In this document: positions 1 through 44,056 of the stretch, in pieces | Position numbering within the stretch: the first letter of the stretch is position 1 | Layout: each line of letters starts with the position of its first letter | Assembly (NCBI GenBank): GCA_013813435.1 | Contig: JACCRS010000194.1 | Span: 1-44,056 of the forward strand | Source of the DNA: Gemmatimonadales bacterium | GTDB taxonomy: Bacteria; Gemmatimonadota; Gemmatimonadetes; Gemmatimonadales; GWC2-71-9 | Direction: 5' to 3' | DNA length: 44,056 nucleotides | The notes under the pieces: model-generated | Told to the model about the DNA's origin: nothing | What the model saw: the letters and a program-made list of their open reading frames with translations, nothing else | The model's database searches: none | Translations under genes and position numbers: made by a program

Positions 1-2
1 GC

Positions 3-95
3 GCGGTGCTGCGGAAGTTCGGACTCTGCCGTATCTGTTTCCGTGAGCTCGCCTTGAAGGGGGAAATCCCGGGCGTGCGCAAGGCCAGCTGGTAA
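3..95 (+). CDS. rpsN: 30S ribosomal protein S14 type Z, 3' end only
   Basis: This is the last 30 residues of a small-subunit S14 protein, cut by the window edge. The translated tail has a CRIC zinc-knuckle pair, then [13 protein letters not shown] and the KASW end typical of the short zinc-binding (type Z) S14. S14 binds 16S rRNA in the 30S head. The other half of the zinc site lies outside the window. It sits 15 bases before rpsH, the normal spc-operon order, so it is probably cotranscribed with the genes downstream. Confidence 0.93.
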
Positions 96-110
96 GGGGA
101 ACGAGTAAGT

Positions 111-506
111 ATGAGCCTGACAGATCCTGTAGCGGACATGCTGACACGCATCCGGAACGCCTGCTCTGCAGGTCACCGGCGGGTGGACATGCCGGTGTCC
201 AAGCTGAAGAGCGAGGTCGCCCGGTTGCTGCGCGACAATCACTATATCGTCGATTTCAAGATCCTCGACGATGGCGCCCATGGCGTGCTGCGCCTGTACC
301 TCAAATACCATAACGAGGCTCCGGTCATCCGCGAGCTCCGGCGGGTATCCACGCCCGGCCTTCGGCGCTATGTGAAGTGCCGTGAGCTTCCGCGGGTAAA
401 GAACGGCCTCGGGATGGCCATCGTCTCTACTCCGCGCGGGCTGATGACTGACCGCGACGCACGGACCGCGAACCTCGGCGGCGAGCTGCTCGCCGTAGTC
501 TGGTAG
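111..506 (+). CDS. rpsH: 30S ribosomal protein S8
   Basis: A 131-residue primary 16S rRNA-binding protein of the 30S platform. The N-terminus has the family opening (DPVADMLTRIRNA) and the C-terminus has the STPRGLMTDRDA and GGELLAVVW blocks characteristic of S8. Length is the usual 130-135 residues. It follows rpsN after 15 bases and precedes rplF by 7 bases, so it lies inside the spc operon. S8 is the translational repressor of this operon in Escherichia coli; I did not identify the corresponding mRNA site here. Confidence 0.97.
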   Translation: MSLTDPVADMLTRIRNACSAGHRRVDMPVSKLKSEVARLLRDNHYIVDFKILDDGAHGVLRLYLKYHNEAPVIRELRRVSTPGLRRYVKCRELPRVKNGLGMAIVSTPRGLMTDRDARTANLGGELLAVVW

Positions 507-513
507 GCGGGCG

Positions 514-1053
514 ATGTCGCGTATCGGTAGAAAGCCGGTGACGGTGCCCAAGGGGGTAACGGTTCAGTTGCAGGGCAACGACGTGGCAGTCAAAGGACCC
601 CGCGGCGAGCTGCGCCGCAGCCTCCACCCCGACATGCGGATCGCCCTGGATCAGGACCAGTTCACGGTGGCGCGGCCCAGCGAAGAGAAGCGCCACAAGG
701 CGCTCCACGGGCTCACCCGCACTCTGGTCCAGAACATGGTGGAAGGAGTCTCCAAGGGCTTCAGCAAGACCCTCGAGATCCAGGGGGTCGGCTACAAGGC
801 TGAGGCAAAACCGTATGGCGTCAATCTGATCGTGGGCTACTCCCACCCGGTCAAGTACGAAGCTCCCAAAGGGATCAAGATCTCGGTGGACAACAACACA
901 GTGGTCAAGATCGAAGGTGCTGACAAGGAGCTGGTGGGCCAGGTAGCCGCGGAGCTGCGTTCGGTTCGTCCACCGGAGCCCTACAAAGGCAAAGGCATCC
1001 GTTATCAGGGTGAGCAGGTCCGCCGCAAAGCCGGAAAGACAGGAGCCAAGTAA
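514..1053 (+). CDS. rplF: 50S ribosomal protein L6
   Basis: A 179-residue large-subunit protein bound near the factor-binding site. It opens with MSRIGRKPV, has the two repeated L6 domains, and ends with the signature [13 protein letters not shown] block followed by a basic tail (about residues 151-179). Its TAA stop shares an A with the ATG of rplR (TAATG), which implies translational coupling. Length and start are standard for the family. Confidence 0.98.
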
Positions 1054-1424
1054 TGCGTACCATTCACGCGCCCAAGACCCGGCTGCAGCTGCGCTACCGT
1101 CGCCACCTGCGGGTGCGGCGCAAGGTATCCGGTACCGCCGCGCGTCCGCGCCTGGTGGTGTATCGCTCGCTCAAGCATATCTACGCCCAGCTCGTCAACG
1201 ACGAGCTCGGAGTGACACTGCTCGGGGTGAGCGATCTGAGCGAAGGAATTCAGGCGGATGGCGCGGCCAAGGTCGGCCGAGCCAAGGGAACCGGCAAGCT
1301 CCTGGCCGAGAAGGCCAAGGCGGCCGGCATCACCAGAGTCGTGTTCGACCGGGCAGGTTACCGTTACCATGGTCGTGTGCAGGCCGTCGCCGACGGCGCG
1401 CGCGAAGGTGGATTGGAGTTCTAA
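1053..1424 (+). CDS. rplR: 50S ribosomal protein L18
   Basis: A 123-residue 5S rRNA-binding protein of the central protuberance. A basic N-terminal region ([16 protein letters not shown]) is followed by [17 protein letters not shown] and ends with the conserved [26 protein letters not shown] block. Both ends overlap neighbours by one base: TAATG with rplF upstream and TAATG with rpsE downstream. No anomaly in length. Confidence 0.98.
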
Positions 1425-2131
1425 TGGCAGATGAAACCGTTGCGGGTTCCCAGGATAACAGTTTGGTTGCCGAAGGCAGTGCGGCGGAAACAGGCAAGCC
1501 GAGCGACGCACCAGCGGTAGCCGAGCGTCCGGCGGGCACCGACCGGCCCCGCGGCAGGGGCGGGCGTGGCGGCGGACAGGGTGACCGTGGCGGACGGGGC
1601 GGCCCGCGGCGCGATCGCGGCGACCGCGACCGGTCCAGCGAGCACGTCGAGAACGTTATCGCCATCAACCGGGTGGCCAAAGTGGTGAAGGGTGGGCGGC
1701 GCTTCTCGTTTAACGCGCTGGTGGCCGTGGGCGACGGCAAGGGCAAAGTGGGCATTGCCACCGGGAAGGCCAATGAGGTCTCCGAGGCGGTCCGCAAGGC
1801 GGTGGATGCCGCCAAGCGTTCCATGATCGAGCTGCCCCGTACCGGTTCCACCATTCCGCACGAGGTCATCGGTGAGCACGGCGCCGGGCGGGTGTTACTC
1901 AAGCCCGCCGCCACTGGAACCGGAGTCATTGCCGGCGGCCCGGTGCGGGCAGTGCTCGAATGCGCCGGCATCACCGACATTCTCACCAAGAGCCTGGGCT
2001 CGACCAATCCCCATAACATGGTGCGCGCCACCATGGATGGTCTGGTCAGTCTGGTTTCGGCCCGGCAGGTGGCTCGCGAGCGCGGGGTCGATCTGGACCA
2101 GATCCCCTACAAGGCCAGGCAGGAGGGCTGA
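1424..2131 (+). CDS. rpsE: 30S ribosomal protein S5 with RGG-rich N-terminal extension
   Basis: S5 shapes the mRNA entry channel and affects decoding accuracy. The family core starts at about residue 74 ([19 protein letters not shown]) with the double-stranded-RNA-binding-like fold, then the C-terminal [12 protein letters not shown] and [10 protein letters not shown] blocks. The start at 1424 overlaps the rplR stop as TAATG; the open frame continues further upstream but only as antiparallel overlap with rplR. The oddity is an N-terminal extension of about 72 residues: an acidic/Ala-rich stretch (1-40), then about 30 residues of Arg-Gly-Gly repeats and DR/GDR dipeptides. Such RGG tracts are commonly disordered and RNA-binding; what it does here is unknown. 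Confidence 0.96.
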
Positions 2132-2133
2132 CG

Positions 2134-2409
2134 ATGGGACGTAATCCAGTGGTGGGACGGCAGGGACCGGGGCATCACGCCGCCGTCATACCCACAGAAG
2201 ACACGGCGAGCGCGCTGGCGGTGAAGCAGATCCGCTCCGAAATCGGGCATCCCGAGACCATGCGTCGCACGTTGCGCGCACTCGGGCTACGGCATCATCA
2301 GCAGACCGTGAAGGTGCCGAACAATTCGTCGATACGTGGCATGTTGACCAAGGTACGGCACCTCATCGAGGTGACACCCAGCGACGAGAACGGTAAGCTT
2401 TCGGAGTAA
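2134..2409 (+). CDS. rpmD: 50S ribosomal protein L30, N-terminally extended
   Basis: The L30 core is clear: LAVKQIRSEIG, ETMRRTLRALGL, VKVPNNSSIRGMLTKVRHLIEV. At 91 residues it is longer than the usual bacterial length of about 60. The extra material is about 26 residues at the front (GRNPVVGRQGPGHHAAVIPTED) and a short tail. The ATG at 2134 lies 2 bases after the rpsE stop, so the extension is probably translated. No start with a better ribosome binding site is evident just before the core. Confidence 0.93.
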   Translation: MGRNPVVGRQGPGHHAAVIPTEDTASALAVKQIRSEIGHPETMRRTLRALGLRHHQQTVKVPNNSSIRGMLTKVRHLIEVTPSDENGKLSE

Positions 2410-2414
2410 ACGCG

Positions 2415-2861
2415 ATGGAAAAGAAGATCACGTTGTCGAACCTGAAACCGGCTCCGGGCTCGACCCAGCCGCGGAAGCGGGTCGGCCGGGGCCCCGGGTC
2501 GGGACTCGGCAAGACCTCGGGTAAGGGTCACAAGGGTCACAAGGCCCGTACCGGAGGCGGTACCAATCCCGGTTTCGAAGGCGGTCAAATGCCGATGTAC
2601 CGGCGGCTGCCGAAGCGGGGCTTCACCAATCCCTTCAGGGTCGAGAACCAGATCGTGAACCTGTCCGACCTGAAGAAGGTAAGTGCCGAGGACGTCAGCC
2701 CGGAAACGCTGTACTCCGCCGGCCTTATTGGAAAGCCGGATGCGCCGGTGAAGCTATTGGGAACCGGTGACGCCGATCGGGCGTACACGGTCCGCGGTGT
2801 GGCCTTTTCCGCGTCGGCGCGCACGAAGATCGAAGCCGCCGGCGGCAAAATCGAGGAGTAG
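2415..2861 (+). CDS. rplO: 50S ribosomal protein L15
   Basis: A 148-residue 23S rRNA-binding protein. The N-terminal Gly/Lys-rich extension (RVGRGPGSGLGKTSGKGHKG, about residues 22-41) and the FEGGQMPMYRRLPKRGF block are diagnostic. The C-terminal globular domain ends in the usual VEKAGG-like segment (IEAAGGKIEE). It follows rpmD by 5 bases and precedes secY by 35 bases, the standard order. Confidence 0.98.
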   Translation: MEKKITLSNLKPAPGSTQPRKRVGRGPGSGLGKTSGKGHKGHKARTGGGTNPGFEGGQMPMYRRLPKRGFTNPFRVENQIVNLSDLKKVSAEDVSPETLYSAGLIGKPDAPVKLLGTGDADRAYTVRGVAFSASARTKIEAAGGKIEE

Positions 2862-2896
2862 GCCCGCGAGGCATTGCGAGCCTGCCGGATACATAC

Positions 2897-4210
2897 ATGA
2901 CATCAGTCCGCCCCAACTTCGCCATGGATGAGGAGCTGAAGAGGAAGATCCTCTTCACTCTGATGGCGCTCATCATCTATCGGGTCGGCGCTCACATCGC
3001 CGCTCCAGGCGTCAACGTCACCGCCCTCGCCGACTTCATCCGCAACTCCGCGGCGGCCGGATTCTTCGGGCTCTACGACGCGCTGGGTGGCGGGCTGTCG
3101 CGCGCTACCGTGTTCGCGCTGGGGATCATGCCGTACATATCGGCCTCGATCATCTTCCAGCTGGCCGGTGGTGTGGCCCCCTCCGTGGGAAAGATGCAGA
3201 AGGATGAGGAGGGGAAGAAGAAAATCACCCAATGGACGCGGTATCTCACCGTGTTCATCGCCTTGTCGCAAGCTTACACCTTTGCCCTGTTCACCGAGTC
3301 GATTCCGGGCGCTATTCCGGATGCCGGCTTATGGTCTCGGCTCATCATGGTCGTGACCCTCACCACCGGGGCCATCTTCGTGATGTGGCTCGGTGAACAG
3401 ATCACCGAGCGGGGGATCGGCAACGGAATGAGCCTGCTGATAACCTTCTCGATTCTGGAGCGGTTCTGGCCGGGCACGCTGCAGTTGCTGCAGTTCGTGC
3501 AGACCGGCGTGGTCAGCCCCATCGGCGCGGCGCTGTTCGTTCTCATTCTGATCGCCACAATTGCGGCGGTGGTCGCAATGACGATTGCAGCCCGGCGCAT
3601 CCCCATTCAGATTCCGCGCAAGGTGATGGGCCGGGGACGGGTGCGTGAGGGAACCAAGACGTTCATTCCCATCCGGCTCATCACCGCCGGCGTGATGCCG
3701 ATCATCTTCGCCCAGACCATCATCATCGTTCCCGGCACCCTCGCCAGCTTCACCCAGAACCCGGTGCTGACCGATCTGGCCAGCTTCTTCCAGCCGGGAG
3801 ATTTACCCTACGACCTGGTATTCGGATTTCTTATCCTCGTTTTCAGCTACTTCTACACCTCGATCATCTTCAATTCGGTCGATCTGGCGGAGAACCTGAA
3901 AAAGCAGGGAGGGTTTATTCCCGGCGTGAAGCCCGGAGCCAGCACGGCGGACTACATCGACGGTGTGCTGGCCCGCATCACGCTTCCCGGCGGCCTGTTC
4001 CTGGCTCTCGTGGCCGTGCTTCCGATCGTGGTGTCGAACTGGCTGGGGATCCAGAACACTGGTTTCGGGGGAACGTCGGTCCTGATCGTGGTCGGCGTGC
4101 TGCTGGACACCATCGCGCAGGTGGAGCAACATCGCACGCTGCGGAAGTACGATGGGTTTATGAAGACCGGACGGGTAAAGTTCCGCGGGCGGCAGCAACG
4201 GTACATCTAA
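2897..4210 (+). CDS. secY: Protein translocase subunit SecY
   Basis: The central channel of the SecYEG translocon in the inner membrane, 437 residues with about ten hydrophobic segments. Family markers include ILFTLMALIIYRVGAHI near the N-terminus, ALGIMPYISASIIFQL for TM2, and the cytosolic loop RRIPIQIPRKVMGRG before VIPLRLITAGVMP-like sequence. The tail FKTGRVKFRGRQQRYI-like segment is normal. The start at 2897 has no strong ribosome binding site; an internal ATG nine codons later is possible. The stop codon is followed at once by a heptamer-built inverted repeat (4212-4306) that separates secY from adk. Confidence 0.97.
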   Translation: MTSVRPNFAMDEELKRKILFTLMALIIYRVGAHIAAPGVNVTALADFIRNSAAAGFFGLYDALGGGLSRATVFALGIMPYISASIIFQLAGGVAPSVGKMQKDEEGKKKITQWTRYLTVFIALSQAYTFALFTESIPGAIPDAGLWSRLIMVVTLTTGAIFVMWLGEQITERGIGNGMSLLITFSILERFWPGTLQLLQFVQTGVVSPIGAALFVLILIATIAAVVAMTIAARRIPIQIPRKVMGRGRVREGTKTFIPIRLITAGVMPIIFAQTIIIVPGTLASFTQNPVLTDLASFFQPGDLPYDLVFGFLILVFSYFYTSIIFNSVDLAENLKKQGGFIPGVKPGASTADYIDGVLARITLPGGLFLALVAVLPIVVSNWLGIQNTGFGGTSVLIVVGVLLDTIAQVEQHRTLRKYDGFMKTGRVKFRGRQQRYI

Positions 4211-4211
4211 C

Positions 4212-4310
4212 AGCGTGAGCGGTAAGCAGTAAGCAGTGAGCGGGGGCGGCCGGTAGAATTCATGACGGGCCGCCCCGCTTACCGTTCACCGCTTACCGCT
4301 TACGCTTTTT
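4212..4310. repeat. Heptamer inverted-repeat element A, terminator-like
   Basis: Left arm 4212-4251 holds four consecutive 7-nt units (GTGAGCG, GTAAGCA, GTAAGCA, GTGAGCG) plus a GGCGGCC block. Right arm 4268-4306 holds the complements of GTAAGCG, GTAAGCG, GTGAACG, GTAAGCG and GGGCGGCC. The arms pair over about 39 bases with few mismatches, mostly G-U compatible in RNA. The right arm runs into TTTTT, the layout of an intrinsic terminator on the plus strand. It sits one base after the secY stop and ten bases before adk, inside an otherwise continuous operon. Confidence 0.85.
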
Positions 4311-4319
4311 CGGAGTCAC

Positions 4320-4883
4320 ATGGATATCCTGTTGATGGGCCCACCCGGTGCCGGGAAGGGCACCCAGGGCGCGTTGCTCGCTGAAGCTCGAGGCATGCCC
4401 AAATTCGCCACCGGCGACCTGTTGCGCGACGCGGTGAAGCGGGGCACGCCGCTCGGCCTTCAGGCGAAGGAGCTCATGGAGGCGGGTCATCTGGTGAGCG
4501 ATGACCTGATCCTGGGAATCGTTCGGGAGGAGCTCAGCAAGCCTGCGGCGGGCAAGGGAGTAATCTTCGATGGGGTGGTACGAACCATCCCGCAGGCGGA
4601 GGGCGTGGAGCGTCTGCTCGCAGAGCAGGGTCGCAGCATGAGCGCAGTATTGTTCTTTGATGTCTCCGATGACGAGATTCTGGCCCGCCTCGCCAAACGA
4701 CGCGAGATCGAGAGTCGTGCCGACGACGACCCGCAGGCTGTGGCCATTCGTCTTAAGGCGTATCGCAAGCAAACTGCCCCGGTGCTCGATTGGTATGAGG
4801 ATCGGAAGCTGGTACACCATATCCCGGCGGTTGGTTCAGTATCGGAGATCGCCGAAAAAGTCAGCCGGGTGCTTGGCAAATAA
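4320..4883 (+). CDS. adk: Adenylate kinase, short-LID type
   Basis: Catalyses ATP + AMP to 2 ADP in the cytoplasm. The P-loop GPPGAGKGT is at residues 7-15 and ATGDLLRD of the AMP-binding lid follows at about 31. The 187-residue length and the direct RLAKRRE...RADDDP...RLKAYRKQT segment show the short form with no zinc-finger LID insertion. The usual FDGFPRT signature reads FDGVVRT here; the Arg is kept. ATG is right after a T-rich element and GGAG lies at 4311-4314. It is followed by map after 2 bases, the common secY-adk-map order. Confidence 0.96.
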   Translation: MDILLMGPPGAGKGTQGALLAEARGMPKFATGDLLRDAVKRGTPLGLQAKELMEAGHLVSDDLILGIVREELSKPAAGKGVIFDGVVRTIPQAEGVERLLAEQGRSMSAVLFFDVSDDEILARLAKRREIESRADDDPQAVAIRLKAYRKQTAPVLDWYEDRKLVHHIPAVGSVSEIAEKVSRVLGK

Positions 4884-4885
4884 AC

Positions 4886-5638
4886 ATGATCACCCTGAAG
4901 TCTCCCCGGGAGATTGACATAATGGGCCGAGCCGGCCGGATCGTGGCGGGCACATTGGCCCGCATGAGAGAGGTCCTGCGCCCGGGTATGAGCACCGAAG
5001 ACCTCGACTCCGAGGCGGAGCGCTTCATCCGGAGTCATGACGGAGCGGTTCCCTCTTTCAAGGGACTTTACGGATTTCCCAAGACCCTGTGCACGTCCAT
5101 CGACGAGGAGATCGTACACGGGATTCCATCGTCCAACAGGGTCCTGGAGGAGGGAAGCATCGTAAGCGTCGACGTGGGCGTCCAGCTTGAAGGTCTGCAC
5201 GCCGACTCGGCAATGACGCTTCCCGTCGGCCGAGTTACACCCGAGGTGGAGCGTTTGTTACGGGTCACCCAGGAATCCCTCACCGCGGGGATTGCGGCGG
5301 CCCGGCTGGGTAACCACGTCGGCGACATCGGCTATGCGGTGCAGAAAGTGGCGGAAGGTGCGGGATACGGAGTGGTGCGTGAGCTGGTAGGCCACGGCAT
5401 CGGAACCCAGTTTCACGAGGAGCCCCAAGTCCCCAATTACGGCCGGCCCAAACGGTTGGCCCGCCTCCTAGAGGGCATGACCCTGGCCATCGAACCCATG
5501 ATTACCATGGGCAGCCCCACAACCAGGACGCTCGCGGACAAGTGGACCGTGGTGACGTCAGACGGGAGCTTGTCGGCCCATTTCGAACATACCGTTGTGA
5601 TCACCGCCCAGGGACCGAGGATCCTGACCGCGCACTGA
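4886..5638 (+). CDS. map: Methionine aminopeptidase, type I
   Basis: Removes the initiator methionine from nascent proteins in the cytoplasm. At 250 residues it is the standard single-domain type I form. All five metal ligands of the pita-bread fold are visible: D96, D107, H170, E203 and E234. H78 (VHGIP) is the conserved substrate-side histidine. The ATG is 2 bases after the adk stop. This is the last plus-strand gene of the ribosomal block: the next genes are on the minus strand, so infA, rpmJ, rpsM, rpsK, rpsD and rpoA, which often follow, are not here. Confidence 0.97.
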   Translation: MITLKSPREIDIMGRAGRIVAGTLARMREVLRPGMSTEDLDSEAERFIRSHDGAVPSFKGLYGFPKTLCTSIDEEIVHGIPSSNRVLEEGSIVSVDVGVQLEGLHADSAMTLPVGRVTPEVERLLRVTQESLTAGIAAARLGNHVGDIGYAVQKVAEGAGYGVVRELVGHGIGTQFHEEPQVPNYGRPKRLARLLEGMTLAIEPMITMGSPTTRTLADKWTVVTSDGSLSAHFEHTVVITAQGPRILTAH

Positions 5639-5653
5639 CAATCTTCGGTGCCT

Positions 5654-6322
5654 TCAGCCCACCCGATCCTCCAGTAGCTGCTGCACCCGCAACTCCGACG
5701 CCTCCACCTGTTCCAGCGCCACCCACGCCGAATCGATCAGCGGGCGAGCTTCCTCGGGCCATCGAGCCGCTTTCAGATTGCTCCGAATACTCCAGTAAGC
5801 GCTCCGGCCGGTTGCGGCGGCCAGCAGGCCTGCTGAGGCGGCGTCGCCGATGGCAGTCGCCAGGCCAGAACCGGCCATTGCCTCGGCCAGGTCCGCCACC
5901 TCCGATGCCTGGTGGAGAAGCTCCAGCTGAATTCTGGCCGCCTCGATTAGCGCCGTGCGCTTGGCCGCTTCCCGGGCGGTTCGCTCGAACTCGGTGCCCT
6001 GGGGCAGGCTGAGCGCGTCCATATACTCCGCCACGGCCGCCGCATCCAGCGTTGCCATATCCAGCAGATCCCTGCGCAGCTGCTCGGCCCGCCGAAGGGT
6101 CTCACGGGCATGGTCGTGCACGGCTGCGTACTTCTCCCGGTGCATGGTAAGCCCCGCTACCATGGCCACCAGCGAGGCGGCCAGTGCGGTGGCCAGCGCG
6201 GCGACGGCGCCACCAGCGGGCGTGGAGGTCGCCGCCGCAACCGCGTCGGCCCACTCCTGTATCGAATGCTCAGAGTCGAGTGTGTCTTCCTCGTCCATTC
6301 CGGCTTTCGGTTCAAGAAACAA
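5654..6322 (-). CDS. Cyclodeaminase/cyclohydrolase (FTCD-C fold) family protein
   Basis: A 222-residue, mainly alpha-helical protein resembling the C-terminal domain of formiminotransferase-cyclodeaminase and free-standing FchA methenyl-THF cyclohydrolases. Family features are WADAVAAATSTPAGGAVAALATALAASLVAMVAGLT (N-terminal glycine-rich helix pair), YMDALSLPQGT near residue 105 and a C-terminal ARPLID helix. Likely one-carbon folate chemistry, but the family also contains members of unknown substrate. ATG 6322 is used; a second ATG eight codons inside is also possible. It begins 12 bases after the inositol-monophosphatase-like gene, so the two probably form one operon. Confidence 0.8.
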   Translation of the reverse strand: MFLEPKAGMDEEDTLDSEHSIQEWADAVAAATSTPAGGAVAALATALAASLVAMVAGLTMHREKYAAVHDHARETLRRAEQLRRDLLDMATLDAAAVAEYMDALSLPQGTEFERTAREAAKRTALIEAARIQLELLHQASEVADLAEAMAGSGLATAIGDAASAGLLAAATGRSAYWSIRSNLKAARWPEEARPLIDSAWVALEQVEASELRVQQLLEDRVG

Positions 6323-6334
6323 AAGACTGGTGAA

Positions 6335-7123
6335 CTACCGGTCGGCATTCAAGGTTTCGATCAGCCATGCATGGATCGACGGATTACCGGCTATCACACT
6401 GGTGTGCTCGATTCCGATGTCACGGCCTGAAAGATCGGTGATGACTCCACCGGCCTCACGAATGAGAAGGATTCCGGCCGCAATGTCCCAGGCCGACAGG
6501 TGCTGCTCCCAGAACCCGTCAAAACGCCCTGAGGCAACATCAGCCAGGTCGAGGGCGGCAGCGCCAGGCCGTCGAATGCCACTCGCTGCCCGGGCCACCC
6601 GCCCGAACTGCCTCAGGTACTCTTCCAGTCCTGACAGGTCGCGGAAAGGAAACCCGGTGCCGATCAGGGCGAACTCCGGGTTCTCAATGCGGGAAACCCG
6701 GAGGCGTTGTTCTCCCCGCCAGGCACCGCCGCCCAGGGACGCGGAGCAGGTGCTGTTCCGAGGCACATCGAGCACCACCCCGGCCTGCAACACTCCGTCC
6801 ACCGCCGCCGCGATAGAGACGGCGTAGCTGGGAAACCCGTGCAGAAAATTCGTGGTTCCATCCAGCGGATCCACGATCCAAACCAGTCCCGCAGTCACCA
6901 GATCCGGCGCTAGCTCCTCCCCGACCATGCGCGCTGCCGGCTCCGCGGCAGCAAGTATCTCGGCGATTATGCCTTCGGCGGTTCGATCTACCTCAGTGAC
7001 GAAATCGCGGCTCCCCTTGAGGATCCACCCACTGGGGTCCACCGGACGCTGAACCCTCCGGAGGTACTCCCCCGCGCGGGCGGCCGCTGTCTCTGCAAGA
7101 TGCAGTAAGTCCAATGCAGACAA
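6335..7123 (-). CDS. suhB: Inositol monophosphatase family phosphatase (SuhB-like)
   Basis: A 262-residue Mg2+-dependent sugar/polyol phosphatase. The metal site is complete: GEE at 68-70, the DPLDGTTNF motif at 85-93 (D85, D88) and WDIAAG at 212-217 (D213). Closest functional classes are inositol-1-monophosphatase and the related SuhB; other members act on histidinol phosphate or fructose-1,6-bisphosphate, so the substrate is not proven by sequence. Divergent from trpS with only 39 bases between the start codons, so their promoters must overlap. Confidence 0.88.
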   Translation of the reverse strand: MSALDLLHLAETAAARAGEYLRRVQRPVDPSGWILKGSRDFVTEVDRTAEGIIAEILAAAEPAARMVGEELAPDLVTAGLVWIVDPLDGTTNFLHGFPSYAVSIAAAVDGVLQAGVVLDVPRNSTCSASLGGGAWRGEQRLRVSRIENPEFALIGTGFPFRDLSGLEEYLRQFGRVARAASGIRRPGAAALDLADVASGRFDGFWEQHLSAWDIAAGILLIREAGGVITDLSGRDIGIEHTSVIAGNPSIHAWLIETLNADR

Positions 7124-7162
7124 GATCTTGTGTGCTCAGGGGGAGCAGGGTAATTTGCCGGA

Positions 7163-8185
7163 ATGCCACGAATATTTTCGGGGATCCAACCGTCCGGCGA
7201 GCTGCACATCGGCAACTGGCTTGGGGCGGTACAGAACTGGGTGAACCTTCAACGTAGCTATCAGTCGCTGATTTGCATTGTGGACCTGCACGCCATCACG
7301 GGCAAATACGACAAGGACACGCTCCCGCAGCGAACCCGCGACATGGCGGTCGGACTTCTGGCCGCCGGAATCGACCCTGATCAGGCGACACTGTTCGTCC
7401 AGTCGCACGTTCCCGAGCACTCGGAGCTGCAATGGCTCCTGAACAGTGTAACTCCTCTGGGCGAGCTCGAGCGAATGACGCAGTTTAAAGATAAATCCCA
7501 GAAGTTCGAGAGCGTCCCGGCCGGCCTGCTGAATTACCCGGTGCTGATGGCCGCCGATATCCTGTTGTATCGCGCTGATCTGGTCCCTGTGGGAGAGGAT
7601 CAGATACAGCATCTGGAGCTGACCCGCGAAATTGCACGTAAGTGGAACTCGGAGTTCGCCGGCGGCGAGAAGTTTTTTCCCGAGCCGCATCCGATTCTCA
7701 CCGAGGCCAAAAGGATCACTGGTCTGGACGGACAGGCCAAAATGTCCAAGAGCCTCGGCAACACAATCGCGCTGCTGGACGGCCCCGAGGAGATCTGGCA
7801 GAAGCTCCGGCCCGCCAAAACCGATCCGGCACGGGTCACCAGGAAGGACCCGGGCAATCCTGAGGTGTGCAACATTTATCACCTGCACAAGTATTTTTCA
7901 CCTCCTGCCACGGTGGGAGCCGTGGCAGAGAACTGCAGTGGGGCCAAGTGGGGGTGCCTCGACTGTAAGCGGGTGCTGGCCGATAATATGATTGCTACCC
8001 TCGCGCCCATCAGGGACCGTGCGCGGCAGTTTCAGGAAGCCCCCGGCCGGGTCGACCAGATCCTGGCGGAAGGGGCGCTGGGCGCGAGTGGTCTGGCGTC
8101 CGAGACGATGCGCGAGGTAAGGGGCCGGATGGGATTTCTTCCAGCCCCCTCCCGGTTGCCGACCGGGTCAGGTCATCCCGGCTGA
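7163..8185 (+). CDS. trpS: Tryptophanyl-tRNA synthetase
   Basis: Class I synthetase charging tRNA-Trp. HIGN is at residues 15-18 and KMSKS at 193-197, both intact; the N-terminus MPRIFSGIQPSGELHIGNW is typical. A Cys-containing stretch (CSGAKWGCLDCK, about 253-264) matches the GC..CK segment common in bacterial TrpRS. 340 residues is normal, though the last 15 residues (PAPSRLPTGSGHPG) are a non-conserved proline/glycine tail. Confidence 0.96.
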   Translation: MPRIFSGIQPSGELHIGNWLGAVQNWVNLQRSYQSLICIVDLHAITGKYDKDTLPQRTRDMAVGLLAAGIDPDQATLFVQSHVPEHSELQWLLNSVTPLGELERMTQFKDKSQKFESVPAGLLNYPVLMAADILLYRADLVPVGEDQIQHLELTREIARKWNSEFAGGEKFFPEPHPILTEAKRITGLDGQAKMSKSLGNTIALLDGPEEIWQKLRPAKTDPARVTRKDPGNPEVCNIYHLHKYFSPPATVGAVAENCSGAKWGCLDCKRVLADNMIATLAPIRDRARQFQEAPGRVDQILAEGALGASGLASETMREVRGRMGFLPAPSRLPTGSGHPG

Positions 8186-8213
8186 CTCTGGTTCCCCAAC
8201 TTTGGTGGTATCA

Positions 8214-9284
8214 ATGGAGAAGATCATCAAGGCGGCGGTCGAGCGCGGTGCGTCCGACCTGCACATCAAGGCTGGTGACGTCTTCCGGGCGCGGATCAAC
8301 GGCAAGCTCGTAGCGCTGACCAAGCAGCGGTTGACGCCGGATCAGACCAAGGCCATTGCTCTCAAGCTGATCACCAGCGAGGAAGACCGGGCCAAGATCG
8401 ATCGGCTGCGTGATTTCGACTGCTCCTGGGGGATGCCGGGTGTGGGCCGCTTTCGCGTCAACGTCCTGCGTCAGCGCTCCTCATTTATGATCGTTATGCG
8501 GGTAATTCCGTTTACCGTTCCCACTATCGAGTCGCTCCGGCTGCCGGATGTGCTCAAGATGCTTGCGGAGGCGGACCGTGGTCTGATTCTGGTATCGGGT
8601 GTGAGCGGCAGCGGAAAGAGCTCCACGGTGGCGGCCATGGTGCACCACATCAACCGCACCCTGCACAAGCATGTCGTCACCATCGAGAACCCCATAGAGT
8701 TTCTCCACCGAGACCTGAGCTGTTCGATCACCCAGCGGGAAGTCGGAGTCGACACCGAGAGCCTGGCGGTGGGCCTCAAGGCTGCGCTGCGTCAGGACCC
8801 CGATGTCGTGGTGCTGGGGGAGATAGCCGATGCCGCCACCATCGACACTGCTCTCAAGGGGGCGGAGACCGGTCACCTGGTCATCGCAACGATCACTACG
8901 CCTGATGTGGTAACCACCATCGAGCGGGTAATTGCCACCTTGCCCGCTGAAGAGCGGGATATCGGCCGTATGCGGTTTTCCGAGGCAGTGCACTCCATAG
9001 TCTCCCAGCAGCTTTTGCCCCTGAAAGGCGACAAGGGCAGGGTGGCGGCGGTTGAAGTGCTCCTTGCCACCCCCGCGGTGCGCGAGTGCCTGAAGGACGC
9101 CAAGACGACATCGCAGGTCAAGCGAATCATGGCCGACGGTCACAAAGAGCTCGGCACTCAAACCTACGATCAGCATCTGGATGAGCTGATCGAGACGGAC
9201 CAAATCACCGAGGATACCAAGCGGGCAGCGCTTGCCACCGCCAATCAGCCGCTGGCCGTCACCAAGCGGACGAAACAGGCCTGA
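8214..9284 (+). CDS. PilT-like type IV pilus ATPase, divergent
   Basis: A hexameric GSPII/PilT-type ATPase of 356 residues, expected at the cytoplasmic base of a type IV pilus. The N-terminal PAS-like domain opens with ASDLHIKAG. Walker A is GVSGSGKSS (about residue 130), the Asp box reads TIENPIEF instead of the usual TIEDPIEF, Walker B is ALRQDPDVVVLGE, and the His box reads AETGHLVIATITT instead of AETGHLVFGTLHT. The AIRNLIRE motif of retraction motors is replaced by SQVKRIMAD. So it is PilT/PilU class but not an orthodox PilT. ATG 8214 is preferred over an in-frame TTG at 8202. No other pilus genes are nearby. Confidence 0.85.
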   Translation: MEKIIKAAVERGASDLHIKAGDVFRARINGKLVALTKQRLTPDQTKAIALKLITSEEDRAKIDRLRDFDCSWGMPGVGRFRVNVLRQRSSFMIVMRVIPFTVPTIESLRLPDVLKMLAEADRGLILVSGVSGSGKSSTVAAMVHHINRTLHKHVVTIENPIEFLHRDLSCSITQREVGVDTESLAVGLKAALRQDPDVVVLGEIADAATIDTALKGAETGHLVIATITTPDVVTTIERVIATLPAEERDIGRMRFSEAVHSIVSQQLLPLKGDKGRVAAVEVLLATPAVRECLKDAKTTSQVKRIMADGHKELGTQTYDQHLDELIETDQITEDTKRAALATANQPLAVTKRTKQA

Positions 9285-9298
9285 CCAGCGGCGGGCGC

Positions 9299-10381
9299 GT
9301 GCCAACCTTGGACGAGACCGCCCGGCTGGTACTGGCGCTCACCCGCGAAGCAGGAACGGTGGAAGCGGCCCAGGCCCGGCAACACGTGGTCCACTACCTG
9401 TTGAGTCTCGGTTACGCCGTAACGACCCAGCGGTTCACGTTCTCCCCATCCAGCCTGCTGGCTTTTCCTGTGTTCGGAGCCGGACTCGGCGGCCTCGCGC
9501 TGGTTTCATATCCCTTTCTATCGTCGGACATTCTGCCCCACTGGGCGGCTCTCGCCGTTTGGTTTACCGGTCTCTTTGCCGTCACGGTGCTCGCGATTGG
9601 CGTGGGCATGGGCTGGGTACCACTGGGTGAGGGGACCCGCGAGGATGCAAATCTGATCGCAACCCGGGGTGGGCTCCCGCCGCGGCGATGGGTGGTGGCC
9701 CACCTCGATACCAAGGCCCAGGGCCATTCGATGGCGGGCCGCCTGGTGGCGGTGTGGGTGGTTGCCGCCGCGGTCATAACACTTTCGGCCATGGCTCTGA
9801 CGCGGCTCAGCGGCGTCCTGTCACCGATCGCCGCGGGAGTTGGTGTTGCCCTCGTGCTGGTTGCCGGCATATTGGCGGGTCGAGGGCGTCTGAAGGGCCG
9901 CTCTCATGGAGGTCGCGATAACGGCACCGGAGTGGTAGCAGCTCTGGCGGCAGCGGCTGAATCAGAGGCGAAGGTCGGCATTCTGATCACCGGGGCGGAG
10001 GAGTTCGGATTGGTCGGAGCAAGGGTTTTTGCACGCTCCTTTCCGGCGGATTCCCCGGCCGAATTCGTAAACGTGGACACGGTAGATCAGGAGGGTACCC
10101 TTTACCTGGTCAGCCACAGCCAAAGCGGGGAGCGGCTCGCTGGAAAGCTGGAGCCCGAGCTCGCGGGGTTGGGCTTGCCGATCCGGCGGCGACGGCTGCC
10201 GCTGGGAATCTTCGTCGATAGCGCACCGCTGTCCCGAGTGGCTCCCGCGGTCACCATAGGAAGGCTCACGTGGCGTACCCTGCAGTGCATCCACACTCCG
10301 GCCGATACCAGCACGGAACTCTCCTACCGCACAGCCGAGCAGGTAGGAAAAGTCATAGCAGGAAGTCGAATTGACCTTTGA
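9299..10381 (+). CDS. Integral-membrane M28-family metallopeptidase
   Basis: A 360-residue zinc aminopeptidase-like protein. The full M28 ligand set can be read in order: HLD (H135, D137), RDNGTG (D207), TGAEEFGL (E234, E235), NVDTVD (D260) and IHTPADT (H332). Four hydrophobic segments are threaded through it: two before the first ligand (about 52-74 and 82-105) and two between H135/D137 and D207 (about 148-169 and 172-194). The catalytic domain is thus split by a helical hairpin, which implies a membrane-embedded protease. GTG start, 14 bases after the PilT-like gene. An intrinsic terminator follows at 10413. Confidence 0.78.
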   Translation: MPTLDETARLVLALTREAGTVEAAQARQHVVHYLLSLGYAVTTQRFTFSPSSLLAFPVFGAGLGGLALVSYPFLSSDILPHWAALAVWFTGLFAVTVLAIGVGMGWVPLGEGTREDANLIATRGGLPPRRWVVAHLDTKAQGHSMAGRLVAVWVVAAAVITLSAMALTRLSGVLSPIAAGVGVALVLVAGILAGRGRLKGRSHGGRDNGTGVVAALAAAAESEAKVGILITGAEEFGLVGARVFARSFPADSPAEFVNVDTVDQEGTLYLVSHSQSGERLAGKLEPELAGLGLPIRRRRLPLGIFVDSAPLSRVAPAVTIGRLTWRTLQCIHTPADTSTELSYRTAEQVGKVIAGSRIDL

Positions 10382-10412
10382 GCAGTTGCCGCATAGCTTT
10401 GCCCGAGGATTC

Positions 10413-10445
10413 AGGAGCCCCCGCAAAGGGGCTCCTTTGTTGTTT
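10413..10445 (+). terminator. Rho-independent terminator in the purA leader
   Basis: A perfect 9-bp stem (10413-10421 with 10428-10436, AGGAGCCCC/GGGGCTCCT) closes a 6-nt loop and is followed by TTGTTGTTT. It ends the M28 peptidase transcript. Only 15 bases separate it from the purA ATG, and those bases hold the purA ribosome binding site, so it must also lie in the purA 5' leader. Confidence 0.85.
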
Positions 10446-10450
10446 CAGAT

Positions 10451-10455
10451 GGGAG
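10451..10455 (+). promoter_or_regulatory. purA ribosome binding site
   Basis: GGGAG, five bases before ATG 10461. Together with the terminator just upstream it shows that the longer in-frame reading from 10371 is not the real start. Confidence 0.7.
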
Positions 10456-10460
10456 CACAC

Positions 10461-11741
10461 ATGTTCGACAAGAAGACTACCTGCGTGGTGGTCGTCGGCG
10501 CGCAGTGGGGAGACGAGGGCAAGGGAAAACTCGTCGATGTTCTCGCCGAGCGAGCCGATTTGGTTGTTCGCTATCAGGGAGGCGCCAACGCAGGCCATAC
10601 CGTAGTCATCGGTGACAGCCGGTTCATTCTCCGCCAGATACCCTCAGGAATTCTTCATCGAAGTGTTACCTGCGTCATCGGCAATGGCGTCGTACTTGAG
10701 CCTGAGAATCTTTTTGCCGAGCTCGACCAGCTGCGGGAGCGTGGGATCGACACCACCAGCCGGCTGTTCGTGTCCGATCGCGCGCACCTGGTTCTGCCGT
10801 ACCACAAGCTGCTCGACGCGGCGAGCGAGAGAAGCCAGAAGCTGGGCACCACCGGTCGCGGCATCGGGCCGGCCTATGAGGACAAGTACGGGCGCAGAGG
10901 AATACGAGTCACCGATCTTCGCCGGGTCGAATGCGCCTCAGCTCTGTTGGCCGAGCGAGTTACCCGGGCCAACCGGCTGCTGGAGATCATGGGCAGCAAT
11001 GAGCGAGCCTCGCTGGAAGATCATGTGAAGTTGCTCGAGCGCCTGGCGCCGCGCCTGCTGCCGCTGACTGCTGATACCGGCCTGATGATCCATCGGGCCA
11101 TACGCGATAGCCGGCGGGTGCTGCTGGAGGGTGCCCAGGGCGCGCTGCTCGACGTGGATCACGGCACCTATCCGTATGTGACCTCGTCCAACACCACTTC
11201 CGGGGGTGCTGCGGTAGGGGCGGGGATCGGCCCTACCGCGATCAACGGAGTCCTCGGAGTGGTTAAAGCCTATACTACTCGTGTGGGCAACGGACCCCTG
11301 CCCACTGAGGCGGAGAGTCCTCAGGGAGAACGTTTGCGTGAGCTGGGCGGCGAGTTCGGCGCGGTAACCGGCCGGGCGCGCAGGTGTGGCTGGTTCGACG
11401 CTACCGTGGTTCGCTACGCGGCCCGCGTCAATGGTTTGACCGGGCTGGCCGTCACCAAGCTGGACGTACTCGACTCCTTCGCCGAAATCCCGGTCGGCGT
11501 GACGTACCGCCTGGACGGCGAGAGCTGTGAAGAGATGCCGAGCGATGTTGATGCGCTCGGTCGAGTGGAGCCGATTTACGAGTTGCACCCCGGGTGGCAG
11601 CGGCCGACGGGCGGGGTGCGGCGGCTGTCCGACCTGCCGCCCGCGGCTCGGGCCTACCTGGATCGGCTGGAAGTGCTCTCAGGAGTTGCCGTCCGGTACG
11701 TCAGCGTGGGGACCAGGCGGGATCAGATCATCGAAGTGTGA
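10461..11741 (+). CDS. purA: Adenylosuccinate synthetase
   Basis: Converts IMP, GTP and aspartate to adenylosuccinate, the first step of the AMP branch. The 426-residue protein has the P-loop-like GAQWGDEGKGK near the N-terminus, GTTGRGIGPAYEDK near 130, and the EGAQGALLDVDHGTYPYVTSSN block near 220. The GARRCGWFD-type segment (GRARRCGWFDATVVRYA) is intact. Start chosen at 10461 because of GGGAG at 10451. The gene ends in a heptamer repeat element whose first unit overlaps the TGA. Confidence 0.97.
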   Translation: MFDKKTTCVVVVGAQWGDEGKGKLVDVLAERADLVVRYQGGANAGHTVVIGDSRFILRQIPSGILHRSVTCVIGNGVVLEPENLFAELDQLRERGIDTTSRLFVSDRAHLVLPYHKLLDAASERSQKLGTTGRGIGPAYEDKYGRRGIRVTDLRRVECASALLAERVTRANRLLEIMGSNERASLEDHVKLLERLAPRLLPLTADTGLMIHRAIRDSRRVLLEGAQGALLDVDHGTYPYVTSSNTTSGGAAVGAGIGPTAINGVLGVVKAYTTRVGNGPLPTEAESPQGERLRELGGEFGAVTGRARRCGWFDATVVRYAARVNGLTGLAVTKLDVLDSFAEIPVGVTYRLDGESCEEMPSDVDALGRVEPIYELHPGWQRPTGGVRRLSDLPPAARAYLDRLEVLSGVAVRYVSVGTRRDQIIEV

Positions 11742-11813
11742 GAACGGTGAACAGTGAACGGCATTCAGGAGAGGTAAGGGGCCCGTTTACCTTTTACTGT
11801 TTACCGTTTACTC
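11738..11813. repeat. Heptamer inverted-repeat element B
   Basis: Left arm contains GTGAGAAC, GTGAACA and GTGAACG from 11738 to 11760. The right arm (about 11784-11813) is the complement of GTAAACG, GTAAACA, GTAAAAG and GTAAACG. An inner hairpin is formed by AGGTAA and TTACCT around GGGGCCCG. It uses A-rich variants (GTRAACG) of the units in element A. The purA TGA lies within the first unit and the next gene starts about 15 bases after the element. Confidence 0.75.
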
Positions 11814-11828
11814 CGCTGGGGGACACCG

Positions 11829-12890
11829 ATGGTTGAGGAGACCAACCTGCTCGTAATCGGCGCCGGCCCCTGCGGGCTCGCGGTAGGCATCGCGGCAAAG
11901 CAGGCCGGAATCCCCTGCGTGATACTCGACCGCCGGACCATTGTGTCCACAATCGAGCGTTACCCGCTCGCCATGACCTTCTTCTCGACGCCCGAGCGGA
12001 TCGAGATCGGTGGCGTGCCGTTTATCGCCAGCCACGAGAAGCCAACCCGGCAGGATGGGCTCATTTACTACCGGCGGGTGGCGGAGCACTACGGACTCGA
12101 TATCCGGCCGGGCGAGGGTGCCGTGGGCGTCACCAGTGGGCTCGCGCGCGGCCCGTTTGCGAGCGAAGGCTTCCAGGTGGATGTGAAGCGCCGCCACGAT
12201 GCAAAGACCTACCTTGCGGGGTCCGTGGTCTTCGCCACCGGATACTACGATAATCCGAACTTCCTCAGGGCCCCGGGCGAAGATCTCCCGCACGTCAGTC
12301 ATTACTTCGTCGAGGGCCACCCGTACTGGCGCCAGCAGGTGGTCGTGATCGGCGCGGGGAATAGCAGCGTGGACGCGGCACTCGAATGCTGGAGAGCGGG
12401 TGCTTCAGTGACACTGGTGCATTTTGGCGAGGGGTTCGACCGCACGGTAAAGGCTTGGGTCCTCCCCGATATAGTTAACCGGGTGAAGGAGGGGAGCATC
12501 GCGGTACGTTGGCGCTCGCGGGTGCACGCGATTACGCCCACTCACGTTGAGATCGTGTCGGACACCGACAGCGCCTTCGAGACGATGCCTGCCGATGCGG
12601 TTCTGGCGATGACAGGCTACCATGCGGACACCTCACTGCTGCAAAGGCTCGGCGTTCCCGTCGACCCGGGAACCGGAGTGCCGGCCCACGATGAATCCAC
12701 TATGTCCACCACCGTGGCCGGATGCTATCTGGCGGGAGTCATTGCCAGCGGCAATGACGCCAACCGGCTTTTCATCGAGAATGCCAGAGGCCATGGGGAG
12801 CTGATAGTGCGCCATCTTCTGCATGCCCGCTCCGGCGTCAGGCCGGCATCCTCTCAGTCCTCTGGTCCCACCGCCGCATCATCGCGATAA
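11829..12890 (+). CDS. ypdA: YpdA-family NAD(P)H:disulfide oxidoreductase (bacillithiol reductase-like)
   Basis: A 353-residue two-dinucleotide-binding flavoprotein. The FAD-binding GAGPCG motif is at residues 11-16; the cysteine in it (C15) matches the single active Cys of YpdA/Bdr enzymes. The NAD(P)H motif is VVVIGAGNSSVDAA near 176-189, and the FATGYYDNPNF and MTGYHADTSLL segments are typical of this family rather than of thioredoxin reductase, which would have a CxxC. YpdA reduces bacillithiol disulfide in Firmicutes; whether this organism makes bacillithiol cannot be told from the window. Its last 53 bases overlap the convergent HD-GYP remnant. Confidence 0.85.
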   Translation: MVEETNLLVIGAGPCGLAVGIAAKQAGIPCVILDRRTIVSTIERYPLAMTFFSTPERIEIGGVPFIASHEKPTRQDGLIYYRRVAEHYGLDIRPGEGAVGVTSGLARGPFASEGFQVDVKRRHDAKTYLAGSVVFATGYYDNPNFLRAPGEDLPHVSHYFVEGHPYWRQQVVVIGAGNSSVDAALECWRAGASVTLVHFGEGFDRTVKAWVLPDIVNRVKEGSIAVRWRSRVHAITPTHVEIVSDTDSAFETMPADAVLAMTGYHADTSLLQRLGVPVDPGTGVPAHDESTMSTTVAGCYLAGVIASGNDANRLFIENARGHGELIVRHLLHARSGVRPASSQSSGPTAASSR

Positions 12891-13790
12891 AGGCCAGGGC
12901 AATGCCGGGGTCGAACTCGACACCGGCTCGCTCACGGATGTACGCCAGCGCCCGCTCCGACTCCCAGGCTGCACGATAGGGACGGTTGGTCCGGAGGGCA
13001 TCGTACACGTCGCAGACATGCACCAGCATGCTGGCGTACTGGGCCCCTCGGGCATCGGGCAGGGCAGGGTATCCTCCTCCGTCCAGCATGACGTGGTGCT
13101 CGTAGGCCACCACCGCCGCGAGCTCCATCGGCTCGGCGCTTGCCAGAAGCATCCGCGCCCCCACTATCGGGTGTTCACGGATAACCAGCCGTTCCGAATC
13201 GGTGAGCTTCCCCGGCTTTACCAGTATCTCTCGAGGTATGGTCTTGCCGAGGTCGTGCAGCAGGCCGGCCACGCCCAGGGCGCGAACTGTAGCACCACCC
13301 AGATCGAGATGCTCGCCGAGGGCATCGCCAGCACCGCCACGTTCATGGAGTGCGTCGTGGTGTACTGGTCGAACTCCTTTAGCTGCAATAGCGGCAGGAC
13401 CATGGCCTGTTCGGCATGCATGGCGATGGACAGCGAGCGGACCACCGCATCGGCCTCGACCATCGGAATCTTGGCACCATTCTGGATTTCCTTGGTGCAC
13501 CCACTCCATCGTTCCCGCTCCTCCCGCAGTGAGTAGCTCAGTGTAGCCACCCGTGCCGGTTCGGTCGCGGCCGACTGACCTTCCGTCAGGGTTATCTGTC
13601 CAAAGCGGATGGCTGATTCACCCACCCATCTGCCATAGATCGGCACTGGGGGCAGGTCGGATGTTCAGACGCACGGCAAGGTGGGAGAGAAACCGGACGA
13701 ATTGATCCGGGTCGACGGTATCGGCGAGCTCGCCCCAAATTGCTGATTCTGCCTCGCTTCCTTGCCACCTCCGCCAGCCCTATCTTCCCC
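12838..13790 (-). pseudogene. HD-GYP c-di-GMP phosphodiesterase gene, frameshifted
   Basis: Reading the minus strand across frames gives an HD-GYP protein. The catalytic half is intact between about 13320 and 12838: LLHDLGK (HD), HPIVGARML, EHHVMLDGGGYP and VCDVYDALRTNRPYRA. The preceding segment (...FDQYTTTHSMNVAVLAM) is in another frame; restoring one base near 13320 joins it as VLAM-ALGEHLDLG. A second break near 13625-13635 separates an upstream stretch (DPDQFVRFLSHLAVRLNIRPAPSADLWQM) from ESAIRFGQITL. No convincing N-terminus is visible upstream. Two independent lesions argue for a pseudogene; assembly errors are the alternative. Confidence 0.8.
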
Positions 13791-13828
13791 TGCTGGTCTC
13801 GATCCTTCCTTAATCGTTTCGGAATACG

Positions 13829-15217
13829 ATGGCTGATACCACCCTGATGGATAAGCTGGTCTCCCTCTGCAAACGCCGTGGGTTCGTCTTCCAGTCGTCC
13901 GAGATTTACGGTGGGCTCGGCTCAGTATGGGACTACGGGCCGCTGGGGGTGGCGCTCAAGAGAAACGTGAAGGACCGCTGGTGGAACTCGATGGTTCACG
14001 CGCGAGATGACATCGAGGGCCTGGACGCTGCGATTCTTATGCATCCCAGGGTCTGGGAAGCATCGGGGCACGTTGCCGGGTTTACCGATCCGTTGGTGGA
14101 CTGCCGCCAATGCAAGAATCGGTTTCGCGCCGATGACCCGCGGATCAAGGGCTCGCCGGGACAACCCGACGCTCAGTGCCCCGTGTGTGGAACCCGCGGG
14201 TCTCTTACCGAGCCCCGGATGTTCAACCTCATGTTCAAGACCTTTATGGGACCGGTGGAGGATTCAGCATCGGTGGTATACCTGCGTCCGGAGACGGCCC
14301 AGGGAATTTACGTTAACTATCTCAACGTGCTTCAGTCCTCAAGGCAGCGAATCCCATTCGGCATTGCGCAGATCGGAAAGGCATTCAGGAACGAGATCAC
14401 GCCGGGGAATTTCATCTTCCGAACCCGTGAGTTCGAGCAGATGGAAATGCAGTTCTTCGTGCAGCCCGGGACTGATGCCGAGTGGTTTGAGCGGTGGCGG
14501 GAATGGCGCATGGGATGGCACCGCTCGCTTGGACTTGACCCGGCCAAGCTCCAGTGGCATCAGCATTCGGGCAGCGAGCTGGCCCACTACGCCAGGGCAG
14601 CTTTCGATATCCAGTATCGTTTTCCCTTCGGCTGGCAGGAAATCGAAGGCATACACAACCGAGGAGATTTCGATCTCGGCCGACACCAGGAGTACTCCGG
14701 CAAGAAGCTCGAGTACTTCGACCAGGCAAAGAACCAGCGCTATCTCCCCAATATCGTCGAGACTTCGGCTGGGGCCGACCGGGTAACACTGACGCTGCTG
14801 GTCGACGCCTACCGCGAGGAGCAGGTGGAGGGGGAGACGCGGGTGGTGCTGGGATTGCACCCGGGGATCGCCCCGATCACTGCCGGAGTGTTTCCGCTGG
14901 TGAAGAAGGACGGGATGCCGGAGCTGGCGGACGCGCTCTACCACGAGCTGCGACGGCAGTTCGCGTGTTTTTACGATGACAGCGGAGCCATTGGACGCCG
15001 GTATCGCCGGATGGACGAGGCGGGCACCCCGTTTGGCCTCACCGTCGACGGTGACACTCTGACGGCGCGCACCGTTACGGTCCGGCATCGTGATTCGATG
15101 CAGCAGGAGCGGGTTGGGTTGGATCGGGTGGCGGGATACCTCAAGGAGAAGCTGGGAGCTGGGAACTGGGAGCTACCCCCCGCTCCCATATCCCAGCTCC
15201 CAGCTCCCGGCTCCTAG
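13829..15217 (+). CDS. glyQS: Glycyl-tRNA synthetase, alpha2 type
   Basis: A 462-residue class II synthetase of the single-chain dimeric kind, not the alpha2-beta2 GlyQ/GlyS type. It shows [14 protein letters not shown] (about 33-46), a zinc-knuckle insertion with C92, C95, C117 and C120, motif 2 around [25 protein letters not shown], and motif 3 near [18 protein letters not shown]. The conserved part ends near KEKLGA. The last ~20 residues ([18 protein letters not shown]) are encoded by the left and right arms of repeat element C, so the tail looks acquired. The TAG stop lies inside the repeat. Confidence 0.95.
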
Positions 15218-15227
15218 CTCCCGACTC
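15150..15227. repeat. Heptamer inverted-repeat element C, overlapping the glyQS 3' end
   Basis: Left arm 15150-15177 consists of AGCTGGG, AGCTGGG, AACTGGG, AGCTACC. Right arm 15191-15227 consists of TCCCAGC, TCCCAGC, TCCCGGC, TCCTAGC, TCCCGAC. Unit length is again seven but the sequence is GGGAGCT rather than GTRAGCG. It lies within the glyQS reading frame and runs to 2 bases before the next start codon, leaving that gene without a recognisable ribosome binding site. Confidence 0.85.
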
Positions 15228-15229
15228 GC

Positions 15230-15919
15230 ATGCGCCTTTCCGACTTCGAGGCCATGGTTCGCCGCCTGTGCGACGAGGTTCCGGGGGACTTCTTCGAGGG
15301 CATAGCCGAGGTCGTGGTGTCCCCCAGGACACTGCCGCACCCGGAGCGGCCGGACATCTTTACCCTGGGCGAGTGCATTCCCCTGCCGGTCGAGGTGGGC
15401 AGTGGTCTGGATGGCATCCAAAGCCGAGTGGTTCTTTACCACGGCTCCTTTACTGCACTGGGTGGATTACGGGAGGGGTTCGACTGGCGACTGGAGGCAT
15501 GGGAAACTCTCACTCATGAGCTTCGCCACCACCTGGAGTGGAGAGCACACGCTCCCGATCTGGAGGACTTCGACTGGGCGGTCGAGCACAACTTCGCCCG
15601 CCATGATCACGAGCCGTTCGACCTGACTTTCTTCCTCAGTGGGCAGCTTCAGTCGGATGGCAGTTACTGGGTCGAGGACGACGTGTTTCTCGATCGGATC
15701 GTGCGCTCGATCCCCCCGGCTGTAACGTTTGCGTGGCAGGGCCAGGACTACGAGGTGGAGCCGCCGAAGGAAGCGGAGTTGCCTTGCTTCCTGACGGTCG
15801 AGGGCGTGGTGGATCCGCCGCCTGGCGACCTAATCCTTGTTCTCCGGCGCAAACCTGGAGTGCGTGACCTGTTTGCTCCGGGCGGAGTATTCCAGGCGAC
15901 TGTGCAGGTGTCAGGCTAG
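15230..15919 (+). CDS. Zincin-like metallopeptidase family protein
   Basis: A 229-residue soluble protein with no signal peptide. The only strong motif is HELRHH at residues 96-101 in ETLTHELRHHLEW, an HExxH zincin signature, with the acidic DLEDFDW stretch shortly after. This resembles small zincin-like proteins of the PF06262 kind; membership is inferred. The C-terminal third (about 150-229) is rich in beta residues and has no motif I recognise. It begins 12 bases after the glyQS stop, with its upstream region occupied by repeat C. Confidence 0.6.
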   Translation: MRLSDFEAMVRRLCDEVPGDFFEGIAEVVVSPRTLPHPERPDIFTLGECIPLPVEVGSGLDGIQSRVVLYHGSFTALGGLREGFDWRLEAWETLTHELRHHLEWRAHAPDLEDFDWAVEHNFARHDHEPFDLTFFLSGQLQSDGSYWVEDDVFLDRIVRSIPPAVTFAWQGQDYEVEPPKEAELPCFLTVEGVVDPPPGDLILVLRRKPGVRDLFAPGGVFQATVQVSG

Positions 15920-15968
15920 ACGCGTATCTTTTGGGTAATCCAAGCTTTGGTCACCGAAGGGGAAGAAG

Positions 15969-17090
15969 ATGAGTTGGTACTTGATCGCGGTTGCTGCCCT
16001 GCTGGCAAGGCCGGTGGCAGCCCAATCGGGAGACCCCGGCTACCGCGTGGGTGTTGTCAGCGAATCGGGAGACGTGGTCACCTGGCTCAAGCCGGTGAAC
16101 AGCGGTCTCACGGTTGACCGGATAGTGCCGATCGGCATCATGCCCACGGATATAGATGGGCCACACAACATCGCGGTGTCGCCCGATGGAGGAAACTATT
16201 ACATCACGGTGGCTCACGGGACGCCGTTTGGTTCGTTGTGGAAGTTGGCTGCCTCGGGCGACTCACTGCTCGGCCGAGCCCAGGTAGAGCTCTTCCCAAC
16301 CACGATCAGTCTCACGCCGGATGGCCAGTTTGCCTTCGTAGCCAATTCCGACTTTCATGGCGATCACCCGCGGGTCAACGTCGTCTCGGTGGTGCACACC
16401 CCCACAATGAACAAGATCACCGATATCCCCGCCTGCAACATGCCCCACGGTGTAAAGGTTAACCGGGCAGGCACGAGAATCTACGTGTCGTGCATGCACA
16501 GCGATGAGATTCTGCAGCTCGACGCGGGGACATTCAGAGTTGCGCGCCGGGCCCGGACGGGGGAGGGCCATTTCCAGACGGCCACCGGCCCTTCGCATCA
16601 CGGGCCGGCTGCACCGCTCGTCGGAGGTGTGGCCAGGGAATGCTCGCCCACCTTTGTCTCGGTCTCGCCCGACGACAGCCGGCTATATGTGGCCTGCAAC
16701 TACGGCAACAGCCTTCAGGTCTGGGATGAGGCGACCCTGACCTTGATCAAGGAGGTGCCGGTTGGCAAAGGCGCCTACAACGCTGAGCCCTCGCCCGACG
16801 GCAAGCTGATACTCGTCACGAACAAGAAGGAGCAAAGCGTGAGCCTGGTCGACGCCGTGAAGCTGACGGAGGTGGCCCGGATCCGCACCAGCAAGAAGAT
16901 CGTGCACGGCATCGCCTACTCTCCCGATGGACGACTTGCCTACGTCTCCTCCGAATCCATAGGCGCGGACCCTGGCGCGGTGGACGTGATCGATCTCGAT
17001 CGCCGCAGGCTTACAGGAACCATCGCCATACCGGGACAGCCCACCGGCATCACCGTAGCGCTGTCGCCGTCAACCAAAGCCGGACGCTAG
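15969..17090 (+). CDS. Secreted YVTN/YncE-type beta-propeller protein
   Basis: A 373-residue exported protein. An N-terminal signal peptide (WYLIAVAALLARPVAAQS, cleavage after VAA-Q likely) is followed by repeated blades with the (V/I)(S/A)(V/P)(S)PDG pattern: IAVSPDGGNYYIT, ISLTPDGQFAFVANS, VNRAGTRIYVSC, VSPDDSRLYVAC, PSPDGKLILVTN, YSPDGRLAYVSS. Such propellers act as binding or scaffold proteins, sometimes carrying haem d1-like domains; no CxxCH motif is present. GGGGAAG lies just before the ATG. The role cannot be named. Confidence 0.75.
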   Translation: MSWYLIAVAALLARPVAAQSGDPGYRVGVVSESGDVVTWLKPVNSGLTVDRIVPIGIMPTDIDGPHNIAVSPDGGNYYITVAHGTPFGSLWKLAASGDSLLGRAQVELFPTTISLTPDGQFAFVANSDFHGDHPRVNVVSVVHTPTMNKITDIPACNMPHGVKVNRAGTRIYVSCMHSDEILQLDAGTFRVARRARTGEGHFQTATGPSHHGPAAPLVGGVARECSPTFVSVSPDDSRLYVACNYGNSLQVWDEATLTLIKEVPVGKGAYNAEPSPDGKLILVTNKKEQSVSLVDAVKLTEVARIRTSKKIVHGIAYSPDGRLAYVSSESIGADPGAVDVIDLDRRRLTGTIAIPGQPTGITVALSPSTKAGR

Positions 17091-17094
17091 CCCT

Positions 17095-17367
17095 ATGGTT
17101 TACGAGGCGATCACGACCCTCGCGGGCCCCGAAGTGCTGCACCGCGCCAAGCGGTTCTTTGCCGAACGCGTCCCGCTCAACGCCGCCTATCCGGAGAAGG
17201 AAGGTCCGAGCTTCGTAACCTTTCGGGGTCAGGGTGGCGAGGAAATCGCGCTGGCCATTTGGCCCCATGCCACCGGCACGAGCGTGCGCATTTCCACCCT
17301 TCTTTTCGACCAGGTGGTTGACCGCTTCCTTTCCACCCTACCCCTGGCCGACGAGCACGTGGCATGA
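17095..17367 (+). CDS. Small protein of unknown function
   Basis: A 90-residue soluble protein that I do not recognise. It shows an N-terminal amphipathic helix (EVLHRAKRFFAERV), two likely strands (SFVTFRG and EIALAIWPH) and a C-terminal segment SVRISTLLFDQVVDRFLSTL. It starts 4 bases after the propeller gene and its stop overlaps the next start (ATGA), so it is translationally coupled to the ubiquitin-fold gene. The coupling is the best clue to its role: the two products may act together. Confidence 0.6.
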   Translation: MVYEAITTLAGPEVLHRAKRFFAERVPLNAAYPEKEGPSFVTFRGQGGEEIALAIWPHATGTSVRISTLLFDQVVDRFLSTLPLADEHVA

Positions 17368-17624
17368 CCGAAGCGCTGAGTGTACGCGTCATGGTGGAAG
17401 ATGCCTGGGACGAGGTATTGCTCGAGCTTCCGGGTGGAACCCCACTTTCCGAGCTCAAGCGTCAGGCCCTGGAGCTCACACACGTCGACCGCAATCCATC
17501 GGCATACATGATCAAGTACCGGGGAGCCGCGCTGGCGGATGAATCCTGCTCCTTGACGGATGCGGGGCTGGTTCCGAATGCGGCACTGATCGTTCTTGCC
17601 CGGCGGCGTCGTCCGGTACGGTAG
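17364..17624 (+). CDS. Ubiquitin-fold (beta-grasp) small protein
   Basis: An 86-residue protein whose sequence pattern follows ubiquitin: strand 1 (SVRVMVE), strand 2 (DEVLLELPGGTPL), a helix (SELKRQALELT), then MIKYRGAALADESCSLTDAGLVPNAALIVL, which parallels the [20 protein letters not shown]...LHLVLRL part of ubiquitin. It ends in ARRRRPVR, with no diglycine, so conjugation is not supported as is. Bacterial relatives of similar shape include YukD/EsaB-like proteins of type VII systems, but no type VII gene is nearby. ATGA overlap with the previous gene. Confidence 0.6.
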   Translation: MTEALSVRVMVEDAWDEVLLELPGGTPLSELKRQALELTHVDRNPSAYMIKYRGAALADESCSLTDAGLVPNAALIVLARRRRPVR

Positions 17625-17630
17625 GCTAAC

Positions 17631-17921
17631 GTGAGTGGATCAACCACTGTAAGCCGCACCCTTACCACCGTAGCCGTGGCTTTTCTGACTTTTGACGGCG
17701 CGGCACTGGCCGCAGTCGGCTTCATGACCGGGCGAGTTGTGCTGGTATTCGTGGGCGCGGTGTTCTTTCTCTCTGCCGGCTTGGTCCTGCTCTACTGGCG
17801 CTGGCAGCGTCGCAGGCTGGAGGAGATTGCCGCCGAGCGGAGTGGGCTGAGCGCAGAGGCCCGGGGGATTCAACGTCTCATGAAGGAAAGCGTAAGCGGG
17901 GAAAGAAAGCGTGAGCGGTAA
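17631..17921 (+). CDS. Two-TM small membrane protein with repeat-derived tail
   Basis: A 96-residue protein with GTG start, 6 bases after the ubiquitin-fold gene. Two hydrophobic helices span about residues 9-32 and 35-56 (TLTTVAVAFLTFDGAALAAVGFM and VVLVFVGAVFFLSAGLVLLYW), then a charged cytoplasmic segment (WQRRRLEEIAAERSGLS...). The C-terminal residues KESVSGERKRER are encoded by repeat element D, and the TAA is a repeat unit. No known family is evident. Grouping with the two genes before it is likely. Confidence 0.6.
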   Translation: MSGSTTVSRTLTTVAVAFLTFDGAALAAVGFMTGRVVLVFVGAVFFLSAGLVLLYWRWQRRRLEEIAAERSGLSAEARGIQRLMKESVSGERKRER

Positions 17922-17958
17922 ACGGGCTTTTCAGCTCCCGCTCACCGCTTACCTTTTT
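17889..17958. repeat. Heptamer inverted-repeat element D, terminator-like
   Basis: Units GTAAGCG (about 17892), GTGAGCG (17911) and GTAAACG (17918) form the left side. The right arm 17934-17953 is the complement of GTAAGCG, GTGAGCG and GGGAGC. The arms pair at 17909-17927 with 17934-17953 around a TTTTCA loop and run into TTTTT (17954-17958), as in a terminator. It overlaps the 3' end of the previous gene and ends five bases before the HDAC-like ATG. Confidence 0.82.
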
Positions 17959-17962
17959 GAGC

Positions 17963-18859
17963 ATGCCCGTCCCCGTCTTTACTCATCCGAGCTGCTTGAA
18001 GCACGATCCCGGCTCCGAACACCCCGAGACGCCCGCCCGGCTGCGCGCGGTTCTGGATCGCCTGCGCACCGAGCCGGCTGTCGAGCTCAGAGAGGCAGAG
18101 CCTGCTTCGCTCGAGCCGCTTCTGGCAGTCCACCCCCAGACGCATCTGGAAACACTGCAGGCGTTGAGCTCGAAAGGTGGCGGAGCCCTTTTTCTCGACA
18201 CCATTCTGAGCCGGGATAGCTGGTCGGCGGTGCTCGGTGGTGTGGGAGCAGTGCTGGCGGCCACCGACTACGCCATGGCAGGGCAGGGGCACGCCTTCGC
18301 CGCCATCCGCCCGCCCGGTCATCACGCCCTCGCCGCCAGGGGCATGGGCTTCTGCCTGGTGAACAACGTGGTAGTCGCCGCCCGCCACGCCCGGTCCGCC
18401 GGACTAAAGCGAGTATTGATCATCGACTGGGACGTGCACCACGGCAACGGAACGCAAGCCCTCGTGGAGCGCGACGCCACGGTACGCTACGTGTCACTGC
18501 ATCAGTCCCCCTGGTACCCGGGCACCGGCGCGGCCGAAGAACGAGGGGTTGGGAACGTATTCAACGTGCCGCGGGGTCCCGGTAAGCCTCCTTCGCTCTA
18601 CCTGCGAGACTTGTGGACTGGGATCGTCGCAGCCACCACCGATTGGACTCCCGACCTGGTGCTCGTGTCTGCCGGTTTCGATGCGATGGCAGGCGATCCC
18701 CTCGGCGGTTTCACGATGGAGCCGGAGCACTATGCTGAGTGGACCATCCGGCTCCGTCAGCATCTCCCTTCCGCACCGATTGTCGGACTAATGGAGGGCG
18801 GCTATGTCCCGGAAAGATTGGCGGAGGGGGTTGCGTCGCACCTGAGGGCCCTGGTGTGA
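17963..18859 (+). CDS. Histone deacetylase family amidohydrolase
   Basis: A zinc-dependent deacetylase of the arginase/HDAC fold, 298 residues from ATG 17963 (a TTG six bases earlier is also open). The catalytic tandem histidines lie in RPPGHHAL, the zinc ligands in IDWDVHHGNGT (Asp and His) and SAGFDAMAGDPLGG (Asp). It resembles class II HDAC and AcuC-like proteins. Bacterial substrates may be acetylated proteins, acetylpolyamines or other acetamides; sequence alone does not decide. The T-run of element D is immediately upstream. Confidence 0.88.
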   Translation: MPVPVFTHPSCLKHDPGSEHPETPARLRAVLDRLRTEPAVELREAEPASLEPLLAVHPQTHLETLQALSSKGGGALFLDTILSRDSWSAVLGGVGAVLAATDYAMAGQGHAFAAIRPPGHHALAARGMGFCLVNNVVVAARHARSAGLKRVLIIDWDVHHGNGTQALVERDATVRYVSLHQSPWYPGTGAAEERGVGNVFNVPRGPGKPPSLYLRDLWTGIVAATTDWTPDLVLVSAGFDAMAGDPLGGFTMEPEHYAEWTIRLRQHLPSAPIVGLMEGGYVPERLAEGVASHLRALV

Positions 18860-18988
18860 ATCGATGACGGACGGTTATAGCGGGCCTGAGTTGGACCATT
18901 TTGTCCTGTCGGCCCATCGGCCGAGCGGACACATTATGGCCGTGCCGGCCCCGACTTTGTAGGCCTCTGATACCCTCCCCGCAATTTC

Positions 18989-18993
18989 GAGGA
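18989..18993 (+). promoter_or_regulatory. Ribosome binding site fixing a TTG start
   Basis: GAGGA, five bases before TTG 18999. The next in-frame ATG at 19017 lacks any purine-rich stretch at the right distance, so the TTG is favoured for the epimerase gene. Confidence 0.55.
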
Positions 18994-18998
18994 ACGCC

Positions 18999-20024
18999 TT
19001 GGCTCATCCCCTGCGAATGGACATCGAGCTCCTTCAGCTTCGCACCAAGCACCCATTCATAATTGCCCGCGGGGGGCAGAGCGACTATCGCACCGTGTGG
19101 GTGAGGCTCACCGACGCCGATGGCCATGAGGGCTGGGGCGAGGCGGCGCCAACCAGGTTTTACGGAGAGACCGCCGAGTCCGCTGTGGCGGCGCTGAACT
19201 TCTACGGCTCGGCGCTTCCCGAAGACCCACTCGATCTGGAGCAGGCGGAGCGGCGTTGGGAAACCATGCTTCGGGGCAATGCCGCCGCCAGAGCCGCATT
19301 GTCATCGGCACTTCACGACCTGGCCGGCAAGCGACTCGGGGTTCCAGTATACCGCATGTGGGGGCTGGATCGGTGCAACGCGCCCCAATCCACTTTCACC
19401 ATCGGGCTCGATACTCCCGAGCGGATCCGCGCCAAGGTGCTCGAGGCGGAGCAGTATCCTGTTCTCAAGGTAAAGCTGGGGACCGATCGCGATATCGAGA
19501 TACTGCGCGCCATTCGCGATTCCACAAGTAAAGAGGTGCGAGTCGACGCGAACTGCGGCTGGACAGTGAAGCGAACCATTCGCATGCTCCCGGTGCTGAA
19601 GGAATTCGGGGTGACGGTGCTGGAACAGCCGCTCCGGCCCGAGGACCTCGATGGCCTGGCGGCAATCACCGCGCAGTCGGACATCCCCGTAATCGCCGAC
19701 GAGAGCTGCGTCACTTCATTGGACATCCCGCCGCTGGTGGGGAAAGTGGACGGGATCAACATCAAGCTGGCCAAGTGCGGCAGCCTGCGCGAAGCGATAC
19801 GGATGATCGCCATCGCGAGGGCACACGGGATGATGGTCATGGTTGGCTGCATGATCGAAAGCTCTCTAGGCATCACCGCCGCTGCGCATTTCACACCCCT
19901 GGTGGATATCGTTGACCTCGACGGTGCGGCTCTCCTGGCCAACGATCCCTTTGTCGGAGCTCACATAGACGGCGGCCAGGTGACGCTCCCCTCCGGCCCG
20001 GGCCTCGGTGTCAGGCGGCGATGA
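18999..20024 (+). CDS. L-Ala-D/L-Glu (dipeptide) epimerase, enolase superfamily
   Basis: A 341-residue muconate-lactonizing subgroup enzyme. The acid/base lysine is in LKVKLGTD, the metal ligands are in RVDANCGW (Asp), LEQPL (Glu) and IADESC (Asp), and the second lysine is in GINIKLAKCG. The DxD-type C-terminal VDLDGAALLANDPF matches dipeptide epimerases. L-Ala-D/L-Glu epimerase converts the murein dipeptide so that it can be degraded, which links it to the muropeptide genes at 31-41 kb; other dipeptides are possible. TTG start with GAGGA upstream. It overlaps priA by ATGA. Confidence 0.85.
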   Translation: MAHPLRMDIELLQLRTKHPFIIARGGQSDYRTVWVRLTDADGHEGWGEAAPTRFYGETAESAVAALNFYGSALPEDPLDLEQAERRWETMLRGNAAARAALSSALHDLAGKRLGVPVYRMWGLDRCNAPQSTFTIGLDTPERIRAKVLEAEQYPVLKVKLGTDRDIEILRAIRDSTSKEVRVDANCGWTVKRTIRMLPVLKEFGVTVLEQPLRPEDLDGLAAITAQSDIPVIADESCVTSLDIPPLVGKVDGINIKLAKCGSLREAIRMIAIARAHGMMVMVGCMIESSLGITAAAHFTPLVDIVDLDGAALLANDPFVGAHIDGGQVTLPSGPGLGVRRR

Positions 20025-22435
20025 GCGACCGCTTCGCCCTCGTTGCTCTGCCCCTCCCGCTCGCCACCCCCTACACCTATCGCATTCCCGAGACCCTGGG
20101 CGACCGGGTCGTTCCGGGGACGCGAGCTGTTGTGGCGGTCCGGCGCCGGGAGCTGATTGGACTTGTGGTGGCGGTGGACACCGAGCCCCCGGCTGCGGCA
20201 GCCAGGGACATACTGGCCATTCCTGATTCCGAGCCGGCACTCTCTCCGGCCTTGCTGGCAACCGCGGAGTGGATCTCGGGGTACTACGGTGCGCCGATCG
20301 GTCTCACGCTGAAGAGCGTATTGCCGGCCGGCATGTGGGGGGAGTCTCAGGTCATTGTCGCTCTCAACGATGGCGCAGCGGTGCCCGGCGGTGTGGCGGG
20401 CGAGCTCATCTCCTGGCTGCAGCAGCGAGGTGGTCGAGCGGCGGTGTCTACGGCGTCGAGAGCCCTCAAGCGCCCCTTGTGGGATGTCATCGAGCGACTG
20501 GCACGGGTGGAGGCAGTAAAGCTGGAGGTTCAGCCTCCCGACACGAGCGCCGCCGGTCTCACCGAACGAATGTTGTCGCTTGCGGAGGAAAGGCCCACGC
20601 TGCTGGAGCGTGATACTCTGTTCCGACGACGGCCGAAGCAGCGGCAGCTGTACGAGACTCTGGAGATGCTGGGTGGAAGCGCATCGGTGAGGCATCTCTC
20701 CGAGCAGCTCGGCTTTGGTGACAGCGTGCTCAAGGCGCTCGTGCGCGGCAGTCTGGCCCACCTGACTCGGTCGGAGGTCTTGCGCGATCCATTCTCCGGC
20801 TCACCGGCTGTGCCACCACCGTCCGATCTGACAGCCGACCAATCGGCGGCCCTGGCCGCTGTATCGACGCTTGCGCCGGGCGAAGGGGCACTGCTGTTCG
20901 GAGTAACGGGCAGCGGCAAGACCCTGGTGTATCTCGAGGCGGTACGGCAGGTGCTCAATGAGGGTCGAGGCGCTATCGTGCTCGTTCCTGAAATCGGACT
21001 GACGCCGCAGACGGTGAGCCGGTTTCGCGGGGCTTTTGGCGACGAGATTGCAGTGCTGCACAGCGCCTTGTCAGACGGTGAGCGCGCTGACGCCTGGCGA
21101 CGCCTGCGTCGGGGAGAACGCCGCGTGGCTGTCGGGGCGCGCTCCGCCGTATTCGCTCCAGTCGCCGATCTCGGCATCATAGTGATAGATGAGGAGCACG
21201 AGGCAAGCTACAAGAACGGTGAGACGCCGCGGTATCACGCGCGAGAAGTAGCAGCGGTGCGGGCTCGACTGGAAGGCGCCCGCCTCATTCTCGGAAGTGC
21301 CACCCCCTCCCTGGAGACCACGGTAGCGGCTGAGTCGAGACTGCGGTTGCTGCGCCTACCTCATCGAGTGGGAGCTCGACCGCTCCCTCCAGTGGAGGTT
21401 ATCGACCTGAGGTCGGCGCCCAAGGTGGCCGGGACGGGTCCGATACCGTGGTCCGAAGCGCTCGACGCGGCCATGGTAAGCACGTTTGCGAAAGAAGAGC
21501 AGGCGCTTCTCCTCTTGAACCGTCGGGGCTACGCTGCGTTCCTGCAATGCCCGGATTGCGGTGAGGTCTGGCAGTGTCCTCATTGCAGCATCTCGCTCAC
21601 GGTTCACCAGGCTCCCGCGGGGCTGCGCTGCCACTACTGCGGCCATGAGGAGCCGCTGCCGTTCACTTGCCGAGCCTGCGCCAATCCGGTCCAGCAGATG
21701 CGAGGCGTCGGCACCCAGCAGCTCGAGCGGATGCTTGCCGACCGGTATCCCGAGGCACGAATAGCCAGAATGGATCTGGATACCACCAGCACGAAGTGGT
21801 CTCACCAACGCATTCTGGCGAAAGTGGAATCGGGAGAGACCGACCTCCTGATCGGAACTCAGATGATCGCAAAGGGCCTGGATTTCCCCAATGTTACTCT
21901 TGTTGGCGTGGTTGATGCCGATACCGGACTCTATCTCCCAGACTTTCGATCGGCCGAGCGGACTTTTCAGCTGCTGGCGCAAGTGGCGGGGCGGGCGGGA
22001 CGGGGTCCGAAAGGCGGGCGGGTGCTGGTGCAGACGCGCCATCCTGCCCACCATGCGCTGATGTGGGCCCGGTTGCACGACGCCGAAAGCTTCCTGCGGG
22101 AGGAACGCCGGATTCGCGAGGATCCCGCATATCCGCCGGCCACCTCGCTGGTGAATCTGTTGGTCTCGGGGTCTGACGAACGGGAAGTAGGTCAACAGGC
22201 TGCGGCGCTGGCCGATTGGTGTACCCGCCTGGTTGACCGACACGCCCTGCCGCTAACAGTACTGGGCCCGGCGCCTTGTCCACTGGTTCGCATCAAGGAC
22301 CGTTGGCGCTGGCACGTACTACTGAAGGGTCCCAACGAGTCACTGGGCCGGGTGGTTCGCTATGGGGCGCAAAGGCTCCGCCGGGAGGGAAACACTCGCA
22401 TCGTGATCGATCGCGACCCGGTCTCATTACTTTGA
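20021..22435 (+). CDS. priA: Primosomal replication protein N' (PriA helicase)
   Basis: Restarts stalled replication forks as a 3'-5' DNA helicase. The 804-residue protein has the N-terminal 3'-DNA-binding domain (LPLATPYTYRIPE), Walker A GVTGSGKT (about residue 295), the DEEH box (IDEEHEASYKN), and the zinc-binding insertion with CPDC, CPHC, CHYC and CRAC pairs. The helicase C-terminal motifs follow (LIGTQMIAKGLDFPNV, VAGRAGRG). Length and domain order are normal for PriA. The start overlaps the epimerase stop (ATGA), so the two are cotranslated. Confidence 0.96.
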   Translation: MSDRFALVALPLPLATPYTYRIPETLGDRVVPGTRAVVAVRRRELIGLVVAVDTEPPAAAARDILAIPDSEPALSPALLATAEWISGYYGAPIGLTLKSVLPAGMWGESQVIVALNDGAAVPGGVAGELISWLQQRGGRAAVSTASRALKRPLWDVIERLARVEAVKLEVQPPDTSAAGLTERMLSLAEERPTLLERDTLFRRRPKQRQLYETLEMLGGSASVRHLSEQLGFGDSVLKALVRGSLAHLTRSEVLRDPFSGSPAVPPPSDLTADQSAALAAVSTLAPGEGALLFGVTGSGKTLVYLEAVRQVLNEGRGAIVLVPEIGLTPQTVSRFRGAFGDEIAVLHSALSDGERADAWRRLRRGERRVAVGARSAVFAPVADLGIIVIDEEHEASYKNGETPRYHAREVAAVRARLEGARLILGSATPSLETTVAAESRLRLLRLPHRVGARPLPPVEVIDLRSAPKVAGTGPIPWSEALDAAMVSTFAKEEQALLLLNRRGYAAFLQCPDCGEVWQCPHCSISLTVHQAPAGLRCHYCGHEEPLPFTCRACANPVQQMRGVGTQQLERMLADRYPEARIARMDLDTTSTKWSHQRILAKVESGETDLLIGTQMIAKGLDFPNVTLVGVVDADTGLYLPDFRSAERTFQLLAQVAGRAGRGPKGGRVLVQTRHPAHHALMWARLHDAESFLREERRIREDPAYPPATSLVNLLVSGSDEREVGQQAAALADWCTRLVDRHALPLTVLGPAPCPLVRIKDRWRWHVLLKGPNESLGRVVRYGAQRLRREGNTRIVIDRDPVSLL

Positions 22436-22631
22436 GCTGCCACCATGGTCGGTAGCGAGCGAATCGACCACCTCCCACTAGGGTCGTGAGCCTTCGGATC
22501 TTGTCGATCGTTGCCCTGGCTTCGTCAGCCAGAAGTACGATCAAGATGCCGGTGTCGACCTAACCAGGCCAAGGCCGTCATCAGCCGCTCCGAGAGCGGT
22601 TCTTGTGCGGCGCTCTGGCAGTATGCCGGGC
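22436..22631. other. Intergenic region priA / minus-strand lipoprotein
   Basis: 196 bases between convergent genes. A short hairpin CCGCTC-CGA-GAGCGG at 22585-22599 followed by TTCTT could terminate priA, but the stem is only 6 bp. On the minus strand, 22560 to about 22490 reads VDTGILIVLLADEA, which resembles the first strand of a PIN-domain toxin, preceded in frame by a stop; nothing else of a PIN protein follows. Treated as non-coding. Confidence 0.4.
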
Positions 22632-23186
22632 TTAGGGTCCAGCTAAGCGGAGCTCAAACACATTGGATTCCCTGGCCGCCTGGGGCAGAGCATCGCAATC
22701 GCCGGAGTCATCGGCATGCCTGGCACAGAGCGCGAGCTCGACGCGGAACCGGCCAACGCGCTGCTCTGGGGTAATCGGCGGTTGCGCGTCAGGCGAATCG
22801 GTGCTGCCGAGGTTGACCCGGGCCCCCAGGGCCGCTCCCGGTACAACGCGGCCGGTGGGGACCCCCCCGACGCACGCCCAGGCGCTCCCCAAGAAGGTGC
22901 GCGCGGTGCTGTCCGGCCCAGTCCGTCGCACGCCATGGATCGGTTCCTCGGATTCTGGCAAACAGCGCTGGTAGTAAACCGACCGTCCTGTGGTATTGGT
23001 GTAGGTCGCTACTGCCTCAGCCGAGTACCCGCCATCGACTCGCGCCAGCGTGTAGACAGCCGAGTCGGTGGTGACCGGCGGGGGCGTGCCGGGAGCCAGC
23101 GTGAAATCCTCTTCGCCCGGTTTGGTACCGCTACAGGCCAAGGAGGTTAGCAGGACCATGCCTGTGAGATGCAGGTATTCTCGCAT
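22632..23186 (-). CDS. Putative lipoprotein
   Basis: A 184-residue protein with a lipoprotein signal: hydrophobic MVLLTSLAC with the acylated Cys at about residue 18, followed by SGTKPGEEDF. The acidic +3 to +8 region does not resemble the Asp+2 inner-membrane signal. The mature part (about residues 40-184) has beta-rich segments (YSAEAVATYTNTTGRSVYYQRC, RVGRFRVELALC) and four further cysteines that could form disulfides. No family recognised. Same strand as the NTF2-like and TonB-receptor genes, 54 bases downstream of the former. Confidence 0.65.
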   Translation of the reverse strand: MREYLHLTGMVLLTSLACSGTKPGEEDFTLAPGTPPPVTTDSAVYTLARVDGGYSAEAVATYTNTTGRSVYYQRCLPESEEPIHGVRRTGPDSTARTFLGSAWACVGGVPTGRVVPGAALGARVNLGSTDSPDAQPPITPEQRVGRFRVELALCARHADDSGDCDALPQAARESNVFELRLAGP

Positions 23187-23240
23187 TGGTCGCCCCGATA
23201 ATCAGCGGTGCGCCTTATGGACCGCACCAGCCTGTCTCGC

Positions 23241-23795
23241 TCATGGCTCCAGCTCGCGCCGGCCTATCCATGACCGGGGAAGCTTGCTGTCTGGCCGTTC
23301 ATCATCCCACACCGCTCCGGTAATCCACCAGCGCGCGCCATCCCAGTACAGCAGCAGATAGTTGACCCCACGACCCAACAATGGACCATTGGCTGCCCGC
23401 CGCGTCTCATAAACGCTTCGAACCTGGGCCACATTGCCGAACCGCTCGATCCGGCGGCCGATCTCCGTCTCAAAAAAGCCCTTCTCCACGAAGTCGGCGT
23501 TGAACGCGCGCCGGAACTGCTCGGGGGTCATCAGCTCGGCCAGCGGCTTGCCATCGCGCTCTCGCATTGCGACGAATGTTGCTCCGGGCGTATACAGAGT
23601 GCTGTCTCGTCGCCATTGGCGGGCTGCCCCCGCGGGACCGCTGATGACGCCGTAATAAGCAGCTACGATCCCCTCGATCGTGCTGACGTCCGCGGAGTCT
23701 GGCGAAGGCATCTGGGCAGAGGCCCTTGCGAGACCATTCAAAGAAGAGACGACCCAAAGAGCGGCTAGAACACGACGGACCGTTCGCATAGGCAA
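23241..23795 (-). CDS. Exported NTF2/SnoaL-like protein
   Basis: A 184-residue protein with an N-terminal signal peptide (RRVLAALWVVSSLNGLARASAQM). The mature region matches a SnoaL/NTF2-like cone fold: STIEGIVAAYYGVISG at the start, a helix-strand LYTPGATFVAM segment, RRIERFGNVAQVRSVYE and YLLLYWDGARWWITGAVWD at the end. Such proteins bind small ligands or serve as steroid-isomerase-like enzymes; here no catalytic residue set is evident. It lies 15 bases downstream of the TonB-receptor stop, so it may be in the same transcript. Confidence 0.72.
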   Translation of the reverse strand: MPMRTVRRVLAALWVVSSLNGLARASAQMPSPDSADVSTIEGIVAAYYGVISGPAGAARQWRRDSTLYTPGATFVAMRERDGKPLAELMTPEQFRRAFNADFVEKGFFETEIGRRIERFGNVAQVRSVYETRRAANGPLLGRGVNYLLLYWDGARWWITGAVWDDERPDSKLPRSWIGRRELEP

Positions 23796-23810
23796 TGAGT
23801 CTCGGCTGGC

Positions 23811-25976
23811 TTACGGGTTGGCGCGGTATCCGATCTCGGTTCCCACGTAAACCACCCGCCCGGGCGCTGGCTCGATGACTCGCCCTCCCAGGCCGTTCAG
23901 GGTCACGGACCCGATGTACCGCCGGTCCCAAAGGTTGTTGAGGCCAAGAAACGGAGCCAGGGTTAGGGTGCCGATGTCGCCCGCCCATCCCACACGCAGG
24001 TTCGTTACTCCCGCTCCCCACGCCGGCACGATGATCGTGTTCACATCATCGGCGGCAACCGACGTGCTAATGGTGTGGTCGGCATCCGCGTAGAAGCCCG
24101 CAGGCAGGATCGAGCGCAGACCCAGGCGCCAGAAGTGCTCCGGCACTCCCGGCAGGCGGTTGCCGTTCAGCGCTTCGTCGGCGAATCGGTAGCGGGCGTA
24201 GGTATAGGCAGCACTTAAGGTGAGGGCAGACACCGGCGAAAGGGTGAGCCCTACCTCCGCCCCGTCGTTATGGGTTCGGCCGGCGTTCCTGAAGAATGCT
24301 CTGCCGCCCACCTCCGCTTGTTGCACGATGGCATCGGTTACCCGACCGAGGAAGAAGGCTACTGAGTAGCTGACGGCAGGTATGGGCTGTCCCCGGGCGC
24401 CGATCTCATAGTTCACCGCGCGCTGTGGTCCCAGTTGGGGATTGAATCCGCCCGAGCCATCGGCCTGGTTGACCAGCTCGGTAGTGGTGGGCGTTTCAAA
24501 AGCGGTGGAGACGTTGACGTAGGGGACAAATCGGTCATTGAACGCCCAGCTGGCTCCCACGTTTGCGCTCAAAGCAGACATGGTTCGCGCCCCGCTGTCA
24601 TCGGTGCCGTCCCCCACGTATCGGTCGTCCAGGGCGAAGCGCACCCAGTCGTATCTCAGGCCGGTGCTGAGCAGCAGCCGCTCGTTGGGACTCCACTGTA
24701 CCTGGGCGAAAGGACCGAGCTCGGTAATCTTTTCAAGTTGGTCGAGAAACACGGTGCTGGTTGGGACGCCGCCATCGTGGACCAGATTCTGGCGATCGTC
24801 CCGCATAAGCTGCAGGTCAGCACCCGTGGTGAGCCGAGGCGCCTCACTATTGGGACCCAGGCGCCGGCTGGCGCTGAGCCTCACGCCACCTACGGCGCGA
24901 TCAATGGCAACGTAGGTACCTGCCGTGGGTCCGGGATTGACGTCCGGCGGGGCTGCCAGGGGGTTGGCGAGATCTCGCAGCAAACCGAAGACCGTGGCCT
25001 CGTACTCGTTGCCCGCCTCGTCAAAGTGACGCAATCCAAAGGCAAGCTGGTGTTGCTGTGCATCCTTGTCCGCTCCGCGACGAATATTGTTCGAGGCTGC
25101 CGAGTCGGGATTGGCCAGGTATTCGGCGAGGGTGAGAGCGCCGGGGTTCTGCGCCTCCGGGTTATCGGCCAGGCTCAGCCGCAACCGGGCGAGCGTCGAG
25201 CCGCTGATAGCGTAGTCGGCTCCCGCGTTGAGCTGGCGGACTTCGGCGGCGCTGTGTTGCCGGAATCCATCGGCCTTGAACTGCGAGAGCGACAGCGTTC
25301 CGCTCACCCTGCCGGAACGTCCCGAGGTCCAGGTCTGCCACTTATAAAAGTCGTCGCCGTCCCGTTCTCCACTCCCGCCCTGTACCCGGACGGTCTGGGC
25401 AAATGGCCCCGCCGTGGCCGCCTGCGACTGGAATGAAATTACGCCACCCGAGGCATTACCGTACAATGAAGAACTGGCGCCCCGGAGCACCTCCGCCCGC
25501 TCGATGGTGGAGAAATCGATGTTGGTGAGTTGGCTCTGCCCGTCGGGAAGGGTTTGAGGTACCCCATCGAGCAGGATCTTGAGGCCCCGTACGCCGAAAT
25601 TTGACCGGCTGCCGAACCCTCGGATGGAGATGCGCTGGTCGAGCGAGAAGTTGTATCGGTTGGAGACGACCACGCCCGGCAGGTTATTCAGGGCTTCGTC
25701 TATTCCAGTGGTTTGCTGGCCTCGCTGGATATCGGTGCGATCGAGGACCCCGACGGCGTAGGGTACCCGTAGCAGGGGCTCAGCCGATCGCGTGACGGTG
25801 ACATTCAGCTCCGGCAGTTGCCTGACCCGGGCGGTATCCTGGGCCGTGGTGTCTGCGCCGGTCGGCTGCTGCGCCAGAGACGCGCCGGCCGGTACGAGGC
25901 TCAAAAGGCCCAGAACTACCCATCTCAGCGAGGCTGAGGCATTATGGGCGAACTGCGGCGCACTCCTTGGGTACAT
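23811..25976 (-). CDS. TonB-dependent outer-membrane receptor
   Basis: A 721-residue receptor for high-affinity uptake across the outer membrane. ATG 25976 is chosen: AGGAG is six bases before it and it opens directly onto a signal peptide (LRWVVLGLLSLVPAGASLAQQ). A longer open reading to 26204 would overlap the divergent gene. A TonB-box-like segment ELNVTVTR follows, then the plug (VPYAVGVLDRTDIQRGQQ..., ISIRGFGSRSNFGVRGLKILLDGVPQTLPDGQSQ, EVLRGASSSLYGNASGGVI). The C-terminal beta-barrel ends in VVYVGTEIGYRANP. The plug resembles siderophore receptors, but the ligand is not deducible. Fur (27547) is close, yet I saw no clear Fur box upstream. Confidence 0.88.
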   Translation of the reverse strand: MYPRSAPQFAHNASASLRWVVLGLLSLVPAGASLAQQPTGADTTAQDTARVRQLPELNVTVTRSAEPLLRVPYAVGVLDRTDIQRGQQTTGIDEALNNLPGVVVSNRYNFSLDQRISIRGFGSRSNFGVRGLKILLDGVPQTLPDGQSQLTNIDFSTIERAEVLRGASSSLYGNASGGVISFQSQAATAGPFAQTVRVQGGSGERDGDDFYKWQTWTSGRSGRVSGTLSLSQFKADGFRQHSAAEVRQLNAGADYAISGSTLARLRLSLADNPEAQNPGALTLAEYLANPDSAASNNIRRGADKDAQQHQLAFGLRHFDEAGNEYEATVFGLLRDLANPLAAPPDVNPGPTAGTYVAIDRAVGGVRLSASRRLGPNSEAPRLTTGADLQLMRDDRQNLVHDGGVPTSTVFLDQLEKITELGPFAQVQWSPNERLLLSTGLRYDWVRFALDDRYVGDGTDDSGARTMSALSANVGASWAFNDRFVPYVNVSTAFETPTTTELVNQADGSGGFNPQLGPQRAVNYEIGARGQPIPAVSYSVAFFLGRVTDAIVQQAEVGGRAFFRNAGRTHNDGAEVGLTLSPVSALTLSAAYTYARYRFADEALNGNRLPGVPEHFWRLGLRSILPAGFYADADHTISTSVAADDVNTIIVPAWGAGVTNLRVGWAGDIGTLTLAPFLGLNNLWDRRYIGSVTLNGLGGRVIEPAPGRVVYVGTEIGYRANP

Positions 25977-26070
25977 GGCGCTCTCCTGGTTGGCGGGAAA
26001 GCTAATCTCTATTTCGGGCGGTCTGTCTGGTGCTTGAATCCCCTTTGGCCCGCCCCTAGCTTCCTCCCAC

Positions 26071-27162
26071 ATGCGCACCTCAAGCGACCTTTTGCCCGAT
26101 TTCACCCTGCCGCCTTTTGCCGGGGCGCCGGAAGCCCGCTTTGCACCCCTGCCTGCGGACGGCGTGCTCCCAGAAGGTTTCTTTTCGACATCGAATCTCC
26201 CCACCTATGTACATGCGGACGGTAAATGGCTCGCCCCAATCAGGCCGCGGATGGATTGCGTGGTAGTCAAACGCCCCAGCCTGCTGGAAACGATCGAGCC
26301 GCGCCGACTTAAGCGGGGCGACATAATCGCCATGGGCGAAGCGGAGGATGGTACCGAAGGCATTGTGGTACACGCTCAGGGATTCCTGGGCGGTGGACAC
26401 GGCGCCAACGAGTTCCGTTTCATGTCCACCGAGGTAAGCCGCGAACGCCCGGTAAACTACGAGGAGCTTGCCGCGCGCCTGGGTGAGGAGAAGCGGAGGC
26501 GAGGATATCTCGTCTGGGTCATAGGGCCGGCCCTGGTACATTCTCGTGCACGGGCCGATTTCGAGTGGTTCATACGGAACGGATACGTTCAGGCCGTACT
26601 GGCCGGAAATGCCGTAGCAGTGCACGATATCGAAGCGGCCGTCTTCGGCACCACGCTGGGTATGAGCAACACCGGCCAGCCCACCGAGGGTGGACACGGG
26701 CTGCACATGCGAGCGATAAATCGCGTGCGTGCCGGCGGCTCCATCGAGCGCGCGGTCGAGACTGGTCTGGTCAAGAGCGGCATCATGCACGCGTTGATTA
26801 CCAGCCGGGTACCCTACGTATTGGCTGGATCCATTCGCGACGACGGCCCCCTTCCCGGGGTGTACAGCGATGCTCTCCAGGCCCAGGATGCCATGCGCGA
26901 GCACACCGTGAAGGCTACCGGAGCAATTTTCGTGGCTACGGCGCTCCACGCCATCGCGGTGGGCAACATGCTGCCGGCATTTTATCTGTGCGACGGAGTT
27001 CCGGCTCCGCTCATGACGATCTGCGTCGACCAGACCGAATTCGTGGTAAACAAACTCAAGGACCGGGGAACCCACCAGGCTTACGGCGTAGTCACTAATG
27101 CGCAGGACTTTATGCACGTGCTGCGGTTCTACACCGAGCGCTGGGAGCAAGCCCCCGCATGA
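26071..27162 (+). CDS. COG1915/TIGR00300-family protein (ornithine cyclodeaminase/arginine dihydrolase-like)
   Basis: A 363-residue protein matching the LOR/SDH-like family found in archaea and cyanobacteria. Diagnostic stretches are NLPTYVHADGKWLAPI (about 44-59), RMDCVVVKRP, GPALVHSRARADFEWFIRNGYVQAVLAGNAVAVHDIEAA, EGGHGLHMRAINRVRAGGSI, LAGSIRDDGPLPGVYSDALQAQDAMRE, LHAIAVGNMLP and VDQTEFVVNKLKDRGT. Relatives act in ornithine cyclodeamination or, as the cyanobacterial ArgZ/AgrE fusions, arginine catabolism. Here the N-terminal LOR/SDH part is short, so activity is uncertain. Divergent from the TonB receptor. It overlaps the next gene (ATGA). Confidence 0.8.
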   Translation: MRTSSDLLPDFTLPPFAGAPEARFAPLPADGVLPEGFFSTSNLPTYVHADGKWLAPIRPRMDCVVVKRPSLLETIEPRRLKRGDIIAMGEAEDGTEGIVVHAQGFLGGGHGANEFRFMSTEVSRERPVNYEELAARLGEEKRRRGYLVWVIGPALVHSRARADFEWFIRNGYVQAVLAGNAVAVHDIEAAVFGTTLGMSNTGQPTEGGHGLHMRAINRVRAGGSIERAVETGLVKSGIMHALITSRVPYVLAGSIRDDGPLPGVYSDALQAQDAMREHTVKATGAIFVATALHAIAVGNMLPAFYLCDGVPAPLMTICVDQTEFVVNKLKDRGTHQAYGVVTNAQDFMHVLRFYTERWEQAPA

Positions 27163-27563
27163 GTCTACCGCCAGGGGGAGTAGCCGTGACGGCCTCAGGA
27201 TGGGACCGCTTGGCTCTGGCGGTGGCCGAGGTTTTGCCCCCGGGTGAGGTGGACGCGGTCTGGGTGTTTACTCCGTTGCGTCATGACACCAAGGAGTGGG
27301 GCACCGCCGTCGTCTCCCGGGTAGACGGCGAACGACGGCGGATCTATACCGCCCGCTACGGCCTGGCCATCAAGGGAAAGGAACGCGGCAAGTTCGAGAC
27401 CTCAGTACAGGAAGTGGGAACCGGGCCTCTCGAGGCTCTGGCAAGATTGCTCGAGGAGGCCCAGCGCCGCATCGATGATGAGCACCCGCCCGTTTCCATC
27501 CCGCCCGAGTCCTGGTTCCCATCAGCTCCCCCCGGCGTCCGGGTCGATGGCCCGACTCGATAA
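27159..27563 (+). CDS. Conserved-looking hypothetical protein
   Basis: A 134-residue soluble protein of unknown function with no signal peptide or TM segment. Likely strands (AVWVFTPLRHD, GTAVVSR, RRIYTARYGL) and a C-terminal helix (LEALARLLEEAQRRID) suggest a small alpha/beta domain. It is coupled to the COG1915 gene by an ATGA overlap, and its last 17 bases overlap the start of fur, so the three form an operon. No family recognised. Confidence 0.6.
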   Translation: MSLPPGGVAVTASGWDRLALAVAEVLPPGEVDAVWVFTPLRHDTKEWGTAVVSRVDGERRRIYTARYGLAIKGKERGKFETSVQEVGTGPLEALARLLEEAQRRIDDEHPPVSIPPESWFPSAPPGVRVDGPTR

Positions 27564-28017
27564 GGCAGAGGCAGCTTCCCACTCCGAGCGCTTTCGCCGT
27601 TATCTCAGGGAACACCATCAGCCGGTCACCCGCCAACGGGATCTTGTGGCGCAGGTGATCTTTCTCGCCGAAGACCATCTCTCGGTCGAGGGCATTCGCC
27701 GTGAACTGAGGGACCAGGGCGAGAGGGTGGGTACCGCAACGGTGTACCGCACGCTGGAACTTCTGGTTGAGAGTAGCCTGGTACGGGCGCACGACTTCGG
27801 CGAAGGTTTCAAGCGTTACGAGCCAATGGCGGCGCAGGCAGCTCATGAGCATCTGATCTGCCAGCGTTGTGGGCGGGTGGTGGAGTTCGCCAACGAGCGT
27901 CTCGAACGGATGCTTCCGATCCTCGCCGACGAGCACGGCTTTCAACATCAGCGACACCGACTCGAGATCTACGGTGTCTGCCGTGACTGCCGCCAGCGCG
28001 AGCTCGGCCCTCTATGA
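27547..28017 (+). CDS. fur: Fur-family transcriptional regulator
   Basis: A 156-residue metal-responsive repressor. The winged helix is FRRYLREHHQPVTRQRDLVAQVIF...HLSVEGIRRELRDQGERVGTATVYRTLELLVESSLV. The zinc/structural site has HEHLICQRCGRVVEF and a second CRDC pair near the C-terminus (GVCRDCRQRE). The metal-sensing region is normal for Fur/PerR, but which metal cannot be told. ATG 27547 is preferred; a longer reading from 27475 adds a proline-rich segment within the previous gene. It overlaps ccdA by ATGA. Confidence 0.92.
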   Translation: MARLDKAEAASHSERFRRYLREHHQPVTRQRDLVAQVIFLAEDHLSVEGIRRELRDQGERVGTATVYRTLELLVESSLVRAHDFGEGFKRYEPMAAQAAHEHLICQRCGRVVEFANERLERMLPILADEHGFQHQRHRLEIYGVCRDCRQRELGPL

Positions 28018-28742
28018 ACGAGCCCGCGGCTCTAGGCTTCGTGGTGGCTTTCGCCGCCGGCCTCCTGAGCTTTCTCTCTCCCTGCGTCTTGCCTCTGGTG
28101 CCTTCCTACGTGGGCTTCATCACCGGGATGACCCTGCCCGAAGTGAGCGGCCGGAGACGTGCCGCGCTCACTCACGCCGTGTTGTTTGTAGCGGGCTTCT
28201 CGCTGGTGTTCGTGCTCCTGGGCGCCAGCGCCACCGCTCTGGGCCGCGCCCTCAACCACTACCAGGTGTGGCTTCAGCGGGCAGGGGGAGCCCTGATAAT
28301 TTTTTTCGGACTGCTTTGTCTCGGTGTGTTCAAGACGGGGGTGCTGAACCAGGAACGTCGGCTCCATGTGGAAAGGAAACCTGTGGGCTATCTGGGCTCG
28401 GTCCTGGTAGGGGTGGCCTTCGGAGTGGGATGGACGCCCTGCATCGGACCGGTGCTGGGCGGCATACTCGGGCTGGCGGCTACATCGAGCGACGTGTCCC
28501 GAGGTATGCAGCTCCTCGCGGTCTATTCGGCGGGCCTGGCGCTACCGTTCCTGATCGCCGCCGTGGCGGTCGAGTCATTTCTGGGGTGGTTTCAGCGGTT
28601 TCGACCCTATCTGCCGTGGGTAATGCGCCTGAGCGGAGGATTGCTCATCTTCGTGGGAATACTCATGATCACCGGGGAGTTCACCCGGCTGGCAGGTTGG
28701 CTACAAGGGCTGACGCCGGACTTTTTGAGGGAGCGGCTGTGA
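28014..28742 (+). CDS. ccdA: CcdA-type cytochrome c biogenesis/thiol-disulfide membrane protein
   Basis: A 242-residue inner-membrane protein that relays reducing equivalents from cytoplasmic thioredoxin to the periplasm. About six TM helices are visible and both signature cysteines are present: LSFLSPCVLPLVPSY (C in TM1) and GWTPCIGPVLGGIL (C in TM4). This is the short DsbD-centre form. The start overlaps the fur stop (ATGA). It ends at a convergent junction with the ABC-transporter gene; repeat element E lies between. Confidence 0.93.
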   Translation: MNEPAALGFVVAFAAGLLSFLSPCVLPLVPSYVGFITGMTLPEVSGRRRAALTHAVLFVAGFSLVFVLLGASATALGRALNHYQVWLQRAGGALIIFFGLLCLGVFKTGVLNQERRLHVERKPVGYLGSVLVGVAFGVGWTPCIGPVLGGILGLAATSSDVSRGMQLLAVYSAGLALPFLIAAVAVESFLGWFQRFRPYLPWVMRLSGGLLIFVGILMITGEFTRLAGWLQGLTPDFLRERL

Positions 28743-28745
28743 CAA

Positions 28746-28895
28746 GAAGCGTGAGAGGGAAAAGCTAAAAGCGTGAGCGGTGAGCGGGCTGCTCCGAGAG
28801 CCATGACCATCCGGTTTTTCCTGAACTAGGAGGTCAACCGTTCGTTGAGTTCCCGCTTACCGCTTACGTTTTTGCTGTTCCCGCTCACGCTCTTT
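28746..28895. repeat. Heptamer inverted-repeat element E at a convergent junction
   Basis: Left arm 28746-28788 reads GTGAGAG, a GGAAAAGCTAAAAGC spacer, GTGAGCG, GTGAGCG, GG. The right arm 28852-28895, read on the minus strand, is GTGAGCG, GGAACAGCAAAAAC, GTAAGCG, GTAAGCG, GG. The arms align over about 42 bases. A 63-base loop separates them. The right arm covers the stop codon of the minus-strand ABC gene, and the left arm begins 3 bases after the ccdA stop. It could terminate both transcripts. Confidence 0.85.
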
Positions 28896-30642
28896 CTTCC
28901 GCTTCCTCGAGTTCCTCCTCCATCTGCTGCCTGCGCAGCAGCTCCCAGTAGCGGCCACCGGCGGCGAGTAAATCCGCAGGAGTGCCCTGTTCTACGATTC
29001 GGCCGCTGTCGAGCACCAGAGTCCAATCGGCATCGCGCACAGCCGCCAGCCGGTGAGACACTATGATACTGGTACGACCGGCCAGCGCGTTGCGAAGGCC
29101 AGTCAGGATACGAGCCTCGGTATGCGCGTCTACCGCGCTGAGCGCATCGTCGAGAACGAATATCGGAGGATCCTGCGCCAGAGCCCGTGCGATCGCTGTC
29201 CGCTGTTTCTGCCCACCGGACAGGTTGATGCCTCTCTCACCCAGCATGGTTTCGTAGCCACTGGGCAGGGCCGGAAGGGCTTCGGTAAGCTGGGCGACCT
29301 CCGCCACGCGCTCGAGGCGGCCGTCGTCGGGTGCGCCCAGCAGAATATTCCGGCGCAAGGTCTCTCCGAAGAGAAAAGTCTCCTGTGGCACGAATCCCAC
29401 CGCGCGCCGGAGGTCAGGCAGCGACAGCTGGCGCAGGTCCACGCCGTCGATGAGCACAGCACCCAGGTCGGGGTCGTGCGTGCGAGCGATCAGATCTACC
29501 AGCGTGGACTTGCCGGCGCCGGTTGGTCCTACAATGGCAAGAGAGGATCCCGGTTCGACCTTGAATGAGATATCCTGCAACACCCAGCCGCGCTCACCGG
29601 CCCCGGGGTACCTGAACCATACACCCTGGAACTCCACCGCACGGGAGCGGGTTCCCGGAGGGAGCGACACCGGCGCCGCGGCGCTGGTGATAACAGGCCG
29701 CTCGGCAAATATCTGGTTGATCCGGCCCATCGAGGCAGCTCCGCGCTGGACCAGGTTGAATGCCCAACCGAGCGCGATCATTGGCCAGACCAGCATGGCA
29801 AGGTATACCCCAAAGGCAACGAACTCGCCCACAGTAACGGAGCCGCGCATCACTAACTGAGCGCCGGTGTATAGGATGACTAGGGCGCTCAATCCGCCCA
29901 GCAAGCTCAGCAGCGGGAAGAATGCTCCCTGGACCCGCGCGAGCCCCAGATTGCGCAACAGGTAGGTATCGTTGAGGGCCTGAAAATGCGCGGTCTCGGC
30001 GCGCTCCTGACGATAGGCCCGGATCACACGCACGCCGGAAATATGCTCGTGCGCGTGACTGGTCAGCTCGCTGAACTGCGCCTGGATCTCCTGCGAGCGA
30101 TTGTGGATTATCCTCCCGAGCGCCACCATAGCCACGGGAAGGCCAAGAAGGGGAACCAGAGCGAGTAATGTGAGCAGAGGGCTTATGGCCAGCATCGCCG
30201 GCGCAATCAGAAGCCCCCGTACGGTGGTATCCACCACGTACATGAGAGCCGGGCCCGCCACCATTCGGACAGCGAGCAGGTCATTTGTTGTGCGGGCCAT
30301 CACATCGCCGGTTGGGTACCGGTCGTAGAATTCGGCCGACATGCGCTGAAGGTGATTGTACAGTCCGTCTCGCAAGTCGGTCTCAACGCGGCGACTACCG
30401 CTGTTGAGCAGTTCGCGCATTCCGTAGCGGGCTACCCCGCTCACCATGGCAGCCAGGAGCAGGAACATCACCGCGGTTTGAACAGAGTCAAATCGATCGA
30501 GCCGAAGCGCATCGATGCCCTGCTGTAGAAACCGCGGACCCAGGGTAGCAAAAAAGTTTGACACTACTACGAGTGCCAATCCGGCTAAAAACCCCGCTTG
30601 GTAAGGCTTTAGGTAGGGAAGAAGAGACCGTAGCTCGCGCAT
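28885..30642 (-). CDS. ABC transporter, fused permease-ATPase (type I exporter)
   Basis: A 585-residue half-transporter of the MsbA/MdlB class. The N-terminal permease has about six TM helices (PYQAGFLAGLALVVVSNFFATLGP ... AFGVYLAMLVWPMIALGWAFN). The ATPase domain (about residues 330-575) has Walker A GPTGAGKST, Q-loop VPQETFLFGE, signature LSGGQKQRTAIARAL, Walker B IFVLDDALSAVDAHTE and the switch His IIVSHRL. The substrate is not inferable: lipids, peptides or drugs. The C-terminal EELEEAEERA run ends in the TGA supplied by repeat element E. No partner half-transporter is adjacent in the window, so it may form a homodimer. Confidence 0.92.
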   Translation of the reverse strand: MRELRSLLPYLKPYQAGFLAGLALVVVSNFFATLGPRFLQQGIDALRLDRFDSVQTAVMFLLLAAMVSGVARYGMRELLNSGSRRVETDLRDGLYNHLQRMSAEFYDRYPTGDVMARTTNDLLAVRMVAGPALMYVVDTTVRGLLIAPAMLAISPLLTLLALVPLLGLPVAMVALGRIIHNRSQEIQAQFSELTSHAHEHISGVRVIRAYRQERAETAHFQALNDTYLLRNLGLARVQGAFFPLLSLLGGLSALVILYTGAQLVMRGSVTVGEFVAFGVYLAMLVWPMIALGWAFNLVQRGAASMGRINQIFAERPVITSAAAPVSLPPGTRSRAVEFQGVWFRYPGAGERGWVLQDISFKVEPGSSLAIVGPTGAGKSTLVDLIARTHDPDLGAVLIDGVDLRQLSLPDLRRAVGFVPQETFLFGETLRRNILLGAPDDGRLERVAEVAQLTEALPALPSGYETMLGERGINLSGGQKQRTAIARALAQDPPIFVLDDALSAVDAHTEARILTGLRNALAGRTSIIVSHRLAAVRDADWTLVLDSGRIVEQGTPADLLAAGGRYWELLRRQQMEEELEEAEERA

Positions 30643-30657
30643 ATGTAAAGGAATGTC

Positions 30658-30677
30658 ATCGGGTAGTGGAACCCGAT
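30658..30677. promoter_or_regulatory. Perfect 7-bp inverted repeat between divergent genes
   Basis: ATCGGGT-N6-ACCCGAT, lying 15 bases beyond the ABC-transporter ATG and 24 bases before the lipoprotein ATG. It fits an operator in a shared control region, or a leader hairpin. No clear -35/-10 pair was identified beside it. Confidence 0.35.
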
Positions 30678-30690
30678 CAAGTCACATTTA

Positions 30691-30696
30691 AGGAGG
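30691..30696 (+). promoter_or_regulatory. Strong ribosome binding site fixing the lipoprotein start
   Basis: AGGAGG five bases before ATG 30702. It rules out the longer in-frame reading from 30558, which would overlap the divergent ABC gene. Confidence 0.8.
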
Positions 30697-30701
30697 CTTG
30701 G

Positions 30702-31487
30702 ATGTCGAGAGCGATAATCGCAGGGCTTACGTTGGTGGCCGTCGCAGCCTGTGGCGGTGGCGACAGGGGGGACATGGCCACGGCAGACAGCCTGAGTCGT
30801 GATCTACAGCTGGCCCCCGTAGATACGTCGGCCGAGCTGAACGACCGTACGACAAACGAACGCCCCACTACCAGCACTCCGGCGCCGGCGCGGCGTACTA
30901 CCCCCAGCCGTCCGACAGCGCAGCCGTCAGCGCCGGCCCCCACCGCTGCGCCCGCAGCTCGAAGTCTTGCGGCGGGGACGACCCTGACCGCGTCCACCAA
31001 TGCCGAGATCCGCTCCCACAAGAACAAGGTGGGTGATACGGTCACGGCCACCATCGCCAACGATGTGAAGGATCAGTCTGGCCGGGTTGTCATTCCCGCC
31101 GGTTCCGAGGTTGTGCTCAAGGTGACGGCAATCAAGGAGTCGGAGAACAAGAGCGACAAGACCGGGACCCTGACGGTGCAGCCCACCTCAGTAGTGATCA
31201 GCGGTCGGTCCCATCCTCTTTCTGCCAGCATAGAGGGGGTTACCACGGAGCTGCAGGGGCGGGGCACCAACGCGGGCGACGTCGCGAAACCGGCGGCTGG
31301 CGCCGCGGTCGGAGCGGTGGTAGGACGCGTGTTGGGCGGAAGCAGCAAAGGTGCCATCATCGGCGGAGTGCTCGGCGGCGCGGTGGGCGCGCAGCGGGCA
31401 GTCGAGACCAAGGATCGTGACGTCGTCCTGCCTCAGGGCACCACGGTGACGCTGTCCCTGGACGAAAGTTTTACGCCGATTACTTAA
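30702..31487 (+). CDS. Glycine-zipper lipoprotein
   Basis: A 261-residue exported protein with a lipobox (LTLVAVAAC, Cys at about residue 17). A low-complexity Pro/Ala/Thr linker covers roughly 55-95. A beta-rich domain follows (TLTASTNAEIRSHKNKVGDTVTATI..., VIPAGSEVVLKVTAIKES...), similar in feel to LCCL/SLH-free surface domains with GDTVTA motifs. A glycine zipper comes next (AAGAAVGAVVGRVLGGSSKGAIIGGVLGGAVGA, about 200-232), which usually inserts in or oligomerises at membranes. The end VVLPQGTTVTLSLDESFTPI is compatible with a beta-sandwich. Function unknown. It ends at element F, convergent with the GGT gene. Confidence 0.8.
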   Translation: MSRAIIAGLTLVAVAACGGGDRGDMATADSLSRDLQLAPVDTSAELNDRTTNERPTTSTPAPARRTTPSRPTAQPSAPAPTAAPAARSLAAGTTLTASTNAEIRSHKNKVGDTVTATIANDVKDQSGRVVIPAGSEVVLKVTAIKESENKSDKTGTLTVQPTSVVISGRSHPLSASIEGVTTELQGRGTNAGDVAKPAAGAAVGAVVGRVLGGSSKGAIIGGVLGGAVGAQRAVETKDRDVVLPQGTTVTLSLDESFTPIT

Positions 31488-31497
31488 AGCGGCGACC

Positions 31498-31585
31498 AAA
31501 GCGTCAGCGGGGAAGGACAGCGTAAGCGGGTCGTCACTCGGCTTACGTCGTCCTTCCCTTACGTTTTAATTCCCCGCTCACGCAC
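31498..31585. repeat. Heptamer inverted-repeat element F
   Basis: The left arm 31498-31527 contains GTCAGCG, GGGAAGGACA and GTAAGCG. The right arm 31541-31567 is the complement (GTAAGCC, AAGGAC, GTAAGGG), followed by TTTTAA and a further GTGAGCG complement at about 31574-31580. It fills the gap between the plus-strand lipoprotein stop and the minus-strand GGT stop, so it could serve both directions. Confidence 0.78.
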
Positions 31586-31599
31586 TTCTTTACCGGTTT

Positions 31600-33318
31600 T
31601 CAGTACCCCGCCCCTCCTCCTCCCCGTCGCGGATCGGTCACTCCCTGCCAGCCTTGCGACGTGCGCACAATGGCTTCCACGTCTCCCCAGGGTTCCCGGC
31701 TCCAGAGTCCGTGGCCCTTGCCCTCGAGACTATCGAGCGTGGCCGGCAGAAATCCTCCGCCTTCGATTTGCAGGCTGTCCGGCAGCGCCTGGTGGTGGGT
31801 ACGCGGGGCCCGCACGGCTTCGGGCAGAGGCATTCGATGATCGATCACGTTGGAAATGACGTGATAGACCATGGTGATGATCTTGGGCCCCCCGGGCGTA
31901 CCCACGATCATGTACAGTTGCTTTTCCCGGTCCAGCACGATGCTCGGGGTCATCGCAGAGAGCATCCTCTTGCCCGGAGCGATGGCGTTGGCCTCCCCTT
32001 GAACCAGACCGTACATGTTCGGTTCACCTGGCGATGTAGCGAAGTCGTCCATTTCATCGTTCAGCAGGAAGCCTGCTCCGGTCACAGTGACGGCGCTGCC
32101 GTAGCTGTTGTTGAGCGTTGTTGTGCAGCTGACCGCGTTTCCGTCCGCGTCGACGACGGAGTAGTGTGTGGTCGATGAGCCACCTCCGGCACCGGTCTCG
32201 AACCTGGGTGTTACGGAGGCCTGTTCCCCGATCTGTTGCCGCAGCTCCGCCGCGTAATCCTTGGACAACAGCCGCTGCACCGGATTATTGACAAACCCCG
32301 GATCTCCCAGATGACGGTTGCGGTCAGTAAAGGCCCGGCGCATGGCTTCAGCTTCACGATGCATCAACGCGGCCGTGCCGAACGCAGGTAGAGGATCGTA
32401 CCCTTCCATGATGTTGAGGATTTCACCCATGGTGACGCCACCTGACGAGGCTGGTGGCATTGAATAGATGGTGTGGCCCCGGTAGGAAATCTCGATGGGA
32501 TTGCGCCAGATGGCCCGGTAACGGTTCAGGTCGTCATGATCGATCAGCCCATGGCCGCGTACCATCTCAGCCACGATGAGGTCTGCCACCCGTCCGCGGT
32601 AGAATCCCGCGGCACCGCTGTCGCGAACCGCCTCCAGTGTGGCGCCTAGCTCAGGCTGCCGGAAGGTGGAGCCAGTCTCCGGCGGGCGGTCATTGGGTAG
32701 GAATGTCGCCCGAGACGCGGGAAACAGGACCAGCCTTGCACTGTCCTCCCCAATCGAGCTGCTGCGGTACTCGTCAACCAGGAAGCCATCGTACGCCAGG
32801 CCGATCGCCGGCGCGATGACAGTGGAAAACGCTAACCGGCCGAACCTGCGGTGGGCCTCGGTCAGACCGGCCACCGCGCCGGGCACACCCGCCGACAGAT
32901 GACCTGTGACGCTCGCCTCAGGCGCTGCTGAGAGGTACATGTCTCGCGATGCGCGCCCTGGAGCCGTCTCCCGGTAATCGAGCGTCTGCACCCGGCCATC
33001 CGCCAGACGTATGACCATGAAGCCCCCACCACCGATGTTTCCGGCCTCGGGGTGGACCACGGCGAGTGCAAAGCCAACCGCCACCGCCGCGTCCACGGCG
33101 TTGCCGCCCTGGCGGAGGATGTCCCGGCCAACTGCGCTGGCCAGGGGGCTGCCGGACACTACCAGCGCCTTTGAAGCCTCGATTACTCGTGGCGCCCTCA
33201 TATTCCACGTTGGCGCCATGCCGTCGGCGGGCGTGGTGCCGGGAGCTTCAACCCGTCTGGCACATGAAGGCGACAGCACAATCAGGGTCAGTAGCAGACC
33301 GGCGGCGGGTATCTGCAC
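31600..33318 (-). CDS. ggt: Gamma-glutamyltransferase, lipoprotein form
   Basis: Cleaves or transfers gamma-glutamyl groups, for example from glutathione or related peptides, in the periplasm. GTG 33318 is chosen: GGAG is five bases upstream and the protein opens onto a lipobox (LLLTLIVLSPSC). A longer open frame to 33444 would overlap the divergent murQ start. The heavy-chain region has GGNAVDAAVAVGFALAVVHPEAGNIGGGGFMVIRL. The autoprocessing Thr is in GSSTTHYSVVDADGNAV, and the light chain carries NSYGSAV and GFLLNDEMDDF. At 572 residues the length is normal. Its stop is next to element F. Confidence 0.9.
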   Translation of the reverse strand: MQIPAAGLLLTLIVLSPSCARRVEAPGTTPADGMAPTWNMRAPRVIEASKALVVSGSPLASAVGRDILRQGGNAVDAAVAVGFALAVVHPEAGNIGGGGFMVIRLADGRVQTLDYRETAPGRASRDMYLSAAPEASVTGHLSAGVPGAVAGLTEAHRRFGRLAFSTVIAPAIGLAYDGFLVDEYRSSSIGEDSARLVLFPASRATFLPNDRPPETGSTFRQPELGATLEAVRDSGAAGFYRGRVADLIVAEMVRGHGLIDHDDLNRYRAIWRNPIEISYRGHTIYSMPPASSGGVTMGEILNIMEGYDPLPAFGTAALMHREAEAMRRAFTDRNRHLGDPGFVNNPVQRLLSKDYAAELRQQIGEQASVTPRFETGAGGGSSTTHYSVVDADGNAVSCTTTLNNSYGSAVTVTGAGFLLNDEMDDFATSPGEPNMYGLVQGEANAIAPGKRMLSAMTPSIVLDREKQLYMIVGTPGGPKIITMVYHVISNVIDHRMPLPEAVRAPRTHHQALPDSLQIEGGGFLPATLDSLEGKGHGLWSREPWGDVEAIVRTSQGWQGVTDPRRGGGGAGY

Positions 33319-33323
33319 ACGGG

Positions 33324-33327
33324 CTCC
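33324..33327 (-). promoter_or_regulatory. Ribosome binding site for the ggt GTG start
   Basis: GGAG on the minus strand, five bases before GTG 33318. It supports the short start and leaves about 105 bases for promoters between ggt and murQ. Confidence 0.55.
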
Positions 33328-33426
33328 GTGAAAGAGTTGGGTGATCGAGCGGAGTTGCCTGGGGCCTTGCACTTCTCCTAATTTAGCCGGGCGCTGACGC
33401 CTGGATACTCCTATTCTCCTGCTTGT

Positions 33427-34353
33427 GTGGCTGACGACTTCCACGACACGCGCCTGACCGAACGGCGCAATCCGCGCAGTACCACAATCGATGTCGCCTC
33501 CGCTCTCGAGATCGTCGATCTCATCGCGGCCGAAGATGCCGGTGTGCCTGGCGCAGTCGCTAAGGCTCGCTTCGAGATCGCTCGCGCCATCGACCTGATC
33601 GAAGCCGCCTTCCGGGCCGGTGGCCGGCTGATCTACATCGGCGCGGGGACCAGCGGGAGGCTCGGGGTACTCGATGCCGCCGAGTGTCCGCCTACCTTCG
33701 GAACGCCGCCGGAAATGGTGGTCGGAATGATCGCAGGCGGTGCCCCGGCGCTGGTGCGGTCCATCGAGGGGGCGGAAGACGACGTTGCCGCCGCTGAGCG
33801 CGAGCTGAGCTCACTTTGCGTCAGCCACAGCGACGTGGTGGTCGGCATTGCCGCCAGTGGAACAACGCCGTACGTGGGCTCGGCACTCTCCCACGCTCAA
33901 ACGCTCGGCGCCCGCACGATATTTCTATCCTGCTCGGCGCCCCCGCAGCGGCTTCGAGACAGTTGCGATGTATGCATCACCGTCCTGGTGGGCCCCGAGA
34001 TCGTCACCGGGTCTACCCGAATGAAGGCAGGCACCGCCACCAAGCTGGTGCTCAACACCCTGACGACCGGTGCTATGATCCGCATCGGGAAGACGTACGG
34101 CAACCTCATGGTTGACCTGAGAGCGTGGAATGACAAACTGGTGGACCGCAGTCAACGCATCGTCATGGAGGCGGCCGGAGTCGACCGGACGGCAGCCAGG
34201 AGAGCTATGGAGGACGCAGAGGGGAGCGTTAAGACGGCCATCGTAATGGCACGGCGTGGAGTACCGAAGGATGAAGCGGAGCGGCTGTTGGCCGAGCATG
34301 ACGGCAGGCTTCGACCAGTGGTGGGAGATCCTCCTCCGGTGCCGGCAAGATGA
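33427..34353 (+). CDS. murQ: N-acetylmuramic acid 6-phosphate etherase
   Basis: Cleaves the lactyl ether of MurNAc-6-P to give GlcNAc-6-P and D-lactate, a step of peptidoglycan recycling. The 308-residue protein has the SIS-domain motif GRLIYIGAGTSGRLGVLDAAECPPTFG, the catalytic-region GAEDD segment (EGAEDDVAAAE), and ITGSTRMKAGTATKLVLNTLTTGAMI, which are diagnostic of MurQ. GTG start at 33427. It overlaps anmK by ATGA, and anmK overlaps nagZ by GTGA, so three recycling steps are in one operon. Confidence 0.95.
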   Translation: MADDFHDTRLTERRNPRSTTIDVASALEIVDLIAAEDAGVPGAVAKARFEIARAIDLIEAAFRAGGRLIYIGAGTSGRLGVLDAAECPPTFGTPPEMVVGMIAGGAPALVRSIEGAEDDVAAAERELSSLCVSHSDVVVGIAASGTTPYVGSALSHAQTLGARTIFLSCSAPPQRLRDSCDVCITVLVGPEIVTGSTRMKAGTATKLVLNTLTTGAMIRIGKTYGNLMVDLRAWNDKLVDRSQRIVMEAAGVDRTAARRAMEDAEGSVKTAIVMARRGVPKDEAERLLAEHDGRLRPVVGDPPPVPAR

Positions 34354-35462
34354 CCGAGCGCCCTACTCTGGCCGTCGGCCTCATGTCAGGAACCTCGCTC
34401 GACGGTGTGGACGCCGCATTAGTACGGCTCGATGGGCCGACCCATGCCACATTGCTGGATTTCGTTACCCGGCAGTACACCGATACCGAGCGGGCTGAGA
34501 TTCGGGCTGCCTTTAACGGCGCGACAGCCCCGTCTTTGGCGCGTCTGCACGTCCGAGTAGCGGAGTGGGCCGCGGAGGCGGTGCAGACCGTGTTGGTTCG
34601 AGGTAAGGTGCCCGCCTCCGAGCTGTCGTTCATCGCCTTCCCCGGGCAGACGATCTGGCACGAGCCACCGCTCGTTTCGTGGCAGCTCGGCGAGCCGGCG
34701 GTGCTGGCGGAAGAGTTCGGCGTGCGTGTCGTAAGCGGCTTTCGCGCCCGCGATGTTGCCGCCGGTGGCCAGGGAGCCCCTCTCGTGCCCATGGCCGATG
34801 TGCTTCTCTTCGCGTCGCCCGACACACCGCGGATTCTACTCAACCTGGGCGGCATGGCTAACCTCACTTACGTGGAGCGGCGCGCGCAGGAAGCCGGGGT
34901 GCTCGCCTTCGACACCGGTCCCGGTGTTGCGATAATCGACGCCGTGGCACGCATGGTTGACCCCCGCCGCTCTTACGATCGTGACGGCCATATTGCCGCG
35001 CAGGGCACCATCCATGATGACGTGCTCTCGGATCTTCTGGCGGATGAATTCTTCGCTGTTGAGCCGCCCAAGAGCACCGGGCGAGAGCGCTTCGGCGACG
35101 GATACTCCAGCGCCCTGCACGAGCGGGTTCCCGGAGCGGACGGCGTTGCCACCGCGGTGGAGCTAACCGCTCGCACCGTGGCCCACGCTATCGGGCGCTG
35201 GACGCCACCAGGGGTCGAGGTGGTGGCCTCGGGCGGCGGCTGTCATCATCCCGGGCTGATGGCGTCGCTCGCGCGCCACCTGGCCGACCGCGGCAGCCAT
35301 CCACTCCGCCGCTTCGAGGAGCTGTTCTTCCCCGGCGACGCGAAAGAAGCGGTTGCATTCGCGCTCCTGGGTTACCTGACGCTGCATGGACAGCCGGGCA
35401 ACGTTCCGGCTGCCACGGGTGCCGAAGGGTCACGGGTGCTGGGTGCAGTGACTCCACCGTGA
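34350..35462 (+). CDS. anmK: Anhydro-N-acetylmuramic acid kinase
   Basis: Phosphorylates and hydrates 1,6-anhydro-MurNAc to MurNAc-6-P, the substrate of MurQ. The 370-residue protein has LMSGTSLDGVDAALV at residues 11-25, FPGQTIWHEPP and a VVSGFRARDVAAGGQGAPLVP block, then LLNLGGMANLTYV and FDTGPG. The start overlaps the murQ stop (ATGA) and the stop overlaps the nagZ start (GTGA). Confidence 0.95.
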   Translation: MTERPTLAVGLMSGTSLDGVDAALVRLDGPTHATLLDFVTRQYTDTERAEIRAAFNGATAPSLARLHVRVAEWAAEAVQTVLVRGKVPASELSFIAFPGQTIWHEPPLVSWQLGEPAVLAEEFGVRVVSGFRARDVAAGGQGAPLVPMADVLLFASPDTPRILLNLGGMANLTYVERRAQEAGVLAFDTGPGVAIIDAVARMVDPRRSYDRDGHIAAQGTIHDDVLSDLLADEFFAVEPPKSTGRERFGDGYSSALHERVPGADGVATAVELTARTVAHAIGRWTPPGVEVVASGGGCHHPGLMASLARHLADRGSHPLRRFEELFFPGDAKEAVAFALLGYLTLHGQPGNVPAATGAEGSRVLGAVTPP

Positions 35463-36907
35463 CAGGCCCGCAGATGGAATCTGAAAACCCGGCCAGGCTC
35501 ATCATGCCGGCGCTCCGGTCCGATGCCCTGAGCGGGTTCGCTCACGAGGCGGGGCGCATAGCTGACACGCTTGAGATCGGCGTAGGGGGATACATCATCT
35601 TCGGGGGGACTGCGGAGAGTGTGCGCCGCCTGACCGCCGATCTCCTGAGACGAGCGGGCCGTTCCCTCCTGCTGGCTTCGGATCTCGAGCGGGGCGCAGG
35701 CCAGCAAGTTGCAGGACTCACCGAATTCCCTCCTCCGATGGCGCTGGCGTCTTTGCGGGAGCCCGCCGTAGTGCGCTGGGCCGCATCAGTGACGGCACAG
35801 GAGGCGCGCGCCGTGGGCATCAACTGGGTGTTTGCGCCGGTAGCCGATCTCGATGTCCTGCCGGAGAATCCGATCGTCCAGACCCGGGCCTTCGGCGCCA
35901 ACCCGAACGAGGTTGCCACGTATGTGCGCCACTGGGTCGAGGGATGCCAGGCAGCGGGGGCGTTAGCCTGTGCCAAGCACTACCCCGGGCACGGACGAAC
36001 AGCTGTAGACTCCCATGTGGCGCTGCCGGTGGTTGAAGCGCCGGCCGCCGACCTGGAAGTCGATCTGGTACCATTTACTGTGGCCATCCAGAGCGGCGTA
36101 GCCTCGATCATGACGGCGCACGTTGCCTACCCCGCACTCGACGCCTCCGGGCTGCCGGCCACCCTCTCCCAGATCGTGCTCGGCAGGCTGCGCGGTGCCG
36201 GACGATTTGATGGGCTGGTGGTCACCGATGCTCTGATCATGGACGGCGCTCTGATGGGCCGTCGCGAGTCCGATGCAGCGGTAGAAGCCATTCAGGCGGG
36301 GGCAGACCTGCTGCTGTACCCCAATGATGCCCGCCGGGTGCGAGACGCAATCGAGGCCGCACTCTCGAGCGGATCGCTGGGTAAAGAGCGGGTTGGTGAA
36401 TCCCTCCGGCGCTATCATCGGGCGCTGGCAGCCGCCTCAGCGCCCACGCCCCCGGTAACCCGAGGTCCCTACGATTCGGCCAACGCGCTCGCGGACGTGC
36501 TTCTGAAGCAGGGTATGATGGCGGGAAGCTCGGCTCCGACCTTGACGGCACCGCTGGACCTGGTCGTCGTGGATGACGATATCGGTGGTCCGTATTCTCC
36601 CGGCGCCAGCGACTACATTCACCGTGCCCTCGGCAACGACCAGATCGGCCGTTACGGTGGAGGCTCGCGGGTGCTGCTGGTATTCGCCGAGCCAAGGGCT
36701 TGGAAGGGACGCTCAGGCTTTGGGCCGGCTACCAAGGAAGCGCTGGCCCACCATGGGGCGGGAGCCGACCTGATTGTGCTCTTCGGCCACCCGCGCCTCG
36801 CCGACGAGCTGCCGAGTAATGCGCCCGTCCTCCTTGCGTGGCACCGGCAGCGGCTAATGCAGGAGGCCGTGGCGCGCTGGCTGGGTCAACGAGTTGCCAG
36901 CGCCTGA
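35459..36907 (+). CDS. nagZ: Beta-N-acetylglucosaminidase NagZ, with C-terminal GH3 domain
   Basis: GH3 hydrolase that removes GlcNAc from anhydro-muropeptides. The catalytic KHYPGHGRTAVDSH loop is present (general acid His; Asp nearby) and the nucleophile Asp lies in VVTDALIMDGAL. Residues about 1-320 are the TIM barrel. The remaining 160 residues are an extra alpha/beta domain (ALADVLLKQGMM..., LLVFAEPRAWKGRSGF, IVLFGHPRLADEL) like the C-terminal domain of two-domain GH3 enzymes; E. coli NagZ lacks it. No signal peptide, so the site is cytoplasmic. GTG start overlapping anmK. Confidence 0.9.
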   Translation: MTGPQMESENPARLIMPALRSDALSGFAHEAGRIADTLEIGVGGYIIFGGTAESVRRLTADLLRRAGRSLLLASDLERGAGQQVAGLTEFPPPMALASLREPAVVRWAASVTAQEARAVGINWVFAPVADLDVLPENPIVQTRAFGANPNEVATYVRHWVEGCQAAGALACAKHYPGHGRTAVDSHVALPVVEAPAADLEVDLVPFTVAIQSGVASIMTAHVAYPALDASGLPATLSQIVLGRLRGAGRFDGLVVTDALIMDGALMGRRESDAAVEAIQAGADLLLYPNDARRVRDAIEAALSSGSLGKERVGESLRRYHRALAAASAPTPPVTRGPYDSANALADVLLKQGMMAGSSAPTLTAPLDLVVVDDDIGGPYSPGASDYIHRALGNDQIGRYGGGSRVLLVFAEPRAWKGRSGFGPATKEALAHHGAGADLIVLFGHPRLADELPSNAPVLLAWHRQRLMQEAVARWLGQRVASA

Positions 36908-36911
36908 TTAG

Positions 36912-38141
36912 TCAGCTGTTTCGGCTCGCCGTTCTGATCCAGGGAAGGAGGGCAAAAGCCGGAAGGGCCAGCAGGAAGGTGAGAAAGAAGTACCGCCCGT
37001 AGCCCAGGTTTTCCGCCAGAACTCCGGAGGCTCCTCCCGCGAGGGTCCGGCTCAAGGCCAGCAGGGCGGAGAGAACGGCAAACTGAGTTGCGGCATACCG
37101 GCGTTCGCACACGGACATCAGGAAAGCCAGGAAAGCGGCGGTACCTAGGCCGTGGGCGAAGTTCTCGAACAGCGCCGCGCCGATAATCAGCGGCTTCGAG
37201 GCGGGCACGCTGGCTACGGCGGTGTAGCCCAGGCTGGACAACGCCTGTACGATGCCGAGGGTCCATAGCCCACCAAAAATCCCCAACCTCGTCGTGAGCA
37301 ACCCGCCCAGCACCGCTCCGGAAACCGTCGCGATGATGCGACCAGGTGTAAGGATGGCCCCGATTTCCTCCAGGGTGAAGCCACGGTCCACCCAGAAGGG
37401 ACGGGTCATGGGCTCCATGGCGTATATGTCGATCTTGAACAGCAGCGCGAAGGCCGCCACCGCCCAGATACCCGGCCGCGCAAGGAGCGCGCGGAGCGGT
37501 TCCCATATCGACGCCGCCGACACCACCGTGCGCCGGGGCTCGGGAATGAAGAGCGCCGCGACTGCAAGGGCTCCTGTCATGGCGGCGCCTACCAGGAATG
37601 AGGTTGTCCAGCTGGTCCGCCCGGCGAGCCAGATTAAAAGTCCACCTGCCGTGAACATCGCTACCCGGTACGCCGCGATGCGCGCGGAATTCGCGACCCC
37701 CAGCTCGCGCGTGGTAGTTGCCTCGATGGTGTAAGCGTCGATGGCGACATCCTGGGTGGCCGACAGCGTGACCATCAAAACCAGAATCAGCCAGAACCAC
37801 CGCGCCAGCTCGCCTAGCTCCATGGTACCCAGGATCAGGGTAAGGAGCGTCAGGCCGCCCAGGCATGCCACGATCCATTGCCTGCGGCGGCCGATGCGAT
37901 CTACCACCGGAGCCCATATGAACTTGAAGGTCCAGGGAAAGCTGACCGCGCTGATGAGTCCGATCTCCACCAGTCCAGCTCCATGGGTTCGGAGATAGAC
38001 CGGCAGAGTTTCGTTCACCAGACCAAAGGGGAAGCCGGAGGCGAAAGAGAGCGCAGCCAACCAGGTCAGGCGAGTCCGGAGGGGAGAATCCACCCCGGCG
38101 GATTCTTCGTCTTTCGCCCTGCTGGATGGGGTTATCGCCAC
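36912..38141 (-). CDS. AmpG-like MFS muropeptide permease
   Basis: A 409-residue major-facilitator protein with about 12 TM helices. It opens with LSFASGFPFGLVNETLPVYLRTHG, has the MFS loop DRIGRRR, and the TQDVAIDAYTIEATT motif typical of the AmpG branch, which imports GlcNAc-anhydro-muropeptides. AmpG function is inferred from that motif and from the convergent nagZ-anmK-murQ operon; the stops of nagZ and this gene are only 4 bases apart. Cotranscribed with the PP2C gene, whose 3' end overlaps its start by 10 bases. Confidence 0.85.
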   Translation of the reverse strand: MAITPSSRAKDEESAGVDSPLRTRLTWLAALSFASGFPFGLVNETLPVYLRTHGAGLVEIGLISAVSFPWTFKFIWAPVVDRIGRRRQWIVACLGGLTLLTLILGTMELGELARWFWLILVLMVTLSATQDVAIDAYTIEATTTRELGVANSARIAAYRVAMFTAGGLLIWLAGRTSWTTSFLVGAAMTGALAVAALFIPEPRRTVVSAASIWEPLRALLARPGIWAVAAFALLFKIDIYAMEPMTRPFWVDRGFTLEEIGAILTPGRIIATVSGAVLGGLLTTRLGIFGGLWTLGIVQALSSLGYTAVASVPASKPLIIGAALFENFAHGLGTAAFLAFLMSVCERRYAATQFAVLSALLALSRTLAGGASGVLAENLGYGRYFFLTFLLALPAFALLPWIRTASRNS

Positions 38142-39280
38142 ACCGCGAGCAGAAGGAGGAGGACCCCCATGGTGATCAGGATGAGTGCTACGGTGCGGAT
38201 GACGCCGGCCGGTGCTGATGACTCAGAGAGCTCGGGCTCAGGTCCGGCAGGTGGATCGTCTCCCGGCATCACCTCGCCAAGAGCGCCAGGAGCCGGCTCC
38301 GGAGCCAAGGTGGCATCCGCGAGCTGATATCTACTATGGCCCACTCCCTCCGTTCCGTCGGCCTCCGGCAGGCCTTCGCCCTCGAATCGGACTGCGACCA
38401 CTGTGATGTTATCGGGTCCGCCTCGCGCGTTGGCTAGATCGATCAATGCTGAGCAGAGAGCGGGTAGATCAGCGTGCTCCCGGGCCATCTGCGCCAACTC
38501 CTCCCGCCGCACCAGACCCGAGAGACCATCGGAACATAGGATGAGCGTGTCGCCGCGCGTGATAGCCTGGCGAGTGAGGTCCACCTTGACCCGGGGGTCG
38601 GGACCGAGCGCCTGGAGGATGATGTTACGACGCTCGCTCTGCTCCGCTTCGTCCGGGGTGAGCTCGCCTGCATCAACCAGACGTTGCATCAGGCTTTGAT
38701 CTTTGGTGAGCTGAACGGCGTCTGTGCCTCGCACGAGATACGCCCGGCTGTCACCGATCTGGGTGAGGTACAAATCGCGCCCGAAGACGCCGGCAGCAGT
38801 GACGGTGGTGCCCATCCCCCGCACCTCGGGGTGCTCGCGGGCATAGGAGTAGATCTGTCCGTTGGCCAGCTCGACCGCTTCCCGCATGCGGTAGGCGAAC
38901 TGCCCGGGGGTGTCAGCGGCGTCGGTGGCCCAAGCAGTGGCCATATGACGGTAGATCAAGTCCGCCGCCATTGCGCTGGCCAGCTCGCCCGCGGCCGCGC
39001 CTCCCATGCCGTCAGCCACCATGAAGAGCGAGCCTCGCGCGCCGATCTGGTGGCAGCGGACTTCAGGTTGCAGGCTGGCGTTACCTGTGCTCAGGTCGGC
39101 GACAAGAAAGGTGTCTTCGTTGTGCTCGCGGGTGCGGCCGAGATCGGTCTTGCCGAAGACGGAAACCTGCACCGGGCTCTGAGTCACGCGAAGGTCCCTT
39201 CCGCCGGTTATGGCGGTTCGAGGTCTGACGAATTTATGAAGCACCGGTAAGAGCGTCAACGCCGTCTTGGCGTAAGTCAT
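38132..39280 (-). CDS. Membrane-anchored PP2C-type Ser/Thr phosphatase
   Basis: A 382-residue Mn/Mg-dependent protein phosphatase. The catalytic core (about 45-285) has TDLGRTREHNEDTFL, FMVADGMGG, MGTTVTAAG, IGDSRAYL, ILCSDGLSGLV and GGPDNITVV, all PP2C landmarks including the metal-binding aspartates. An acidic/Pro-rich linker and one C-terminal TM helix (VIRTVALILITMGVLLLLLAVW) anchor it. The N-terminal 40 residues (MTYAKTALTLLPVLHKF...) are not conserved. ATG 39280 is used, but a later start is possible because the divergent amidase begins 8-23 bases away. No partner kinase lies in the window. It is in one operon with the AmpG-like permease. Confidence 0.88.
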   Translation of the reverse strand: MTYAKTALTLLPVLHKFVRPRTAITGGRDLRVTQSPVQVSVFGKTDLGRTREHNEDTFLVADLSTGNASLQPEVRCHQIGARGSLFMVADGMGGAAAGELASAMAADLIYRHMATAWATDAADTPGQFAYRMREAVELANGQIYSYAREHPEVRGMGTTVTAAGVFGRDLYLTQIGDSRAYLVRGTDAVQLTKDQSLMQRLVDAGELTPDEAEQSERRNIILQALGPDPRVKVDLTRQAITRGDTLILCSDGLSGLVRREELAQMAREHADLPALCSALIDLANARGGPDNITVVAVRFEGEGLPEADGTEGVGHSRYQLADATLAPEPAPGALGEVMPGDDPPAGPEPELSESSAPAGVIRTVALILITMGVLLLLLAVWR

Positions 39281-39302
39281 AGCCGCCGTGTACCTTGCAG
39301 CT

Positions 39303-41459
39303 ATGCCTGTCTGTCGCTTCTTCGGCTGGGCGTCGTGGCTCCTCGCCAGCGCCTTTGCCTGTTCCCCCCAGTCCGATCCCTCCCCCGCTCCCAGCAGCGC
39401 GGCATTGCGCCAAACAGCGACTTCCGACTCGGTCATGCGCCGGTCCGAGTTGGCCGCGGTGCCCGCAGTGCGGGACCTGATCGGACTTCGCGTGGTTTAT
39501 CCATTGCCAAGCGATGTCGTTCGCGCCCGTGACTCCAGTTTTCTGTTCGGCTCAGTGGCCAGCGGGAACACCCGGCTGAGCATCAACGGGCACAGAGTGC
39601 GAGTCTGGCCCAACGGAGCATGGCTCGCCTGGCTCCCGTTACCTCCCGACACTGTGATGCGGTTCCGGATCGAGGCGCACACCTCCAAGGATACCTCCGT
39701 GGTGCTCTACCCGGTCCGCCGGGACAAGGCGTTGGTACCCCGGGAGCTGAACGTGGGAAAGGCGTGGATAGATTCGGTGTCACTCTCACCTCAGGGTCAG
39801 GTATGGCTGCCGCGGAACGAGTATCTCACGCTTTCCGCCCGCGCCGTCGAAGGCGCGGATGTACGGGTACGCCTGCCGGACGGGAGGCGGATACAACTTC
39901 TGCCTCAAAGACAAGCGCAGGAGGTGCTGCCGGCACTACGAGCCTTCGATCGGGACACCACAAGGCTCCGAACCCCCGAGGAGGTGAGATATGTGGGGGT
40001 AATACGCGGGCGGCCGATTGGTCCCGACGCCGGCCCGGTTCTGCGCGGGCCCACTGCGGCTCTGGTTGGCGTTCTGGGGAGAGCTGCACTGCGCTGCGTT
40101 ACCGGAATGCCCTGTCCCGCCCCATATGCTGAGTTGGTCTCGCCCGACAGTTCCTGGGCGGCGGTCGAGGTGGCGCTCGGTAGCGACACTGTTCGGCTGC
40201 GCTGGCCCTTGCAAGTGGCCCTGCTCGACACCCTGCCGGTGGTGACCCAGTTCGACGACGACACCGCGGGGCAGGGGAACACCGACAGCCTCACGCCCGG
40301 CCGCGCAACTCCGGGAGGCACCTACGCCTGGTTCTTTCCCACCGGTACCCGGGCCTCGGTAACCGGCCGCATTGGCGACGACCTTCGCATTCGCCTCTCT
40401 CCCAGCTCTGAAGCCTGGGTGCCCGTCTCTGATGCCCTGCCGCTTCCCGCCGGACTCCCCGATCCCTGGGCCGTGGTCGGCCCTGTCACGCTGGCGGCCG
40501 CGCAGGATCGTGCCGTCCTGCGGATTCCGCTGACGCAGCGCGTGCCCTTTCAGGTGGTGGAGAGCGAACGAAGCCTCGATATCACCTTCTACAGCGCAGT
40601 TGGCGATGTGGATTGGATACGCTATGGGTCCGATTCGCTGGTCCGCCGGATGAGCTGGGCCCAAACCCAGCGGCACGAGGTCACTCTTACACTGGAGCTC
40701 GCTTCGCCTCTGTGGGGATATCGGACGAGTTGGAGCCGGAACGACCTGATACTCGAGATTCGTCGACCCCCCCGCCTCACGGCCACCAGTCCGCTGCGCG
40801 GGCGGATAATCGCCCTCGATCCTGGCCACCCACCGCTCGGATCCACCGGTCCCACTGGTTTGCGCGAGGCCGAAGCCAATCTGGCGGTGGCATTCCAGCT
40901 TCGTACCATGTTGGAGGCCGATGGAGCGAGGGTGCTGATGACCCGAACTTCGGATTCGGCAGTGGATCTCTGGCCCCGCGTCGCCATGGCGGAGGAGTCG
41001 GGGGCAGAGCTGCTCGTTTCGATCCACAACAATGCCTTGCCGGACGGGATCAACCCCTTTACCAACAATGGGACCAGCGTATTCTATAATCAGCCCCGCA
41101 GTGTAACCCTTGCCTCAGCGATTCAGCGGTCATTGGTTCGCAGGCTCGGCCTGCCCGACCTGGGAATCGGTCGGGCTGATCTCGCCATCGTTCGCGCCAC
41201 GTGGATGCCATCGGTGCTGGCCGAGGGAATGTTCCTGATCATACCGGAACAGGAGGCGGCATTGCGCACCGCTGAGGGGACTCGGCGGTATGCTCGGGGG
41301 GTGTACGAAGGGATTCGTGGCTTCCTCCAGGACAGGGCCAAACTTCAGGTCCCGGCTGGTGTGGGCCGGCGGGGAGCAGTGGCGTCTCCTAGGGCGAATC
41401 CCTCCTTACCGCGCCGCGCGCCTGCAGCTGGCGCCTCGGACAGCGCTGTCGCCCCATAG
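39303..41459 (+). CDS. N-acetylmuramoyl-L-alanine amidase, lipoprotein with long N-terminal region
   Basis: An Amidase_3 zinc hydrolase that cuts the MurNAc-L-Ala bond. The catalytic domain (about residues 503-690) has LDPGHPPLG (His), GLREAEANLAVA (Glu) and LLVSIHNNALP (His), then the TNNGTSVFYNQP block. It is preceded by an AMIN-like beta domain (about 400-490) and by roughly 370 residues of beta-rich sequence with no recognised family. ATG 39303 opens a lipoprotein signal (WLLASAFAC); an upstream GTG at 39288 is also open. The C-terminal 45 residues are Pro/Ala-rich. Divergent from the PP2C gene with almost no spacer. Confidence 0.85.
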   Translation: MPVCRFFGWASWLLASAFACSPQSDPSPAPSSAALRQTATSDSVMRRSELAAVPAVRDLIGLRVVYPLPSDVVRARDSSFLFGSVASGNTRLSINGHRVRVWPNGAWLAWLPLPPDTVMRFRIEAHTSKDTSVVLYPVRRDKALVPRELNVGKAWIDSVSLSPQGQVWLPRNEYLTLSARAVEGADVRVRLPDGRRIQLLPQRQAQEVLPALRAFDRDTTRLRTPEEVRYVGVIRGRPIGPDAGPVLRGPTAALVGVLGRAALRCVTGMPCPAPYAELVSPDSSWAAVEVALGSDTVRLRWPLQVALLDTLPVVTQFDDDTAGQGNTDSLTPGRATPGGTYAWFFPTGTRASVTGRIGDDLRIRLSPSSEAWVPVSDALPLPAGLPDPWAVVGPVTLAAAQDRAVLRIPLTQRVPFQVVESERSLDITFYSAVGDVDWIRYGSDSLVRRMSWAQTQRHEVTLTLELASPLWGYRTSWSRNDLILEIRRPPRLTATSPLRGRIIALDPGHPPLGSTGPTGLREAEANLAVAFQLRTMLEADGARVLMTRTSDSAVDLWPRVAMAEESGAELLVSIHNNALPDGINPFTNNGTSVFYNQPRSVTLASAIQRSLVRRLGLPDLGIGRADLAIVRATWMPSVLAEGMFLIIPEQEAALRTAEGTRRYARGVYEGIRGFLQDRAKLQVPAGVGRRGAVASPRANPSLPRRAPAAGASDSAVAP

Positions 41460-41482
41460 AGTGCAGTGACGAGGTTTGGCTG

Positions 41483-43792
41483 ATGTCTTTCTCGATGCCT
41501 TTGCTCAAAAGTCCTTGGCTTCCTCATCTATCACGCACAGGTCTCCTGAAACTGGCCGGCACCGTTGGAGTCGCGCTCTTGCCGGTTGCTCCACTGGATC
41601 TCCACCCGCAGAGTCCTGAAGAGCGAGTCGCGTTGGAGCGCTTCAGGGACTCAATCGCGGCGACGGCGGATTCGACGGGCCTCCTCACCCTCGAACGCAG
41701 GATGATCGCTTCCGCCAAAGCCGACCGTTCCGATGCCATGATCCATCTCAGGCTGGGTTTTCTGTCGCTCAGGCTCGGTGAGTTGGGCGGACAGGACCAC
41801 TATGACGACGCCGCCTCAGAGTTCCAGTGGGCCATCGACCTTCAGCCATCCTGGCCCTACGCGTGGTATGGAATGGGGCTCGCCGAGTACGGGGTCGGCG
41901 ACTCGCAGATTTCTTTCGTCACCGGTCTGAAGATGATGCTGGGGAAGGACGCACTCACGCGATCGGCCGTGGCCTTCGCAAAGTCTGCGGAGATCGACCC
42001 ATCGTTCATCCGCGGCCTGGTAGACCTGGCTAACACGGCGCTGCGGCAGCGAGTCAACATCAAGTTGGGCGTGGCCCTGGAGGCACTCCGCCGGGCCGCC
42101 CCGACCACCGCAGCGAGCGATGGTCAGGTTCTGCTTGCCCGGGGCAGGGTCGAGCGCGAGGTTGGGGACGGAGACTCTGCTCTCGTGGCGTTCAATGGCT
42201 ACCTGCAGCGGGGAAGCAACCGCGGGCTGGGCCTTCTCGAGGTAGCACGCACCCTCCTCCTGCTCGGCCGCTTCGAAGGTACTGCCCCCTACTTCGAAGG
42301 GGCACAGGAGGATGACTCGGTCAGCGTCAGCGGCTACCGTACAGACCTGGCAACCATCGCGTCGGACAGCGTGCTTGGCGAATTTGATCGGCAGCAGGGG
42401 GCCCGGCGCGCATCATACCTGCGGCGCTTCTGGGGGGAACGCGACCAGACTGACTTGCGCACCGACGGAGAGCGGCTCCGGGAGCATTACCGGCGCCTGT
42501 TCTACGCTCGCAAGAACTTTCAACTCACCGCCAACAACCGGCATTATGACATCGTGGAGCGCTATCGCTCCGGCAGTCGCGATTTTGACGACCGCGGTGT
42601 GATCTACATCCGCCATGGTGAGCCCTCCAGCCGTGCCAGCTACGCCGCACCCGGCCTGGAGCCCAACGAGTCCTGGCGCTACAGCCGCACCGACGGCGAT
42701 CTGATCTTTCACTTCATCGCGCGCGAAGATGTCCAGGACTTCAAACTGGTGGAGAGTTTGTTCGACGTGTTGGGGTTCAGCAGCGCCGTAAGGCTCCAGG
42801 ATCAGGTCAACGGCGTGGGCGACAACGCCGTGGCCGAGCAGTTGATGCTGTCTCGAGAGCAGCTGTCGCCCATTTACCGCAGACTGCAGTCAGCGGGGCG
42901 CGGGAGCACCGGACGCTACCAGAACCAGGAGCGCAGGGCGGGGCAGGAGAGCATAGCGGTGGGGACCAACAGCGATAGCTACGAGCTGCGTTTTCCCAAT
43001 GAGCTCAAGGCAACGTCGGAGGTTCTTGCAGTGGGTCGCGACTCGACTGGCCACCAGGTGCAGATCGCCTACGCCATTGCGGGCTCCAGCCTCGAGCCGG
43101 TCACGGTTACTCGTGGTTACCTCTACAGCATACGCCTTCGTTTCGTGGCGACTGACCAGAAGGGGAAGGTCGTCTCCGCCCTCGACACCACGCGTCATTT
43201 CGTTGCTCCCGAGCGAGTCCCGCCCCAGGAACACCTGGTGGGCCGGGTCGGCACCACGGTCCCAGCGGGTTCGCTCCATTACCGCCTTGCCATTCAGCAG
43301 GGCGATGAAGCCGGCATGACGCTGCCGCGAGACACGGTACGCGTGGGACCCGCCGGCTCCGCGGCCCTGGGTCTCAGCGACCTGGTCCTTGGTGCGCGCA
43401 GCACCAACCTCGGCTGGCGGCGCACGCCGGATGACACCGTGCTCTTCAACCCGCTCCGCACCTACAAGCGGAGTGAGGAGATGGAATTGTACTACGAGAT
43501 CGAGGGCCTCCGGCCGGCGCCCTATACCGTCGAGTTGGAGGTGCGCAGGAAAGGCGGCGGCGGTGGCCTCTTCAGGAAAATATTCGGGGGCGGTTCAGCC
43601 GCTATCAAGCTCAAGTTCGACCAGCAGGCCACTGCTACGACGGTCTCGACCCATCGAAGTCTCAAGCTGGATCGGTTGAAGCCAGGAATGTATGTCTTAC
43701 AGTTGCTGGTGGTGGATGCCGCGGGGCGGAAGGATTACCGAACCCGGGAGTTCCAGGTGGTGGAGGACGCTAAACGTGAGCGGGCAAGTTAA
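41483..43792 (+). CDS. GWxTD-domain protein with N-terminal TPR-like repeats
   Basis: A 769-residue protein, probably exported: a hydrophobic segment at about 20-38 (LLKLAGTVGVALLPVAPL). The region 60-300 has helical pairs such as YDDAASEFQWAIDLQPSWPYAWYGMGLAEYGVG, typical of TPRs. The GWxTD-like part holds FDDRGVIYIRHGEPSSRASYAAPGLEPNESWRYSRTDGDLIFHF (about 368-411). Beta-rich domains fill the C-terminal half. Family function is not established. The last residues KRERAS come from repeat element G, whose first unit overlaps the coding end. It follows the amidase by 23 bases. Confidence 0.75.
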   Translation: MSFSMPLLKSPWLPHLSRTGLLKLAGTVGVALLPVAPLDLHPQSPEERVALERFRDSIAATADSTGLLTLERRMIASAKADRSDAMIHLRLGFLSLRLGELGGQDHYDDAASEFQWAIDLQPSWPYAWYGMGLAEYGVGDSQISFVTGLKMMLGKDALTRSAVAFAKSAEIDPSFIRGLVDLANTALRQRVNIKLGVALEALRRAAPTTAASDGQVLLARGRVEREVGDGDSALVAFNGYLQRGSNRGLGLLEVARTLLLLGRFEGTAPYFEGAQEDDSVSVSGYRTDLATIASDSVLGEFDRQQGARRASYLRRFWGERDQTDLRTDGERLREHYRRLFYARKNFQLTANNRHYDIVERYRSGSRDFDDRGVIYIRHGEPSSRASYAAPGLEPNESWRYSRTDGDLIFHFIAREDVQDFKLVESLFDVLGFSSAVRLQDQVNGVGDNAVAEQLMLSREQLSPIYRRLQSAGRGSTGRYQNQERRAGQESIAVGTNSDSYELRFPNELKATSEVLAVGRDSTGHQVQIAYAIAGSSLEPVTVTRGYLYSIRLRFVATDQKGKVVSALDTTRHFVAPERVPPQEHLVGRVGTTVPAGSLHYRLAIQQGDEAGMTLPRDTVRVGPAGSAALGLSDLVLGARSTNLGWRRTPDDTVLFNPLRTYKRSEEMELYYEIEGLRPAPYTVELEVRRKGGGGGLFRKIFGGGSAAIKLKFDQQATATTVSTHRSLKLDRLKPGMYVLQLLVVDAAGRKDYRTREFQVVEDAKRERAS

Positions 43793-43912
43793 AGCGTAAG
43801 CGGTAAGCGGATGCACCCAAACCAAAGACCCTCCGGCGTCATGCTCGAAGGGTCTTTTGCTTGCGATACTTCCCACTCCCCGCTCACGCTATTCTGTCCC
43901 GATTACGCTTTC
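43776..43912. repeat. Heptamer inverted-repeat element G around a terminator
   Basis: Left units GTGAGCG (43776), GTAAGCG (43796) and GTAAGCG (43803) lie in and just after the end of the GWxTD gene. The right side (about 43880-43912) has the complements of GTGAGCG and GTAATCG. A perfect 9-bp pairing joins AAAGCGTAA (43791) with TTACGCTTT (43903-43911). A conventional terminator lies between the two sides. Confidence 0.75.
43824..43858. terminator. Intrinsic terminator after the GWxTD gene
   Basis: A perfect 9-bp stem (43824-43832 with 43849-43857, AAAGACCCT/AGGGTCTTT) closes a 16-nt loop. The T-run on one side and A-run on the other make it usable in both directions between convergent genes. 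Confidence 0.75.
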
Positions 43913-43916
43913 AGTT

Positions 43917-44056
43917 TCAGAGCGGCCAGGCGGATGGACGAGAAGGTGCGAGAATAAGGAGCGGCTGGACCAGGCTCTCCGCCTTGACCACCGCCTCCAC
44001 TTGAACCAGATGCTGGGTAACCCCGGTGCTGGTGTCAAAGGTGGCGATATGCATAA
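43917..44056 (-). CDS. Partial open reading frame at the window edge, unknown
   Basis: The minus strand reads MHIATFDTSTGVTQHLVQV...LILAPSRPSAWPL and then a stop at 43917-43919. The frame remains open past the window edge, so this is probably the C-terminal end of a longer gene convergent with the GWxTD gene. No family recognised. A right-hand unit of element G lies directly downstream of its stop, as at other gene 3' ends here. Confidence 0.4.
   Translation of the reverse strand, partial: MHIATFDTSTGVTQHLVQVEAVVKAESLVQPLLILAPSRPSAWPL

Follow-up and report, generated by a model that had tools for sequence, protein, structure and literature searches.

In Gram-negative bacteria, peptidoglycan recycling follows the AmpG-NagZ-AnmK-MurQ route, and in Bacillus subtilis it relies on NamZ-NagZ-AmiE. 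The best-known links between Ser/Thr phosphorylation and the cell wall come from Gram-positive bacteria, whose PknB/PrkC-Stp modules, made of a Hanks kinase and a PP2C phosphatase, act on wall growth. In addition, the membrane-anchored serine protease MarP acts on the hydrolase RipA.

The locus described here lies in a window of 44,056 nucleotides (the whole stretch of DNA analysed) from a Gemmatimonadales bacterium. It is fairly probable, in our view, that it combines a standard recycling island with a PP2C phosphatase retained from an older Ser/Thr phospho-signalling cassette, AmpG occupying the slot of the cassette protease. The recycling chemistry is already known; our searches of open-licence papers returned no paper on this cassette-recycling locus, and within that literature the linkage is new. 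A locus widespread in Gemmatimonadota, with kinase, phosphatase, FHA-protease, amidase and recycling enzymes offers a concrete, testable case outside the Gram-positives. The features of the window's locus are as follows.

31600..33444, minus strand: GGT, gamma-glutamyltranspeptidase (Pfam PF01019, 550 bits; TIGR00066, 486 bits, cut-off 358), divergent from murQ
33427..34353, plus strand: MurQ, N-acetylmuramate-6-phosphate etherase (passes curated TIGR00274, 371 bits, cut-off 302)
34350..35462, plus strand: AnmK, anhydro-N-acetylmuramic acid kinase (PF03702, 292 bits; passes curated NF007148, 393.5, cut-off 387)
35459..36907, plus strand: NagZ-type GH3 beta-N-acetylglucosaminidase of two domains (PF00933, 223.7 bits; invariant residues; model and fold search)
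36912..38141, minus strand: AmpG-like predicted muropeptide permease of the MFS (TIGR00901, 305 bits, cut-off 350; AmpG structure 8zgz, E 2.2e-53), tail to tail with nagZ
38132..39187, minus strand: PP2C-type Ser/Thr phosphatase with a C-terminal TM anchor (NF033484 Stp1/IreP, 227 bits, cut-off 230), upstream of ampG
39288..41459, plus strand: Amidase_3 N-acetylmuramoyl-L-alanine amidase (PF01520, 125 bits, cut-off 27), divergent from the PP2C gene
41483..43792, plus strand: GWxTD-domain/TPR protein (TIGR04514, 38 bits, cut-off 28; synteny), downstream of the amidase

A standard recycling island

The GGT gene diverges from murQ-anmK-nagZ, which converge on ampG-PP2C. The first-pass annotation of this DNA had described a complete chain from AmpG-like import to MurQ, flanked by GGT and an amidase, with the three enzyme genes coupled by ATGA/GTGA overlaps. 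The family matches bear out the chain and both flanking genes, and ORF ends and start codons place ATGA at 34350-34353 (murQ/anmK) and GTGA at 35459-35462 (anmK/nagZ). The amidase begins with a signal-like segment, as judged by eye. By its gene content, the island is a standard anhydro-muropeptide recycling route, an ordinary gene set for Gram-negative-type wall recycling. From what is known of these families, AmpG would import GlcNAc-anhMurNAc (peptides), NagZ would remove GlcNAc, AnmK would yield MurNAc-6-P and MurQ would convert it to GlcNAc-6-P, while the amidase and GGT would trim the released material. The four steps are those of the Gram-negative route, here with three enzymes in one overlapping run and AmpG adjoining, but the NagZ of the window is of the two-domain GH3 type, and its AmpG is divergent and of restricted distribution.

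NagZ falls below the single-domain equivalog cut-off (NF003740, 157.6 against 207), and Pfam calls no GH3_C domain in it. Nevertheless, the extra C-terminal domain noted earlier is real, since the AlphaFold model (pLDDT 92.6) aligns along its full length with known two-domain GH3 N-acetylglucosaminidases, 3sql at TMq 0.85 and the B. subtilis NagZ 3bmx at TMq 0.76. D184 and D257 are invariant and H186 is nearly so in an alignment of 16 sequences (A2); we take D257 to be the Asp nucleophile, and D184 and H186 the D-x-H dyad. A signal peptide was not seen in NagZ by eye.

The AmpG-like permease

The MFS protein is labelled AmpG-like because it stays under the TIGR00901 cut-off, yet TIGR00901 is its top-scoring NCBIfam model. 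That cut-off is passed in only three of the 61 genomes searched, among 19 with a match. AmpG itself is found in only these 19 of 61 genomes, the window's included, and AnmK in 54 of 61, which raises the question of how wall sugars are imported in genomes with AnmK but without AmpG. In P. aeruginosa AmpG, according to PMC5154545, the motifs FA.G.P and S-A-T-Q-D..ID (G29, A129, Q131) are conserved, and most changes of Q131 are tolerated. Matched by eye to these motifs, the window protein keeps both, as FASGFP and SATQDVAIDA, with A197 not placed. With the most upstream GTG (38141) as its start, ampG shares 10 nt with the end of the PP2C gene (stop at 38132). The alignment to homologues often begins only at residue 8-24, and translation may therefore start further downstream.

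A transporter for another substrate, siderophore or acetyl-CoA-like, is highly improbable. Such a reading could appeal to the scores, which fall short of TIGR00901 and of both equivalog cut-offs for AmpG, but the next family, RhtX/FptX, reaches 137 bits against 305, and the solved AmpG structures match at E 2e-53 and 2e-52 against 1e-7 for the next family, the acetyl-CoA transporter. Moreover, the FASG.P and SATQD..IDA motifs are retained and the gene adjoins nagZ. The protein does not cluster with drug or sugar exporters; AmpG-first family scores and structure matches rule out an exporter. These comparisons support an AmpG-like protein, a predicted muropeptide importer, as the first-pass annotation had proposed.

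The phosphatase and its neighbourhood

The PP2C motifs DGMGG, GDSR, SDG and DN are invariant in 26 aligned sequences, the window's included (A1), as are D25, D59, D220 and D259, presumably the metal-binding Asp residues. The protein ends in a single C-terminal hydrophobic helix. Its start is most plausibly GTG 39187, behind GGAAGGG (by eye); a start at 39436 is ruled out because it would overlap the amidase gene start. PP2C is present in all ten genomes of the window's genus. In the set chosen by kinship, G050, G057 and G060 gave only weak matches (best E 1.7e-40, 2.9e-39 and 3.3e-44), as did G011, where the locus spans more than one contig.

The relatives are largely fragmentary assemblies of incomplete genomes, and presence was called by tblastn at 1e-7 with set distances. 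Eight of the 53 named Gemmatimonadota loci were duplicates and were dropped before counting, and G020, split over two contigs, was counted twice. Since the search for the named loci started from PP2C, they give no rate of PP2C loss. Two genomes with AmpG facing PP2C (G039, G041) were excluded from both groups compared, and the group without AmpG in the slot includes two with AmpG elsewhere (G010, G036). The PP2C tree holds 100 of 101 rows, one of under 200 residues being left out.

Of the 101 non-redundant PP2C loci from Gemmatimonadota, 15 have AmpG behind PP2C and in the same direction; thus, the adjacency is not unique to this genome. The linkage occurs in five genera of the family by group codes (g1, g4, g5, g10, g21) and in one Gemmatimonadaceae locus (L141). 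In 12 of the 15, the PP2C stop and the AmpG start are -40 to +7 nt apart; that start was extrapolated by alignment to the first residue of the window protein, and a value like -40 therefore does not mark an actual start codon. The short gaps and the spread over genera would fit a PP2C acting directly on AmpG or on the recycling enzymes, its dephosphorylation tuning muropeptide flux from a single PP2C-ampG operon. We regard this as quite unlikely, since most of the 101 loci have a similarly anchored PP2C and no AmpG there, and the AmpG genes in the slot have a separate history: their tree conflicts with that of PP2C, in which G003 and G007 are sisters that fall apart by AmpG. An AU test on the slot AmpGs as one clade apart from canonical AmpGs gave p 0.276. 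All 15 PP2Cs with AmpG in the slot carry the membrane anchor, and so do 70 of the 83 without AmpG there. Of the operon of AmpG with a membrane-anchored PP2C proposed in the first-pass annotation, the C-terminal anchor stands, and the operon is inferred from strand and spacing only. Phospho-control tied to AmpG, suggested there as well, finds no support in that form: PP2C keeps the same locus without AmpG, often with kinase and FHA proteins. Across these loci, AmpG is not the usual partner of PP2C.

Among the 75 loci with at least 5 kb downstream, 70 have MurQ, AnmK or NagZ running towards PP2C. GGT is found downstream of MurQ in 45 of the 56 loci whose sequence extends 7 kb or more past PP2C. 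Of the 80 loci with 3 kb upstream, 58 show an amidase match divergent from PP2C; the other 22 include some surely missed through sequence divergence. A general Stp-type phosphatase in an old conserved neighbourhood, with no functional tie to recycling, is an unlikely reading. With 17 kinase match rows and three PP2C matches in the window's genome, the phosphatase could serve many partners; ABC transporter and CcdA-like neighbours without evident wall role are conserved too, and five of the 75 loci lack recycling genes beside PP2C. However, PP2C stays between the amidase and the recycling genes while the kinase, the double-FHA protein and the FHA-protease vary (in loci chosen by PP2C).

The kinase-FHA-protease cassette in relatives

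In relatives, the locus carries a cassette of a double-FHA protein (FHA2), a Hanks-type Ser/Thr kinase, PP2C and a membrane FHA-HtrA-like protease, identified by Pfam/NCBIfam in ten examples. A MAG titled Gemmatimonas phototrophica (L125) is among those that carry the full cassette. The protease is a membrane protein with an FHA domain fused to an HtrA-like protease and one TM helix (by eye). It resembles MarP/DegS-type proteases in its single helix and HtrA-like domain, but has a cytoplasmic FHA domain fused in front and is absent from the window. Like PknB/PrkC-Stp modules, the cassette has a Stp1/IreP-type PP2C (in the window, 3 bits under cut-off), wall genes around it and, in many relatives, an adjacent kinase; unlike them, two cassette kinases scanned gave no PASTA hit, the relatives add the double-FHA protein and the FHA-protease, and the window locus has neither kinase nor FHA gene. 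FHA2 and the FHA-protease gave no match at E 1e-15 in the ten genomes of the window's genus, the window's included, and no kinase match lies on the window's contig (C111).

Kinase and protease were counted at AmpG loci whose upstream flank spans 1.5 kb or more and, where AmpG is not in the slot, at loci that in addition extend 2.5 kb or more downstream; double-FHA counts are lower bounds, since that gene lies further out from PP2C. Where AmpG is not in the slot and the flanks can be judged, the kinase is present in 43 and the FHA-protease in 46 of 63 loci, against none and two of 12 AmpG loci. A second transporter in the slot was considered for the PP2C-NagZ/AnmK gap of about 1.4-1.7 kb in genomes that lack AmpG there and rejected, as the gap encodes the FHA-protease in the examples scanned. 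On the protease catalytic columns of one automatic alignment, the triad is intact in 44 of 48 kinase-bearing loci (two of the others are cut by contig ends and two have broken frames), in three of eight where the kinase is absent (four degenerate, one cut) and in five of six loci assigned to neither group. Loss of the kinase and decay of the protease thus tend to go together.

G018 and G029 have the order PP2C, FHA-protease, AmpG, like intermediates, and the direction of change rests on these two and on FHA neighbours of PP2Cs outside the phylum. On the PP2C tree, the kinase changes at least 11 times, mostly without AmpG, and the FHA-protease ten times; 20 of the 63 loci without AmpG also lack the kinase. 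An independent-pairs test of kinase loss against AmpG gain found only two pairs (p 0.5-1). The swap of AmpG for the cassette is thus a description rather than a demonstrated exchange.

What the phosphatase may do

In our preferred reading, PP2C is what remains here of an older cassette, which in many Gemmatimonadota occupies the space from the amidase to the recycling genes. Its task is probably still to dephosphorylate Ser/Thr kinase targets near the membrane, and these may be the targets of a second, zinc-ribbon kinase. In several relatives, the GWxTD/TPR gene is followed by such a Ser/Thr kinase. The window's genome encodes, on another contig (C251:737-2677), a kinase 75% identical to that of G004, and this type is encoded some 0.7-0.8 kb past GWxTD in three relatives (G002, G004, G005) and on the far side of the amidase in G013. 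The zinc-ribbon kinase beyond the amidase genes is a candidate partner of PP2C, its position past the end of the window's contig being taken from relatives. Co-transcription of PP2C and AmpG, if it occurs, would couple phosphatase dose to import capacity. It is the entire locus, rather than AmpG, that suggests a link between phospho-signalling and wall turnover, and that hints at control of wall turnover by protein phosphorylation in these bacteria.

A more elaborate scheme, to which we give limited credence, is a trans-envelope phospho-relay from Hanks kinase and PP2C through the FHA-HtrA-like protease to the amidase, in which lineages like the window's lost the kinase-protease arm and tied PP2C to AmpG. 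Kinase and PP2C would set the phospho-threonine state read by the protease's cytoplasmic FHA domain, and the membrane protease would act on the periplasmic side, its target being the amidase encoded divergently; wall hydrolysis would thereby be kept in step with recycling.

In G002, a kinase on contig C161 is 61% identical, as similar as cassette kinases are. It is unlikely to be a relocated cassette kinase, having a long, different N-terminus and unrelated genes on the readable side of a contig that ends inside it.

Other candidate recycling genes

The dipeptide epimerase at 19 kb, earlier thought able to act on released peptides, belongs to the MLE family but falls short of the cut-offs for DgcA (249 against 400) and for L-Ala-D/L-Glu epimerases (154 against 343; 145 against 500). 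A second locus of the window's genome encodes NamZ, a GH3 enzyme, a beta-lactamase-like protein and a sodium:solute symporter. It resembles NamZ-NagZ-AmiE of B. subtilis, with the symporter instead of a PTS, and accompanies rather than replaces the AmpG route.

The recycling genes and their order

The window, contig C111 of a 2.86-Mb assembly in 255 contigs, had been annotated from sequence as holding a peptidoglycan-recycling island, and profile searches confirmed those gene calls, with reservations for two of them. The AmpG-like MFS protein scores 305 bits against a curated AmpG-family cut-off of 350. Nevertheless, it matches solved AmpG structures at E 2e-53, compared with 1e-7 for the next family, and both FASG.P and SATQD..ID motifs were found by eye; these are conserved among AmpGs and include positions at which some mutations impair function (PMC5154545). 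The protein is AmpG-like. Likewise, NagZ reaches 158 bits where the single-domain equivalog model requires 207, and its predicted model (pLDDT 92.6) aligns over its full length with two-domain GH3 N-acetylglucosaminidases in a fold search.

The gene order was also borne out: GGT is divergent to murQ-anmK-nagZ, which are joined by ATGA and GTGA overlaps. nagZ and ampG lie tail to tail with stop codons 4 nt apart, and ampG follows the PP2C phosphatase gene on the minus strand. The amidase gene is divergent from PP2C and is followed by the GWxTD/TPR gene, after which the contig ends 264 nt further on. The recycling pathway itself is already known; its chemistry is established, and the steps here would be those suggested by gene families. 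Elsewhere in the window lies a separate gene, upstream of Fur-like and CcdA-like genes (named by eye):

26071-27162, plus strand, ArgZ-like C-terminal Rossmann-domain protein (PF21570, 252 bits)

Linkage of PP2C and AmpG across relatives

The nearest named matches to the window PP2C are from Gemmatimonadota. Its catalytic residues are conserved and each of the ten genus genomes retains it, so this membrane-anchored Stp-type phosphatase is probably active. When the window's genome and those of 60 relatives were examined by protein or family searches, AmpG was found in 19 of the 61. In 101 non-redundant PP2C loci, drawn from this set and a scan of named genomes, a co-directional AmpG lies within 3 kb downstream of PP2C in 15, hence the adjacency is not unique to this genome. 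The gap is close to nil in 12 of the 15 (-40 to +7 nt, with AmpG starts extrapolated), and such spacing makes a PP2C-AmpG operon likely in the window. In G039 and G041 AmpG adjoins PP2C but faces it, in G010 and G036 it lies away from the PP2C locus, and in G022 both genes are close to contig ends.

A phospho-signalling cassette around PP2C

In loci without AmpG directly downstream of PP2C (the slot), PP2C stays between the amidase and recycling genes, often with other genes on both sides. Domain searches of ten proteins flanking PP2C in such loci defined a cassette. The double-FHA protein has a double zinc ribbon and two FHA domains, and the two Hanks kinases scanned, each with a zinc-ribbon motif and transmembrane segment seen by eye, are closest to the PknB type, though under its cut-off (353 and 279 against 450). 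In the FHA-protease downstream of PP2C (six loci scanned, and L035), an FHA domain leads into a transmembrane helix identified by eye, after which come long helices and then a domain of the trypsin-like type; the best fold matches to the protease part of one model (pLDDT 79) are HtrA1, DegP and DegS.

Counting only loci with sufficiently long flanks, 43 of the 63 that lack AmpG in the slot contain the kinase, 41 encode the double-FHA protein and 46 the FHA-protease; the corresponding numbers for the 12 AmpG loci are 0, 0 and 2. At E 1e-15, searches of the ten genomes of the window's genus (81-98% complete) returned no match to the double-FHA protein or to the FHA-protease. The cassette kinase has a single match in the window's genome, on another contig (E 1e-70, 44% identity), and a match in G002, 61% identical, lies in other surroundings. 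The literature searches turned up no description of this locus, and the recycling-cassette linkage can be regarded as a new variation on a known pathway.

The ligand-binding R, S, H and N positions of the FHA domain are retained in nearly all complete FHA-proteases. The protease triad is intact in 44 of the 48 proteases encoded in kinase-bearing loci (H-D-S in 35, H-E-S in 9), the other four being cut by contig ends (two) or frame-broken (two), whereas among eight proteases from loci without kinase it is intact in three, degenerate in four (G016, G018, L139, L156) and cut in one. Where the kinase state is unknown, five of six are intact and one (L133) is degenerate. These rows are not independent, as G016 and L133 are sisters, and degenerate proteases fall in about three places on the PP2C tree, on branches partly of weak support. 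Judged from sequence, this distribution speaks for a joint function of kinase and FHA-protease. A bolder proposal for these relatives is that a phospho-controlled periplasmic protease might act on the neighboring amidase. The nine proteases with His-Glu-Ser instead of His-Asp-Ser are those of G037, G053, G054, L125, L127, L128, L136, L137 and L140.

A search of 75 loci for a second kinase found a zinc-ribbon kinase beyond the amidase/GWxTD genes in G002, G004, G005, G013 and eleven further non-redundant loci, a count that includes loci without an amidase match where the kinase lies on that side. The window's genome encodes an orthologue on contig C251, 75% identical to that of G004:

L101 (G000:C251) 731-2755, zinc-ribbon Ser/Thr kinase, transmembrane helix by eye

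With 730 nt ahead of its start codon, a position just past the window's end fits the spacing, which is compatible but no proof. This kinase is a candidate partner of the window PP2C.

History of the locus

The PP2C tree requires at least 4 changes for co-directional AmpG, 11 for the kinase and 10 for the FHA-protease. The independent-pairs test had no power, thus we do not claim AmpG gain as the cause of cassette loss. G018 and G029, with the order PP2C, FHA-protease, AmpG and no kinase, are arranged as would be expected of intermediates.

The nearest PP2Cs outside Gemmatimonadota in the scan come from 27 loci (L157, L159-L184), by title from Myxococcota, Deltaproteobacteria and one Rokubacterium. 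An FHA2-like (double-FHA protein) match lies upstream of PP2C in 18, while 8 more have a kinase match within the locus and 1 has neither, while none of the 27 has a MurQ or AnmK match. The presence of signaling genes without these recycling genes suggests that the signaling company of PP2C is older than its recycling link, with the caveat that kinases are common.

The tree of slot AmpGs is at odds with the PP2C tree for G003/G007 and for G012 and G013 among genus members; because it does not follow PP2C, ampG in the slot has probably been exchanged between lineages. On the same AmpG tree, the genes of one genus split into separate groups joined by AmpGs of other genera.

A second wall-sugar locus

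The window's genome has a second locus on contig C61:

L082 (G000:C61:2000-8000) 173-5999, NamZ, GH3, beta-lactamase-like protein, sodium:solute symporter

The N-terminus of its GH3 enzyme looks signal-like by eye, and the enzyme's GH3_C match is under threshold. In regions from 20 relatives around this second GH3 gene, NamZ is present in 15, the beta-lactamase-like gene in 11 and the symporter (tblastn, 1e-10) in 11, with identity above 50% in only 7 and of 27-28% in 4; the GH3 gene stands by itself in G043, G045, G047 and G058. AnmK is encoded in 35 of the 42 genomes without an AmpG match, and we speculate that a C61-type locus could serve as an import route in such genomes.
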